DNA of 64,000 nt from Citrus sinensis (taxonomy: Eukaryota; Streptophyta; Magnoliopsida; Sapindales; Rutaceae), in assembly GCF_022201045.2 (NCBI RefSeq), contig NC_068559.1, forward strand, positions 2,206,501 through 2,270,500. Direction: 5' to 3'. The notes under the pieces are model-generated. The model did no database searches and was not told the origin of the DNA. It was given only the letters and a program-made list of their open reading frames with translations. A program made the translations under genes and the position numbers. Below, piece after piece: positions 1 through 64,000 of the stretch. How positions within the stretch are numbered: the stretch's first letter is position 1; the number at the start of each line of letters is the position of its first letter.

Positions 1-1142
1 TAGTGCTCACTCTTAATGCAACATTATGAGGTGATCAAATAAGCTCTTAGGCCATGTTTGGCTTAAAGAAAGGGAAGGAGAGGAAAAGAATGGTATGGAA
101 AGGAAATGAGAAGAAATGAGTGGAGGAGAATAGTGAAATTAAATTTCATTGTTTAGTTTGACATCAAATTTGATAGGAAAATGAATTACAATTTTTTTCT
201 TTGGACAAATTTATCATTGACCTTAAATACTAAATTACCTATATTAGTAATGAAATATAATTTAATATCAATACCAAACTTTTTTAATGTCAAAAAGTCC
301 TAAAACAATTCAAGAATTATATTTAATATAAAATATAAAATAATTTAATATACTAACTATTTATATAATTTAATATAAATAAAAGGCGGTCAACAGCAGT
401 CAACGACGGTCAACACCGGCGGGTGACTTTCTGTTGAAATTTTGGCAGCTTTCGATGATGGTCTGAGGGTCTAGCTAATTTCCAGCGATGGCCCGGTGGA
501 GATCCAGTGAAGTTCATGCAACTGTTAATTTATATTTCTATATTTTCAAAATAAATAAATAAGTTTGTTTATTTTATTAAGTTTCTTAAATCATTCATTA
601 AATTTAAGTAATATAAAATTATTTATAATATTAAATTGATAAAATAATTATTATTAATAGCATTAAACAAGTTAAAATGTTGAAGGATAATTTTGAAAAC
701 TTCAGTTTTCAACATAAGAGGATTTTAAATTCTTTACTCCTCGGTGTGGAATTTAAATTCTATATTATAATAGAAATTAAATTTTAATAAAAGTTAAATT
801 TTAATAAAAATTAAATTCTTATATATTTTGTGTAACTAAATAATAAAAATAAAAATAAAAATAAATTTTGAATTACTTTCTTCTCTTCTATTTTCTCATC
901 CCAACCAAACATCCGTACATCACCTTATTGATTGAAATGGCGCCTCATTGTCCGACTATATTCTAAAGGCTTTTGTAGGGCCATACCCATCGCAAAGTAG
1001 TTGGGCCCCATATGTTCGAGGTCGTGCGAAGATTTTAGTCATCCCATGCAAGTACGAGCATCAATAAATCATTCAAACTCGGTCAAAGTTTAATTAACAG
1101 AGAATAATTTTCTTAAAATTATATTGGGTAATTGCTTGAGAG
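1..1142. other. Intergenic, AT-rich, possible worn miniature element
   Basis: No coding gene is seen. A stretch from about 52 to 911 begins with ATGTTTGG and ends with the inverted form CCAAACAT. Its ends are G/A-rich on the left and C/T-rich on the right, as in many plant miniature elements. I could not find a clear target duplication, so the element call is weak. The middle is A/T-rich with a short GC-richer patch near 385-510. Confidence 0.35.
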
Positions 1143-1579
1143 TAGAGATGGCAAAAATACCCGGCCGGTCCGGACCTGGACCGTACCCGGGTGTTGCAGG
1201 CCGGGTATTACCTGGTCCGGGTATGAAGCCGGGTCGGTCTTGGGCATCACTTGATAAACCCGGAACCCGGATTTTATTAAAAAAAATTATAAAATATATA
1301 TTATTTTAAATATTTTATATTTATTTGACTTATTTATTATACATATATAAAGTTTTAAACACTTAAAGTTTATATTTTCATGTCAAATTTTATTGAAATA
1401 AATTTAAAACTTATAAAATTATCAAAAAATAAAAAATATATACACATAAAATATTAAAAAATATAAAATCTGAGTACCCAGATTAAAACCCGGCCCGGAC
1501 CCGGACCCGGACCGGTTGCATCCGGGCAGGGTCCGGTCATGGCAATACCCGGACCCGGCCCGGGGTTTTGCCATCTCTA
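1143..1579. mobile_element. hAT-type miniature element with perfect 8-bp target duplication
   Basis: Terminal inverted repeats begin TAGAGATGGCAAAA on both ends. The element is flanked by an exact 8-bp duplication CTTGAGAG (1135-1142 and 1580-1587), the length produced by hAT transposases. Both ends carry GC-rich ACCCGG/CCGGGT repeats about 100 bp long, and the centre is extremely AT-rich. There is no transposase gene. A relative lies at 40761-41214 in the opposite orientation. Short open frames inside it are by-products of the GC-rich ends. The intact duplication suggests a fairly recent insertion. Confidence 0.85.
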
Positions 1580-3182
1580 CTTGAGAGCTCCTATAATGCT
1601 TTGGGACACATGAAGTGTTCTTATTGATGCCGTTGTAGAACCCATAATACAGCTCCGCGAATAAAAACACGAAACGTGTCCCATTGCAAAGTTTATTAAA
1701 ATTCATAGTGTAAGACTATAATTATTAATTGGTGTGCATAAACTGATGCAAAATGAAAGCTTTGATTAAACCAGAAAACAATGCAACCAATGAGAATAAA
1801 TAATATATGTCAGGCCACAATTCTGATTTTGTAACACAATTTGTGCCAAAAAAATATTGTACCTCTAACATTATATTTCAATTTTACCGCAATATAGAGT
1901 AAAAAATAGTAGTGATATTGTTACAATAATTGAGAGAGGATTTGTAAAACTAATTATTATAGTATTTCTTGCAAGTACTCTATTGTTGACATTTAATTTG
2001 TAATTATTTTATATATGTCTATAAATAAATAAATATATACACACACGTATGTATGTATGTGTGTATGTATGTGTGTATGTATATGTATGTATGTATGTAG
2101 CTCTGGTGCCTTGACAGCCTACGTGGGGAAATGGAAAGATTTGGCTATCCACACTTATCGTTTTGCCTGCCATATGTGTATTGCTGACATGGACACCACG
2201 TGGAAAACATGAAAAGAGTTGCGTTAGAGGAGACGCGCAGCGTGTGGCCGCATAGGCGGTGCATGCAATCTCAACGAGCGACCACGTGCTTGCGCGCATT
2301 TCATTTGAAGCCATCACATTCACCTCTGTTGACCGTTCGATCAATATTAACGGCTACGATTAATCACTTGGCAGACCTCGTGCAAACCTCGTGTTCGACT
2401 CCGTCCCTGCCAAAGATTTGCTTCTCGTGGACCTCGTGGCACTTTGCTCAGCGTGGTTCAAATCCTCTACAATCGGTAGTAAAATAATCGCCTTATGAAC
2501 TATAATTATCAACAATAATCAGCTTAGATGGGGATACAATGAAATTCTAATCCACAAATATTAATTGGCTTGCTGAACAATAAAAATAAAAACCCCTACC
2601 TAAGTATATTTTATTTTATTTTTATATGTGAATTATATCAATCAACTATTAAATAACTGGAATAATTAAATCAATATATTTTAATAACTTAGAATGATTC
2701 ATTTTAGTTCTTAAATAAAGTAAATACATCAATAAAAATGTTTTTCATTTAAATTTTATAACTCAAATAAATAATTTATTCTAAAAATCTCATTTTAACC
2801 CATTTCAATTTTTGTTCATTCTAATTCTAATTACTAATTAGTCAATGCACTATAAATTTGATCAAAATTTAAAAAAAAAATGAGCTCTTTAGTATTTGTA
2901 ATTTTTTTTTCCACATGTATAAATTTACTACTTGGCAAAGAAGTTTAAGAATTAATATGTAGTTTTTATTTTTTCATTAGGTAACATAATTTTATCAATT
3001 TAAGATGCAGTTTAGTTGGGACACTCAAAACTCAAAAGTGACGTGTAAATTGATTTTCCTTTTATCAACTCAGATCCACGATAATAATCGTAAGACCGGG
3101 ACCAGGGAACCCTTACCCTCCTGGTGAGGTGTGACTCTGATGGGTGACCTGTGTTGCAACAAATTGCAAGTTTCGGCGAAAT
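1580..3182. other. Intergenic with GTAT microsatellite and ACGTG motifs
   Basis: No gene is seen. About 2040-2098 is an imperfect GTAT/GTGTAT microsatellite. It is followed by a GC-richer island (2100-2480) with CACGTG at 2197-2202 and 2283-2288 and a further ACGTGG near 2121. The remainder to 3180 is AT-rich and featureless, apart from being upstream of the gene at 3443. Confidence 0.5.
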
Positions 3183-3196
3183 TATAAACTATAAAG
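3183..3196 (+). promoter_or_regulatory. Probable TATA region of the 3443 gene
   Basis: Two overlapping TATAAA-like motifs lie about 250 bp before the ATG at 3443. A C/T-rich leader ending in CTCTCTCTCCCTCTTCC precedes the start. The distance fits a plant core promoter with a leader of about 220 nt. No transcript evidence is available here. Confidence 0.4.
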
Positions 3197-3442
3197 AGCC
3201 TTCCTCCAACTCACGCGAAAAATCAAACGCATCCTTCCTCCAATCGCAACTCTTCAAGCCAATGTTGACCGTCCAATAATTTGCTTCTTTGCTTCATTCA
3301 AAAATCCATTAAAACTCTCTGATAACGCAAACGAAACCAAAACCAGAAACACGCGAAACAAAAATTCAAAAATCCAAACTTTGTTTCGGTTTTGGTTTTG
3401 CATTTGATCAATTAATCAGTCTCTCTCTCCCTCTTCCTCTCC

Positions 3443-4138
3443 ATGGCGTCGCTTGGCATTCATTACGGCGGTGGTGGAGGAGGAGGAGCAGGAGCGACGT
3501 TTTCGTCGAACCGCCGCGGAACGATTACGAAAATTCGTTCTCCGATTGCGTCATTGAATGTGACGCCGGCGATGAGCGAAAATAGGAAATGTCACGCGAT
3601 GCCGATTCCGATATCGTCCTCGCGTGCGGATATTGATCTGGTGGAACCGAAGCGGAAACAGGAGCGGAGCGTTTGGAGCGAGAATGTGATAGACAAGTGG
3701 ATGAAGGATTCCGTCGTGGAGATCGTCAAGAACTTACGTGAAACGCCGCTATTGGTGCACGTGTATTCGGACAGCGGCAGCGGCGATTCGACGAGGTTGA
3801 AAACGGAGAAGGCCGTCCCGGATGATTGGCCTCTCATGAAATCGAAATGGGAGGACGGAACGACGCCGTTGCCGGAGGGCGTTATTTTTGTTGAACAGTT
3901 GAAAGAAGAGGACGCGGCGGATGATTCTGGCGGGGAGAGTGAGATCACGCGCGCGTGGGGTATTTTGGTGCAAGCGAAGGGCGAAGGTTGTGGGCCGGCT
4001 TGCTATTTGTTGAAGACAAGTCGAGCTGGGGCGGGTTCGGGTCTGGGGCTGTGCTGTACGCACTTTTGTTTGGTGAAGGTTAAGAGTTTTAGGGAAACGG
4101 CGGAGGCCCAGTTCAAGAATTGTTGGTTGTTAAATTGA
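3443..4138 (+). CDS. Plant-specific DUF7804-type protein, single exon
   Basis: The product is 231 residues with no intron. The start ATG sits in a CCATGGCG context, good for plants. The N-terminal 50 residues are Gly/Ser/Arg-rich, including a run of seven glycines, and could be a plastid transit region. From about residue 75 the conserved part begins (SVWSENVIDKWMKDSVVEIV). It ends with GCGPACYLLKTSR, then LCCTHFCLVKVKSFRETAE and NCWLL at the C-terminus, a layout I associate with the uncharacterised plant DUF7804 family. The Cys-rich motif could bind metal or form disulfides, but that is inference. The family has no function I can state. Codon use is GC-richer than the surrounding DNA, as expected of a real gene. 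The family name is from memory; the gene itself is secure. Confidence 0.85.
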   Translation: MASLGIHYGGGGGGGAGATFSSNRRGTITKIRSPIASLNVTPAMSENRKCHAMPIPISSSRADIDLVEPKRKQERSVWSENVIDKWMKDSVVEIVKNLRETPLLVHVYSDSGSGDSTRLKTEKAVPDDWPLMKSKWEDGTTPLPEGVIFVEQLKEEDAADDSGGESEITRAWGILVQAKGEGCGPACYLLKTSRAGAGSGLGLCCTHFCLVKVKSFRETAEAQFKNCWLLN

Positions 4139-5526
4139 TTAAGGTGATTAGGGTAATTAAAAATTAAAACATTATTTGTAAATCAATAAAAGATTATTTG
4201 TCCCGCTAGCAAAATTCCCTGTGATGGCACAGGAGCATAGGGTTTGAATCTCGTCCGCAAGTCTGGAAACGAGATTTGATTGGTGTAACTAAAAATTGTG
4301 ATTGTATGAAAACCCCCAGGAAGAATTTAAGTTGTATATAAGGATTTATCAACATATGTATCCATTTTAGATAATTACGTTGCTTTTTGGTATCTATTCT
4401 ATCATTCTCTCTTCCAACTCAGCTTTATTCCAACAACTTTTTCCTTAATTTTGCTCTCTTCACAAGTCTGAATTTACAATGGATTTTCTTAATATATATC
4501 TAAATTCATATGGTGGTTTAGATTTAGATCCGCGGAGACTTAAGTTTTTATTTTTTTGGGGGGGGGGCTTATGGTAAAATTACTATTTATTTTAAATATG
4601 AAGCCTTGTTATATTGTTTGATACATCAATTAATTTGGTCAATCATGTTGGTGGAGCAAACATACTTCAAAAGAGCTTAAAGTAGTTTATGGTAGAGCTC
4701 TAGTTTGTGTTGTGCATGTAAGTAGGGATATTTTTTTACAGATATCGAACGCACTGCTTCAAAAGAGCTTAAAGTACTTTATAGTAGTGCTCAGTGATTT
4801 GTTTTAACCCCGAAATACATACAATACTTTTATTTCTATATATTTCAAATGCAATTAAATTTTTTTTGAAAAAAAAAATATATTATATTTCACAATCGGT
4901 GCTTAATTATATGATTTTGTGTTGATGGGCGAATACTTTTTTTCAAAACAAATATGAAGCTTTTTGTAGATAAAAGTGGCAACTATGGATTCGGTGGGCG
5001 AATACTTTTTTTCAAAACAAATATGAAGCTTTATATAGATAAAAGAGGCAACTTTGGATTCCGATATACTTGATCGAATTTTGAGTTGATTGGATTGGGG
5101 AAAAAGTTATCCGACTTCAATCTGAACTTCTGATCAGTTTGGATTTGAATTACATTTCAATCGGATCATATTCAGGTTAAATTCAATTTAACTCAATTCA
5201 GATTATGAGTCATTTTGAGTTTTTTTTTGGGTTTATTTTGATTTTTTTTTTTTTGGTAAATTAATCTTGGTATTACTAGATTGAGATGTAATTGTCTCAT
5301 TTTAGCTGATTTTATCAATTTTTAATTAAAAAATTCAAGGTATAACGTATCTTGGTTTCCTTTTAGTTGTACGTTTTTTTTTTCAATGAAAAGAACGAAT
5401 TTCATTCAAAAACCAAAAATGGTCAACAATATAACGTCATAAAGGTATAAATACACAATCATATCCAACTTAAATAAAATATATAGGATAATACCTAAGA
5501 CTCAGGGATAAAATAAATGCGACCTC
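4139..5526. other. Intergenic with possible SINE trace and short duplications
   Basis: Just after the gene, 4195-4370 holds a tRNA-promoter-like box (GGTTTGAATCTCG near 4250) in a stretch that could be a worn SINE. This is weak. Positions 4670-4712 and 4757-4799 are near copies of one another. Positions 4926-4994 and 4995-5063 form a tandem duplication with a 69-bp period. The rest is AT-rich with several T-runs. No gene is seen. Confidence 0.45.
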
Positions 5527-6111
5527 TAGGGGTGGACAAAATTGGGTTCGGGTCGAGTTCGGGTCAATCTGATCGGGTTTTGGGTTGTTCGGGGTAGACA
5601 AGGAACAATCCGAACATAACCCGAATTAATGACCCGACCCGAACCGACCCGAACATAGTTCGGGTCGGTTCGGGTCGGGTCATTAATTCGGGTTATGTTC
5701 GGGTTGGATCGGGTTGGATTTAAAATGGGTAGGATTGAGTTCGGGTCAATTTGGGCTAGTTCGGGTCAATTCGGGTCAATTTGGGTCAGTTCGGGTCAAT
5801 TCGGGTCAATTTGGGTCAGTTCGGGTCAATTCGGGTCGGTTGAAATAGGGTCAGTTGAAATCAGGTCAATTCGGGTCAGTGCGTTTTTTTTTTTTTTTTT
5901 TTTAAGAACCCGATCGGGTATTTGGATCGGGTCGGGTTTGACCCGAACCGATCACAACCCGATCGGGTATTCAGATCGGGTCAAGTTTGACCCGAACCGA
6001 TCACAACCCGATCGGGTTTGTAAATTTCAAACCGATCGGGTTTCGATCCCGACCCGAACCCGAAATTTATCGGGTCGAGTCGGGTCAGATCGGGTAAAAT
6101 GCCCACCCCTA
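5527..6111. mobile_element. hAT-type miniature element rich in CGGGT repeats, with long palindrome
   Basis: The ends are TAGGGGTGGACAAAA on the left and, read inward, TAGGGGTGGGCATTTTACCC on the right. The flanks GCGACCTC (5519-5526) and GTGACCTC (6112-6119) match at 7 of 8 positions, an hAT-type duplication with one later change. The interior is mostly TCGGGTCAAT-like short tandem units (about 5735-5880), a T-run near 5885-5904, and a perfect inverted repeat with 45-bp arms at 5610-5654 and 5658-5702 around a 3-nt spacer. It has no transposase; the 157-residue open frame across its right part is a repeat by-product. Confidence 0.8.
5610..5702. repeat. Perfect 45-bp-arm palindrome
   Basis: The arms at 5610-5654 and 5658-5702 are exact reverse complements, separated by ATA. 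The arms consist of ACCCGA/TCGGGT units plus AATTAATG. It lies inside the hAT-type miniature element 5527-6111. As RNA it would form a 45-bp hairpin; as DNA, a cruciform. Confidence 0.9.
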
Positions 6112-8475
6112 GTGACCTCTATCAACCATCACAAAAAATCGAAAAGAGAGAAAAATTTTACCTATTAAAACTACTTAAGCACGAGAGAAATTTTAAGGAA
6201 CTAACCTAGCCTGGCATCGTTGTATGTTTGGCACTTGTTGCCCTGGTTTATATCCCCCAGCGTTTTACTCGTCCTAGGTCATCGAAATCTCAATGCAACA
6301 ACTGCTAGAGCAACTCAACGACTCCAATACTGATATTAAACAACTCGACGACTTGAAATTATATCCCGACAATGGTGATAAAAAAAGTTAGTCAGATGAG
6401 TGGATCTATAGACTTTAAGTTCAGTGAGAGTGGTGGTGGCTGCAAGTGAGAGCATACACACTGTAGTGGCAATAGTGAGACATTATGTGCAGTGGTGAAG
6501 TTGCTAGTGGTGATAATGGTGAGGTTACTGTTCAAAACAAGAATCATTTTTGGTCGGAAGGATTTTGGTGCCGTTTGAAAAAGCAGCTATACACAGAATC
6601 ATTCTAAATAATAATCTTTATTTAGAATCAGGAAACTAAATAAAGAATCTTTATCATTGGTCGGAAGGATTTTGGTGCCGTTTGAAAAAGCAGCTATACG
6701 TGCCCAATGATAAATCAGGAAACTAATTCTTCTTATTTGCTAATCAACCCTTTTAGTTAGTAAATATTTTCTTTTACATTTATTGTGCGTGCAGTGATAA
6801 GCAAACGAAACAAAACAAAATAGCTGACCTTTTTTAAGGGAATAGAATAGCTAATTGAAATTGGTAAGTTTTTCTGTGATGATAAAAAATGCACAAAGAA
6901 CTAAGACCCACTCCATAGTAAAGAATAATAAAATCCAAGTCACCTTAAGTTATGCAAGGTAGACTACCTTCTCTACAAGCACAGCATAGCTGAAAGAAGC
7001 AGTCTCATTTTTTGTCCCCAAAAAGGTAATCAACATCAATAACAAACATTCAATTATCAAAAGGAAGTGGAAGACCCTCAATAGTCAGATTGTTCACTGA
7101 CATTTACATGAAAAAGCTTTTCAATGAACAATGAACCTGTAATCAGGAAAGTAAAGGCCATTACAGTGTTGATCCCTACAATTCCAAAGCAAGCCAGCAC
7201 ATGAAGTGGCAGCTATAAGGACTTGCCAGCCCCTCGCCCAATTGTCACCCACTTTTCCCATTTTAATGGTAATAAAATTTAACAAAGAAATGTATGGCCC
7301 TGGAGCAAAAGGCAAGGAACTTCCAGAAGGTTGTTCAAGTTTCAAGACAAGTTTCCATCTCACTTACTTGATGTGATTTGCTTGGTAAAAAGACTTCCCA
7401 AAACTAAAGGTGTTTGTTCAGTTTTTAGAGTCTCTAGAGCTAGCAACCAGGCCCCCGGCCCTAACCTAACGAGAGATAGGAATACATTAAGGCATAATGC
7501 ATTTAAGAACACAACATCAAAGAACAAATGCAATTCAAACAACAGTTTCTACAAGAGGACATGGAAAGCTTCCCACAGGTAAGTGCTTTCCTTTTCTACT
7601 CCATTGTTTCAAGATCTAACTGTGCAACAAATATTTTCATTTGTCAATGATGACGCACATTCAGTGTCTGCCTGGAAATCAGTTGAAAGAACAAGATACA
7701 ACTATTCAACAATTAGCAAGACGGAAGAAAACTGCACAAACTAAGCCTTTCTTTCATGAAACTTTCATAAAGCATAAGTCAAACTGATCAGGTGTCTCGA
7801 CTTAGCCCTCGGTTATGCCATTTCAGTAAAATTACTTTCCAATTAAACACATTGCAGATGCACTAAAATATATAATAGCTCTCCAATTAATCTCAGTACA
7901 ATATGAATTAATAACTAAGGTAACGAATTTATATCCTCTCCATTTAAAAGCCTCTGGGGAACATACAAACACAAAAGATAATAAACAAAACGCTCTTCTA
8001 GCGATTGGAAAGAAAAGCCAGCTAAATAGTTAAAATAATTAAACAAAATTAATTAATTTCTAAAAGCAAGTATCTTTGAAACACTTTCTGTAACGCTTTT
8101 GGGAGGTAATACAAGAGGAAAGAAAATCAAGTTCTAAACATTAACTTGCAAGTAGAATAATCTTATACTACTCAATTGAGTTTGTCAACCATGGCGTTTG
8201 AACATGCAAGTGGACCTGCTATAGTTACCACATGGCTAGTCCCTCCTCCAGGAACAGAGGAGAAAGCAGAGGACAGATTAACACAAGATTATTCAATGAA
8301 ATATCTTATAAGATATCTTACCTGTGGTATTGTCCTCCAGTATTATTAGAGTTTGATATTGTTTAATATTGATTATATGTATCAATTTTCCTTGTTATAA
8401 ATGATGACAAGGAAATCGGATTTAGTGCAGATCATCTTTTCTCCGGACTATCATATCAAAGGACTCGTTGAAGTT
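6112..8475. other. Intergenic, no secure gene
   Basis: A 43-bp direct repeat occurs at 6550-6592 and 6657-6699 (TTGGTCGGAAGGATTTTGGT...), and a shorter ATCAGGAAACTA repeat is interlaced with it. Region 7121-7600 is more balanced in base composition and has short open frames on both strands, but I recognise no protein and see no convincing splice structure. It might be the 3' end of an unrecognised transcript. The rest to 8475 is AT-rich. Confidence 0.4.
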
Positions 8476-8640
8476 CAAATAAATTGCTCAAGGTTCCAAG
8501 TCAAAATGGTACAGCAGCATTGCAGGTGGAAGCTCAACAGTGGCAAGATCAGATAACATTCCGGGGCTGCATATCCTCTCACTAGCCCCATATGGGATTT
8601 ATTCAAATTTAGTCCCCTTATAGGCAATAGAACTGGTTCA
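8476..8640 (-). pseudogene. Cytochrome P450 heme-region fragment (pseudogene)
   Basis: Read on the minus strand, this stretch aligns with the exon 2 heme region of the intact P450 at 9501-11179. It has YKGTKFE, then a stop codon where the functional copy has alanine, then IPYGAS, a damaged heme-binding loop, and ATVELPPAMLLYHFDWNL against [18 protein letters not shown]. The [10 protein letters not shown] signature is disrupted, so it cannot encode a P450. It lies 1 kb downstream of the functional gene in the same orientation, so it is most simply the remnant of a tandem duplicate. No other exon of this copy was found nearby. Confidence 0.75.
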
Positions 8641-9500
8641 TTTTGAAAAGCTTGCCTCAACTGCACAAAACAGAGGGCATTTTATGCATGCAGCAATACT
8701 TAGTTATTCTTTCTTACCAAGTAAAAAATTCCTTATATTTTTTGGGGAAATTAATCATGCAGCCGAAGCTTTTTTGTTTACAGAAAATTTGTTTTATGTC
8801 CATACAATTATGCATAAAAGTTGCAGACGGAGAACAATTCAATAAAAGATTTTTAATCAACGGTTTAGGAGTTTTTATATATCAGAACCTTTGAAGACAA
8901 TTACAAGGATTTTTCCAACTTCATTTGCTGGTACGCTAACATAGGAATGTCATTATTTACTTACGATTCATGAAAATCTAGCTCAAATTAGTCAGCTTTC
9001 ATCTTCCGAACCTTTGGTTTTGCTTTCTTGTTAAAATGGCACTCCAGTACCACCAGTTACAGCCGAATATTGGGCGTTGGTATTAACACTAACACATATC
9101 AATCTAAGACATTTCATAAAAATAATTAGTATTCTGTTTCTCTGTAGCATGAACATAAAAGGAGGATATGATTTCTAACATTAAAAAAGAATTAAAGATG
9201 AACTTCAACTCATTTTATGTGCTACATACTACTTGCTGCAGGAAGTTGCATTAAGTATTATTTAATTTCTGCTATAGCTCTAGCAGAATAAGCCCAAGCT
9301 TTGACAAATAACAATGACGGAAGATGATTTTAGGGATAAGCTTTCAACCTCATATAGATTAGTCTTTGCTGAAACCTGAGCCATAATCTCACATAATAAC
9401 TCTCTCCAATAAATGATTGAAAACAAAATACCTTTCTATGGTTCTGCTCATGCAGCCACTCTGAAGCACTCCTCTTTTACAAAAGTTATTCTTTAGTTTC

Positions 9501-11179
9501 TTATGCAATAGATGAAGGATGGTGTGGAATAGGAATCATACACAAATCTTGTTTTCTTCTTACTGTTGCGCCAAAGGCCTCAGTCATGTCCAAATCCTCA
9601 TGCTTCATTCCATTTGGTAGTTTCCATTCGAAATGGTATAATAACATCGCGAGTGTAAGCTCCATGCTGGCCAGACCAAATGACGTTCCAGGGCAGATCC
9701 TCCTACCAGCACCAAATGGGATGTACGCAAAATTAGTCCCCTTGTAGTCAACAGAATAATCGAGGAACCTCTCTGGAATAAAGCTCTCAGGTTCGGTCCA
9801 GTACTTGGGATCTCTTCCAATCGACCATGCATTAACAATGACTTTAGCTTTCACAGGTATGTCAAATCCATTAATCTTACATCGCTCTCCACATTCTCTT
9901 GGCAATAACAAAGGACCAGGAGGATGTAGTCTCAATGTCTCTTTAACAACTAGCTTCATGTACATCATTTCTTTAATGCCCGTTTCGTCGACTTTCCCCC
10001 TTCTATTAAACACTTCCCTCGCCTCAGCTTCTGCTTTTTTTATAACTCTTGGATTTTTTATCATTTCACACATTGCCCAATCCACAGTGGTGGCAGATGT
10101 TTCACTCCCAGCACCAAAAATGTCCTGAAACGGTGTTTATGTAAATGAGTTTTCGCAGACAGTTATATGGTCTCATTCATCCTATCACATAACACTAGGC
10201 TAACATTAAAAGAAACAACATAACGGAAAAAAAAAATTGAATTGATGATATTAAATGTATGGTTACTCACAGAGATTACTGCTTTGATGTTGTCTGTAGT
10301 CAAGGAAGAACCATAATTTCCGAGCCCTTGAATTTTCAACAGAACATCAACCAGATCTTCATCATCACCAGTCTTGCAATTCTTCAATGTTTCCTTCCGC
10401 TTCTTATGTTCATTGATAATGTTTTCAACTATTCTGTCAGCTTCTTGATGCAGCTTCTCCACCTGAGACTTGTTTCCAGTAAGCCACTGAACCAATCCAA
10501 TGGAAGGAAAAATATCTGCAATATTAAAACCTGAGATCACTTTTGTTGCTTCCTCTATAACTGAGACAAATGCTTCTTGGTCTCTGGATCTGTATCCAAA
10601 GGCCGCCCTTGAAGTGATACCGTACATTAATGAGTAAACGTTCTCAGTTAAGTTAACAACGGATCCAGCTTTTGAAGAAATCCAATTAATGAGATAAGAT
10701 ACCTCTGCTTCTCTTACTGATTGGAAAGATTGGACTCTTTTGGCGCTCAAAATCTCAGACACACAGATTTTTCGCAGTTGTTTCCAAGAGTCACTATATG
10801 GTGATAAAATTATATCACGATAATTATAAGACATGATTTGTGCTGCAGGAAAATGAGGCCTGGATGCAAAGATAACATCATGGGCTTTCATAACTTCATT
10901 GGCAACTTCAGGGGAAGATACAATAACGGTTGGAACTTGCCCGAGTTGTAGAAGCATAAGTGGTCCGTATTTCTTGGACAGGTCGCGTAGTCCATGATGG
11001 GGGAGGGAGCCAGCCAGCTGGTGCAAATTTCCTATTACAGGTAATTTCCATGGTCCTGGTGGTAGATTTGAGATTCTGTTATTGGTTTCTGATTTCTTCT
11101 CTAGTTTCAGCAAAGTGAAGGCAGAGAGAAGAATAGCTAGAAGGATGAGCAAGGAGGAGGACAACCCTAGAAGCTCCAT
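9501..11179 (-). CDS. Cytochrome P450, CYP71-clan (CYP71D-like) monooxygenase
   Basis: It comprises two exons, 11179-10271 and 10124-9501, with a phase-0 intron whose transcript ends read GTGAGT..CAG, at the position usual for CYP71 genes. The product is 510 residues, normal for the family. Residues 1-25 form a hydrophobic ER anchor, followed by the proline hinge [13 protein letters not shown]. The I-helix reads AGSETS (308-313), the K-helix ETLR (365-368), then PERF (420-423). The heme loop is [10 protein letters not shown] with the Cys ligand at 447. All key P450 residues are present, so it should be an active NADPH-P450 reductase-dependent monooxygenase at the ER. Relatives oxidise terpenes, alkaloids and other specialised metabolites; the substrate cannot be read from sequence. 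I chose MELLG at 11179 because the anchor begins there, although an upstream in-frame ATG exists at 11269. A broken P450 fragment lies just downstream. Confidence 0.93.
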
Positions 11180-12059
11180 GTGTAATGAATAGGACAATGG
11201 GGATAGAATTTTAACTAGTCGGTTGTTGTATCCGCGTTGTGGATCGTTTGTGGTACGGCTTTCATCCAAAATATCTTTAATATAAGGGTGTATTTGATAT
11301 ATTGTATTGTATTATATTATATTATTTTAATATTAATATATTATATTATAATAATATTATATAATGTTTGGTGCTATATTGTATTGTATTATTTTTTAAT
11401 TAATTTAAATTAAATATTATATTATATTAATATATTTAAATTACATTAATATTTTATGTTATTATTTATATATATATAATATTATAATTAGTTGAATTAT
11501 GTATATATCAGTGAGTAAAAGGAAAAGGAACACCAAAATTTTTTCCTTCACCAAATATTTCTTTTTTAATTATGGGCTCGGATCATTGTTAACCGATGCT
11601 TCTAAGTCCTCTCATATATTGGAAGTAGTGCTCCTATCACACCACTAACTTCCTTAAGAAACCAAACTTATCTTCTTGCTGCAACTCATAGAATAAATTT
11701 TATAAGTGTGAGCTATTCGAACTCTCCAAAATGCTCATTAGACTCATTCTTTAATTTAATTTTTTATTACTAAAAAAGCCCTAAAGTATATTATTATTAT
11801 AGCCGAAACAAATATTTTTACAAAAAAAATTGCATGCTACTCCACCTTTAACTTGCCAATGCCCCATCGAAAAGGGCATAGGAAAAGAAGAAAGAAAACA
11901 AAAGAGGAAGAAGAAAAAGAAGAAAGAAAGAAGAAAGAAAGAGAAAGAAGAAAGAAGAAAGAAGAAAAAGAAGAAGAAACAAAAGACAAAGCGACGGCCC
12001 GCGTAAAGAATAAAATAAAATAAAAATAAATAATAAAATAATAAAATGCACAATAGCTG
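11180..12059. other. P450 upstream region, AT-rich, with purine-rich tract
   Basis: From 11286 to about 11510 the DNA is almost pure A/T with a GGGTGTATTTGATA-like start, resembling one end of a miniature element. From 11880 to 11990 the plus strand is a GAAAGAAG-type purine run; the long open frames on the minus strand there are low-complexity Phe/Leu translations and not genes. Confidence 0.45.
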
Positions 12060-12945
12060 AATTTTAGCTATATAAGGAAGGGCGTTTCCCTCATTTTGTG
12101 CATTGAGTTCTTCAGTTCTTTTTCTTTATTTGGAGAGTGATTTTAAGAGTTTAGTAATTTGAGAGTTTGGGTGTATTGAGATTTTGGGTAGTGAGCTAAA
12201 ATACTCAATATTTGTAACTCCTTTTCATTAGTAAAATATTTTATTTCTGTCTTCGCCCGTGGACGTATGTTAAAAGCTGAACCACGTAATTTCTTGTGTC
12301 CCTGTGTGATTTTGTGTCTCATTATTTCTCAATTTCAATTTAGTTGCGCGTCTGCTACACCTATCAATTTATTAATAGTGGTATCAAAGCTATTGGTTGA
12401 ATTTTTGGAGTCGGGTACTATTCACGTAAGGGGTACTGTTCACGTATACGGCATTGTTCACGTATACGACACTGTTCATATATATTGTACTGTTCACGAG
12501 AAACGGTGGGAGCGATCCAAGAATTTTATGGTGCAAAGCAGGGAGTAGTGGTGTGAGTAGAGCAACTGTGTGATTTTGTACATGTCTATGAAAGTTCTGT
12601 CAGAAAAGCGATAAGAGCCTAAGAAGTTTGGGTTTTAAGTGGAACCATTGTAACCCCTCCAGTCTTTTCTGGGAACTTTCTTGGTGTGCATTCTCACACA
12701 CTCACAACTATTCAAGGGTGGTACACTAGCTTGTGTATGATATTTATCAACAAAATGGCGGCGAAGTATGAAATTGAGAAGTTCAATGGGAATAATTTCT
12801 CGTTATGGAAAATGAATATGAGGGCAATTCTGAGAAAAAATAATTGCTTAGCAGCTATTGGAGAAAGACCCATGGAGATAATTGATTATGACAAGTGGAA
12901 TGAGATAGACAGTAATACCATTGCTGATCTACACCCGGCGTCACT
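12060..12945 (+). mobile_element. Ty1/copia LTR retrotransposon, 5' fragment (fossil)
   Basis: The right part of a 5' LTR is present, with a TATATAAGG promoter-like motif near 12070. A primer-binding site, TGGTATCAAAGC at 12379-12390, matches the 3' end of initiator Met tRNA. About five copies of an 18-bp TACTGTTCACGTATACG-type unit lie in the leader (12417-12500). A copia Gag start follows at 12755 (MAAKYEIEKFNGNNFSLWK). The similarity stops near 12945, after about 60 Gag residues. No protease, integrase, reverse transcriptase or 3' LTR follows, so this is a broken 5' remnant. It cannot be dated from an LTR pair. Confidence 0.8.
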
Positions 12946-14702
12946 AGGACCAGACGGATCACAGACACAGCCCATAAACATTATCTCTAGCCTAGACTGT
13001 GGGCTTTCCAACCCATATCGTGATGTAGGTCCAAGTCCAACTCAAATAGCATCCGAAACGATTTGCTCCTACGTGGTATGATATTATGCTTCTCGGGCAG
13101 GTGTCATACGATTTTGCTTTTAGATATACTCAAAATGTCTCATATTGTTTGATAGTTGAATCTATAAATATATTCCAATAACTGTTTGAAACCAGATGAT
13201 GTGATATTTTGACAACTCTCGCATTTGGATATTACACTCAATATGGGTGATGCGAGTTTAAGTCCTCATAAAAGCGTAGGTGTTGAGTATCCTCTCAAAT
13301 AAATTGGGTTGTTCAATTCATATATAGAAACATGAGTTAGTTAAAAAGAAAATCTTTGGTAAAAAATAAAAATAAAAATAAAAAGTCAAAATTTCAAAAA
13401 GAAAAAAGAATAACGATAAGATGAACTTAAAATTAAAGGTCAACAATATTATAAATACTATCCTGATGATGAAGTTTGTACAAATGTATTTATTTTCAAG
13501 GGTTAATCGAGTGGTTTTTAAACATTTGTTTTAGATAGATAAATATAATTACACATTATGATATTGTTTCATTTGTACTTGTTAAGATTGTCTATCTTAA
13601 TTCGAAACAAAAACAGAAAATTTTTGTCCTTGAGTCTTGTACAAATATGATATAGGTATGAAAATTTAGGGGTGTACGTTCAAAAAATAAAAATTTCAAG
13701 GATTTATATGAGTTTCCACTAATAGCAATGTTCAATGTCAATTCAATTCAACAATTGGCTGCAATAATTGAAATTGATTGCGTTAGATTTATAAGCAAGA
13801 AGATCAAATTGGTGGATTTGATTAACAAATATTCTTTACCCAAGTTAAAAAAAAAAGTTAAAAATATTTTGGGCTATGTATGTATTTATTTATCTTATAT
13901 AGGCTATGTATATTTACTTGAAGAAAAAAATAAATAGCAAATGGCATGAATAAATTTTGAGAAAGCGTGACAACTTTTTAAACCTAAATCTCCCTCCAAA
14001 GACCATCGCTCTAACCTCTTGTTTGAATTTGAAAACTCGAACTAAAACAAGCCCATGCTGCCGAACTCCAACTAGAATTACTGAATAATAACATTTAGAT
14101 ACCTTAATGTTTATATTATTACAGAAAAAACACATATTCCTTATATCTATAATAAATAGGTCCAACTTTTATTTTGAAATGCCCAATGTATCCTCATCCC
14201 ATTGGAAAGCAAGTTGCACCTAAAGGCTAAAAGTAGTTGTATTTTTAGTCTTTTAGTCATTTCATAGAGAAGAGGACCTATTTAGTAGAAATAGAGAAAC
14301 TATGTCATTAATGGAAGAAACAAAAACAAATAGGAACCTTAATGTTATTAACCTGAAAAAAACGAACAAACGATATAAGTACGAAACTTGGAGACAACCT
14401 TCGAATGCGCGCTTCTTGTTTTAATTCAAATCAAAATTTTTAATAACACAAGCAGATCTCCCAACACCCACGTCAAAGTTCAAAGTTCAAACCCTAACTC
14501 AATAACCCATTTCAATGTTATCTTCAACCTTAAAACTTTCATTTCTTGTGAAGAACAAAGTTTTTTAAACCTACCCATTTGAAGAAACCCCATGCTTCTT
14601 CAATCTTTTTCAATTCTTTGACCGACCCATAAATCGAATTTCTTGATTTTTAAGAAAAGGGTCGGCGCATAATCTTGAATTTGAGGTGGGCGTTTTGATT
14701 TG
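12946..14702. other. Intergenic, AT-rich
   Basis: At 12946 the copia similarity gives way to unrelated sequence. Up to about 13330 the base composition is mixed, and I could not assign it. The remainder is AT-rich. The last 250 bp carry the leader of the gene starting at 14703, with CAACACCCACG and C/T-rich stretches. Confidence 0.4.
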
Positions 14703-17700
14703 ATGGAGAATCCTGGCGATTTGGCGGGTGTTTTGGGTCAATCTTCATTGGTACCCAGATCCGATACAAAGGTTATATTTTTATTATAATTGGTTGCATT
14801 TGAGAGCATTTATGTTTTTATTTGTTTTTAATGAACATTTTCTGATATTACTCGTGTGTTTTTTTCAGGAGGTGGGCGAGAAGCGGAGCAGTGATGAATT
14901 AGGAGAGAAACACGAAGTTGCTCGAAAACGTGTTAAAATGAGAGATCTTGATGATGTGATTCAATCTGAAGGTAATTCCTGTAAAAGTTCCAATTTTTTA
15001 TCTTTTAGATTTTAATGACTTCTAAGCAACTCCACAGATTTAAATTTTAATTCAGATGTGTTTTTATTTTAACTTGTTGTTTAGTAATTATCTCTCTTTC
15101 TAATGAATTTAAATCTTTGAATTCAGATATGTGTGCATATAGTTGCCTAGAAACTATATTGTATTTTGAACTCACATGTCAAGTGTTGGGAACTTATCTG
15201 GGTTGCTCGCATCAATCTTAGAGACTTGTTTTTTTTTCACAGCAATTGGTGTCTGCAATAGGTCAGTATTTGATGTGCAAATTTGTTTGTTCTTGCATCT
15301 ATGCCACAGAAATCAATTCCCATCATTCTAAATCATTGAAAAACAAGGAACCTAATGATAAATTTCGGTCTGATGGAGAAGAAATGTCTCAAGTTACTGA
15401 GGTGCCTTTAACCTTGGATTTGGAGGCTTCTCAAGTGGAAAGAACGGGAAAAAGTACATCACAAGTTGTCGTAGATGTTGCCCCTGGACCACTAGATCTC
15501 ACTTCTGATGATTGCATTGCTAATAGAACAGACTGTGAAGCCAGTCCTAAATGTGTTGAGAATTCTGATAAGCTGTCATCTTTACATGGGAAGCACAGTA
15601 GGGAACCTGATAATAATTGTGCATCCACAATTCGTATTGGCTTGGATCTTAATGCAGAAGATGTTGCTAGCTCAGTTAACCAATACTCATTTCATCCTTG
15701 CAAAAATCGTAAGCATTTGAATATGAGAGATGCTTCTGAGTGTGCGAGTTCCACCGGATCACTTGAGGAAAAAGATTCCATGAGACTTTGGAAGGAGATG
15801 AAGCAAAATGGTTTCCTCTCATCTTCTCATGGAGGCATATCAGTGCAAAATAGTTTCCTCGCATCTTCTAATGGAGGCATATCTGTGCAAAATAGTTTTC
15901 TCTCTTCTCAAGGAGGGATGCCACCAGTGCCAAAGCAACGTGGGAGGAAAAGTAAAAATGATGCACAAAAGAAAAGGATGGAGCTCGCAAAGAGGGAAAA
16001 TGTTGACAGGTTCACCAAGATTGCTGCTCCAAGCGGATTGCTTAATGAATTGAATCCTGGGATTATTAACAATGTACGAAATAGGAAACAGGTATATTCC
16101 ATTATAGAGGCCATAGTAAAGTCTGAAAAACGTGAAAAGAGTCTCTCTGAAAGCAATCAGTCTAGCTATCTAAGAAGTGGAAGTAAAGATACTGATAACT
16201 TCATGGCCCCAGCAAATATGAGTGATTCAGGAATACATCGGCTCATCCACTCTTATGAAGATAGGCCGTCAAATACTCTATGTTTCAGCATGCAGACAAG
16301 TGGGTCCTCAATGGCACTAAACAAATCTCATCCTTCAATTTCAGAGGGAAAAAGTGCAGATGGTGACTCAAGCATGGTAGACTGTGAAGATGATGCACTA
16401 GCACTGAAGTTGTCATCATCAAATAAGGCTTCAGAATATGCTTGCACATTATCTAATGAGGAATCAACTAACTTTCCCAGTGCGTCATCTCTGTCTGCAA
16501 AAGGTCAGCACCTGAGCATCTGTCAGCTAGTTTCTTTCGCTTTCTTTTTAGATGTTTACTTCCTTCTCTCTGTTAGTTTTTCAAAATAAGTTAATGGTGG
16601 GAGAGAATATAAAGTACAGTAAAATCATTGTACTTTTAAGAAATGAGTAGTTAGCAAAAATTAGTAGGCAACTTGATTGTAAACCAATAAAACTAATGGA
16701 CCATACCTCTGTCTTAGTTATTAAGGATTTAACAATGATAAGTGAAAGAATGTTGACTGATGGTGATGTTTGGTATTTTAGCTGCTTCTGTTGCTTCACA
16801 ATGGTTGGAACTTCTTCATCAGGATATCAAAGGACGGCTTTCCGGTATTGCTCTTTTCTTCAAATTGTTATTGGATGTTTTTGACAGATCAGTATGTTCT
16901 AACATTGATGTTCTACTTTGTACTTGCAGCATTGCATCGCAGCAAGAAGAGAGTCCGGGCTGTGATTAGTACAGAGTTACCTTTCTTAATTTCAAAAGAA
17001 TTCTCCTCTGGTCAAGAGAACGATCCAAGCGTTGTAAATAATTGTGTTGCAGCCGCTCATATGCATCGTGAAAGATGGAACACGTTGTTCAATCAGATGG
17101 ATAAAGCACTTACTGAAGAGGAGAAGCAGCTTGTGAGTATATTAGAAGTATTTGCTACATATTTATCTTTTAAGAAATGGCATTCGTGCTGTTTTTTCTA
17201 TGACATGACATTTGGCCTTCACATCTAAGATATAAGCTAAGATTGGGGTCAAGGGACTAAGGGTATTTAATTTCCCTCAAACTGATTCTTTTGTCTGCTT
17301 GAAAATAAGGATATGATTTCAGTTTTTTGACGTAATTGATTGTGGATGTCAAAATTACTTTTGTGTGAATGGAGAAGGTAGCTCTTATCCAGTCTTTTCA
17401 TTAGCACTAAGAACTCTTTTTACATACACGAACATGAAATTGCTGCTAAATGATTTGCACTCTTCCCTCTGACTCTGCATTATCTATTTTATTGTCACTG
17501 ATCATTAAATTCGCGGTCCTCCATTATGCATTGAAAAATGCAGTGTAATTTTGATCTCCTTCTTGGATTTAAATTTTAGGAAAGCTGGTTTAACCAAGTA
17601 AAAGAAATGCAACTGCATTGTGATCAAGGCCTGCAATATATCCACATCAATGCAGGTTATGGTTTCCAACATCCGGGAATATCAGAACATGACTTCAGGT

Positions 17701-18738
17701 AAAGCTATTGGACTATTGTATTGTTCTTCTAGTTGTCTGTACAAGTACTATTCTAATTACTACAATACAGTGCTTCAGTTACTGGCCTCAGATTCTATAT
17801 AACCAGGGAAATTTTACTTTTGTAAGATACACAAGAAATGGAAAACAATATATTACCTGATGAGTTGAAAAGATACAGGACAATCGAAATATATATGACT
17901 TCAAGTTTATGGTGGAGGTATAGAGAGTTTTATCTTGGTTGTAAGCAGTGTCCTTGACAAAAGAGGAAAAAAAAAAGTGAAGAACGGAGATGTTATTTTT
18001 TGAACTTCGTTGTAAGCAGTGTCTGGCTGATTTTATACCAACTGCGTTGACTAGTATAGCCACCATCAGATGCTTTGATGTTCAATGATCTTGCTATGTG
18101 TTTTCTCTTTCATTTCTTGGCCTTTATTTTATTTATTTATTTTTTATTCTTCCTTATTATATCAAGTTGTTTTAACTTCCCTTTGTCAGTACCCTTGGTA
18201 AGCCAACTGATGCTAAACTCTAAAATTATGGAATGTTCATCACATGGTTGTGCTGTTCTATAGCTCCATTGAATTAGTTTTGCTACTACTTCAGTGAACT
18301 ATAGAACTTAAATAAAAATAATGTAACACCAAATTACATCCCTGATCAGTGGGTTAACATTTCCTCTGATCACATGTATGCTATCTGGAACATACCAAAA
18401 AAGGCAGTGGAGTTAAATAATATTATCATAATGGATTCAATTGTTTTGGATATTGGAAGAGTCTAAAGTGGTACGTTGTTATTAAGTGTTTTTGGGGCAA
18501 AATGTGAGCATAGATTCCTACTAACACAGCAAGTCATGCTGATATCAAGTGCTAAAGTTGGGCATATATTATTGGATTGAACCATAGGAATTTTGTTCAT
18601 GTAATAATAATAGTTTCATTTTGCAGTTCAGGGAAAGTGGATAGCTCACAGAAGGAACTGGCTGTTAGGGCAGCTGCGGCTTCCATTTACTCTACATGCA
18701 ATTTCCTAGCATCGAAGGAGAATGTATCCTGTTGCTGA
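14703..18738 (+). CDS. Unrecognised plant protein, probably nuclear, seven exons
   Basis: Exons are 14703-14771, 14869-14971, 15310-16503, 16782-16844, 16930-17132, 17580-17698 and 18627-18738. All introns are GT..AG and the phases fit, giving 620 residues. The N-terminal half is Ser/Asn-rich and acidic, with basic patches such as VARKRVKMR and KQRGRKSKNDAQKKR that could be nuclear localisation signals. Residues 220-255 hold an imperfect repeat (SSHGGISVQNSFL, SSNGGISVQNSFL, SSQGG). The C-terminal 170 residues look conserved and helical: ASQWLELLHQDIKGRL, ALHRSKKRVRAVI, MHRERWNTLFNQMDKALTEE, ESWFNQVKEMQ, then ELAVRAAAASIYSTCNFL near the end. I do not recognise the family and assign no function. 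Exon 3 could alternatively begin at 15245, but that breaks the frame. The last intron is long (928 nt). Confidence 0.82.
15817..15917 (+). repeat. In-frame imperfect tandem repeat within coding exon
   Basis: The unit is about 42 bp, encoding SSxGGISVQNSFL. Two full copies and a partial third (SSQGG) lie inside exon 3 of the 14703 gene. Units differ by a few substitutions and keep the frame, so the duplication was tolerated by the protein. Copy number may vary among relatives. Confidence 0.75.
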
Positions 18739-20011
18739 TCATCTGATTATATTTTCTCTCCCTTACGTTAGCCTAGAAACTCTTTGTGCATTTGACAAAG
18801 TAGTGATTAGCATAAGATCTTGCTATTTTGTTAGCATTCATTGGTGTAATAGCAATATCTACTTACTAGTAGAACTTTTGAATGTTCAGTTGGAAAGGTT
18901 GTATCATTTTATTTAACCAGTTTCATAGTTTTTGATGTACTCTCTGTGCTTCATCTTGAATAACTAATGAATCAGATTTCATTTCCAGGAGCATTCATGT
19001 CAAAAATGATTATATCATGTTGTTTCTGTTTATGTTTAGTAGAAAGGTTGTTTCATTCATAGACCTGTAAAAATGAAAAAATATGAGCTGAAGTTTGCAA
19101 TCAGGCATATTCCGTTACTCTTATCGTGTGTGTACATGTGGGATTGGGAAATAATAATCTTGAATGAATAATTGATGATGTTTTACTTGTTAAAATGGAA
19201 GGAAAAATGAGAATGAAACATGAGTTCCACATGTTTTTTAAATTAAGAAATGAGAACTTGATTTTCAGAGTTGGGAGTCAAGTTCTCATTCCTTTAATTA
19301 CCATTTTATTCTGCTCAAACTTTATAATTTCATTATTAAAATATTGTTATATTATTAAATTATTATTCTTATTCTTGTAATTGTAGTTAATATTAATAAT
19401 AATCATCATCATGATAATAATGATAATTATTATTGTTAAAATTATTATTATTATTTTCATTATTATTATTAATAAAAATAACAATTATTAACTAATTGCA
19501 TTTTAATAACTTAAAATAATTTGTTCCAATTCTTAGACATAGTAATCAGATCAATAGGAATACAATCTATTCTGATTTCAATTCCTAAAATTTAAGTAAA
19601 TAATTTATTTTGATTTTTCTTTCCATTCGAGTTCATTTTGATTATCAACTGGTAAATGCACCATCATATTAGATAACACCCACATTAACATGAACAAACA
19701 AATTTGTGCCATTCGTATACTATTTAACAAGCAAAGATTACATAATATTTGTATTTGTACACAAGCATACCAAAATACAAATACAGCCATTCACATGCTG
19801 AAGCAAATTGATTTTATATGCTCAAATATCTTTCTACTCTTGTGAGAGGACTTCTATAATTTACAAAAGGCTTATATTACAAATGGTAAGCATACAGCAG
19901 CTACATTACTAACAGGACTACTTGACTAGCAAAGTTAGGTTATATAATCCAAATGAGACATCTTTCCAACAAAATATCTCATCCCGTTACAACTGATTCT
20001 TTACAGCAGGT
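18739..20011. other. Convergent intergenic region, AT-rich
   Basis: This lies between the 3' ends of two convergently transcribed genes. About 19380-19490 is an ATT/ATA/ATC-rich low-complexity tract. The remainder likely holds both 3' untranslated regions. No gene is seen. Confidence 0.5.
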
Positions 20012-23000
20012 CTACAGCCAGTTTGGTGCCATCTTGCTTGAGGTTGGCTTTGAGGATGAATCATCCGAAACTTTGGCAAGCGAGCGATACTGCAATTTAA
20101 CACTCTCTGCATTGTCCAATGTCTTCACCACATACCTATTAAAGAGATTTGTGTTAAAAATTATTTCCGGGAGATACTTTCTAAGGATTTCAAGGAATGA
20201 AATCTCCTTAACTATGCACAAAAGGAAACAGACAACAAAGTGTACATGCTCTGATTAATGATTGAAATAAATTTTGCTTCTAACAAAGTTGGCGAGTGAA
20301 TTCTGAAAAAAAGACATGACCATAAATAAATATGTCTTGTGTTGATACTTGAAGCAAATTGATAAGCTGATTAATTCTGTCTATATACAAGATGATGGCA
20401 AGGTGACATTCATTGGCCAAACATCTAAAAAGAGACCAAGTAGGGTGCAAAAACTAAGTCTCAACAACATGCCAAGCCATAAAATCACTCATTAACATAA
20501 ATGGTAAGTAGAATACAACTAACCATCCATTTAAGCATTGTGTAGTCACAACAGCCTCGCGTCCAACAAACCGCTGCGGTGTCCTTTTGTTCCCCTGCTC
20601 CATTATTTCTCTAATTATTAATTACCATTTATATTAACACACATTATCCAAAAGCTTGGGACTTAGCTAGACAAACCTTTATGATCACCCTATCAGTCAC
20701 AGCAAATGGAAATTGAACACCTCTACCCCTTGGAGGATCCATAACAGTAGAATCACCGTAACTACCCTTGTCCTACACAAGGAAAGAGGAAAAAAAAACA
20801 TAATTATCTCATCCAAGACATAATGCATGAGAAAGAATAAAAAGAATAACAGAACATGCCACAATGGATACTTAAAAAGACAACAATAAGATGACAGCAA
20901 TGCATTACATCACAATAGGAAGAATAGTATTTCCTTCCATCTACCATGTAACATTATTATCTTAATCACCTAAAAGAAAAATGAATTTAGCCGTCAATCT
21001 TGTTTTCCTTTGTGAAACCTCTCACTTCTAGACTACATTATAATTTATTTAATAAAATATAAAACTGCAAACCTGGTCAAACTTCTCCCTCTTCCTTTTA
21101 CATGTGCGATAAAACTGTAATTCTTCCTCCCGTCGAAATGCTTGCACAGCAGCTCGCAGAGCTGTATTTAATGTACCACAATGAAGAGAGAAGCAGAAGT
21201 TATAATAGCAAGTACTGCATAAGTACGATTATACTTATTACATACTTTGTCTGAGCTAAACTTGGGACATAACCCTCTTCCAATCCCTTCAAAGCATAAA
21301 ACTGATATCTTACCCCTCGATGACAACTTTCCAGTTTAAGCAATATCTAGTATAATTTGCCTAACATATAACTTGAACAAAGAGAATAATGATATTCTTC
21401 AATGATAACAGAATATTTACTCACAGAGATTTGGAGCTATTGAGTCTTCTAAAACTGGCCGTGAACAGGTATAGCATGCTTTCTGAAATAATTCAACAGA
21501 GGATTAAGAACTCTATTAGTTCAAAGATGATGTCACTTTCATGACTTCCTTTGAGAGACTTGTTAGTTTAATGCACTTAAAAATCCTAGAAGTTAGAATC
21601 ATATCAAGAAAGAAAATGCACCCAGGATATGGGACTGAAAAACATGGCTCAAGGCATCATGTTAAATATGCACACAGTAGCAACAAAACTGGTTTTATGT
21701 TAAGAAATCAAGGGTACCAACCCCCAAGTCGAATTACACTTACGAGGCAGTAAGGCTTTTCTTTCAGATTCTGGTGTATTGAATTTGCTGTGATCATAAC
21801 TGTTATAATTGACAGAGTTTTGCCCGCATGTGCAAGGAAGAATACATTTACTGAGAACTCACCATTCTAATAACATGCTGCACTCCAGCAGCTCCAAAAG
21901 AATGTCCACAAGGTAATATCATTGCATCATCCATGAGATTTCCCCTGAATTTTGAAAAAGCAAGATAGATGAAAAAATACTAATAATGTCAGGAAATACT
22001 TATTAAATAAAAAAATCTATTAAGAAAGAAAAAACCACAAAATAAAATTGTTTCAGCAATAGAAAGCTAATTCCCAGTCACACAAGAGCCAACATTTTCA
22101 GATTATATCCTCCATGATAAGCTCCTAATGCGAGCTGAAAAGCAATGTTGATCAACATTGCCATGCCACATTGGAAAGTCATCTCAGTAACAAAAAACTA
22201 ACATCTAAAACCACTAAGTCAAGACAGCATCTTTAGTTTCGCAAAATAAACAAATTACAAGTGGTTGTGAAGATCATTAACCAAATTGATCAAATGATTA
22301 GAATTCTCCAACCCCAACGTATCTCAACCAGTAATCAAAACTAAAACAAATACACACGAATTGTATAAATTTAAAATAAAAATCAACAAGGTCTTACGTG
22401 ACAGGATCAGACAAAATTGCCCTTAGCGAGTCCCCGGACCCACTAATACCACACCCATTATCCACTGCAACACACTCTTTCTGCCCAGACCCAGATGAAC
22501 CTTCAGTCCCCTGCTGCAAATACTGGGAGTAATACACGTCACTATCTGCTTCCGCCACCGTAACAATTGCACCATTGTTAACATTTTGCCCGGCATTACC
22601 AATCTTTCCTTTTAAGAATAAAACAACAATATTAAAAAATTAAACCTATGTAACCAAGAAAAAATACAGACTTTCCACAGTCAAACAACCAAAAAATAAT
22701 ACTTTGCATTTAATTACCAAAATTCAGTTGATTCTTCGCTTTCCCATTTCCCATTTTTTCAACCCCTGCTGTCAAAATACCACAGTTCGTACTATTATTG
22801 TTATTATTACAATTCGTAACATTGCTATTACTATTGTGGTTGTTATTTTTTTCAGCTTCATCGACGTCATCGTCGTCTTCATCGTCGTCAACATCGTCGT
22901 CTTCGCCGTCCGACTCGTCAGTGCTGGGTGAAGTGGCGTTTCCGCTCCACTCACGAGCCTGCGGTGGATCGCGACGTTCAGGGTGGTGTTCGGTGAACAT

Positions 23001-23192
23001 CGTCGGTTGAGGTCGAAAATAGCGGTCGCGGTCGACGGAGAACATCTTGTCGTCGATGAACCCGGTGAGTTCTCGAGTCTTGGGACCCGGATCTCCGACC
23101 CGGTGCTGCTGGCAATTGAACGACCGCAAGGGGTCATCTTGAAAGACGAGCTGAGTATTCAGACCGTTTAGCGCGATTTCGTCAGACGACAT
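20012..23192 (-). CDS. PUB62: U-box domain protein, PUB62/PUB63 type E3 ligase candidate
   Basis: Eight exons on the minus strand are 23192-22718, 22608-22398, 21944-21863, 21482-21425, 21161-21073, 20772-20677, 20594-20524 and 20135-20012. All introns are GT..AG and the phases join to 401 residues. The N-terminus has LNTQLVFQDD, TGFIDDKMFSVDRDRYF, an acidic Asp run near 100-112 and an Asn-rich stretch near 117-140. The U-box spans about 217-295: LRAILSDPVTGNLMDDAMIL, PCGHSFGAAGVQHVI, KACYTCSRPVLEDSIAPNLS. U-box proteins pair with E2 enzymes to ubiquitinate targets. The C-terminal part (TDRVIIKGNKRTPQRFVGRE) resembles a small beta domain. The overall layout fits Arabidopsis PUB62/63, named from memory. 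The residual Cys/His here are U-box-like and do not make a full RING. Confidence 0.85.
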
Positions 23193-25544
23193 TGATGAAT
23201 TAATCGGATTTGAGAGGATAATTTGGGGAATTTCTAGGTGAGAGTGGAGATTTTTAGGGTTTTAACATTTGGGGATGAAACACACAGAAGCAAGAAAACG
23301 ACGGCGTAGATGGAACGGAAAGTCGGAAAGAGCGAAGAGTTTCTGGGGTTTTAAGAATGGAACGGTGTCGTTTTGAATTGGATAGAGAATGACAATTGGA
23401 CCAAATACTATTTGGAAGTTCAAGGACGAGGAATCAGGTGTGGGCCCTCACACCTTTTGCTTTGTGAGTACGCTTAGTTTGTGGGTACCACAAAATCAAT
23501 CCTATGCTTTGGAGTTTGGTCATCAGTCATCACGCGAGTTACCAAAATTTTACAGTTTTTTTTTTTTTTACTATGAAAATTGCCAAATTTTGAAAGTTAT
23601 GTAGATGTTCAATAAATTAATGTTTAATAAACTAATAATATTAATTAAATAATAATTTTTATCAGTCCTAAACTATGGTCATTATAATAAATTAATAATT
23701 TCATAAATTTGTAAGACAATAATTTTTTGAAAATCCTATTTTCCTATAGAATCTACTTATTATATTAATTAATAATTACTTATATTAAAACTAAATCTAT
23801 ATAATATGTTATGTAACTTTTGTAAATATGTTTTAAAATTATTTGTTGCTTTTTGAAGTTAATTTTGAATTGAATTTCATCTCTAACTCTTTTTGTAATG
23901 CGAAATTTTAGTCTACATTATTATTTTTCAACAAGTACAAGACAAATTTTATATGTCATCTTTAATGTAGAAAAATAAAATTTTTACAGTAATCTAATTA
24001 CTACAGACGCAAGACAACTAACTACTATTCAAAATTTCAAATAAAATATAATAAGTACTAAGGGATTGTTTATTATAAATGTTTAAAGTTTGAAATTTTA
24101 TTAATTTCAAACTTTTTTTAAATTTGATTGTTATTTTTTAATTTATGTTTAATTTTTAAAAATTTACATTTGAAGAGAAAAAAATAATTTTATTTCCTAA
24201 ACTTTACAAGTTAATTCATTTTCTCAAATTGACTTATATGAATATAAATGTCAAATAATCTTGTTTAAGATATTTTTTATTTATATAAAAATAGACAATA
24301 TGCCACCACTTATATTTAGATATTAAACAATAAAAAGACAAAAATGTTATTCATACATTCATATTTAGATATTTCAGTCAAATTCAGATAGATTTCAGAA
24401 AAAAAATGTTACTTAAAATCAAGGTAAATAAACACTATAAATGTGATCATGATTTCTAAAAATAATAACTTTCTTTATAAATTAATAATTTATTAATGTA
24501 TCAATATGTTAAAATTTGTTGAATTAATAAATTCTTGACAATCCTAATGCTATTAATTTATTAAAGGCTTATTGTATTTATATAATTTTTGCTTTTTCGC
24601 TTAATGTTTTATAAAAAAAACCTCAACAAAAATATTATAAATTAACTTTTGTTCTAAATTTTGTGTTCTTCTTCTTCACCTCCTCTACAAACATTGCTTT
24701 AATAAAAGTTTATATAGTCATTTTCTAATACGGGTGCCTTTATTTATTTTTCATGCGGACGCACTTTAAAATTGCAAGATTTAAGAGAATTAGTTTTTAA
24801 CTCTTTAAAACTGCATAGCTTTATAGTTCATTTAATAACTAACTCTTTTAAACTGCACAGTTTAAAAGTGTGTCAGTATTAAAAAAAATGCGGACGTCCG
24901 CACCTGAAGATAATTAAAGGTTTATATATTTGATTAAGAGATGTGAGTTGAAAAAAAGTTATGAGATTAGTGAAATTGTTTTATTTTTATAGAAAACATT
25001 TGGAACACTTCACTAAAAACACGAAAAGATGACTGCGTAAAATTTCTCTTCTTTTCTTATTATAGAAATCACAAGTTTAATACTTTTGTAAATCTATGAA
25101 AATTGAGATTTTAAATTTACAAAATTATTTTTAAATTGCTTTATTTTTAGAGTTTTGTTGAAATGTTAGTATCTTTTCTGGATTTCAGTAGGATATATAT
25201 AATACATTAATGGATCCAGCTGCGCGGCCCACCTTAATTGGATTATTTTCATTTATCATCAGTAATCCTCATTGTTTACTTCAAAGTTTTACTAAATACA
25301 AGTATAATGCTAAAATAAACATGGGCATACGCTTACTGCTCCTTCTTTGCCACGTGTCCAAGTCTCCAATTAGAAAGTAACGAATGGGAAAAAAACAAAA
25401 AAAAAAGAACGGACGTTACAAGGAAGAAGAAGAGGAAGAAGTTGCATAGACTTTTACATTGACTTGAACAATTCATGGCTTTGACTTCTTATTTTCATGA
25501 AACTAATCGAACCCACTTGAACATTTGCAATTTTCTTCACAAAA
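23193..25544. other. Divergent intergenic region with AT-rich DNA and one miniature element
   Basis: This separates the U-box gene (-) from the membrane protein gene (+) and holds both promoters. From 23600 to 24700 the DNA is nearly featureless A/T. A miniature element is described separately at 24724-24909. A GAAGAAGAAGAGGAAGAAG purine run lies at about 25422-25440, just before the next gene's leader. Confidence 0.5.
24724..24909. mobile_element. Miniature element with GCGGAC/GTCCGC ends
   Basis: The right end is ATGCGGACGTCCGCACCTGA. The left end reads ACGGGTGCC, then ATGCGGACGCAC. The interior shares AACTGCACAGTTTAAAA-type sequence and GTGTCAGTAT with the element at 50271-50556, showing they belong to one family. 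It has no coding capacity. The superfamily cannot be assigned. Confidence 0.55.
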
Positions 25545-27626
25545 ATGAACCCAAATTTAAATCTTGCACCATCTTTCTTCGTTCTAATAACACTTGTTCT
25601 ATATGTGTCAGCAGCACATTCGGTTCGAAAACTAGCAACACTTGGATCTTCAGAGGTATATCATATGGTGTATTGACAACATGTTTTATATGTTTTGTTC
25701 GTTGGTTGTGAAAAAGAGGTCGTGTTTTGATTAAAACTGAAAGGTTGTTTTGTCACATAACTTATATTTGTCGTGTCTCTTGTGTGTGATTGTAGATTTC
25801 TGAGCCACCAAACGTTTCACCGGCGCCGGCACCAAGTTATGGCTGGGTTGATGAGAAAAAGTGTCTCAGTCGATGCCACGACCGCCGGAACTTGACTGGT
25901 TGCCTTCAATTCTCACCAACTGGTAAGTTAAATGTTTTGGTGGATTGTCTTCTTTGTGCTCATCAAGTGTTTCTCATGGGATGCTTTTTGTTTTAAATGA
26001 GCGTTTTTTTGGGGCAATGGATTCCTTAATTGGAATAATATAATGTCGAGTGTATGCTTTCATTATTTCATTTTTGTGATGGAAGCACTTATTAATTGGA
26101 CAAAATTTGATGTATGAATGAGTTTGTGTGTGTGTGCGCGAGCTAGTTGTATTGATCATGTATTCATGTACCTATGGGACTGCCTGATGTAAAAACATGC
26201 GGTATGGTTCTTCATACAAGGAACATGGGCTTCTCCAATATGAGTGGGCATCGCAGTGTGACTTTTGCAGTTTTGTATGAGAATATTGTTCTAGTATAAC
26301 TTGGGACAATTAGGATTCAGGACTTTGGATAAACACTGCATGTGTATAAACCAAAGATCAAAGTAGTATATATGTTGGGACCTATGACAGCTTAGGTATC
26401 CATTGGTATGACTTCAAGGTTCTCACAATGAAATAAGATGATCAATGAGAACCTGCTTTCCATTGCTGTGTTCTATGGAATTATGCTCTGGAAAATAGGT
26501 GTTTGTTTTTTTGATTTTAAGTATTATAATTGTATATAAGTCAACTTGGGTTTTCTAAAGCTATGCCTGAGCCACTACTGATGTTCCTCAACTCTTGTTT
26601 TCTACTTGCTTGCTAACAATGAAGCAAATATGTAATGATATATTAGTTTTCATCTAAATTCTGAGGTAGCATTTCAATTTGATTCTTAGCTTTCTAGAGG
26701 AAAGTACTTAACTATCTTTTCCTGTGTAGATCCCGGAGAAGCATTTCTATTTGTCAAGAATGATGGACAGAGCCCTCTGAAACTCAATGTTACAATTTCA
26801 CATCCTAAGACTTCATTGTTAGATATAGAAATTCCCAAACAAGGAACCAAAAAGGTTTTGTTCCTGAGCCTCTCTGCTGTTTATTCTTCTGCACCATACT
26901 CTTTTTTCTTTTTTCTTTTTTTTTTGGGGGGGGGGGGAGGGGTGGAGGAGGGGAATTGGACACTTCCTTTTTGTGGTGACATACTCTGAAACTGATTCTT
27001 TTATGGAGCAAAAAGTGCGTGAATATAAAAACAGACTGTGTGGTCAGAAAAATGATTTCAAGATTTCAAGTTGAATAAAAAAAATAGTTAGCCAACTGAT
27101 CCTTTCAAGAACCTGAACTTTGCTTCTAAAGCTATACTTTTGATCAGTTTAAGTTACATTGCTGTTGTTTCAGATTAATATCTCGACCAGTATTGGTGGA
27201 AGACCATTGATAGTATTAAATGCTGGAGATGGGGAATGTGTATTTCTCATGGGCTCGGTATCAAACAGTGACTTTTTAAAGCATTTTTCATTTTATGCCA
27301 CCCGTGGAACTCCTGTCTATGGAGCATACTTACTATTTCTAACAGTTCTGATAGCTGGAGTGACATGGGCTTGCTGCAAGTCCAGGAAAAGCAAGCGGCA
27401 CGTTGATGGAGTGCTGTATCAGGACCTTGAAATGGCGAAGCCAGAATCCCTTGCGGCTGGTCATGTGGAAACAGTGGAAGTGTGGGATCAAGATTGGGGT
27501 GATAAATGGGATGAGACAGAGGCAGTGCAGTCATTGAGTAAACATCAACCGGAAAATGGATCCACAAATGGCCCAACTTCAAGGTCTTCTGATAAAGATG
27601 GCTGGGAAAATGATTGGGATGATTAG
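25545..27626 (+). CDS. Type I membrane protein of plant DUF7356 type
   Basis: Four exons, 25545-25655, 25796-25922, 26730-26854 and 27174-27626, join in frame to 271 residues. Residues 1-25 (MNPNLNLAPSFFVLITLVLY...) form a signal peptide. The lumenal or extracellular part has conserved Cys (KKCLSRCHDRRNLTGCLQF), N-glycosylation sites (NLT, NVT, NIS) and a beta-rich look. A single membrane span lies at about 170-188 (GAYLLFLTVLIAGVTWACC). The cytosolic tail of about 80 residues carries acidic Trp-Asp repeats (VEVWDQDWGDKWDE) and ends GWENDWDD. This layout matches a plant family I know as DUF7356, which has no established function. An upstream ATG at 25475 opens a different frame that overlaps the start. 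The 807-nt second intron and the G-run in intron 3 (26925-26955) are not coding. Confidence 0.85.
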
Positions 27627-28197
27627 ATTAAGAATAGTTAAAAGCTCTTCCATTGCCTTGGAAGAGTAAAGCAAACAGCAGATTAATGGGAAAAAAAAAT
27701 GTAGATTTACAAAGCAAAGTAGGAAGAAAAGGGGACAAAAAGAGAAAACGACTGTTAAATTTTCATCATATTGCAATGATGTTAAAGTAAGTTTTTAATT
27801 CGATCAATCAAACTGTAAAACTGGTTTGCTCTTTCTACTATCTTTCAAAAAAGTTTATAGTTCAATTTATTTTCCAGTTCCCACATGCTTTTTCCGACTA
27901 ATCTTGCATTGTATTCCTTATTGTGAGATATGGAGTCAGTCATAAGTTTGACTCCAGTTTAATAGCTTTCTCCTGGGATGATTATTCAATTTTGCTACGA
28001 TTACATTTACATGGATGCAGCTTAGCTTATCGTCGATGTGAATTTTCTTGGACGAATTATAGTCAGGCTGCAATTTCTGCATAGGCTCACACTGCTGGTT
28101 TAACATTTCGGGAATTAACAGTGCAGGTTTGGCATTTCAAAGATGTGAAATAGTAGAGTTACTCAAATTCTCACGGCGGATTCAAAAAGACAGTTTT
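27627..28197. other. 3' untranslated and intergenic sequence
   Basis: Immediately downstream of the membrane protein gene, with AT-rich sequence that probably contains its 3' end. Nothing else is recognised before the TRIM at 28198. Confidence 0.5.
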
Positions 28198-28561
28198 TGT
28201 TGAGTTGTGCCTCACATTGGTTAGTAAAAAGGAGATTCTTGGGTTTATAAGGAGGTATGTCACACCACTTAAAAGACTAGTGTTTTGGGCTTGATACCTA
28301 GAAATCTTATATTAAGTCCCTCCAACAAGTGGTATCAGAGTTAGATCCTAATAGCTGGAATGTAGTGGTGGAACAATTCAGGTGTGACGGACAAAAGGAT
28401 CGGAATCCGACGGTGGTTTCGTCTAGAGGGGATTGTTGAGTTGTGTCTCACATTGACAAATAAAAGGAAGATATTTTGATTTATAAAGAAGTAGGTCACA
28501 CTACTTAAAATGTTAGTCTTTTAAATCGAATACTTAGAAATCTTGTTGTAAGTACCCAACA
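28198..28561 (+). mobile_element. TRIM: terminal-repeat retrotransposon in miniature (fossil)
   Basis: Direct terminal repeats lie at 28198-28327 and 28434-28561, both beginning TGTTGAGTTGTG and ending CCAACA / CCCAACA. A primer-binding site TGGTATCAGAG follows the left repeat at 28330-28340, complementary to initiator Met tRNA. A polypurine tract (TCTAGAGGGGAT) precedes the right repeat. There is no coding region, as expected for TRIMs, which depend on enzymes from other elements. The two repeats differ at many positions, so the insertion is old. A matching 5-bp flank duplication is not clear. Confidence 0.85.
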
Positions 28562-28890
28562 ATCTTCAGAGGAAATGAAATCAGTAAATGATTCCCCAAA
28601 AATCCTCTTGAAAAATATACAACAATCCTGCAAATGCGTACACAATTTTCATAAACAAATGTAAGCGGGTATCTGTTGGAATCTACTTTGTACCTCCGCC
28701 CACTACCAAGGCACCAATGCCATATCAAATTCTCTCGGGTATGCACCACTGCTCTGTGCTCAACAAAAGCTGTTAAGGTATCATTTTGCCTCTCAATAAA
28801 GCAACTCAAATCATATTCAATATTTGGGGAAAAGAAAATGAAAATGACAGAACAGCATGTTAAAGTGCAGATATATATATTTTTTTTAAT
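28562..28890. other. Short spacer between TRIM and MULE
   Basis: No gene is recognised. An AT repeat near 28871-28880 and a T-run border the MULE insertion site. Confidence 0.5.
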
Positions 28891-31053
28891 GGGTAATTTT
28901 CAGAAACCTCCCCTGAGGTTTGGGGTATTCTCACCTTGATAGAATGTATTCACGTATTCTCAGTGACCTCCCCTCACGTTAGTATTCTCATTCTTAGACT
29001 GTTTGTTGACTGACAAAATGTCTAAAATATCATTGACTTAAGAAAAATATATTTTTCATGTTCAAAACAGTGCATTGTTGGTTGATAGCATTACATCTGT
29101 TTTGGCGCCAAAGGCTATAAACACAATAAAGTTACCAGATCATTATCATCCATTCCCAAAATAATTTACAGCTGAATTAGGGTAAAAAAATTAAAAATAA
29201 ATTTAGAAATTATAATTGTTACTGCCAATATTTATGTTTGTTGGCTATATAATTAGCTATTGCCAAGCTCAACAAACAACAAAGCCTCTGCTACTCATAA
29301 CTAAAGCTTTCTTCTTCCTTCAACATTATCAAAACATCACTACCAATATCCTCTCATACCTCCATATCAACCATGCATCTACAAACTCTTCAAAAATCAT
29401 TCAAATCTCACCACTTTCCAATCATTATTCAAAGTTGGAACACCTATGCATGTCAATGTATTCTCAAAGAACACTCTTGCTGCCAAAGCTGCTGCTGCAT
29501 GATTAATTATCGACTATCTCTTTAGGCTTGAGTTAATTGCCCTTTATTAATAAAAATATCGTATTAGTATGCAATTTATAGTGAATATAAGTTATGGAAA
29601 TATTGTAAACACATACATAAGTAGATTCAAACAATCGTGGTTCTACTCGTTAAACACTGTTATGCTGCAAAACATACTACGATATACTTGATTTCAACAG
29701 TAGTAGCAACTTATATTTCTATTCAATCTAACAACATTTTGCAGAAATTTTAATGCAAAGAGACTACGTATAACAGAACTAAGATTTTATTCATAACAGA
29801 AATAACAAGTTATTGCCAATCACCAAGTCATTGCAGTTGATCTATCACAAAATTTATATCTTTTTTTTTTCTTGTTTTAACATTATGGAACCATTACTTT
29901 ATTATTTCAATGTACACCAATATTAAGCCCTATCATGCAGCTTCATTATTGACACTTTCTATTGATGAAATTACAACTGATGAACAACCAAATAAAACAT
30001 TTAAGTGAATCTTAAAGACTAAACACACTGACCCAACACAAAATGGTTGGCAACCATCTAACACTATAGAACACAGTTGATGAAGATAACCTTTCAAATG
30101 AATTTTGTATTAACATGTTGCTGCATACATATATAATCTTACAACTTTATGGAAAATCACACTAAAAATGAACAGAATCTTGGATTTTCTAAAACTAGAA
30201 AATCTCAATAATACAAAAAAATCTAATGTCCTTAAATATTACATTTACTCCTAATGGTTATAAATTCAATCAAGGCATGTCAAATACCAAAAAGCTATCC
30301 GCGAAAAGGATTGAAGCATTTTCTTTTATAGAATACTAATTACAAACTTCAATTTATTTTCAACATGCATTTGGGTTACTCCATTCACTACAACTAACAT
30401 TAATTGATGACAAAAATAAGAAGCATCAGCCATATTCTCAATCAATTTTGAAGATCCATTTTCATATTTTACTCAACTCATCAACAAAGCAAACAAAAAC
30501 TAACATGCACTAAAAGTTCTTCATACATACCTCATCTGTGGCTTGGAAAAAGTAAGGTATTAACTGGTAGCCCATGAAACTCACTGGTCGGTACTCTCTG
30601 ACCTCGCGGCCTTAAATCGTTCATCGCCCGTATTGGAGTCCTCAACTTCACCGTCATGGTCCTCAATTTATGGGCAAAGTGCTTGATGAAAGTATAAGAG
30701 AGAAATTGAAATAGATTTTAAGCTTGGTTGCTTCGGCTTTGGCAGAGGAAAGAGATGATAACTTTTCATTTTGTATTAATATTTGTTGAGTAAAAGCATG
30801 TTTACAAGGTATAAAAGCATGTTTCAATTTATTACCCTATGGATATTAACAAAGTTCAAACCAATTTCAAAGCCCAAGGTGAAAATATTAAATTTTTTTT
30901 TTTTTAATTTGTTTAATTACGATCCTACCCTTGCCTGCTTAACTCATATGAAACGGAATACTAACATGAGGAGAGGTCACTGAGAATACGTGAATACATT
31001 CTATCAAGGTGAGAATACCCCAAACCTCAGGGGAGGTTTCTGAAAATTACCCA
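28891..31053. mobile_element. Non-autonomous Mutator-like element (MULE) with about 100-bp terminal inverted repeats
   Basis: The left end starts GGGTAATTTTCAGAAACCTC, and the right end is its near-perfect reverse complement over roughly 95-100 bp. The two arms differ at only a few positions. The 9-bp flanks TTTTTTAAT at 28882-28890 and 31054-31062 match exactly, the duplication length typical of Mutator transposases. No transposase is seen in the 2.1-kb interior. A GC-richer patch at about 30540-30720, read on the minus strand, looks like former coding sequence (for example EDHDGEVEDSNTGDER) and may be a transposase remnant or captured host DNA. The open frame at 29216-29506 is in AT-rich filler and is not credible. 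Confidence 0.85.
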
Positions 31054-31749
31054 TTTTTTAATTGGACATAATGCTGGCTTTCTTTTCTTTTACATAATAT
31101 CTATTCTTTTCAAATAGTGCAGAAGATTGCTCTCTCTCTCTCTCTCTCTCTCTCTCAAGAAATTAAAGTTTTAAAATTTGATTGACCAAAGCGTCTCCAC
31201 TGCATTTGTCTGCAATGGGACCCTGGTCTTTTTGTATACGGCAACCATGCATCTTGGGTTCACGTTTGATTTATAAATTAAAAGATTAAGTTGAAACAAT
31301 ACAAAAAAGTTCGGTATTTTCTTTCTGTCAATTCCAGTAATCAAAGAGGAATTGTATATTCCCTTCTCTCAAAACAAAATGAAGATTATTAAGGACCCAT
31401 GTGATTGTTGATGATGATGACAAAGTAAGCTAATCTATTATTAGGTTTTCTTGGGCCAAACACCCCTCTCTATTATTAAAAAAAATAAAAAATAAAAAAT
31501 TCCACTTGAGACAACTCATTCTTTGCAACCCATGCCACATGCTTCTCCAAAATTAAAACTCAAAAATCTTTGACTAAGATTTCCACAGACTGCAGGGTAC
31601 ATTTGTTTGGAGGACTTCTAGATAGGTTTACCCACAAGGTAATTTTCATTTATTTAATGTCATTTTAGGAAAATGACATAACAACCACATGTCATATTGG
31701 TAATTTTTCTGCCCTTTACATTACAAAGTTAATAATATAAATTTCTATT
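31054..31749. other. Intergenic with CT microsatellite
   Basis: A CT dinucleotide run occupies about 31129-31156. The rest is unassigned AT-rich sequence. Confidence 0.5.
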
Positions 31750-32725
31750 AAGGTTTCATTGGGTTTATCTTTTTAAATAAAGTTTATTTAAGGAAAATTT
31801 ATATAAGTAGAGTTTTTATCTAAAAAATAATTTTTTAATTATTAATGACAGTTTTTATTAAAAAATTAAAAAATTACATTAAGAGATACACTTTTAAAAT
31901 TATATTATGAAATGAATAAAATAAGAATGCAAAATAAATAATTGATGTTTCGATGGTTCAACTTTTTAAATTTTTTTAATAATTTCTACTCCCAAAAATC
32001 TAAAATTTGAGTTTTGTTAATAGAGGTAAAATAGTTTAGTTAATTTTCATAAGCTCTACTCAAAATAAAACTCAAACAATAATAAAAGTTTTGAAAAAAA
32101 AATCTTTTGGATTAAATAAGCACTTATACCCATTAGTTTAGTTGTACCAAAAAGATCCTATAACTTTTCAAATAGAGTTTATTTAGGTAAAGTTTATGTG
32201 AGTAAAGCTTCTACTTAAAAATTTTAACTGTTTGGTTATCAATGAGAGTTTTTATTAAAAATTATAAAATTACTTTAATAGATAATTTTTTAAAATTTAT
32301 GTTATGAAAAGAATGAAATAAAATTTTCAACATTTACTTCCAAAAGCTTCAAAATTAGGCTCTGTTTCGTATAACTTTTCAAATAAACCTTATTTAATTA
32401 GAGTTGTTACTAGTAGAGCTTTCACTAAAATAATTTGAGTTGTTTAATTATCAATGAGAATTTTTATTAAAAATTTTAAAAAATACTTTAATAGGGAAGT
32501 TATTTAAAGCTATATTATGAAAATAATAAAATAAGATTATGCAATAAGTAAAGGATATTTTAGATATTTTAGATATTTTAAAATTTTAAAAAAGGTTTTC
32601 AACCTTTTTTTTAAAGCCTAAAATTTGATCTTTTACTAATAGAGGTAAAATAACTTATTTAATTTTCAAAAGCTCTATTAAAAACATTACTAAACAAAAA
32701 TAAAAAGTTGTATAAGACCTTATGC
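31750..32725. repeat. Cluster of related AT-rich miniature elements
   Basis: Three related blocks lie in a row, at about 31750-32130, 32145-32345 and 32350-32725. Each contains the order AAATAAAGTTTATTTAGG-like, GAGTTTTTATTAAAAATT-like, TATTATGAAA(A)GAATAAAATAA and an AAAGCTCTA-type end. The last block has matching inverted ends (GTTTCGTATAACTTTTCAAA and, inverted, AAAAGTTGTATAAGACC). The same family recurs at 59919-60346. They are non-coding. Boundaries are approximate, and some copies may be nested. Confidence 0.6.
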
Positions 32726-33031
32726 AAGTATATAATTATTTATGATTATTAAATAAATTATATCAAAGAGGTGCTAAAAATATGTCGAGACTGATATATT
32801 GGAAGACCCGATTAAATTTGGGCTCACAAATTTCTGAAAGAGAGTCATTTTCCCATTAATATATACACGAGGACTTGAATCTTTCTCCCTCTAGTACACG
32901 GCAACTCTAGTTTGCTTCCAAATCTTTAAAACAAGATCTTCTCCAATTAAAACACTCGCTAAAATTTTGAACCCTTTCTTATGTGTAAGAAGGATGGTAA
33001 TTTAATGTTCAATTAGCGAGGCACTTGTCCA

Positions 33032-33542
33032 CAATGGCGGATCTAGAAAAATAATTTATCGAGGGCTAAATTAGATAATAGTAAAATATAAAAAATTAAA
33101 ATTTTGAATATATAAAATATTTATAATTAGTCTCTACACATTTTTATAGTTTAAAAATGTTATGCAATAGACTCGTTATCAATATTATTAAATTTATTGT
33201 TTCCTATATAAACAATCAAACTATCATTTATCCCATCCGATTCTAAAGATGATTCCTCATGAGTTTTGTTATTGAAAATGTTCGTTCTACTATTATTATA
33301 TAAACTGAAATAATTAACCATATTTTTTAGAATAGAAAATATTTTGAGTAGTGGACTATCATTATTTTTAATTAAAATATATGTTTTTATATTTTTTTAA
33401 AGTAAAAGTTTAAATTTTATGGGGTTTATATTTTATAGTGACTATTTTAATAAATTTAACGGGGTTAATTAAAAAATTAAAATATTTTTTTCTTTTATTT
33501 TTTAATTTTTTTTTTGGCCGTCATGTGCTGCATCCGCCCCTG
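33032..33542. mobile_element. hAT-type miniature element with perfect 8-bp target duplication
   Basis: The left end is CAATGGCGGATCTAG and the right end, inverted, is CAGGGGCGGATGCAG. It is flanked by exact CTTGTCCA at 33024-33031 and 33543-33550. The CAGGGGCGGAT-type terminus and 8-bp duplication are typical of hAT elements. The interior is AT-rich and non-coding. Confidence 0.85.
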
Positions 33543-33550
33543 CTTGTCCA

Positions 33551-34497
33551 TATTAGCATTGTTTAAATTGGGATTAATCTCTGTAACCCATTGGAATGGG
33601 CAACACAGAAGACAAGTTTATAATGAGAGAAACAAACAATGCATTTAAGAAAAGTTGATTATTAGGACTAAAGACACGGCTACATCCATAAAAAAAGTGC
33701 TTCTATTCCGACAACATCATGTTGTGTAATATTCTAACTCCATAACTACACAAACATTATCTTTGTGATATGCATGAGCCATTCGCTAGCTCTTTATTTA
33801 TTTCTTTATCCTTGTACTTTTCCCTTTTCCCCACTGTTTGCTAACCACTTTCCATTATTCTATTGAGCAATAAACATTGCTTGCTTGGAAGTGGGTGCTA
33901 AGAATCTTTGTGAGTCCTCACGCAATTGAGTCTGCTTTGACTTGTAAATTCAAGTATTTTAATGCCCTCACCATAACTATCATTGGGAACACATGATTTT
34001 GATAAATGGGACAATTGTTCTCTCTAGTTTATCAAGATGAGTTAAGAAGTCAAATTTGCCCCCTACAAAGAAGTGCAAAAGAAAAAATTGATCAATGTGA
34101 CCTCATTGTACAAAGTACAAACCAAGAACCATTCCACGGAGATTTAGGTTTATTTGCCCTACTCGGTTTGCCTTCTATCAGAAGTTAATGCTACAATAAG
34201 CTGATAAAATAATGAGGATCACAATGGAAGAAGAATGGAGATTTGCAACAGAGTAGTAGTATCATTAAGGGTCCCAAATTGGAACCCGGTGAAAAGGAAT
34301 CCGGTGATCTAACTATAAAACCGAGAAGAACTTGCAACGTAAAAATTGGAAACAAACAAGAAGAAATGATACAAGAAGGCAAAAATATTACAACAATCAG
34401 TATTCTTCTCTCTAAGCTAACGAACAAAACCGGATTCCTTTTCGCCGGACAAGCCATTATAAAACCCTTCTCTTAACTGAAAATAATAAGTGGAGTT
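33551..34497. other. Region downstream of the receptor kinase
   Basis: Holds the probable 3' untranslated region of the minus-strand receptor kinase. The short open frames at 34006-34476 have no recognisable features. No gene is called. Confidence 0.5.
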
Positions 34498-37400
34498 TCA
34501 TATCAATTCCTCCTGGCCTTCAGAAGGGCATCTGATCAATTCCAATATGTTAACTACTTCTTCCATGTCCGGACGATTTGAGGGCACTTGTGATGTGCAA
34601 ATCAAGCCTAATTTCATAACTGGAATCGCCTCCTCTGACGGGAACTTCCCTTGCAACTTCTCATCGATACATTCCTCCACTCTGCCTTCTTCCAATGCTC
34701 CCCTAACCATGTCACAGAGAACCACCACATCATCTTCCATGTACTCAACAGGCCTCTTCCCAGTAACAACCTCCAGAACTAAAACGCCAAAGCCATACAC
34801 ATCACATTTGTCAGTGATCTTCACTGTTCTGCAGGCAAACTCTGGTGCCATGTACCCAAGGGCACTCTGGATCTTGCTGCTTAAGACATAACGGTCCAAC
34901 ATTGGCAACAACCTTGCTAAGCCATAGTCTCCCACTTTAGGTTCACCTGAGCCGTCTATCAAGACATTGCTTGATTTTATGTTGTAGTGAATAATGTTCG
35001 ATTGGTGCAAGTGAGCCAGACTTTTTGCTGTCCCCTGAATCACATTGAACCTTTCATTCCATGAAAGAAAATTTCCACCAGATCCTTCATGCAGATGCTT
35101 ATGCAAACTTCCACCAGAGACAAATTCGTATATGAGGAGCTGTAATGACTGAGTCCAGTAATAACCTTCAAGGGTCACAAGATTAGGGTGCCTAACTTTT
35201 CCCAGTTTCTTAACTTCCCTTTCAAAATCCTCTTGGGATTTAACAAGGCTAGAGACGGTTAGCTTTTTTATTGCGACTGGACGGCCATCTCGCAAAACTG
35301 TCCGATAGACAGCTCCGAACCCACCGCGCCCAAGCTCACAGTCCTTGTTCAACAGGGCATGTGTTCCAGTGCTGAAATCAGGATCCCCTGAAAACATGAC
35401 AAGCTTGCCAGAGTTGGCATCTGTGGTGGGGGATCGGCTGAAGTCATCCCCAGCAGATAATGTGAGGGCTGCTGCAGATCGAGATGTTGATGAACGAACA
35501 CGGAGATTGAGGACAGTGATAGCAATCACACCAATGACAATGACAGCAGCTGCACCTATGGCAATGATAGCAGATATGCTCAGGATGATTCTTTTGTGAC
35601 GAGGATTTGGAGCTACCGAACTGGTTGTGGAGTCAGAGGAGGAGTTTGGATTAAGGACAATAGGTTTAGGAAGGACTGCAGGGCAAGACTTATTAACAGC
35701 AGAACCACAAAGCGATGGGTTACCCAACACAGAGGAAGGTGATATGGTGTTGAAAAAACCACCAGCAGGCAGTTCACCTTGTAGATGGTTGTGTGAAATG
35801 TTGAATGATGATAGGTGGACAAGATTTACCAACTGCTTCGGTAAGCCTCCGGTAAGGGTGTTAAAAGATAAGTCGACATTTTGTAGGTTTGTAAGTTTTG
35901 CTATTGCAATCGGGATTGGGCCAGTCAGGTTGTTCTTTGACAGTATACTACAAAATCCAACCAAAAAGAGGAATAAGGAACAAGAAAAGAGAAGAATGTT
36001 AATAGAACAAAACATAATAGCTGCTTCACTAACAAAGAATGCAAGGACATATGACTCTGACCATTGAACTGTTTGCCACTCAACAACGGCTCACATTCTT
36101 ATTTACAAATTGATTATCAAAACCAAAGGAAACAAGAAACCATAACCTAAATACAAGGCAGGGTAAAAAAAACTTACAGAGACACAAGCGAAGAACAGTT
36201 CTCGATTGAAGTTGGAATTTTCCCCGCTAGGAAGTTCCTTTCCAGCCTCAGTTCCTTAAGAGAATATGCTCCACCAATTTCCGGAGGAATGCTTCCATTT
36301 AGCCAATTCTCGCTCAAGTCGAGAACATTCAATGCCTTCAAATCCCCAATAGCCACTGGAATAGGACCTACAAGTGAGTTCCTTGATAGATTCAACAATT
36401 GCAAGCCGCTTAAAGCCCCGATGGTTGCAGGAGTTTCACCAGAAAACTCATTATGTGATAAATCCAAGAATTGTAGACTTTCAAATGAGCTCCCAGAAGA
36501 AGCAAAAGGACCATTCATCCCTTCCCTAATTTTATTCTCTGCAAAAGAAACTTTGTTCAAACCTGAGCTAAAAATCCATTGAGGTAGAACACCGTTCATC
36601 GAGTTCTGGCTAAAATCTAAGGCCACAAGGTTCATACAATTCGCCATAGAATCAGGCAAGCTTCCAGTTAATCTATTTGCTGAAAAATTTAACACTTTCA
36701 GCCGCTGAAGATTCCCAATCGAAATAGGCACTGCACCAGAAAATTTATTTCCTGAAAGATCCAATGTCTCCAGACTCTCCAATTCTCCAATCCATTTTGG
36801 AACCTCACCGGAAAATAAATTCTTCCTCAAGTTCATAAAATTACACAAGCTAAGCTTCTGCATTGTTTCAGGAAGATTCCCAGAAAATGAATTCTCACTA
36901 AAATCTATAGTCCTCAACAACGAACAGCTCCCAATCCCATCCGGAATCGACCCAGAAAACATATTCTTACTCAGGTTAATCACCCTTAAATTTTTCAAGC
37001 TTTCAACTCCTTTTGGAATCTCACCTTCTAAAAAATTATCTGATAAATCCAGTGTTCTTAGTGCACTCAAACCCCAAATCCCCAAAGGTAAAGGCGATGA
37101 AAACCTATTAGATGACAAGTTAATTGTAGCGAGAGTTGAACACAAACTCAAACTACTGGGTATCTTCCCAGAAAACCTATTTTTAGCTAAAGATATAACT
37201 CTCAACGACCCACATTGCTTAAAAAACTCATCTGGTATTGACCCAGATAGACTATTGCCACTCAAATCAATGACTCTTAAATTTTGAAGCTTAGCAAGAT
37301 TTGGACTGATGCTTCCAGTAAGATTGTTACTTGAAAGAGAGAGCTTCCTCAGAAACTGAAGCTGCAGAAGGCCACGACCGATCCTACCCGTAAGGGATAA

Positions 37401-37655
37401 GCCATTTAGAGTGAGCTCAATGACCCGGTTGGATCTTGGGCTGCATTTGACACCAAACCAGTTGCAAGGAGTGTCATCATCTTCACTCCAAGAAGAGAGC
37501 TTTCCATTGGGATCTTGGATGTCTGCCTTGAACACTATCAGCCCCAAAACGTCGTCGTTCAGTGATGGGTTCAGAGATCTTGTTAAAGCCGAAGCCAAAA
37601 CAAGAAATGTAAGCAAACTGAAAACAGAAGCTTTCATCTTCAACATTGCTCCCAT
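34498..37655 (-). CDS. LRR receptor-like protein, IRK/PXC2 type, with atypical kinase domain
   Basis: Two exons, 37655-36178 and 35947-34498, join in frame to 975 residues. After a signal peptide comes the LRRNT region (NDDVLGLIVFKADIQDPNGK...CNWFGVKC). About twenty leucine-rich repeats follow (LxxLDLSxNxFSGxIP), including an irregular stretch in the middle. The ectodomain ends with NPSLCGSAVNKSCP. One membrane span lies at about 613-639. The kinase-like domain has a complete glycine loop GRGGFGAVY (699-707) and the ATP-binding Lys of VAIK (720). The catalytic HRD is HYN (813-815) and DFG is DYG (833-835), so activity is doubtful. This layout and wording match Arabidopsis IRK (At3g56370) and PXC2 (At5g01890), which act at the plasma membrane in root and vascular development. 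I chose the ATG at 37655; others at 37646, 37637 and 37691 are possible. A single intron splits the last LRRs, as expected. Confidence 0.93.
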
Positions 37656-37917
37656 TGTGTGCTTTCCAACAAACTGAAACAACAGAACCAAGAAATACTA
37701 AAAGCCCATGTGAAGCTGCAGCTTAAACAACCAAAATGGACACTGTGACGGCTAAATTTGGAGGTGAAAGAAGACTTTGAGAGCGAAAAACTTTAGCTGA
37801 AACGGGAAGGAAGTGGAAAAAGGTTTGTCATTTCATGGGTTTCAAGCCTCGCCGGAAAGTTTACTTGGTCAACTGAAAGCTTAGGTTTCCGGTGAGAGTG
37901 GCCGGAAGTTTATAGGG

Positions 37918-37920
<3 letters not shown>

Positions 37921-37973
<53 letters not shown>
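37921..37973. repeat. GA dinucleotide run in receptor kinase leader/promoter
   Basis: About 26 uninterrupted GA units on the plus strand (CT on the gene strand), some 270 bp upstream of the receptor kinase start. Such GAGA runs are common in plant core promoters and bind BPC/GAGA factors. Length variation between individuals is likely. Confidence 0.85.
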
Positions 37974-37976
<3 letters not shown>

Positions 37977-38124
37977 CGGTGGGTGGTGTCTTGGTAGCTG
38001 TTTGATGAGAGAGGGAGATAGGTTGTTGTTAAAGTTAAAGTTTTTCATTTAACGGGAAAGAACGTGGGCCACGGTTTAGTGGGTGGGGACTGCCCGACTG
38101 GGTGGCTATTTATGAGATTGTGGA

Positions 38125-38211
38125 CACGTGGAGCGTTGCGTGAGGTGGACGGTGATCCTACGTGGCATACACGTGTCGTTCGTAATTTATTTGAGGTGGA
38201 TTGCACACGTG
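38125..38211. promoter_or_regulatory. G-box/ABRE cluster upstream of the receptor kinase
   Basis: CACGTG occurs at 38125-38130, 38170-38175 and 38206-38211, and TACGTGGC covers about 38159-38166: four ACGTG cores in 87 bp. This is the classical binding core of bZIP (ABF) and bHLH (PIF/MYC) factors. It sits about 500 bp upstream of the receptor kinase ATG, beyond the GA run. Regulation by ABA, light or jasmonate signalling would be plausible, but is inference. Confidence 0.6.
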
Positions 38212-40760
38212 GCATGATCCTCTGTTGGCTCACCTTGGAATGTGACTCGGGTACCAACTTTGGAATAGGGCTTGTACTTGCAGGCAATTACTAATGTGAC
38301 ATTTTTAACTTAGTTAATCTCCACTAATCTTCTTTTGGTGCTCTCCTTAATTTTAAAATATCTTGTGTATCACTATTCCCTAAGATTAACAATTTATTAA
38401 GACTTACTTAAAAAAATTTTGCTATAATCATTATTTGGACCAGATCAAATTTATTTTGAAATGTTTACAATGATTTACTTTCCACTTATACATGTAAAGA
38501 AACTTAAATTTCTTTACATTATGGTCAAATTATATGTGCAATGTACCTGAATTTACTTACCCCACATTGACTATACTGATTTTGATGAAGAATTGCTGTT
38601 GAATATCAAGTAGAATTATTGTTGCAATGAGTCTTTGATTATTAGTTGAATATCAAGTAGAATTATTGTTGCAATGGGTCTTTGATTATTAGTTGAATAT
38701 CAAGTAGAATTATTGTTGCAATGAGTCTTTGATTATTAACATGTTATCGACATCTCTTAATGGAAACATCTAGGTTATCCATAATGACTTAAATTGAAAA
38801 ATATAGTCTTTATTGAGAATGCATGATGGGCAAATAAAAGTCACGAACAGAGAGAGAGGAGGGGAGAGGCAGTAGCATTAGGCTTTAGGCATTTGGCAGC
38901 AATAAAGGCAAGTTGGTGGAGATGGTCGTGGTGGGTATTGCAATGCAATAAAGTAAAAGGAGGTAACTGGTGTGTGTGTGTGTGTGTTGCAGTTGCAGTT
39001 GCCAGTTGCAGGGTGAGAGGGACTCATGAGTCATGATCCTTTTGCTTTTAAGCTTCTGCTTTTAAATTCCATTCAACAGAACCCAGAAGGGGTCCCCCCC
39101 ACTCTGCAATTTTCTTGAATGCATCATTTAATGAATTTGAATTTGATGCCATTAATCCCAGCACACTCACTCTTTTAACCCAAGGTCACTCACCGTTGCT
39201 CTTGCGTGTTTCAGAAACTTCTCTTCTGTGTTTCCTTGCATTTATCGCATCCCCTGCATATGTTTTGACGGTTGGTGTAAATGAATTGAACCCGACGCAA
39301 ATTTGTAAGCTCGGATTAAATGAATTGGATATGTGTCACCGATTCATCAATCGCCTTGAGTTCAGGCTTTGAAGCCCGGACTCATTTACGGCACAAATTT
39401 TTGTACTGCAAACACAACAATACTACATGACATATACGTATAAACATTAGCTATACATTTGTCTCCATGCACTTAATTCATATAGAGCTGGGTTGCTATT
39501 AAGGGGGTGTGTGAAAATTATGTTTGATTTCAGTTTTCGATGCAAATTTCGAAGAGAATCCCACGCCATGGAAAGTTGAAACAAGGCGCAGAGTCAAATG
39601 GTTGTTCCCTTTATCTATTTGCTTCTTCCCAGGCTCAAATAAAGACGGACAGTAAAACGACAGGGCCTTGATGGGGCTTTTGTCTTTTTACGGGCCTCGT
39701 CATTTGGGTCAACGCCAAGTTACAATTGGCAAATAAATAAAACTGTTTGGGAATAAATTGATTGGGACCATTCTGATTTTATAATTTCTGTTTTCGTTCT
39801 TCCATTTTAATAATAATTCCAAAATAAACTTTCATTTTTTGTTCGCTTTTTTTTTTTTTGGTATAAATGATGAAATTTTATTGGAGTAAAAACAGGATTA
39901 TATAATAAGATTTAGTAGATGAGAACCCATATAACGGATACTTAATTATGGTTCCTTCCTTTCTCTATAAACAATGAATACGCATGCATCAGGCAATATC
40001 TCACAATTCAACCATTTGGTACGAACATGCCTGCCATTGGGCTACAGAACCTCAATGGTGAACTGAGCCAGTCGATGATAGGATGATGATACTCTCCATA
40101 ATGTTCAAAGTTCTAATTTCAGCCCTACATTAAAGATTATTTCTTTTTTCTTTTTACAAAATGCGGAATAACATAATATAAATAGATTTTAGGTGCGTTT
40201 GAGATTGAGGTTGGACAATACTTAAAATGTACAGTAATAAAAACGTTTGGTAAACACTACTTGTTGTACTTTGGAAGCTACATTAATATAATTTTTTATT
40301 TGTATGAAGGAAAATATATTATATCTTTAATAATTTTATTAAAATTATTATTAAAATTTTATATTTATTACATATTATTAACTTTTGTTTTATAATTATA
40401 TCTTTTTTTTTTACAGTAATTATACTTTAAAAGATGCAGCGCCTCAATTACAAATAGGATTTTTATCAACATTATGGTTAATTTTTCTATTCATTGTCAA
40501 GCCATTGCCAATATATGAAAAGAATTGAAATCAAAATTGGCTCAATGTATTCTTGCTGTGATTTTTGTTCCATCTTTAGTTCCTTTCATTTGCAATCTAT
40601 AAGGTTTTACACAAAGAGATTTATGTGAGTGTGACTATCTATTTGAACTTTTGTTTCTTATTTCATTGTACTTTTTTATGTGAAATCCAAATATATATAT
40701 ATATATATATCTTTAAGTTAAAAAACAACCTTAAACACACCCTTACGAGGTACATCGAAT
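38212..40760. other. Intergenic, no gene
   Basis: Contains the 47-bp tandem triplicate (38599-38738, listed separately) and a GT microsatellite near 38970-38988. AT-rich DNA follows to 40760, with an AT run near 40692-40709. A stretch at 39100-39400 is moderately GC-rich but has no recognisable protein. Confidence 0.5.
38599..38738. repeat. Three tandem copies of a 47-bp unit
   Basis: Units start at 38599, 38646 and 38693 and differ by a single base (GAGTC versus GGGTC) apart from the end of the last copy. The near identity indicates recent local duplication. No function is evident. Confidence 0.9.
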
Positions 40761-41214
40761 TAGGGTTGGTAAAACCCCAGGCGGGGTCCGGGTATTGCAA
40801 TGGTTCGGATTCAATTTTTATATGTTCGGATCGGAGTTTTTAAGCCCAGCGCCGAGCCAGGTTTTAATCCAAGTATTCGGATTTTATATTTTAAATATTA
40901 TGTGTATATATTTTTTAATTTTTTGGTAATTTTATAAGTCTTAAATTTATTTCAATAAAATTTGACATAAAAATATAATCTTTAAGTATTTAAAATTTTA
41001 TATATGTATAATAAAATAGTCATATAAATATAAGTGTTTAAAATAATATATATTTTATAATTTTTTTAATAAAATATGAGTTCCGAACTGAAATATGAAT
41101 TTATCAAGTGATGTCTAAAATTGATCTTATTTCATACCCAAACCAAATAATACCCCAATCACAACACTCGAATACGGTCCAGTCCGGACTGGATGGATAT
41201 TTTTGCCAGCCCTA
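40761..41214 (-). mobile_element. hAT-type miniature element, relative of 1143-1579
   Basis: Read on the minus strand it starts TAGGGCTGGCAAAA and ends TTTTACCAACCCTA. Its AT-rich core is collinear with and closely similar to the core of the element at 1143-1579, for example TGTCAAATTTTATTGAAATA in both. The GC-rich ACCCGG ends are more worn, and the flanks no longer show a clear 8-bp duplication, so this copy is older. Confidence 0.75.
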
Positions 41215-41445
41215 CCTAAAATGCTTGCACCACGAGTTATATGCCAATTTGACACATTTGAAGGGCATTTTAGTCTTTTCGTTAAAGTATTGAATTAGAT
41301 TTTAAAACTTGTTCAATATTTTGTCAAAATAACTCATCAACTGCTAATCTCTTACAAAATTACTCATCAAAAGCCCAAAACGAAACCTTAAAACTTAAAA
41401 GAAACCCCACTGACACTGAGAGCTCGCTCGGTCGAAATCGAAGCC

Positions 41446-44400
41446 ATGGCCGCAAACGGCAGTAAGAATCCCACAAGGAAGCAGCTGATTGTATCAATTC
41501 TCTGCAAACACCTCTCTTTAGACCATGTAAGCATTAAAAATAATAAATCTTTTCTTCTTACTTCAATTAGTTGCTGTACTAGTCTCATTTCTTGAATAAT
41601 TTCTTTAATGATTCATTGTAACATGCAAATTTTCGTACGATTTAATTGTCTCTAGTAAGTGGGTACTGCTTCTAAATTCTTGCTTGGGTCGTAATAGTTT
41701 TTGGCTGTTGAATAGATTTATGTAAAGTTTGGTGCTTTTCTATGAACGATAGCTGATATGTATAGGTAATTTGGGATGATGGTTATCTTGTGCTGAATTT
41801 GGTGATGTTGTTTAAATTTTACTTGCTGAACTTAGAATTTATTGATGCAGAAAGATTTTTCGAGCAATGCTGCAGAGAAGGATATTAAGACATTATACTC
41901 TGATATCTTAAAGTCTTCGGGAAAGAGATCCAATGATGAGGTAAACTTGATTTTGTTCATCTCTGTGTTGTATATTATCTAGACTGGACAACCAAAATAG
42001 TGGTAGTTAACATTGGTCGAGTTGGATTTTGGTCCAGTTGTATGAATGACTAGAAATCTAGAATGACTAGTGGGCCGACTTCCTCTGCTGCTGTAAATAA
42101 GATAACATCACTTGATGAAGAGAGAGTTTGTACTTTAGCTGTATAGGAGTTGCTTATGCTTGACTCTTGTTGGCAATATCAGTATCGAGCTATTGATTCT
42201 TCATCTGTGAAATTGACTTTGTTTAGGTGATGAAGTGGATAGAGTTTGCAGAAAGTTTTCCTGCTGATTCTAAGGCATGCTTTGATGTTCTTATCAAGTT
42301 AAATGAAGAGTTGGCTACAAAATCTGTGCTTTTGGGCAATGGATTGAGAACTTCCGAAGCAGATGTTATTGTGTTTTCTGCAGTACATTCTTTTGTGGTA
42401 TGCATTTTTCATCTTATTCTACAGTTAGTCTTCATTTGTGAGTGTATGCTTTTGCGTGTTGCTAGATAATTGTTCGGACAGCAACACTGTTGGACAACTG
42501 TAATGCTTCTATTAATTTACTCTAGTTATATTGCTTTTCTCCTTAATGAGCTTGATTTTTACTTTGAGTTGAGGAAAAGGGGAACTTTGGGATATAAAAC
42601 ATCAAAAAAGGAACTTTATCATCCTTTCTGAAGCAATTATGTGAATTTTGATGTTGTCTTTTATGCGGATACTTGTTCTCAGGTAGGCCTTGCAAATTTG
42701 GACCAAGGAAAGATGCCACACGTGATGAGATGGATGGACTACATACAGGTGGGAACACTTACAGATCTTGTTCAGTTAAAAAATTGAGACATATCTGGAG
42801 AAGTGATCTGGACACCCTTTTATCCTTCTCGAAATACAGAAAATATAACTATCTTGTGCTTGTAAATGTCTTGTCATTATATGTCACAGAGCAAGGAAGC
42901 TTTGGGTGATTTATTTGGGACAATATCGTTAGAGAAGCCTGGATTTGAACCACCGGTGAGTTATATTCCATGATTACTTAGTGTTATTTCAGTGTTTTAC
43001 ATTCCTTGTGTGAATAGAGATAGGTGGGTTAATTGGTAAAGTAAATATATACATTTCAGTAAATGTAGTAAATGTGATATTATAGTTGTTACATAGAGGT
43101 TGCTTGAATATTTAAACTTGAAACACACAGACAAAAAGTTTCTTCTGATATAAGGACCCTTTGCCCCTTGCTTCTCAGTCATTTTGTGTTCCAATCCTTC
43201 CTCCAAGAGAGAGGGAAAAAAATTGCAAGTTAGTTGTCTACTAATCAAGCATTTTCTTGATTAAGTTTTTGATGTTCATTATAAATTTTAGTTGCATGGA
43301 GCAAAAAGTGCTGTGGATTCAAATGCAAAAAAGACCGTGCAAAGCACAAATAATGCAGAAAAGTCAGAAGCGCCCTCAAATTTAAAGTCCGGAGATGCTA
43401 AGGTAATTGTTTTTTGGATTTGTCTTAATACATACTTGGCATTATATGATTTTAAGTCTCTTAATAAAGATCCCTATTAAAAATTTGTTGAAAAATCATC
43501 TTATTTGATAATAAAAATGCAAAGAACAATTTTTTGTTTTTGAATAAAAGGAAAAACTATTCTGTCCTTGCATTATTCGACCTATACCAGCTTTTGTCAT
43601 GGATCAAAGTTTTAGAGTATCATTGTGGTTTTAGATATGTCCATCTTGGTAGAATTCTTAGCCAATATGACATGTCTACTTTGTTATTTGAGAACTTAAA
43701 AGAAAGGGGATACGGCTCTTCAAGAGAAGAAGAAATCAGTGGAAACAGAAGCTGTTGATAAAGACAAGACAAAGAAGGCTGTGGGAGACAAGGAGGCTGG
43801 TCAAGAAAAGAAGAAATCATCTGAAACTGCAGCAGTGGACAAGGACAAAGAACTTAGTGTCAGTTTACTGAATATTCAGGTTGGTCTTATTCGCAAATCA
43901 TGGAAGCATCCATCTGCTGATAGGTATGCTTACAAGCTCTATTCTTGAATTATTCTTTTCTTCAAAAAGCCGAATTGATGCACTCTTAATTGAAGTAGTA
44001 TTAACTTCTGAATTTTCTGAGATCTGATGTATGGTTGCATTTATCAATATAAGAAAACATAATTTTTACTCTCTTACTTGAAACGTAGTTTATTGGTTGA
44101 GGAGATAGATGTTGGAGAAGCCAAGTTGCGGCAGGTAGTTAGTGGTTTGGCAAAATATTGTAATCCAGATGACTTGACGGTATAATTGCTTCCTCAGTTA
44201 AAGAGCTACTCTCATATGCATTTTTATTGGTTTTTGAATAATTGAATTCTGAAGCTAGTGTTCCTGTGCTGTTCAGAATCGTCGTGTTGCACTGATTATA
44301 AATGTTAAACCTGGAAAGCTACGGGATGTGATGTCGGAAGGATTGGTAATGTTTTGGCATTTTCATCAAATATGTGTTTGCTAACTGTTTTCAAATAAGG

Positions 44401-45581
44401 ATTATGACTTTTAAGGAGTGCAATTTTTACTGGCAGCTTTACCTTATGTTATAAACAATTCTAGAGCAATGAAATTGATTTGTCTTCGTGCTTGCAATTC
44501 CTCTCTTTAGGTGCTTTGTGCTTCAAATGAAGATCACACCAATGTAGAGCCTTTACTTCCTCCAGAAGGTGCAAAAATTGGAGAGCGCATTTCATTTTCT
44601 GGGTAAGCACGACAAAATTGCCTAAATACCTGTTGTTCCGTATTTTAGTGAAATATTTTAAGATAATATTCTCCATCACCCTGTTTAGTTTCTTGAAGTT
44701 TGACAATCTCGGCATACCCCAATATGGTCCTGACACCATGGCTGTATAATATGGCTTGAAAGATAATTTGACGTGCCAAATTTTCATTTGATTGTTTAGT
44801 GCATAGACAAAGGAACAAGGATTATACAAAATGAGAACTGAAGATGGTTCAGTTCCTTGTATAAATAACCAATGCATGCCAATTTCAGCTTAACAATAAT
44901 ACTGAATAAGCAAAATTTTCTCCCATCCCTATTAATACTGCAAAAATTGTTTTCTCCCCAGTATTTGCTTCATCTTACATACGATTTTTCATATCTTTTA
45001 CAGGATCGATGGAAAACCAGAAGATGTTCTAAATCCAAAAAAGAAGCAGCTGGAGAAGATTACGCCGGTATGTCTTCCTCTTTTCTACACTTGCCAATTT
45101 GTGGCTATTACTTTCTAGTTCATACCTCGCATATCCAAACTGTTCATTACCTTCCACTCTTTATTTAATTTCAGAAATGAGTTTGCTCATTATTTATTAA
45201 GACAAAAAATTATAGAAATGCGAGATACTTACGGGTGATGTGAATTGTTCATTAGTAGCATGGTTAAATATTTAAACTTATTTGGGGATTCTGCCATCCA
45301 CATGTCCTTGATATTAGATCTGAAATGTATCAGCAAATCATGAGCTATAGCCGTGAATTGCTAATAGTTTCAGCATTAGTTGTATCTATTAATGGTTGTG
45401 TCAAGTCTTGAGCAAATGTGGTCATTAGAGACTCACTCATTTTCCGTATATAATTCTGGCTTTTTCATGGGTGCAGAATCTGTTCACGGATGACAAGGGT
45501 GTGGCCACCTTCAAGGGTATACCATTCATGACATCTGCAGGGCCGTGCACATCATCCATTCCTAAGGCAAGCATCAAATGA
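41446..45581 (+). CDS. AIMP1/Arc1p-like tRNA-binding aminoacyl-tRNA synthetase cofactor
   Basis: Twelve exons: 41446-41526, 41851-41940, 42227-42397, 42683-42748, 42890-42955, 43292-43402, 43703-43923, 44089-44179, 44277-44345, 44511-44602, 45004-45067, 45477-45581. All are GT..AG and in phase, giving 408 residues. Residues 1-140 form a GST-C-like helical domain (MPHVMRWMDYIQ), as in Arc1p and MetRS. A Lys/Glu-rich linker (about 145-243) holds a duplicated motif, EKKKSVETEAVDKD and EKKKSSETAAVDKD. Residues about 245-408 are an EMAP II-type OB-fold tRNA-binding domain (LNIQVGLIRKSWKHPSAD, NRRVALIINVKPGKLRDVMS, VLCASNEDHTNVEPLLPPEG, GERISFSG). Such proteins deliver tRNA to cytosolic synthetases. 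The start of exon 7 is the weakest splice call. The Arabidopsis counterpart is At2g40660. A damaged duplicate lies at 51798-53715. Confidence 0.92.
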
Positions 45582-47768
45582 TGAAAACCACTGTTAGGAC
45601 CATAAACAAAAAAACTGAAAGCTCCGGCCCCGTTGATGGGATTTTGTTTTGGATTTGAACCTTACCTGTCGATGTTACAATCTACAAACATGTTTTGTGT
45701 AAGCTCTTTTGTTCCTGGAGCAAGTGTCACTCTACAAAAATGAAATTTTTTTTGCGAATACTTTCATGAGCTGTGCATATAACAAATGTTTAAAAGTGAA
45801 AAATAATCTCATAATCAAACACGGGAGTGAATCTCATAATATAATAGAAGGAAAGATTTCAAAATTTAAAAATAAGACTAATAATGGTAATCACTAACTA
45901 GATTCTTGGACGTTTCTCCATGATCCGTACCGATACAGCTCCGCATGAACAAATTACCATTGATGTAGATTCTGTTCAGCAAAAATGTTACCATTTGCTT
46001 GCAATGTTTATCTGTTTTCATAAAATTCAAAAATTATATCATATCATTATGCGTATCTTTGAATTTGGAACAACTTCATGTTCCTCATATAACATCATAT
46101 CATATCAAATCTTGTATATCAACCCACTTCAGATTTCATAATTTGCACTAAATAATTTTTCATCAGACTAACGATGCAACAATTTTCTTTTGTGCAAATT
46201 GATGTTGCATAACGTAATTCGATAAATTAGAACACCACATATCTTACATAATTTATTTTTATTATTTATATGTTATGCAACCAATTATCTAAGTTAAATC
46301 TTTTTTTTTTTTTGTGCAATGAATGAAGGGCATGCAAATTGCATTGTTTTAGACATTTTGCATGATTGCATCTACTTAATTGGGTAAGATTATGATATTT
46401 TAAATTCTCTAATGCAAATATTGACATTTTTTAAAAGTGAAATTCAAATTGTCAATCTGTTGACTGTTGTACAAAATTCAAAAAAAAAATTTATTTGCAT
46501 ATCTGTCCAGCTGCCTATGAGATTCCAAAGTCGTATCAAATTGGATCTTTATGGCATAAGATTGATCTTATTCTTACTATCCAGTTTTGAACCACTTCAT
46601 ATCACATTAAATCTTCCATTTTATTTTCAAACTTCACGCCAGTATCAGCCCAATTCATCTTTTCTTCATTTACGCCCACCAAACCCTAATAATAACAACT
46701 GATGTGACATATATCAGATACATTGTGAAATAGTTAACTATGTAATGATTATTTATAATTTAAAATTGTTTGGCATAACGTGTCATATTTTATAATTTAC
46801 CACTCGATATATGAATGATATATCATATACCACATTATTTAAGACGCAAATTTTTTTAAATTTTATTCAAGATGTTTACCATTATTCTTTCATCAAATTC
46901 AGGCAAGACATTAAAATCAAGAGGAATTTTACTTTACATTCGTTAAGAGTAGTATATCGTGCTTAATTTTACCGTCACTCTTCCCAAATTGATTCATTTA
47001 TATTTATTTACAAATTAGAAAATGTAACACATATTTTCAAGAGTATATAGCAGACAACTTAGGACATTTGTTGTAGTAACGAAAATAAAAAAAAAATTGT
47101 AATTGAATCGAACAAGTTGGATGCATGATAAAGGTGAGCCTAAAAAAAAAAAGAAAAAAAATAGGAATCCCAAGAGAATTTTTGGCCCCCCACATACGAA
47201 GTTTTTGACTTTTACAAGTGTTTAAAATGGGAAAGAAATCAATAAAATCACGTTTTTATTTAAACAAAATCTGGGAGAATCTATGCAAAATCTTATGATT
47301 ATCCTAAAACTAAGACAAAATAATCTCTAAATTGCGGGAAGAAAATAAGTTAGAACAGAAACCTAATATTATACATGTGGTCCAAAATCCCACATTACGT
47401 ATAAACTTGTTCTTACTGCATGAAGATCTTCAGAAAAAGATGGGGACCGATTCAATCAAACCTAAAAATAAAAATAAATATAAAATGAGAAACCCCAAAA
47501 AGGATCACGAAATATCTGTGATATATCTTCTTTGATTTTAATGTCATCTCCTATAACAATTCATCATTCATTATAATTACAAATTCCTCTGATCACCCAC
47601 CAACTTGCTTATTTCTTTTTCTTTTTTTTTTACTTTTTAAATACCATCTTCACAAATTTCCTGTGAGTTTGTTTTGTCTCAATTTTGTTACATAAGAAGT
47701 GCTTTTGCTTTCTGCTTCTGCTTAATTTTTTAGCATCAACACACAGCAGTGTGTGACTGTGTGCCGTA
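45582..47768. other. Intergenic between AIMP1-like and response regulator genes
   Basis: About 2.2 kb of AT-rich DNA with no gene. It must hold the promoter of the response regulator. Several ATATCATATC-like repeats occur near 46040-46120 and 46800-46830. Confidence 0.5.
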
Positions 47769-48585
47769 ATGGATGCTTGTGGTGTTGCTTCATCATCATC
47801 ATCATCATCATCAAATCCAAAACCACCCCATGTTTTGGCTGTTGATGATAGTATTGTTGATCGCAAAATTGTAGAAAATTTGCTCAAAAACTCCGCTTGT
47901 AAAGGTACTTTTAATTACTCTTGACACGAAAAGAGTAAATTTTTTCCCTCCCATTTTTTGACAGTCACAAATTGTATAAATTGATTTGGCAGTGACAACA
48001 GCAGAGAATGGGATGCGGGCACTGGAGTTTCTGGGCTTAGTTGATGAACAAGAACAACAAAATAACCTGAACAGCAATGTAAATATTTTTTTTTTCAATT
48101 TTTAGTTCTTAATTGTGGGAGTGATAAGCAATGTATGTAAATGGGATCGATTTGTTTCATTCATTGCAGGGCACAAAGGTGAATTTGGTGATTACAGATT
48201 ATTGTATGCCAGGAATGACGGGATACGAGCTTCTAAAGAAAATTAAGGTGCTTTATAATTAATCTTCTTGGATCTGCAACTCTGGTTTTGCAAGATTCAT
48301 TTCATTCAATCTTTGTTTTTTTTGCAGGAATCATCAGTTATGAAGGAGGTTCCGGTTGTGGTTGTGTCGTCGGAGAACATTCCAACTCGTATTAACGAGT
48401 AATTATTCGCTAATACTACGTGATTTCTTATGCTAATTTGCAATAATTTTTTTTATTTGTGTCAATCTAATGAGAATTTCAATCTGCATATCAACAGGTG
48501 CTTAGAGGAAGGGGCTCAAATGTTCATGCTCAAGCCACTCAAACCATCTGATGTCAAGAAACTGACAGGCCATTTGGTCAATTGA
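47769..48585 (+). CDS. ARR16: Type-A response regulator, ARR16/ARR17 type
   Basis: Exons 47769-47904, 47993-48078, 48170-48247, 48328-48398 and 48498-48585 join to 152 residues. After a run of eight serines comes one receiver domain: VLAVDDS with acidic Asp 26/27, the phospho-acceptor D84 in [20 protein letters not shown], and the conserved K136 in [15 protein letters not shown]. There is no DNA-binding output domain and only a short C-terminus, so it is type-A, a negative feedback regulator of cytokinin phosphorelay that accepts phosphate from AHP proteins. The short tail and [10 protein letters not shown] wording fit ARR16/ARR17 rather than ARR5/6/7 or ARR8/9. Being next to the AIMP1-like gene and near GLY1 matches ARR16 (At2g40670), while being near an IRK-like gene matches ARR17 (At3g56380), so it is probably the shared ancestor-type gene of both. 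Confidence 0.93.
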
Positions 48586-48977
48586 AAGATAGCATCTTTC
48601 AACCGGAGACAATTAGTAATTTCATTAGACTAATTTGCTTCAATATGCCAGTTATTGAATTTTGTTTTACTCAAATATTAAGCCTTATTACAACAACACA
48701 TGTTGTTATTGTATGACTAAGAAATTCAATAGTTTGAATGACCCTGTTCTGTTTTAATACAACAACTATTTCCTTTTCTTTCCCTATTTATTCATGTAAA
48801 ATTACAGCATACAGACTAGTCTTGGTGAGGAAGAAGAGCACAAACCCACCTCACAAACAATTCCAAAAGGGAAAAATTTTGGATGTTTTTAGACTCATAC
48901 CCAATCTTAACAGCAATACAATATTTACATAAATATGAAAAAGGCAAGAAGCATGTAGCAACAAAATTCGTTCATTC

Positions 48978-49214
48978 TCAATGAAAATGTTTGTGGTGGT
49001 GGTGATGGTGTCTGCAATCATCCAATCCAAGGCATCTGACAATAGGAAAACACCCAACATACATGCATCTACCGACCCCTCTAAACGCTGAGGCAACAGC
49101 ATAACTTGGCCACCACCCACCACAGCATGCTGACGATGCCGCCCCATTAATTCTTTTCTTGCTTCTTTTCTTCTGCCGATTTTGCTGCCCACTTTGTTGA
49201 TGATGCTCTCTCAT
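48978..49214 (-). CDS. Small Cys/His-rich conserved-looking protein, unrecognised
   Basis: The product is 78 residues in one exon. The N-terminus is basic and Gln-rich (QNRQKKRSKKR), followed by ACCGGWWPSYAVASAFRG, then VGRCMYVGCFPIVRCLG and an LDDCRHHHHHHKHFH tail. The ordered Cys and aromatic residues and the His run look like a real small plant protein that could contact a membrane or metals, but I do not recognise the family. It is convergent with the response regulator gene, with about 390 bp between stops. An overlapping 113-residue frame (49192-48851) is a shadow. Function unknown. Confidence 0.55.
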   Translation of the reverse strand: MREHHQQSGQQNRQKKRSKKRINGAASSACCGGWWPSYAVASAFRGVGRCMYVGCFPIVRCLGLDDCRHHHHHHKHFH

Positions 49215-50270
49215 AGCTGCGAAAATTACTCACCAAAACCAAGAACAAAAAACAAAAAATCCTGGAAAGGGTTACCTTTAAAGTTCCCTAACGGGGAGAA
49301 GACTGGCAATTTTGATTTTGTGCAAGAAGAATATGAAAGATAAGAGAGTATTCAATGTGAGAGACTTCTCTGGATTGAGCAAGCAAGATAACAAAATAAC
49401 CAATTGAGAGGGCAACGCAATGCGACTGCAAAGCCACTCGTGACTCGTGAGCCGGTTGAAACTTGCAGCCGCGTAGATAGCGTGTGCGTGTAATATGTCT
49501 CTTGCCTCTTGCGTGTAATTTTAATACTACGTGCTACCGGCCAACAAACAACCTCTTGGGAAAGTATGAGTTCAACTAGTGAAAAAACAACTGATTCATT
49601 TGACAATTTTCTATTCTCAGATAAGATTAAAGATGGGAATTTTTTCTGGGGCAATCTGTGTTTTATAATAATACTCATATTTGAGTATATTTATAATATA
49701 AAAGTGTTACGTACTCTCTTTTTTTTTTTTATGCGTATACATTATTTTTCATGTAATATGGTATGGTATATACATATCTCAACCAATTAGATAAGAATAA
49801 ATGCATACGTGACAAAAATTTAGCGAGTGACCAGAACATTCAATACTTTTTTATAGTTAAGAGCAGGTTTTGTTGAAGGAAAAAAAGAGTGTATTTTAAA
49901 AGTATTTAATTTTTTTTTAATTATACTTAAGAGCAAGTTTTTTTTTTTTAAAGGTTTCAACTGAGGAGTTTAGATGTCTTAAATAATATGGGTAGTCATA
50001 AATTAGATAGATATGTGCTAATAAATACCGTCCTCAACACCTAACATATCACATCTCCTAAATGAGTTTTTAAAAATTTTAAAATATTAAGGAGATGATT
50101 ATGTGACAATGTCAATACCGTTCATTGCAAAGTTAACAACGTTGTCCATTAATTAAATCAAACTAACAATATGAGTATTATTTAAAAATTAATAATCATC
50201 ATAAATAGGCCACCAACTATGAGATAAATTATTTGTACATCTATATGGCCGTACTTGTGTGTGTGTGATC
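49215..50270. other. Intergenic upstream of the small protein
   Basis: The first 300 bp probably contain its promoter and leader. After 49700 the DNA is AT-rich with several T-runs. No gene is seen. Confidence 0.45.
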
Positions 50271-50556
50271 ATTCTCAGGTGCGGACACGTTCTTCAACTT
50301 TGGATTTTAATAGGCTTATTTTTTTAATGAACTATAAAGACATATAGTTTAATAGCATTCAAAATTATACTTGTGTCTGTGTGTGAGATCATTATCAGGT
50401 ACGGACACGCTTTTCAACTATGGGGTTTAATAGGCTTATTTTGTAATGAACTATAAAGCCATATGATTTAATAGCATTCAAAACTAACTTTCTTAAACTG
50501 CACAGCTTAAAAAGCATGTCTGTATAAAAAAGTAAGGGAGCCTGCACTAGAGAATG
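50271..50556. mobile_element. Miniature element with later 117-bp internal tandem duplication
   Basis: Ends are TTCTCAGGTGCGGACACG on the left and CTGCACTAGAGAAT on the right. The interior TTAAACTGCACAGCTTAAAA and CATGTCTGTATA match the element at 24724-24909. The left part is doubled: units start at 50252 and 50369, period 117, and the doubled unit includes 19 bp of flanking ACTTGTGTGTGTG sequence. The duplication therefore happened after insertion. Confidence 0.55.
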
Positions 50557-50835
50557 ACTCTCTCTCTCTCTCTCTTCTCTCTCTATATATAAGATAAAGA
50601 TGTAAATCTATTGAAAAATAAAAAATATAGATGTCAGATGAAATGGTTGTTGCTATATGCTCCAATAACGAACCATTGGTACTCTCTGATGGAGTATTAG
50701 AACAGAAAAATCCGTTAGATAATAAACTGTTGGTTTTAAGCCATCATTTAAAAAATAATTATTTTAAGTAAATAATGCTGCTTATTAATTGTTTTTAACG
50801 CGAAAATGATTTTAAATCCCAATCAAGCGCGGTGC

Positions 50836-51232
50836 AGCCCATGAAGCCCAATTCCGGCCCAAATGACGTCGAATAGTGGCCCAAATGTCATTCACGGTAA
50901 GGATCGACAGAAAAAAAAAAAAATCAGAAAACATTCCAACCCCCTCCCTGAATCAAATATCAAAACATCTATGAATTAGGATGTTGCTGCCTCAATGCCG
51001 TGCCCGTGCAGGTCTTTCAAGTTTCTTGATTGGATAAATTATCAACTTTCAGAAATTTCAGTAGAAATGAGAAGAGAATGAAATCTTTAAACTGTTGCAC
51101 TAGAGCAGGGGTAATTGCCTGAATCTTGTCCCATTTTAATGCAAATCAGTTCTGTCCATCATTTCTTGAGATTATTATACCATTGAAGAGAGCAGAAACA
51201 ATAACTTTTCAAGCCAGTAGTGTTTTATTATG
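50836..51232 (+). pseudogene. Fragment of GLY1-type gene (duplicate of 60.5-62.0 kb)
   Basis: Positions 50836-50875 (ATGAAGCCCA...GGCCCAAATGACG) match the upstream flank of the GLY1-type gene at 60548-60575. Positions 50980-51175 match the end of its exon 3, intron 3 and the start of exon 4 (GTGCCCGTGCAGGTCTTTCA at the exon/intron border). Positions 51185-51232 match intron 4 near 61925-61972. Exons 1, 2 and most of 3 and 4 are missing, so it is non-functional. The order is kept, with internal deletions. Confidence 0.8.
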
Positions 51233-51245
51233 AAGTGCAAGCTAG

Positions 51246-51797
51246 CTAGTTATTGATTTTTGTATTAGGAAACTCTGGCTGAACAAAGCTCTTGCGGCTG
51301 ATGAGCTTTCCCACCACCGTGTAGTACACGGTGTACTTGTTCATCTTCGTATGAAATCCATCTTCTTCCATGAAAGCGTTGTAATACGTAGCAGCTGAAA
51401 GAGCCTCATGCTGAACATAAGAATCCTGTGGTAATGCTTTAAAAAGAGCATGCTTCAGCTGATATATTGTTGTGATTCTTGGCCAAGTTGTTGAGGCCAA
51501 CATCGCAGTTAGTCAGCCGGATTAGTGTTGTAAAGTAAAGAAACGTAGCTTGGAAGGCACCCCAATGGTCGCATGCCAGGGACTAACATATTGGAGACCG
51601 ACTCTTTCTTGATTTCGGACAACATGCATGCTTCCAGTGTTGGTGACTATAACTGATGTGTACTCTTCAACTTGTTCGATGTATTCGCCATTCAAGAATC
51701 CGTATCTGTTGTCATTTCTTCCAAGATTCAGAATGAATAAAGCCGTTTCAAGCTTTATTGAAGGGCACGGCAAACCCTTTCTCTTGCCGAGAGTCAT
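51246..51797 (-). pseudogene. Unidentified interrupted coding remnant
   Basis: On the minus strand, about 180 codons of protein-like sequence end in VQPEFPNTKINN. They include hydrophobic and aromatic patches such as LETALFILNLGRNDN and NKYTVYYTVVGKLISRK. Composition is balanced, unlike the AT-rich surroundings, so it was once coding. It looks broken, with about two breaks. I do not recognise the family: it is not GLY1 or AIMP1, the sources of the flanking pieces. A fragment of another host gene or of an endogenised virus gene are both possible, and I cannot choose. It abuts the two duplicated pieces directly. Confidence 0.5.
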
Positions 51798-53715
51798 CGT
51801 ATGCCACAGAGCAAGGAAGCTTTGGGTGATTTAATTGGAAAGATATCCTTAGAGAAGCCTGGATATGAACCTCCGGTGAGATATATTTATTCTATGATTG
51901 CTTAGTGTTCCATTGCAGTGCTTTACATTACTTGTGTGAATAGAATCAGGTGGGTCAACTGGTAAAGTAAATATATAGCTGTAGGTTTCAGTAAATGTGA
52001 TACTACAGTTGTTACGTAGCGATACAGTCAAAAAGTTCCTTCTTTGATCCCTTGCTTTCATTCTGTGTTCCAACCCTTCCTCCAAGGGAGGGGAAAAACA
52101 GTCACAAACGTTAAACCCTGGAAAGCTACGGGATGTGAAGTCCAAAGGATTGGTAATGTTTTGGCATTGTCATCAAATATGTGTTTGCCTACCGTCTTCA
52201 AATAAGGATTATGACTCTTGAGTCTTGAGGAGTGCATTATTTACCGGCAGCTTTACCTCATGTTTAAAACAACTCTAAAGCAATGAGATTGATTTTTCTT
52301 TGTGCTTGCAATTCATATCCCACTAGGTGCTTTGTGTTTTAATGAAGATAACACCATTGTAGAGCCTTAATTTACTTCCACCAATAGGTGAAAAAATTGG
52401 AGAGCGCATTTCATTTTCTGGGTAAGCACGACAAAATTATAGAGAAGTGAAGACTTTTATTGCCAAAATACCTCGTGTCTCATGTTTTAGTGAAACATTT
52501 TAAGATAATATGCTCCATCACCCCTGTTTAGTTTCTGGAAGTTCAACAATCACGGCACATAGATGGCGTTAAGTATAGGCGAACAAGATGGTCGCTTAAG
52601 ACCTCAATTTTAAAAAAAGCCTCAATTTTTTAGTATTAGTAATAATTCTCTAGTTAATAAAATCTTTTAACAAAATTATATGTGTGGTTGAAAAGTCTAT
52701 TAGACATATCTCTAATTAATAATTATCCTATAATTAATAATAATAATTTTTTATATAAAAACCTATAATTGGTTATCTTATTGTTAAAGAGATATAATTA
52801 ATAATATTGTCTAACCATTAATTTATTCAGTATTAATTTTTCTAATAAAAATAACTAAATTTTTTATCTTTTCAACTTCTTAAAAAAGCTCAATTATTCA
52901 ACATTAGAATCTTTGACTTTGAGTATTCCTTTTAATTTCTACTAAAAATCTTATAATCTAAAAAATTATAGATGAAAAATTTCTTGTTCTCTTCTCTACA
53001 ATGAAGATTATTACATGCATTAGTTCATTCAAAAAAGAAAAAGAAAAAATTAGTTACTTGAAATACAAAGTCCATATCCATTATCTAACCATCAATTCAT
53101 GATCTCAACTTTTTATGTGCCACCATTTTAAATATTCTATTTGAAAATAGTATTGTTCTCATTTATTCGTTTGCTTCTTTTTGTATAATTTCTAATGATA
53201 AATTTTAGATTTTGTTTTTGAAAATTTTTAGAATCTTCTTGATTATTTGTTGAAATTCAAGAATTAAAACTAAAATGGATTTTCAGTTCTTTATTGTTTT
53301 ATTGAGTATTGAAATTACTAAATAAAAAGAAGTCTCGTAAAAAAAAAAAAAAGTTCGCCTAAAGCCCCTAATACTGTAAAGCCGGCCCTGCCACGGCATA
53401 CCCCAGCATGGCCCCTGAGATCATGCCCTGTAATAGGGCTTGAAAGATCATTTGAAGTGTCAAATTTTCATATGATTTTTTAGTGCTTATACAAAGGAAA
53501 AATGGTTATTCAAAATGAGACCAATGCATGCCAATGTCAGCTTAACAATAATACTGAATGAGCAAAATTAGGAATGAAATGTTTCAGCACATCATCCATT
53601 CTTGAGGCAAGCATCAAATGATGAAAACCACTCTTAGAACCATAAATCAAAATACTGAAAGCTCCAGCCGCTTTAATGGGATTTGGATTTAAGCCTCACC
53701 TGTCGATGTTACAAA
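51798..53715 (+). pseudogene. Duplicate AIMP1-like pseudogene with hAT insertion
   Basis: Compared with the intact gene at 41446-45581, 51810-51875 is an unbroken copy of exon 5 (SKEALGDLIGKISLEKPGYE) with part of intron 5. Within intron 5 the copy then jumps (near 52100) into exon 9 (KPGKLRDV), missing exons 6-8. Exon 10 follows at about 52327-52422 with in-frame damage. Intron 10 is interrupted by a hAT element at 52558-53390 and resumes. At about 53586 it jumps to the last codons of exon 12 and the 3' flank, ending near 53715. Exons 1-4, 11 and most of 12 are absent. It cannot make the protein. Confidence 0.88.
52558..53390. mobile_element. Non-autonomous hAT-like element inserted in the AIMP1-like pseudogene
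   Basis: It interrupts sequence that is continuous in the parent intron. The flanks TCACGGCA (52550-52557) and CCACGGCA (53391-53398) match at 7 of 8 positions. The right end, inverted, reads CAGGGCCGGC then AGGGGCTTTAGGCGAAC. The left end is a worn version (CATAGATGGC...TATAGGCGAAC). The interior is AT-rich and non-coding. An A-run lies at 53339-53352. Confidence 0.8.
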
Positions 53716-54531
53716 CACGGAGTCGCGTTTTGTTTTGATTTTTTTTTAATCCTTTTTTATATTGAGCATAGCCATTTCCATGGTACTTGAACATGATGAG
53801 TGAAATTTTTTCTAGGTCAGCGGCTTATATATATTGAGCATATATAGCCGTATCAAATTCTTTTATTTTATAAATATTGTTGATGCCAAAATTTGGTCGG
53901 GTCGGTGTGTGGGCTATCTACCAGATTTTAATACTAGGATTTAAATTTATTTGTTGGAGAGAAGGTCTCTAGCTTCGATTTGTCATTTTGAGCAGAAATT
54001 GGCGACTAGGAATCCAATCTAACAAGCAGGAAATGACGAGCACGATTTTAACCTGGCGAGCAGAAGTTTTTCTGTTGTATTTAGGAATCCAATCAAGTTA
54101 GTATTTAGGATTTTCATGGGATAAACGAGTGTACAAATTTTGTGTAAAAATGAACAAAAAGGAGTAAAAAATGAACAAATGTAAGAAGAAATTCTTCCAT
54201 AAATAGGTAAGAAAGATATAAGGGGGCAAAAATAATAATAAAATAGAAAGGATAAGAAAAATCAGAGATAAGTTTTCTAATTTTTATTAAATTATGTAAG
54301 ATTTTCAGAGTTCAAAAGGTCCCCTTATCCTTAGTCTTTTGAGAGTTTTATAAGAGTTAAAAATCCTCCCTCCCATGGACATCGGTGGAGTGGGCCTTTT
54401 TGGATAAAACCTACCCTTTATCCTCCCTATATTCTAGGGTTATGGATTTGTTGGATAAGACTCTATTTCCCACTCCTCAAAAATCACGCAATTGTGAGCT
54501 TTATGGATAAAAATCCAATCCCTAGAATTTT
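53716..54531. other. Intergenic, possibly part of an old LTR-like sequence
   Basis: A stretch starting near 53878 with TGTTGATGCCAAAATTTGGT has a mixed composition. Ignoring the two DNA transposons inserted after it, it could continue at 55406-55490 and 59188-59290. That would be about 840 bp, the size of a solitary LTR. No partner repeat or target duplication was found, so the idea is weak. Confidence 0.3.
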
Positions 54532-55396
54532 GGGAAATTTATAAAAATAACCATAAAATTTTTATTATTTTCATAATTAACCCTCTCAATTTTTTTCTAT
54601 CAACATTAGTCAAACACACACTTTTCTCCCCAAATTACCCTTCTTTACAAACCAAAAGCAACATTCTTTCTCCCCTTTCGTCAAACCAAAGGTAGTTTTC
54701 CACTCTTGAATCATCAACCAACGGCGACGGCAAAATGCAACGATAAAAGTGAAATCCGATCATAATCTATTCAGATCCAATACTAATCGGCATCACATAG
54801 TGGTATGAGTTATTTTCTGAACTTGCTCGAAAGTTTCAGTGAAAAGCGAGTCGTAGGTGAATCTGGCGACAGGCTGCCTGTCGCACGAAGCCTGTCGCTC
54901 CAAGGCTTGGTGCGACATGCAGCCTGTCGCACGAAGAGGCAGATTCACCCACGCTAGGCAGTGGTTCCCTCATGAATGCCAATGAAAATTGAGAAAGAAA
55001 CACTCCCAAAACAACAACAACCACCACAAACACCACCACCACCACCACCATTATTCTCAAACTACAACCACTATTATTCTAAAATTTCATTTTAAATTAA
55101 TGAAAATAAATAAAATGGCTAACTTAGGGTTTTTTCAAGGCTGTAGATGGTAGATCGGACGCTAATGAGGGATGGAGTCGCCGCCGACGAGTGCTGAAGT
55201 TGCCGTCGACGCCACCGACGATGGGAGGTTCTTCGGTTTGGGAGAGATGGGAGAAAGAGAGATTGTTGGGGGAGAGATGAGAGAGAGGGGTATTTTGGTC
55301 TCAAAGGCTTTTTTATGGCTAATGTTGATAGAAGTTTGTTTGGAGGGTTAAGATGAAAAAAGTCAAAATGTTTATGGTTATTGGTGTAAATTTCCC
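54532..55396. mobile_element. Mutator-like element with perfect 9-bp target duplication
   Basis: Ends are GGGAAATTTATAAAAATAAC on the left and, inverted, GGGAAATTTACACCAATAAC on the right; the similarity runs inward about 90 bp (to CTATCAACATTAG). Flanks TAGAATTTT at 54523-54531 and 55397-55405 are identical. The interior is GC-richer than the ends: 54840-54960 has GCCTGTCGCACGAAG repeats between inverted GGTGAATCTG/CAGATTCACC, and 55140-55230 is CGCCGCCGACGA-rich. This resembles non-host filler or captured sequence. There is no transposase. Confidence 0.85.
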
Positions 55397-55490
55397 TAGA
55401 ATTTTAGACGAGACATGAAGTTGGCTTTGATTAGGTCTCTTTTTCATAAAGTCAACTACTCGCCCACCACTGCTCGCCAACATTCTCTAG

Positions 55491-58400
55491 TAGGGGTGGG
55501 CAAACCTAACCCAACCTAACCCAAGCCAATCCAACACAATTAAGTTTTAACGGGTAAAGTGAGTTTTTATGGGTTAATTGAGTTAATTTTTTTGAATCCA
55601 ATTAATAATTGTGTTGGGTTGGGTTAATTGTGATGAATCCATTAAACCCAACCTAACCCATATAAATAATAATAAGAAGAAAATTTTTAATTACAAAACC
55701 CTAATGACCTAAATGACTAATCTATTATTTATATTCTTTTTATTGTTTTTATAAAAGAGACTATTTCATTATTGAATTTACTGCTCTAAACTCTAATTCT
55801 ATATCTAAACTCACTCTCTCAATTTTAAAATCTCTATTATCAGACAAGTAAGTATTTTCTCCGATCTATTTATTCTAGATTCTTTTTTATTTTATGAACA
55901 TGCATGTTTTTTATATAGAATATTGGAGGTTAGAACTGACGCCTATAAGCAAATTTAGTGCATTAACTGTCAAGAATTGGAATTGACGGCCAATTATTTA
56001 AAGAACTGGGAAATGCATGATTATTTGATCAAACGCTCGTGATGTGAGCAACGTTACCAGCATTAAAAATTTAATATAAAAATATTAATAATTGAGAAAT
56101 GCACGCATGTTCTAAAGAAGACAATTCTTTCTATAGATTCTTTTTTTTATTTAATAATTGAGAAATGCATGCATGTTCTAAAGAAGAAAATTCAGTGCGT
56201 TAACTGTCAACTAACAAAATTTACTCATTGACAAACCATGAAATAATTCTTTTTTATTTTATGAACATGCATGTTTCGGAATTCGGATATAGAATATTAG
56301 AAGTTGGAATTGATAGCCATAAGAAGACAAGCCATGAAAACATTATAAAAAGGTTCTTTATTTAAATATAGATTGTTTTATTGTTATCAATATTTATTCA
56401 TTTATTGTTATTGTTTTTGATAGATGGATAACAATTCGACTTTGCAAGTCAATGATGCTGATGTTCGAGCAACTGAAAATCCTAATGACGAGCGTAAAAA
56501 GCGAAAACTTATGAGATCACCATCAAATGTGTGGGAACATTTTACCAAGTATGTCGGAGGTAATAGATGTAAGTGTAATTACTGTGAAAAAGATTATTCT
56601 TGTGAATCAGGTTTTGGGACTAAGAATATGTTGAATCATTTGAAGTTAAGATGTCAAAAATATAAGAATTTTGTGGCAGGAGAGGATAAAAAGCAAAAGG
56701 GTTTGGTGAATGCAAAAATATCCAATATATGTGCTCCTGGTAGTCTAGTACCTGTGGGATTTAGTAAGGAAGAATGGAGAAAGACATGTGCTAGGATGGT
56801 AATTCTTGATGAGATGTGTTTTAGCTCTGTTGAGAAGGAAGGGTTTCGATATTTCTATAGTGTTGCTTGTCCAAAATTTACTCCTCCTTCCAGAAGAACA
56901 ATTGCCAGGGATATTTACCAACTTTACTTAGATGAGAAACTTAATTTGAAAAGGCTATTTATTGAAAATACCCAAAGAGTTTGTATAACCACTGACTGTT
57001 GGACTTCTATTCAAAATATCAATTATATAGTAATCACATACCATTTTATTGATTATGAATGGAAGTTACACAAGAGAATATTGAGTTTTTCTACAATTCC
57101 CAACCATAAAGGAGAGACAATAGGGAAGCTGATTGAGAGTTGTTTACTAGAGTGAGGTATTGAGAGGATCTTTACAATCACGGTTGATAACGCAACTTCA
57201 AATGATGTGGCTGTAAATTATGTTAAAAAGAAACTAAAAAATTGGAATGGTGATTGCCTAATGTTAGATGGGGAATTTATACACATAAGATGTTGTGCTC
57301 ATATTGTTAACTTAATTGCAGCTGATGGGATGAAGGACATGCATGATTCAATTGCTAGCATTCGCAATGCCGTGCGATATGTAAGATCTTCAGCCTCACG
57401 GTTACAAAAATTTAAGAAATGTCGTGAGCATGAAAAAATTGAAAGTAAAAGTACAGTGACATTAGATGTGCCTATAAGGTGGAACTCTACTTACTCGATG
57501 TTAACAAGTGCTTTAAAATTTTGAAAAGCTTTTGACAGGTTGGTTTACGATGATGAACCTTATATGATATATTTTTCAGAAGATGATAGTGGAAAAAAGA
57601 AGGGTCCACCAAAGGATATAGACTGGGCTAATGCTGAAATATTTGTGAAATTTTTGGAGTCTTTTTACAAAGTCACTTAAAAATTTAGTGCTTCTTTATC
57701 TGTTACTTCTCACATGTACTTTCATGACTTACATTCAATTAAATCTGAGATGACATCTTTTGCTGAGAGTGAAGACTTTTTATTAGGTAGTATGGTTGCT
57801 AGCATGAAAAAGAAGTATGATAAGTATTGGTGAACAATTGAAAACGTTAGCACATTACTGCTTGTTGCAATTGTTCTTGATCCAAGGTATAAATTAGATT
57901 ATGTTACATTTTTTATTGGTGAAATGTACGGTGAAACAAAAGTAGAATAGGTGGCAAAGGGAATCAAAGGGCTTATGTCACACCTTTATGAATTCTACCT
58001 TAGATATAGTCACGGTATTGCCAATAACCAAGTTTCTAATTATGCACCTTTGGTCAATGTAGTTGATGTGGAAAAGGAAAATGGTAATAAGGATTTTTGT
58101 ACTGCAATGCTATTTACGTTCAAGAAAATGAAAGAGAAGGTACATGCTGAAATAAAATATGAGGTAGATAGGTAATTTGTTGGAGCCTAGTGAAGATCCA
58201 TGTGATACTAAATTTGATATTTTAGAATGGTGGAAAGTTAATTCTTCAAAGTATCAAATTTGATCACATGTTGCAAGAGATGTGTTTGCAATTCCAGTAT
58301 CAATAGTAGCTTCTGAGTCTGCATTTAGTACTGGAGGGCGTATTCTTGATCCGTTTTGAAGTTCATTACATCCAAAAACAATAGAAGCTTTAATATGCTC

Positions 58401-59179
58401 ACAAAATTGGCTACAATCTTCCAGTTGCATTAGATAGTGAGCCATCAATGGAGGAGAAAGAATTTTATGAATCACTTAAAGCAGGTAACATTTTTTTTTA
58501 TTGCTTGTGGTGTATATTTTTTTATATTGTTTATTTATTATTTCTTAAACTAATTTTTCATTGTCATTTATTTGTTTTAGAGTTGGTAAATATTCCAGTT
58601 GAGCCTGTGGCTGTTGATTGACGTGGTAGCATATAATTGCTCTGTAAATTTATTATCTTATAAATTTAATTTTGAAAGTAATTTAGTTTTAATTTCTCCT
58701 TTTTTTTAGTAAATACTTAACAAGTTAATAGTACATAATTATAAATCAATTTCATTTTATTACAGGACATGATACTAGCTGATTATCTAAAAGGTGTGAA
58801 TTTGGAATTAAAAAAAGAGATGCGGGATGCCAAGAACAAAGTCTAGAAGCTCGTTGTTGAAATTTTCTCAATTTTAATATAGTTGGTTTTTCAATTTTCT
58901 TTGTCGAATATTTCATGTTATAACATATTTATATTTGATTTCAATAAGTTTTATTTCCAGTTTCATATATTTTTTATTTAATTTTTAATTTTGATCTGAC
59001 ATTTAAATCTTCAACCTAATCAACCCAATCCAACCCGATTATCTAAGGGTTGGGTTAGATTGGGTCGAATATGTTTATTTAATTGAGTTGGGTTAATTTT
59101 ATTTCAACTCATTTAATAATGGGTTTGGTTGAGTCTTGACAAACCCTACTCAATCTAACCCAACTCATGTCCACCCCTA
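55491..59179 (+). mobile_element. Full-length but degraded hAT transposon
   Basis: Terminal inverted repeats are TAGGGGTGGGCAAAC (left) and TAGGGGTGGACATGAG (right, inverted), with AACCCAACC/GGGTTGGGTT subterminal repeats at both ends. Flanks TTCTCTAG (55483-55490) and CTCTCTAG (59180-59187) match at 7 of 8 positions. The 3.7-kb body contains one transposase gene (next entry). Length, ends and duplication all fit hAT. Inactive now because the gene is broken, but the ends are well preserved. Confidence 0.9.
56424..58480 (+). pseudogene. hAT transposase (RICESLEEPER/DAYSLEEPER-like), broken
   Basis: The first 243 codons (56424-57152) are open: a BED zinc finger at about residues 36-78 (VWEHFTKYV, CNYCEKDYSC, NHLKLRC), then GFSKEEWRKTCARM, TPPSRRTIARD and ITTDCWTS (transposase core Asp). 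The same frame continues with TVDNATSND, HIRCCAHIVNLIAADG and LDVPIRWNSTYSML (the conserved W of the hAT insertion domain), interrupted by stops at 57153, 57522, 57678, 57831 and 57948. A one-base shift follows near 58170, and the C-terminal hAT dimerisation domain (ILEWWKVNSSKY, VARDVFAIPVS, ASESAFSTGGRI) lies in the next frame at 58200-58440, with two more stops. Most stops are TGA, several in positions where the family has Arg, Cys or Trp, as expected of unselected mutation. It cannot make transposase. Confidence 0.88.
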
Positions 59180-59610
59180 CTCTCTAGACTGGTTGGAAGC
59201 TCACCAACACTCTTTGGACTACTTGGAATGGCTAGATGAGCAGAGTCAAGTTTTAAGGAAAACCTGATTTTGGGTGCTTTATTTTATCATGCAAACATAT
59301 CATTTTTTTTTCCTAAAACAACACCTCAATATCAAATAAGATATTAATAGATGAACGTCACATCAGTTATGATTCAAGTTGAACTAAAATGATTTCAGGA
59401 CTTTAGGCATATGAGAATTTGCTCATTTTCTGAATTTAAGGAATTTGACCTTTCTTGTCTCATGTGTTCCCAATTATCAGACTAATCTTATTGACATCTT
59501 TAGTATGTGTCTCTTCTTAAAAAGCTTACCCAGAATTTTAAAGAACTAGTAGTAAATTATTAGATGATGATAATATAATATTTGTTGTAAACTATTAACT
59601 TCTCCACTAA

Positions 59611-59918
59611 CTTAAGTCCCAAGTTAGAATGAAGTTTACCCTCCTCTCATTTGCATCCTATAAATGTAGGTGTATGTTGCATTATTGAGTAACTAAGAAA
59701 AAGGCTAAATAATAGGCAATAATAAGGTATTGTCTAGTACTTTGTTTTAATCTAAATTTTTTTATTTATAACAGAAAATTTTGGAATAAAACAATGTCCT
59801 AAATAGTATCCTGTTAATTATTATTTAGTTTTTTTCCTAATTACTCAATAATGCAACATACACATGTATTTATAAGATGCCAATGGGAATGTGATATACT
59901 TCTTTCTAGGGACTTATT
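59611..59918. repeat. Fold-back element with long inverted arms
   Basis: The left arm, from about 59611 (AAGTCCC ... TTGCATCCTATAAATG ... GTGTATGTTGCATTATTGAG), is mirrored by the right arm ending about 59918. The best-matching 60 bp are roughly 59650-59715 and 59815-59885. The arms together cover most of the 308 bp, so transcript or single strand would fold into a long hairpin. It is non-coding. The superfamily is unknown; no target duplication was established. Confidence 0.75.
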
Positions 59919-60346
59919 GCTTGTTTGGTATAATTTATCTAATGGTTATAATTACTTATTTAATCTCTTAAACTTTTATGAAAATTTTTGATATTGTTTA
60001 GTTATTTTTTAGTAGAGTTTTTGAAGATTATAAACTATTTTGTCTCCATTAGTAAAATCTGAAATTTTGTGCTTCAACTTTTGTGAGTAGAGGTTGAAAA
60101 ATCTTTTTTAAATATTAAAATGTTAAAATATTTTTTACTTATTTAAAAATTGTTATTTCATTTTTTATAACATAATTTTAGAAATTTTGTCTGTTTAAGT
60201 AATTTTATAATTTTTAATAAAATATCTCATTGACAAGCAAACGCTTAAAATTTTTAAGTAAAAATTCAATTTATAAAAATTTAATTAATAAAAAAGTTAT
60301 TTAAATAAATTTTATTTAAAAAATTATACCAAACGAAACTTTAAAA
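59919..60346. mobile_element. AT-rich miniature element, same family as 31750-32725
   Basis: Ends are TGTTTGGTATAATTT (left) and, inverted, GTTTGGTATAATTTTTTAAA (right). The interior has the TTTTTAGTAGAGTTTTT and TTATAACATAATTTTA order seen, inverted, in the cluster at 31750-32725. Non-coding. Confidence 0.65.
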
Positions 60347-60664
60347 CTTAAGTGGTGCAGTCAATGAACATATTTGTGGTTGCTCATTTATTTTCTTTTG
60401 GAATTTCAACGTTTAATTAATGGTGTTGTTTTCAATTGACAAGAAGCCCACCCCTTTAGACTACACTATTCTTAAAAGGGTTAAGACAAGAATTCAGACG
60501 GGCTCATATAGTAACATTCTTTTTAACCTTTAGCAAGTATCATTTATATGAAGCCCAGAAATGGCCCAAATGACGAACGCTCGTAGTAAAAGGATTGAAA
60601 GAAAAAGATGAAAAAAAAAATACCAATTCTCACTCTCAAGTCTCGCAGTTTCATCTGCGAACAA
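60347..60664. promoter_or_regulatory. Upstream region of the GLY1-type gene
   Basis: About 300 bp between the last miniature element and the start codon. Part of it (60548-60575) is duplicated at 50836-50875, which shows the upstream flank went along with the gene fragment. No clear TATA box is seen. Confidence 0.4.
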
Positions 60665-63205
60665 ATGGCAGCCTCAAATTCAATAGAGCCGCGCTTGTTC
60701 CTGAATCCAATCTTCACTACATCAACAACAACTAACTCATCAACCTCACTTCATATTCAAAATTTCAAACTCAAACTCCCACATTTTCCCACAAAAAACC
60801 CAACACTTGTTTTCACTCTCAACTCTTCTTCTGGTTCTGCCACGACCAATAATAATAATGATAATACAATCATCACCCCTTATCCTGATGACCCGGACCC
60901 GGAACCAGTTTCTGCTGTTTCTTCAGAAACCAGGACCCGGGACGGTAGGGACCGTCGTAAAATTGTTAAAGTTGCGTGGGATAAGTTGGTCCGGTGGTCT
61001 CGCACTTGGCGTTCCAAGGCAAAGACTGACATTCTTGAACGTACTAACAAGGTTAAAAAGTTTTACATATTTATATCTTGCATTGCAATGTTCAGATTAC
61101 CATGCCTTTTTTTTAATATAATATGGGAAAGTTTTATACAAATGATCCATTTATCCATGGTGGGTGATAGTTTTATTTTTTTATTTATTGTCATTTTTTT
61201 TTTAATTTTTACTTTGGTAGGTGGTGGTGCTTGGGGGAGGGTCATTTGGTACGGCAATGGCAGCCCATGTGGCAAATAGGAAGGCTCAATTGAAAGTTTA
61301 CATGCTCATGCGTGATCCTGTTGTTTGTCAATCTATAAATGAAAAACATTGTAATTGGTAAGGATTATCTCTGTTAAATAATAACTTAAGCAATGCTTTG
61401 ATATATAATGATGCAATTTGTTGGCGTATATATTCTGTTTTTAGTCGGTACTTCCCAGAACAGAAGCTTCCAGAGAATGTGATTGCAACCACGGATGCCA
61501 AAACTGCTTTACTTGGCGCGGACTATTGTCTCCATGCTGTGCCCGTGCAGGTCTTTCAAGTTTCTGTATTCTGTTGCTTTTTATTGTATTATCAAATATT
61601 AAAAGTTTCACAAGAAATCTTTAATCTGTTGCACTAATTTAGTTTATGAAGCAGGGTTGATTGCCTGAATCTTGTCCATTTTAATGCAGTTCAGTTCATC
61701 TTTTCTTGAGGGCATCTCGGATTATGTTGATCCTGGCTTGCCTTTCATATCCCTTAGCAAAGGCTTAGAGCTGAACACATTGAGGATGATGTCTCAGATT
61801 ATTCCCCAAGCATTGAGGAACCCTCGACAGCCTTTCATTGCACTATCAGGTCCTTCATTTGCACTGGAACTCATGAATAAATTACCAACAGGTGACTTAC
61901 ATTTATTGAGTATATTACAACAATGTAAGAGAGTAGACACAATACCTTTTTAAGTCAGTAGTGGTTTTTATAGTCTTGCTATTGGCTTCTGCTTTTGCAG
62001 CAATGGTCGTGGCATCAAAAGACAGAAAATTGGCAAATGCAGTTCAGCAGCTACTTGCTTCTAAGCACTTAAGAATCAGCACTTCTAGGTAGATGATCTT
62101 TAGTAAATCCAGTTAATTAATCAAGTGAAAGCAGGAGTTTTCCTTGTTGCTTGCACACTCTAATTTGCAGATGTTCCACATTTCATGTATTCACAAATTC
62201 CAGAGTCTTTACCTTGTATCTCTATCAGTGTCATATAGGTTCTAGTGGTTTATGTTATGGAAAGTCAAGAACCACCGTGATCCATATGTATAATTAAATT
62301 GTTGTGCTCAGCTTGTAACCCCCTTATAACTCCAGTGATGTTACAGGGGTGGAAATTGCAGGTGCACTTAAGAATGTACTCGCAATAGCAGCAGGGATTG
62401 TGGTAGGGATGAATCTTGGGAATAATTCTATGGCAGCTCTCGTTGCACAAGGTTGCTCTGAGATACGATGGTTGGCAACAAAGGTAAATCTTATTTTCAT
62501 AGAAAATTATTCCTCATCCAAAAATAACTTTGTTCTGCAGTTCTAAACTGGTTCTCATATTACCTTCAATAGTCTGCAACTCAATTGAATTCAATTTGTC
62601 TACACTGCTTATTAGAAAAAAAAATGTTGTTTCCCGTATTTCCTTCTCTCTCACAAAATCTCCCTCTACTCCATTTCTTGAAGATGGGGGCTAAGCCAGC
62701 GACAATTACCGGTCTATCAGGGACTGGGGACATCATGCTTACGTGTTTTGTGAATCTTTCAAGAAACAGAACAGTTGGAGTCCGTCTTGGATCAGGAGAG
62801 AAGCTCGATGATATACTGAGTTCCATGAATCAGGTACTTGTAAATCCCTCCATGCAGCCTTTGCTAGGCAAATTGTAGCCACTTGGTTTTTTCATACAAT
62901 GACCGAGTGTTGTAGGTAGCCGAGGGTGTATCAACTGCTGGGGCTGTGATTGCTCTGGCTCAGAAGTATAATGTTAAGATGCCAGTTTTGACAGCAGTTG
63001 CTCGGATCATAGACAATGAACTAACCCCAAAGAAAGCTGTTCTCGAATTAATGAGTCTCCCTCAGGTCATTTGAACTCTCAATTAAACTCAAGAAAACAA
63101 CAAAATATTCAGCCTGTCAAACTTAGTTTTCGATTTAAAGATTCGTGAAGAATCTGTTGACTGCTAAACCTTTAATTTCTCTTGTTGTAGGTTGAAGAAG
63201 TGTGA
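60665..63205 (+). CDS. GLY1: Plastid NAD-dependent glycerol-3-phosphate dehydrogenase, GLY1/SFD1 type
   Basis: Nine exons, 60665-61051, 61221-61357, 61445-61550, 61690-61891, 62001-62088, 62336-62483, 62684-62833, 62916-63065 and 63191-63205, join in phase to 460 residues. Residues 1 to about 85 are Ser/Thr/Asn-rich, a plastid transit peptide. [20 protein letters not shown] precedes the Rossmann fold [18 protein letters not shown] (130-147). Catalytic-type residues include K234 in [16 protein letters not shown] and K319 in [24 protein letters not shown] and SRNRTVG bind substrate and cofactor. The enzyme reduces dihydroxyacetone phosphate to glycerol-3-phosphate for plastid glycerolipids; in Arabidopsis GLY1/SFD1 (At2g40690) it also supports systemic resistance. 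The ATG at 60665 is chosen because MAAS matches the family; an in-frame ATG lies at 60608. A fragment copy lies at 50836-51232. Confidence 0.95.
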
Positions 63206-63983
63206 GAGCTATGAGCTTTTTCCAGCATTCTATTGCCCAATATCAAACTCTAGTATGGCAGCGAGTGATTTCAAGAACAAAATTTTGACAATTGTAATGT
63301 ACATGGTAGGAATTTATCAGTTCATAGTTTGTTCAAGGAATAATTTTGCGGTTGAGACTACGCCATGCGAAGAACTATATCTTCAAATCCTTGAATGATT
63401 ATTTTTTGCCCCCTCAATAAAAGATTTTTCTGTGCTTTCCATGAACCTGTACACATGTTTTCAATTTGTAAATTTGTTTTACTTCGTTGAAGGTTGGGGG
63501 ATAACCCCATCACGCAAAATCAATATACAACAATATTACTTTGTCCGACCGATGACTAGAATGATTTAAAACTATTTTACATATCAATTTGATGTTTCCA
63601 TAAATATACAATTAAATGCGGATGAAGTTTTCTTCAATAAAACCCTTTCATTTAGTCAACAATGAAAAGAATGTTTCAATAATAATTCAATGAAAGTTCG
63701 TCTGAAGAAAACTAATAACAAATAGGTGCGCATAGAAAGTTTGTTAAATTAAATTAGAGGTGTTACGATGCATCGTTTAATTAGTTCGTGATCTATATGA
63801 CATGTCGTTCCGGCGGAAATGAAATTTAATTATTTTCACTATACGACGTATCGTTTTAATAGATGCGGCGTCGTTTCTCTGGTTTTTTTAGCAGTTTAGA
63901 CAAACCCTGATTAAAGAAATCAGCTCTTTGCCCAACCCCTAAATTCACAGACAATCTCGAAGAAGAAGAAGAGGAACGATAAA
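63206..63983. other. 3' region of GLY1-type gene and upstream of next gene
   Basis: AATAAAAGA near 63416 could be the polyadenylation signal of the GLY1-type gene. The right part (63740-63980) has TACGACGTATCGT and GGCGTCG motifs and a GAAGAAGAAGAAGAGG leader typical of a plant 5' untranslated region. Confidence 0.45.
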
Positions 63984-64000
63984 ATGAGTAAGAAGAAAGA
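63984..64000 (+). CDS. Possible start of a gene cut by the window edge
   Basis: An ATG follows a purine-rich leader and opens with Met-Ser-Lys-Lys-Lys. Only 17 bases are present, so product and reality cannot be judged. The leader style supports a true start. Confidence 0.35.

What the first reader, a model, noticed from the sequence alone, without database searches (positions are those of the whole stretch)
50836..53715. Chimeric duplicated block made of pieces of two neighbouring genes
A GLY1-type fragment (source 10 kb to the right) sits beside an AIMP1-like fragment (source 6-10 kb to the left), both plus-strand like their sources but in reversed relative order, each with internal deletions that include exons and introns. 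Introns are kept, so this is DNA-level copying, not retroposition. Order reversal plus deletions suggests unequal exchange or a template-switching repair event, followed by loss.
Basis: seen in the sequence. Interest (0 to 1): 0.7.

Follow-up and report, generated by a model that had tools for sequence, protein, structure and literature searches.

The report
Decayed tandem-duplication junction between neighbouring genes
A plant chromosome carries a dead patch made of broken copies of two neighbouring genes, most simply the leftover seam of one old tandem duplication that later lost pieces and gained a transposon; it is an ordinary kind of gene relic.

Summary
50.84-53.75 kb holds a GLY1-like fragment (gly1') and an AIMP1-like fragment (aimp1'), both plus strand, introns partly kept, with internal deletions, about 12-15% diverged from intact sources at 60.7-63.1 and 41.4-45.6 kb. 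The "reversed order" needs no unusual event. The locus reads AIMP1 - response regulator - gly1' - gdsl' - aimp1' - GLY1 - DEAD-box helicase. One tandem duplication of the AIMP1-to-GLY1 segment puts a GLY1 copy directly before an AIMP1 copy and leaves a full copy of each outside; gly1' lacks its 3' and aimp1' its 5' part, the sides facing the seam. Their divergences are compatible (0.163 +/- 0.030 and 0.130 +/- 0.012), and gly1' keeps a piece of the GLY1 5' flank. Against it: no duplicated spacer or second response regulator was found, so further deletions must be assumed, and the GDSL piece is unexplained. Patch-type break repair copying three templates is the main rival; no relative's genome was available to decide. 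Known kind of feature; low interest.

The parts
41446..45581 (+). Intact AIMP1-like gene (source of aimp1'), 12 exons, 408 aa, all introns GT-AG
   Evidence: Spliced model; Pfam tRNA_bind E 1.4e-25 and Arc1p_N_like E 1.4e-9; in a genome protein search 13 of 16 matches lie in this locus, one of them aimp1', and 3 weaker ones on C3 and C9
47769..48585 (+). Type-A response-regulator-like gene (ARR16/17 type, named by reading the peptides) between AIMP1 and gly1'
   Evidence: Sequence, ends; exon peptides; no Pfam hit on the 2 exons tested; 46700-48900 matches only itself in the genome
50841..50923 (+). Likely remnant of the GLY1 5' flank (source 60548-60618)
   Evidence: Reciprocal best match, score 36 against 30 and 26 for the next best; alignment, where 3 of 385 random window pairs reached the same score of 44
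50984..51245 (+). gly1': end of exon 3, intron 3, start of exon 4, part of intron 4 of GLY1 (sources 61524-61711 and 61903-61971); later exons absent. BLAST ends at 51231; 51232-51245 is a weak tail
   Evidence: only other match of 50700-51260 in the genome is GLY1
51258..51775 (-). gdsl': GDSL esterase/lipase pseudogene fragment (middle and C-terminal part), internal deletions and frameshifts. BLAST spans 51258-51756; the rest is a weak tail
   Evidence: Matches C1:3314541-3315554 (intact 338 aa, Pfam Lipase_GDSL E 2.3e-12) and a broken copy at C4:3.558 Mb. Pfam gave no hit on the two gdsl' pieces themselves
51785..52557 (+). aimp1' left part: end of intron 4, exon 5, part of intron 5; deletion of exons 6-8; most of exon 9, intron 9, exon 10, start of intron 10. 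BLAST starts at 51793
52558..53390 (.). 833-bp non-autonomous hAT-like transposon; flanked by TCACGGCA / CCACGGCA (7 of 8 bases alike)
   Evidence: 39 other places in the genome among the candidates scored (40 of 290 scored); ends; coordinates; duplications
53391..53747 (+). aimp1' right part: piece of intron 10, deletion of exon 11 and most of exon 12 with about 17 extra bases at the joint, end of exon 12 and 3' flank (source to 45713)
53878..59297 (.). Interspersed repeat seen in two parts (53878-54530 and 59199-59297), probably split by a nested insert that holds a BED-zinc-finger ORF (56424-57152)
   Evidence: The matching parts lie only about 13 and 66 bp apart in copies L020 and L037; genome matches; zf-BED E 1.1e-7
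59613..60346 (.). Palindrome (59613-59916) and a high-copy short repeat (about 59914-60346) in front of GLY1
   Evidence: 1008 first-look candidates, 40 scored
60665..63074 (+). Intact GLY1-type glycerol-3-phosphate dehydrogenase gene (source of gly1'), 8 exons, 458 aa
   Evidence: Spliced model; Pfam NAD_Gly3P_dh_N E 2.7e-41 and NAD_Gly3P_dh_C E 3.2e-50; 8 of 8 genome protein matches are its exons

Best explanation
The block is the decayed centre of one tandem duplication of the segment AIMP1 - response regulator - GLY1. Right after the event the order was AIMP1 (full) - RR - GLY1 (partial or full) | AIMP1 (partial or full) - RR - GLY1 (full). The two inner gene copies became pseudogenes and shrank by deletions, the second response regulator was lost, a GDSL-lipase piece lay at or was put into the seam, a hAT-like element jumped into aimp1', and other repeats filled the gap before GLY1. 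Shown: the pieces, their order, orientation, compatible divergence, deletions, transposon, and the intact outer genes. Inferred: that one duplication made both pieces, that the spacer and second response regulator once existed and were lost, and how GDSL came in. The block itself most likely has no coding function.
For: Both pieces are plus strand, lie between their sources, and have the order that a tandem duplication forces. gly1' lacks the 3' exons of GLY1 and aimp1' lacks the first exons of AIMP1, the two ends facing the seam, while aimp1' keeps the 3' end and 3' flank and gly1' keeps what looks like a piece of 5' flank. Divergences agree within error: aimp1' K2P 0.130 +/- 0.012 (998 sites), gly1' 0.163 +/- 0.030 (219 sites). 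The local intact genes are the only other matches of these stretches. The response regulator sits between AIMP1 and gly1' and a DEAD-box helicase gene follows GLY1, in line with the Arabidopsis locus numbers of AIMP1L At2g40660 (PMC6683005, passages), ARR16 At2g40670 (PMC5366940, passage) and GLY1 At2g40690 (PMC3843702, passages); a helicase at At2g40700 is recalled.
Against: No trace of a second response regulator or of duplicated spacers was found: 46.7-48.9 kb matches only itself in the genome, and 45.6-51.0 kb against 53.7-60.7 kb shows nothing better than E 0.12 (the short GLY1 5'-flank match) by BLASTN, plus strand, and E 0.26 by tblastx. So further deletions, at least two, must be assumed. 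The GDSL piece has no counterpart beside AIMP1 or GLY1 and is about 77% identical to its nearest paralogs, so more diverged than the duplication. No relative's genome was available.
Confidence: 0.66

Rival explanations
1. Patch-type repair: a chromosome break between the response regulator and GLY1 was filled with DNA copied from three templates (GLY1, a GDSL locus, AIMP1) by synthesis-dependent strand annealing with template switches, then decayed.
For: The three pieces are packed closely: 26 and 36 bases lie between the BLAST ends of neighbouring pieces, fewer if weak alignment tails are counted. One piece comes from elsewhere in the genome. No duplicated spacer or second response regulator was found. 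Copying of gene fragments as filler DNA at breaks is a described plant mechanism (passages of PMC7935947).
Against: Orientation, order and position between the sources are then coincidences. The aimp1' source stretch spans 2.8 kb and gly1' seems to reach back to the GLY1 5' flank, long for patches (inference). No source at matching divergence was found for the GDSL piece, which also counts against simple filler.
Confidence: 0.25
2. Gene fragments captured by a transposable element (Helitron or Pack-MULE type) that inserted near its sources.
For: Mosaic of fragments of three genes with introns kept; repeats are dense around it.
Against: The searched parts of the block outside the transposon have no further copy as a block. 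Of all 11 inverted repeats found in 49840-54750, none has both arms just outside the block; one short pair (21 nt, 76%, A/T runs) lies just inside both ends. The identified transposon lies inside aimp1', not around the block. Helitron ends were not searched for.
Confidence: 0.04
3. Assembly artefact.
For: Reads were not available to check the junctions.
Against: Copies differ from their sources by 12-15% and carry an own transposon insertion with a target-site duplication, which a misjoin of near-identical sequence would not give; no N in the window.
Confidence: 0.03

Closest known systems
Non-processed pseudogenes from tandem/proximal duplication in plants (PMC7935947, abstract and passages)
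   Same: Introns partly kept, fragmentary, close to the functional parents, deletions, some flank kept
   Different: Two neighbouring genes are represented together in the order expected at a duplication seam, with a third gene piece between them
Filler-DNA gene fragments from double-strand-break repair ('patching gaps', Wicker et al. 2010; that paper seen only as an entry in the reference list of PMC7935947)
   Same: Closely packed fragments, one from a distant locus, extra bases at a deletion joint
   Different: Both main pieces come from the flanking genes in duplication order and orientation
Complementary loss of genes after tandem segmental duplication (recalled)
   Same: One full copy of each gene survives, on opposite sides
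   Different: Here the surviving copies are the outer ones and both inner ones are dead, as breakpoint truncation would favour

Membership tests
Tandem-duplication seam with pseudogenised inner copies | Direct orientation, pieces between their sources, order right-gene piece then left-gene piece | tested here: met
Tandem-duplication seam with pseudogenised inner copies | Equal age of both pieces | tested here: met
   0.130 +/- 0.012 and 0.163 +/- 0.030 overlap; weak test, 219 sites for gly1'
Tandem-duplication seam with pseudogenised inner copies | Duplicated spacer or intervening gene present twice | tested here: not met
   explained only by assuming deletions. Offered therefore as the likeliest mechanism, not as proven membership
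Tandem-duplication seam with pseudogenised inner copies | Absent from, or more complete in, relatives | not testable with these tools
   The genome search says that this genome has no relatives held
Processed (retro-) pseudogene | Introns absent | tested here: not met
   GLY1 intron 3 and AIMP1 introns 5, 9 and 10 kept wholly or in part
Transposon-captured gene fragments (Pack-MULE) | Long terminal inverted repeats bracketing the fragments | tested here: not met
   All 11 inverted repeats of 49840-54750 seen, longest arm 32 nt, none with both arms just outside the block; in the wider several short pairs (26-38 nt) span the block from kilobases away, 25 of 161 pairs shown
Transposon-captured gene fragments (Helitron) | TC...CTRR ends and 3' hairpin (recalled) | not tested
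   Only copy number was tested
hAT-like non-autonomous transposon (52558-53390) | 8-bp target-site duplication and related inverted ends | tested here: met
   7 of 8 bases here. Other copies: exact 8-bp duplication by script in 2 of 7 printed (L002, L004) and by eye in 2 more (L006, L008); the remaining 3 have 7 or fewer of 8. No transposase tested, so superfamily is a reading of ends and duplication length

The most novel reading that the evidence does not exclude
A single break-repair event stitched together three templates, two neighbouring genes and a distant GDSL locus, into one chimeric insert between those neighbours, without any tandem duplication.
Probability: 0.22. Interest if true: 0.35.

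Novelty: new member of a known kind. Interest (0 to 1): 0.17.

Why it matters
It shows how a two-gene tandem duplication can decay until only a puzzling 'reversed' chimera is left, which helps readers of genomes avoid invoking exotic rearrangements. It has little importance beyond the locus; the seam could serve as a dated lineage marker for comparing relatives.

Tried and rejected
Retroposition: rejected, introns kept. Pack-MULE type capture: none of the 11 inverted repeats in 49840-54750 has both arms just outside the block, and no further copy was found. A source outside the locus for gly1' or aimp1': none found in the genome. A GDSL gene next to AIMP1 or GLY1 as the donor: none found; the nearest relatives are on C1 and at C4:3.558 Mb. 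Homology of the outer flanks as a direct test of duplication: only the short GLY1 5'-flank match, E 0.12; 3 of 385 random pairs (of 400 drawn, those too close together dropped) reached its local score, and the wider scan made it reciprocal best. Pfam on 10 sequences hit 3 (GDSL gene, DEAD, zf-BED); the gdsl' pieces, the response-regulator exons, one AIMP1 exon and two further ORFs gave nothing, so gdsl' rests on similarity to the C1 gene and the response regulator on reading its peptides. Codon-position counts for gdsl' against the C1 gene (39 of 172, 27 of 170, 50 of 171 differences) show only a weak third-position excess and did not settle its history. Literature: of 8 papers listed I saw passages of 2, of 6 one, of 8 one (abstract and passages); two searches were seen as listings only.

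Full report
Setting. It is 34% G+C without N.

Observation. The AIMP1-like pieces at 51793-53747 match 42873-45713, and the GLY1-like pieces at 50988-51231 match 61527-61971, all plus/plus. The sources are intact genes: spliced models with only GT-AG introns give 408 aa with Pfam tRNA_bind and Arc1p_N_like for AIMP1, and 458 aa with both NAD_Gly3P_dh domains for GLY1. The GLY1 protein search finds exons only at the local gene (8 of 8 matches); for AIMP1, 13 of 16 matches lie in this locus (one of them aimp1') and 3 are weaker relatives on C3 and C9.

(a) A transposon of 833 bp, 52558-53390, interrupts aimp1', with flanking TCACGGCA and CCACGGCA; AIMP1 has the same site without the insert. The whole-block search returned 44 matches, which are the block itself and 39 other places of this element, 4 of them in two pieces; 40 of 290 candidates were scored, so the count is a lower bound. 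Exact 8-bp duplications flank other copies (2 of 7 by script; 2 more by eye), so it is hAT-like. (b) Between gly1' and aimp1' lies a minus-strand fragment of a GDSL lipase. It matches an intact gene on C1 (338 aa, Lipase_GDSL) and a broken one at C4:3.558 Mb, at about 77% in both. (c) gly1' begins earlier than BLAST shows: 50841-50923 resembles the 5' flank of GLY1, reciprocal best in a scan of 3995 overlapping windows per direction, so exons 1-2 and most of exon 3 were probably deleted inside the copy.

Decay. aimp1' lacks exons 6-8 (source 43222-44294) and exon 11 with most of 12 (source 44918-45546, with about 17 extra bases at the joint); gly1' lacks source 61712-61902, with a shared TTGAG at the joint. 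These are ordinary end-joining marks (inference). Divergence is 0.130 +/- 0.012 over 998 sites for aimp1' and 0.163 +/- 0.030 over 219 sites for gly1'; segment limits were set by hand from the alignments, and gap-rich parts were left out. At a rate of about 6.5e-9 per site and year (recalled) this is of the order of 10 million years.

Order. The locus reads AIMP1, a response-regulator gene, gly1', gdsl', aimp1', repeats, GLY1, and a DEAD-box gene at C4:2.2713 Mb. Arabidopsis locus numbers place AIMP1L (At2g40660, PMC6683005, passages), ARR16 (At2g40670, PMC5366940, passage) and GLY1 (At2g40690, PMC3843702, passages) close together, so AIMP1 and GLY1 are probably old neighbours and the surviving outer copies sit in the old context. 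A tandem duplication of that segment yields the observed order directly, with the GLY1 3' side and the AIMP1 5' side facing the seam; those are sides missing in the fragments.

Weak points. The duplicated spacer and second response regulator were not found. From aimp1' to GLY1 the DNA looks largely like later insertions: 53878-54530 and 59199-59297 belong to one repeat whose parts lie about 13 and 66 bp apart in two other copies, so the 4.7 kb between them, with a BED-zinc-finger ORF, is probably a nested insert, and 59.61-60.35 kb is a palindrome and a high-copy repeat. That fits loss but does not prove it. gly1' has also lost its own 5' exons, and the upstream flanks of gly1' and GLY1 show no similarity beyond the short match. 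The GDSL piece is unexplained: former neighbour or filler. A repair event with three templates therefore stays open at about one in four or five. Filler-DNA copying and tandem duplication are both described sources of plant pseudogenes (PMC7935947, abstract and passages).

Verdict. Observation correct; the puzzling order is the normal signature of a tandem duplication; ordinary pseudogene block, low interest.

Noticed in passing
window 47769-48585: Type-A response regulator resembling ARR16/ARR17 (by eye), the type whose poplar relative PbRR9 shows sex-specific methylation (PMC5366940, abstract start in listing and one passage); 46.7-48.9 kb matches only itself in this genome.
   Followed up: partly
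window 53878-59297: Repeat apparently split by a nested insert of about 4.7 kb with a BED-zinc-finger ORF; insert boundaries and target-site duplication not worked out.
   Followed up: partly
window 40852-41215 and 1142-1498: Inverted 80%-identical repeat pair; one copy lies just upstream of AIMP1.
   Followed up: no
L038 (C4:3553000-3562000) 4738-5222: A second GDSL pseudogene of the same small family, 1.3 Mb away; a separate 220-bp repeat at 2245-2465 there matches window 40194-40411 at 81%.
   Followed up: partly
window 51769-51782: A 14-base word at the gdsl'/aimp1' joint occurs in the intact C1 GDSL gene in the opposite sense to gdsl' (L039 6251, L010 1986, minus strand) and nowhere else in the window, hinting at a small fold-back at the joint or chance.
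   Followed up: partly
window 9504-11311 and L036 6178-8208: Two cytochrome P450-like genes (named by eye).
   Followed up: no
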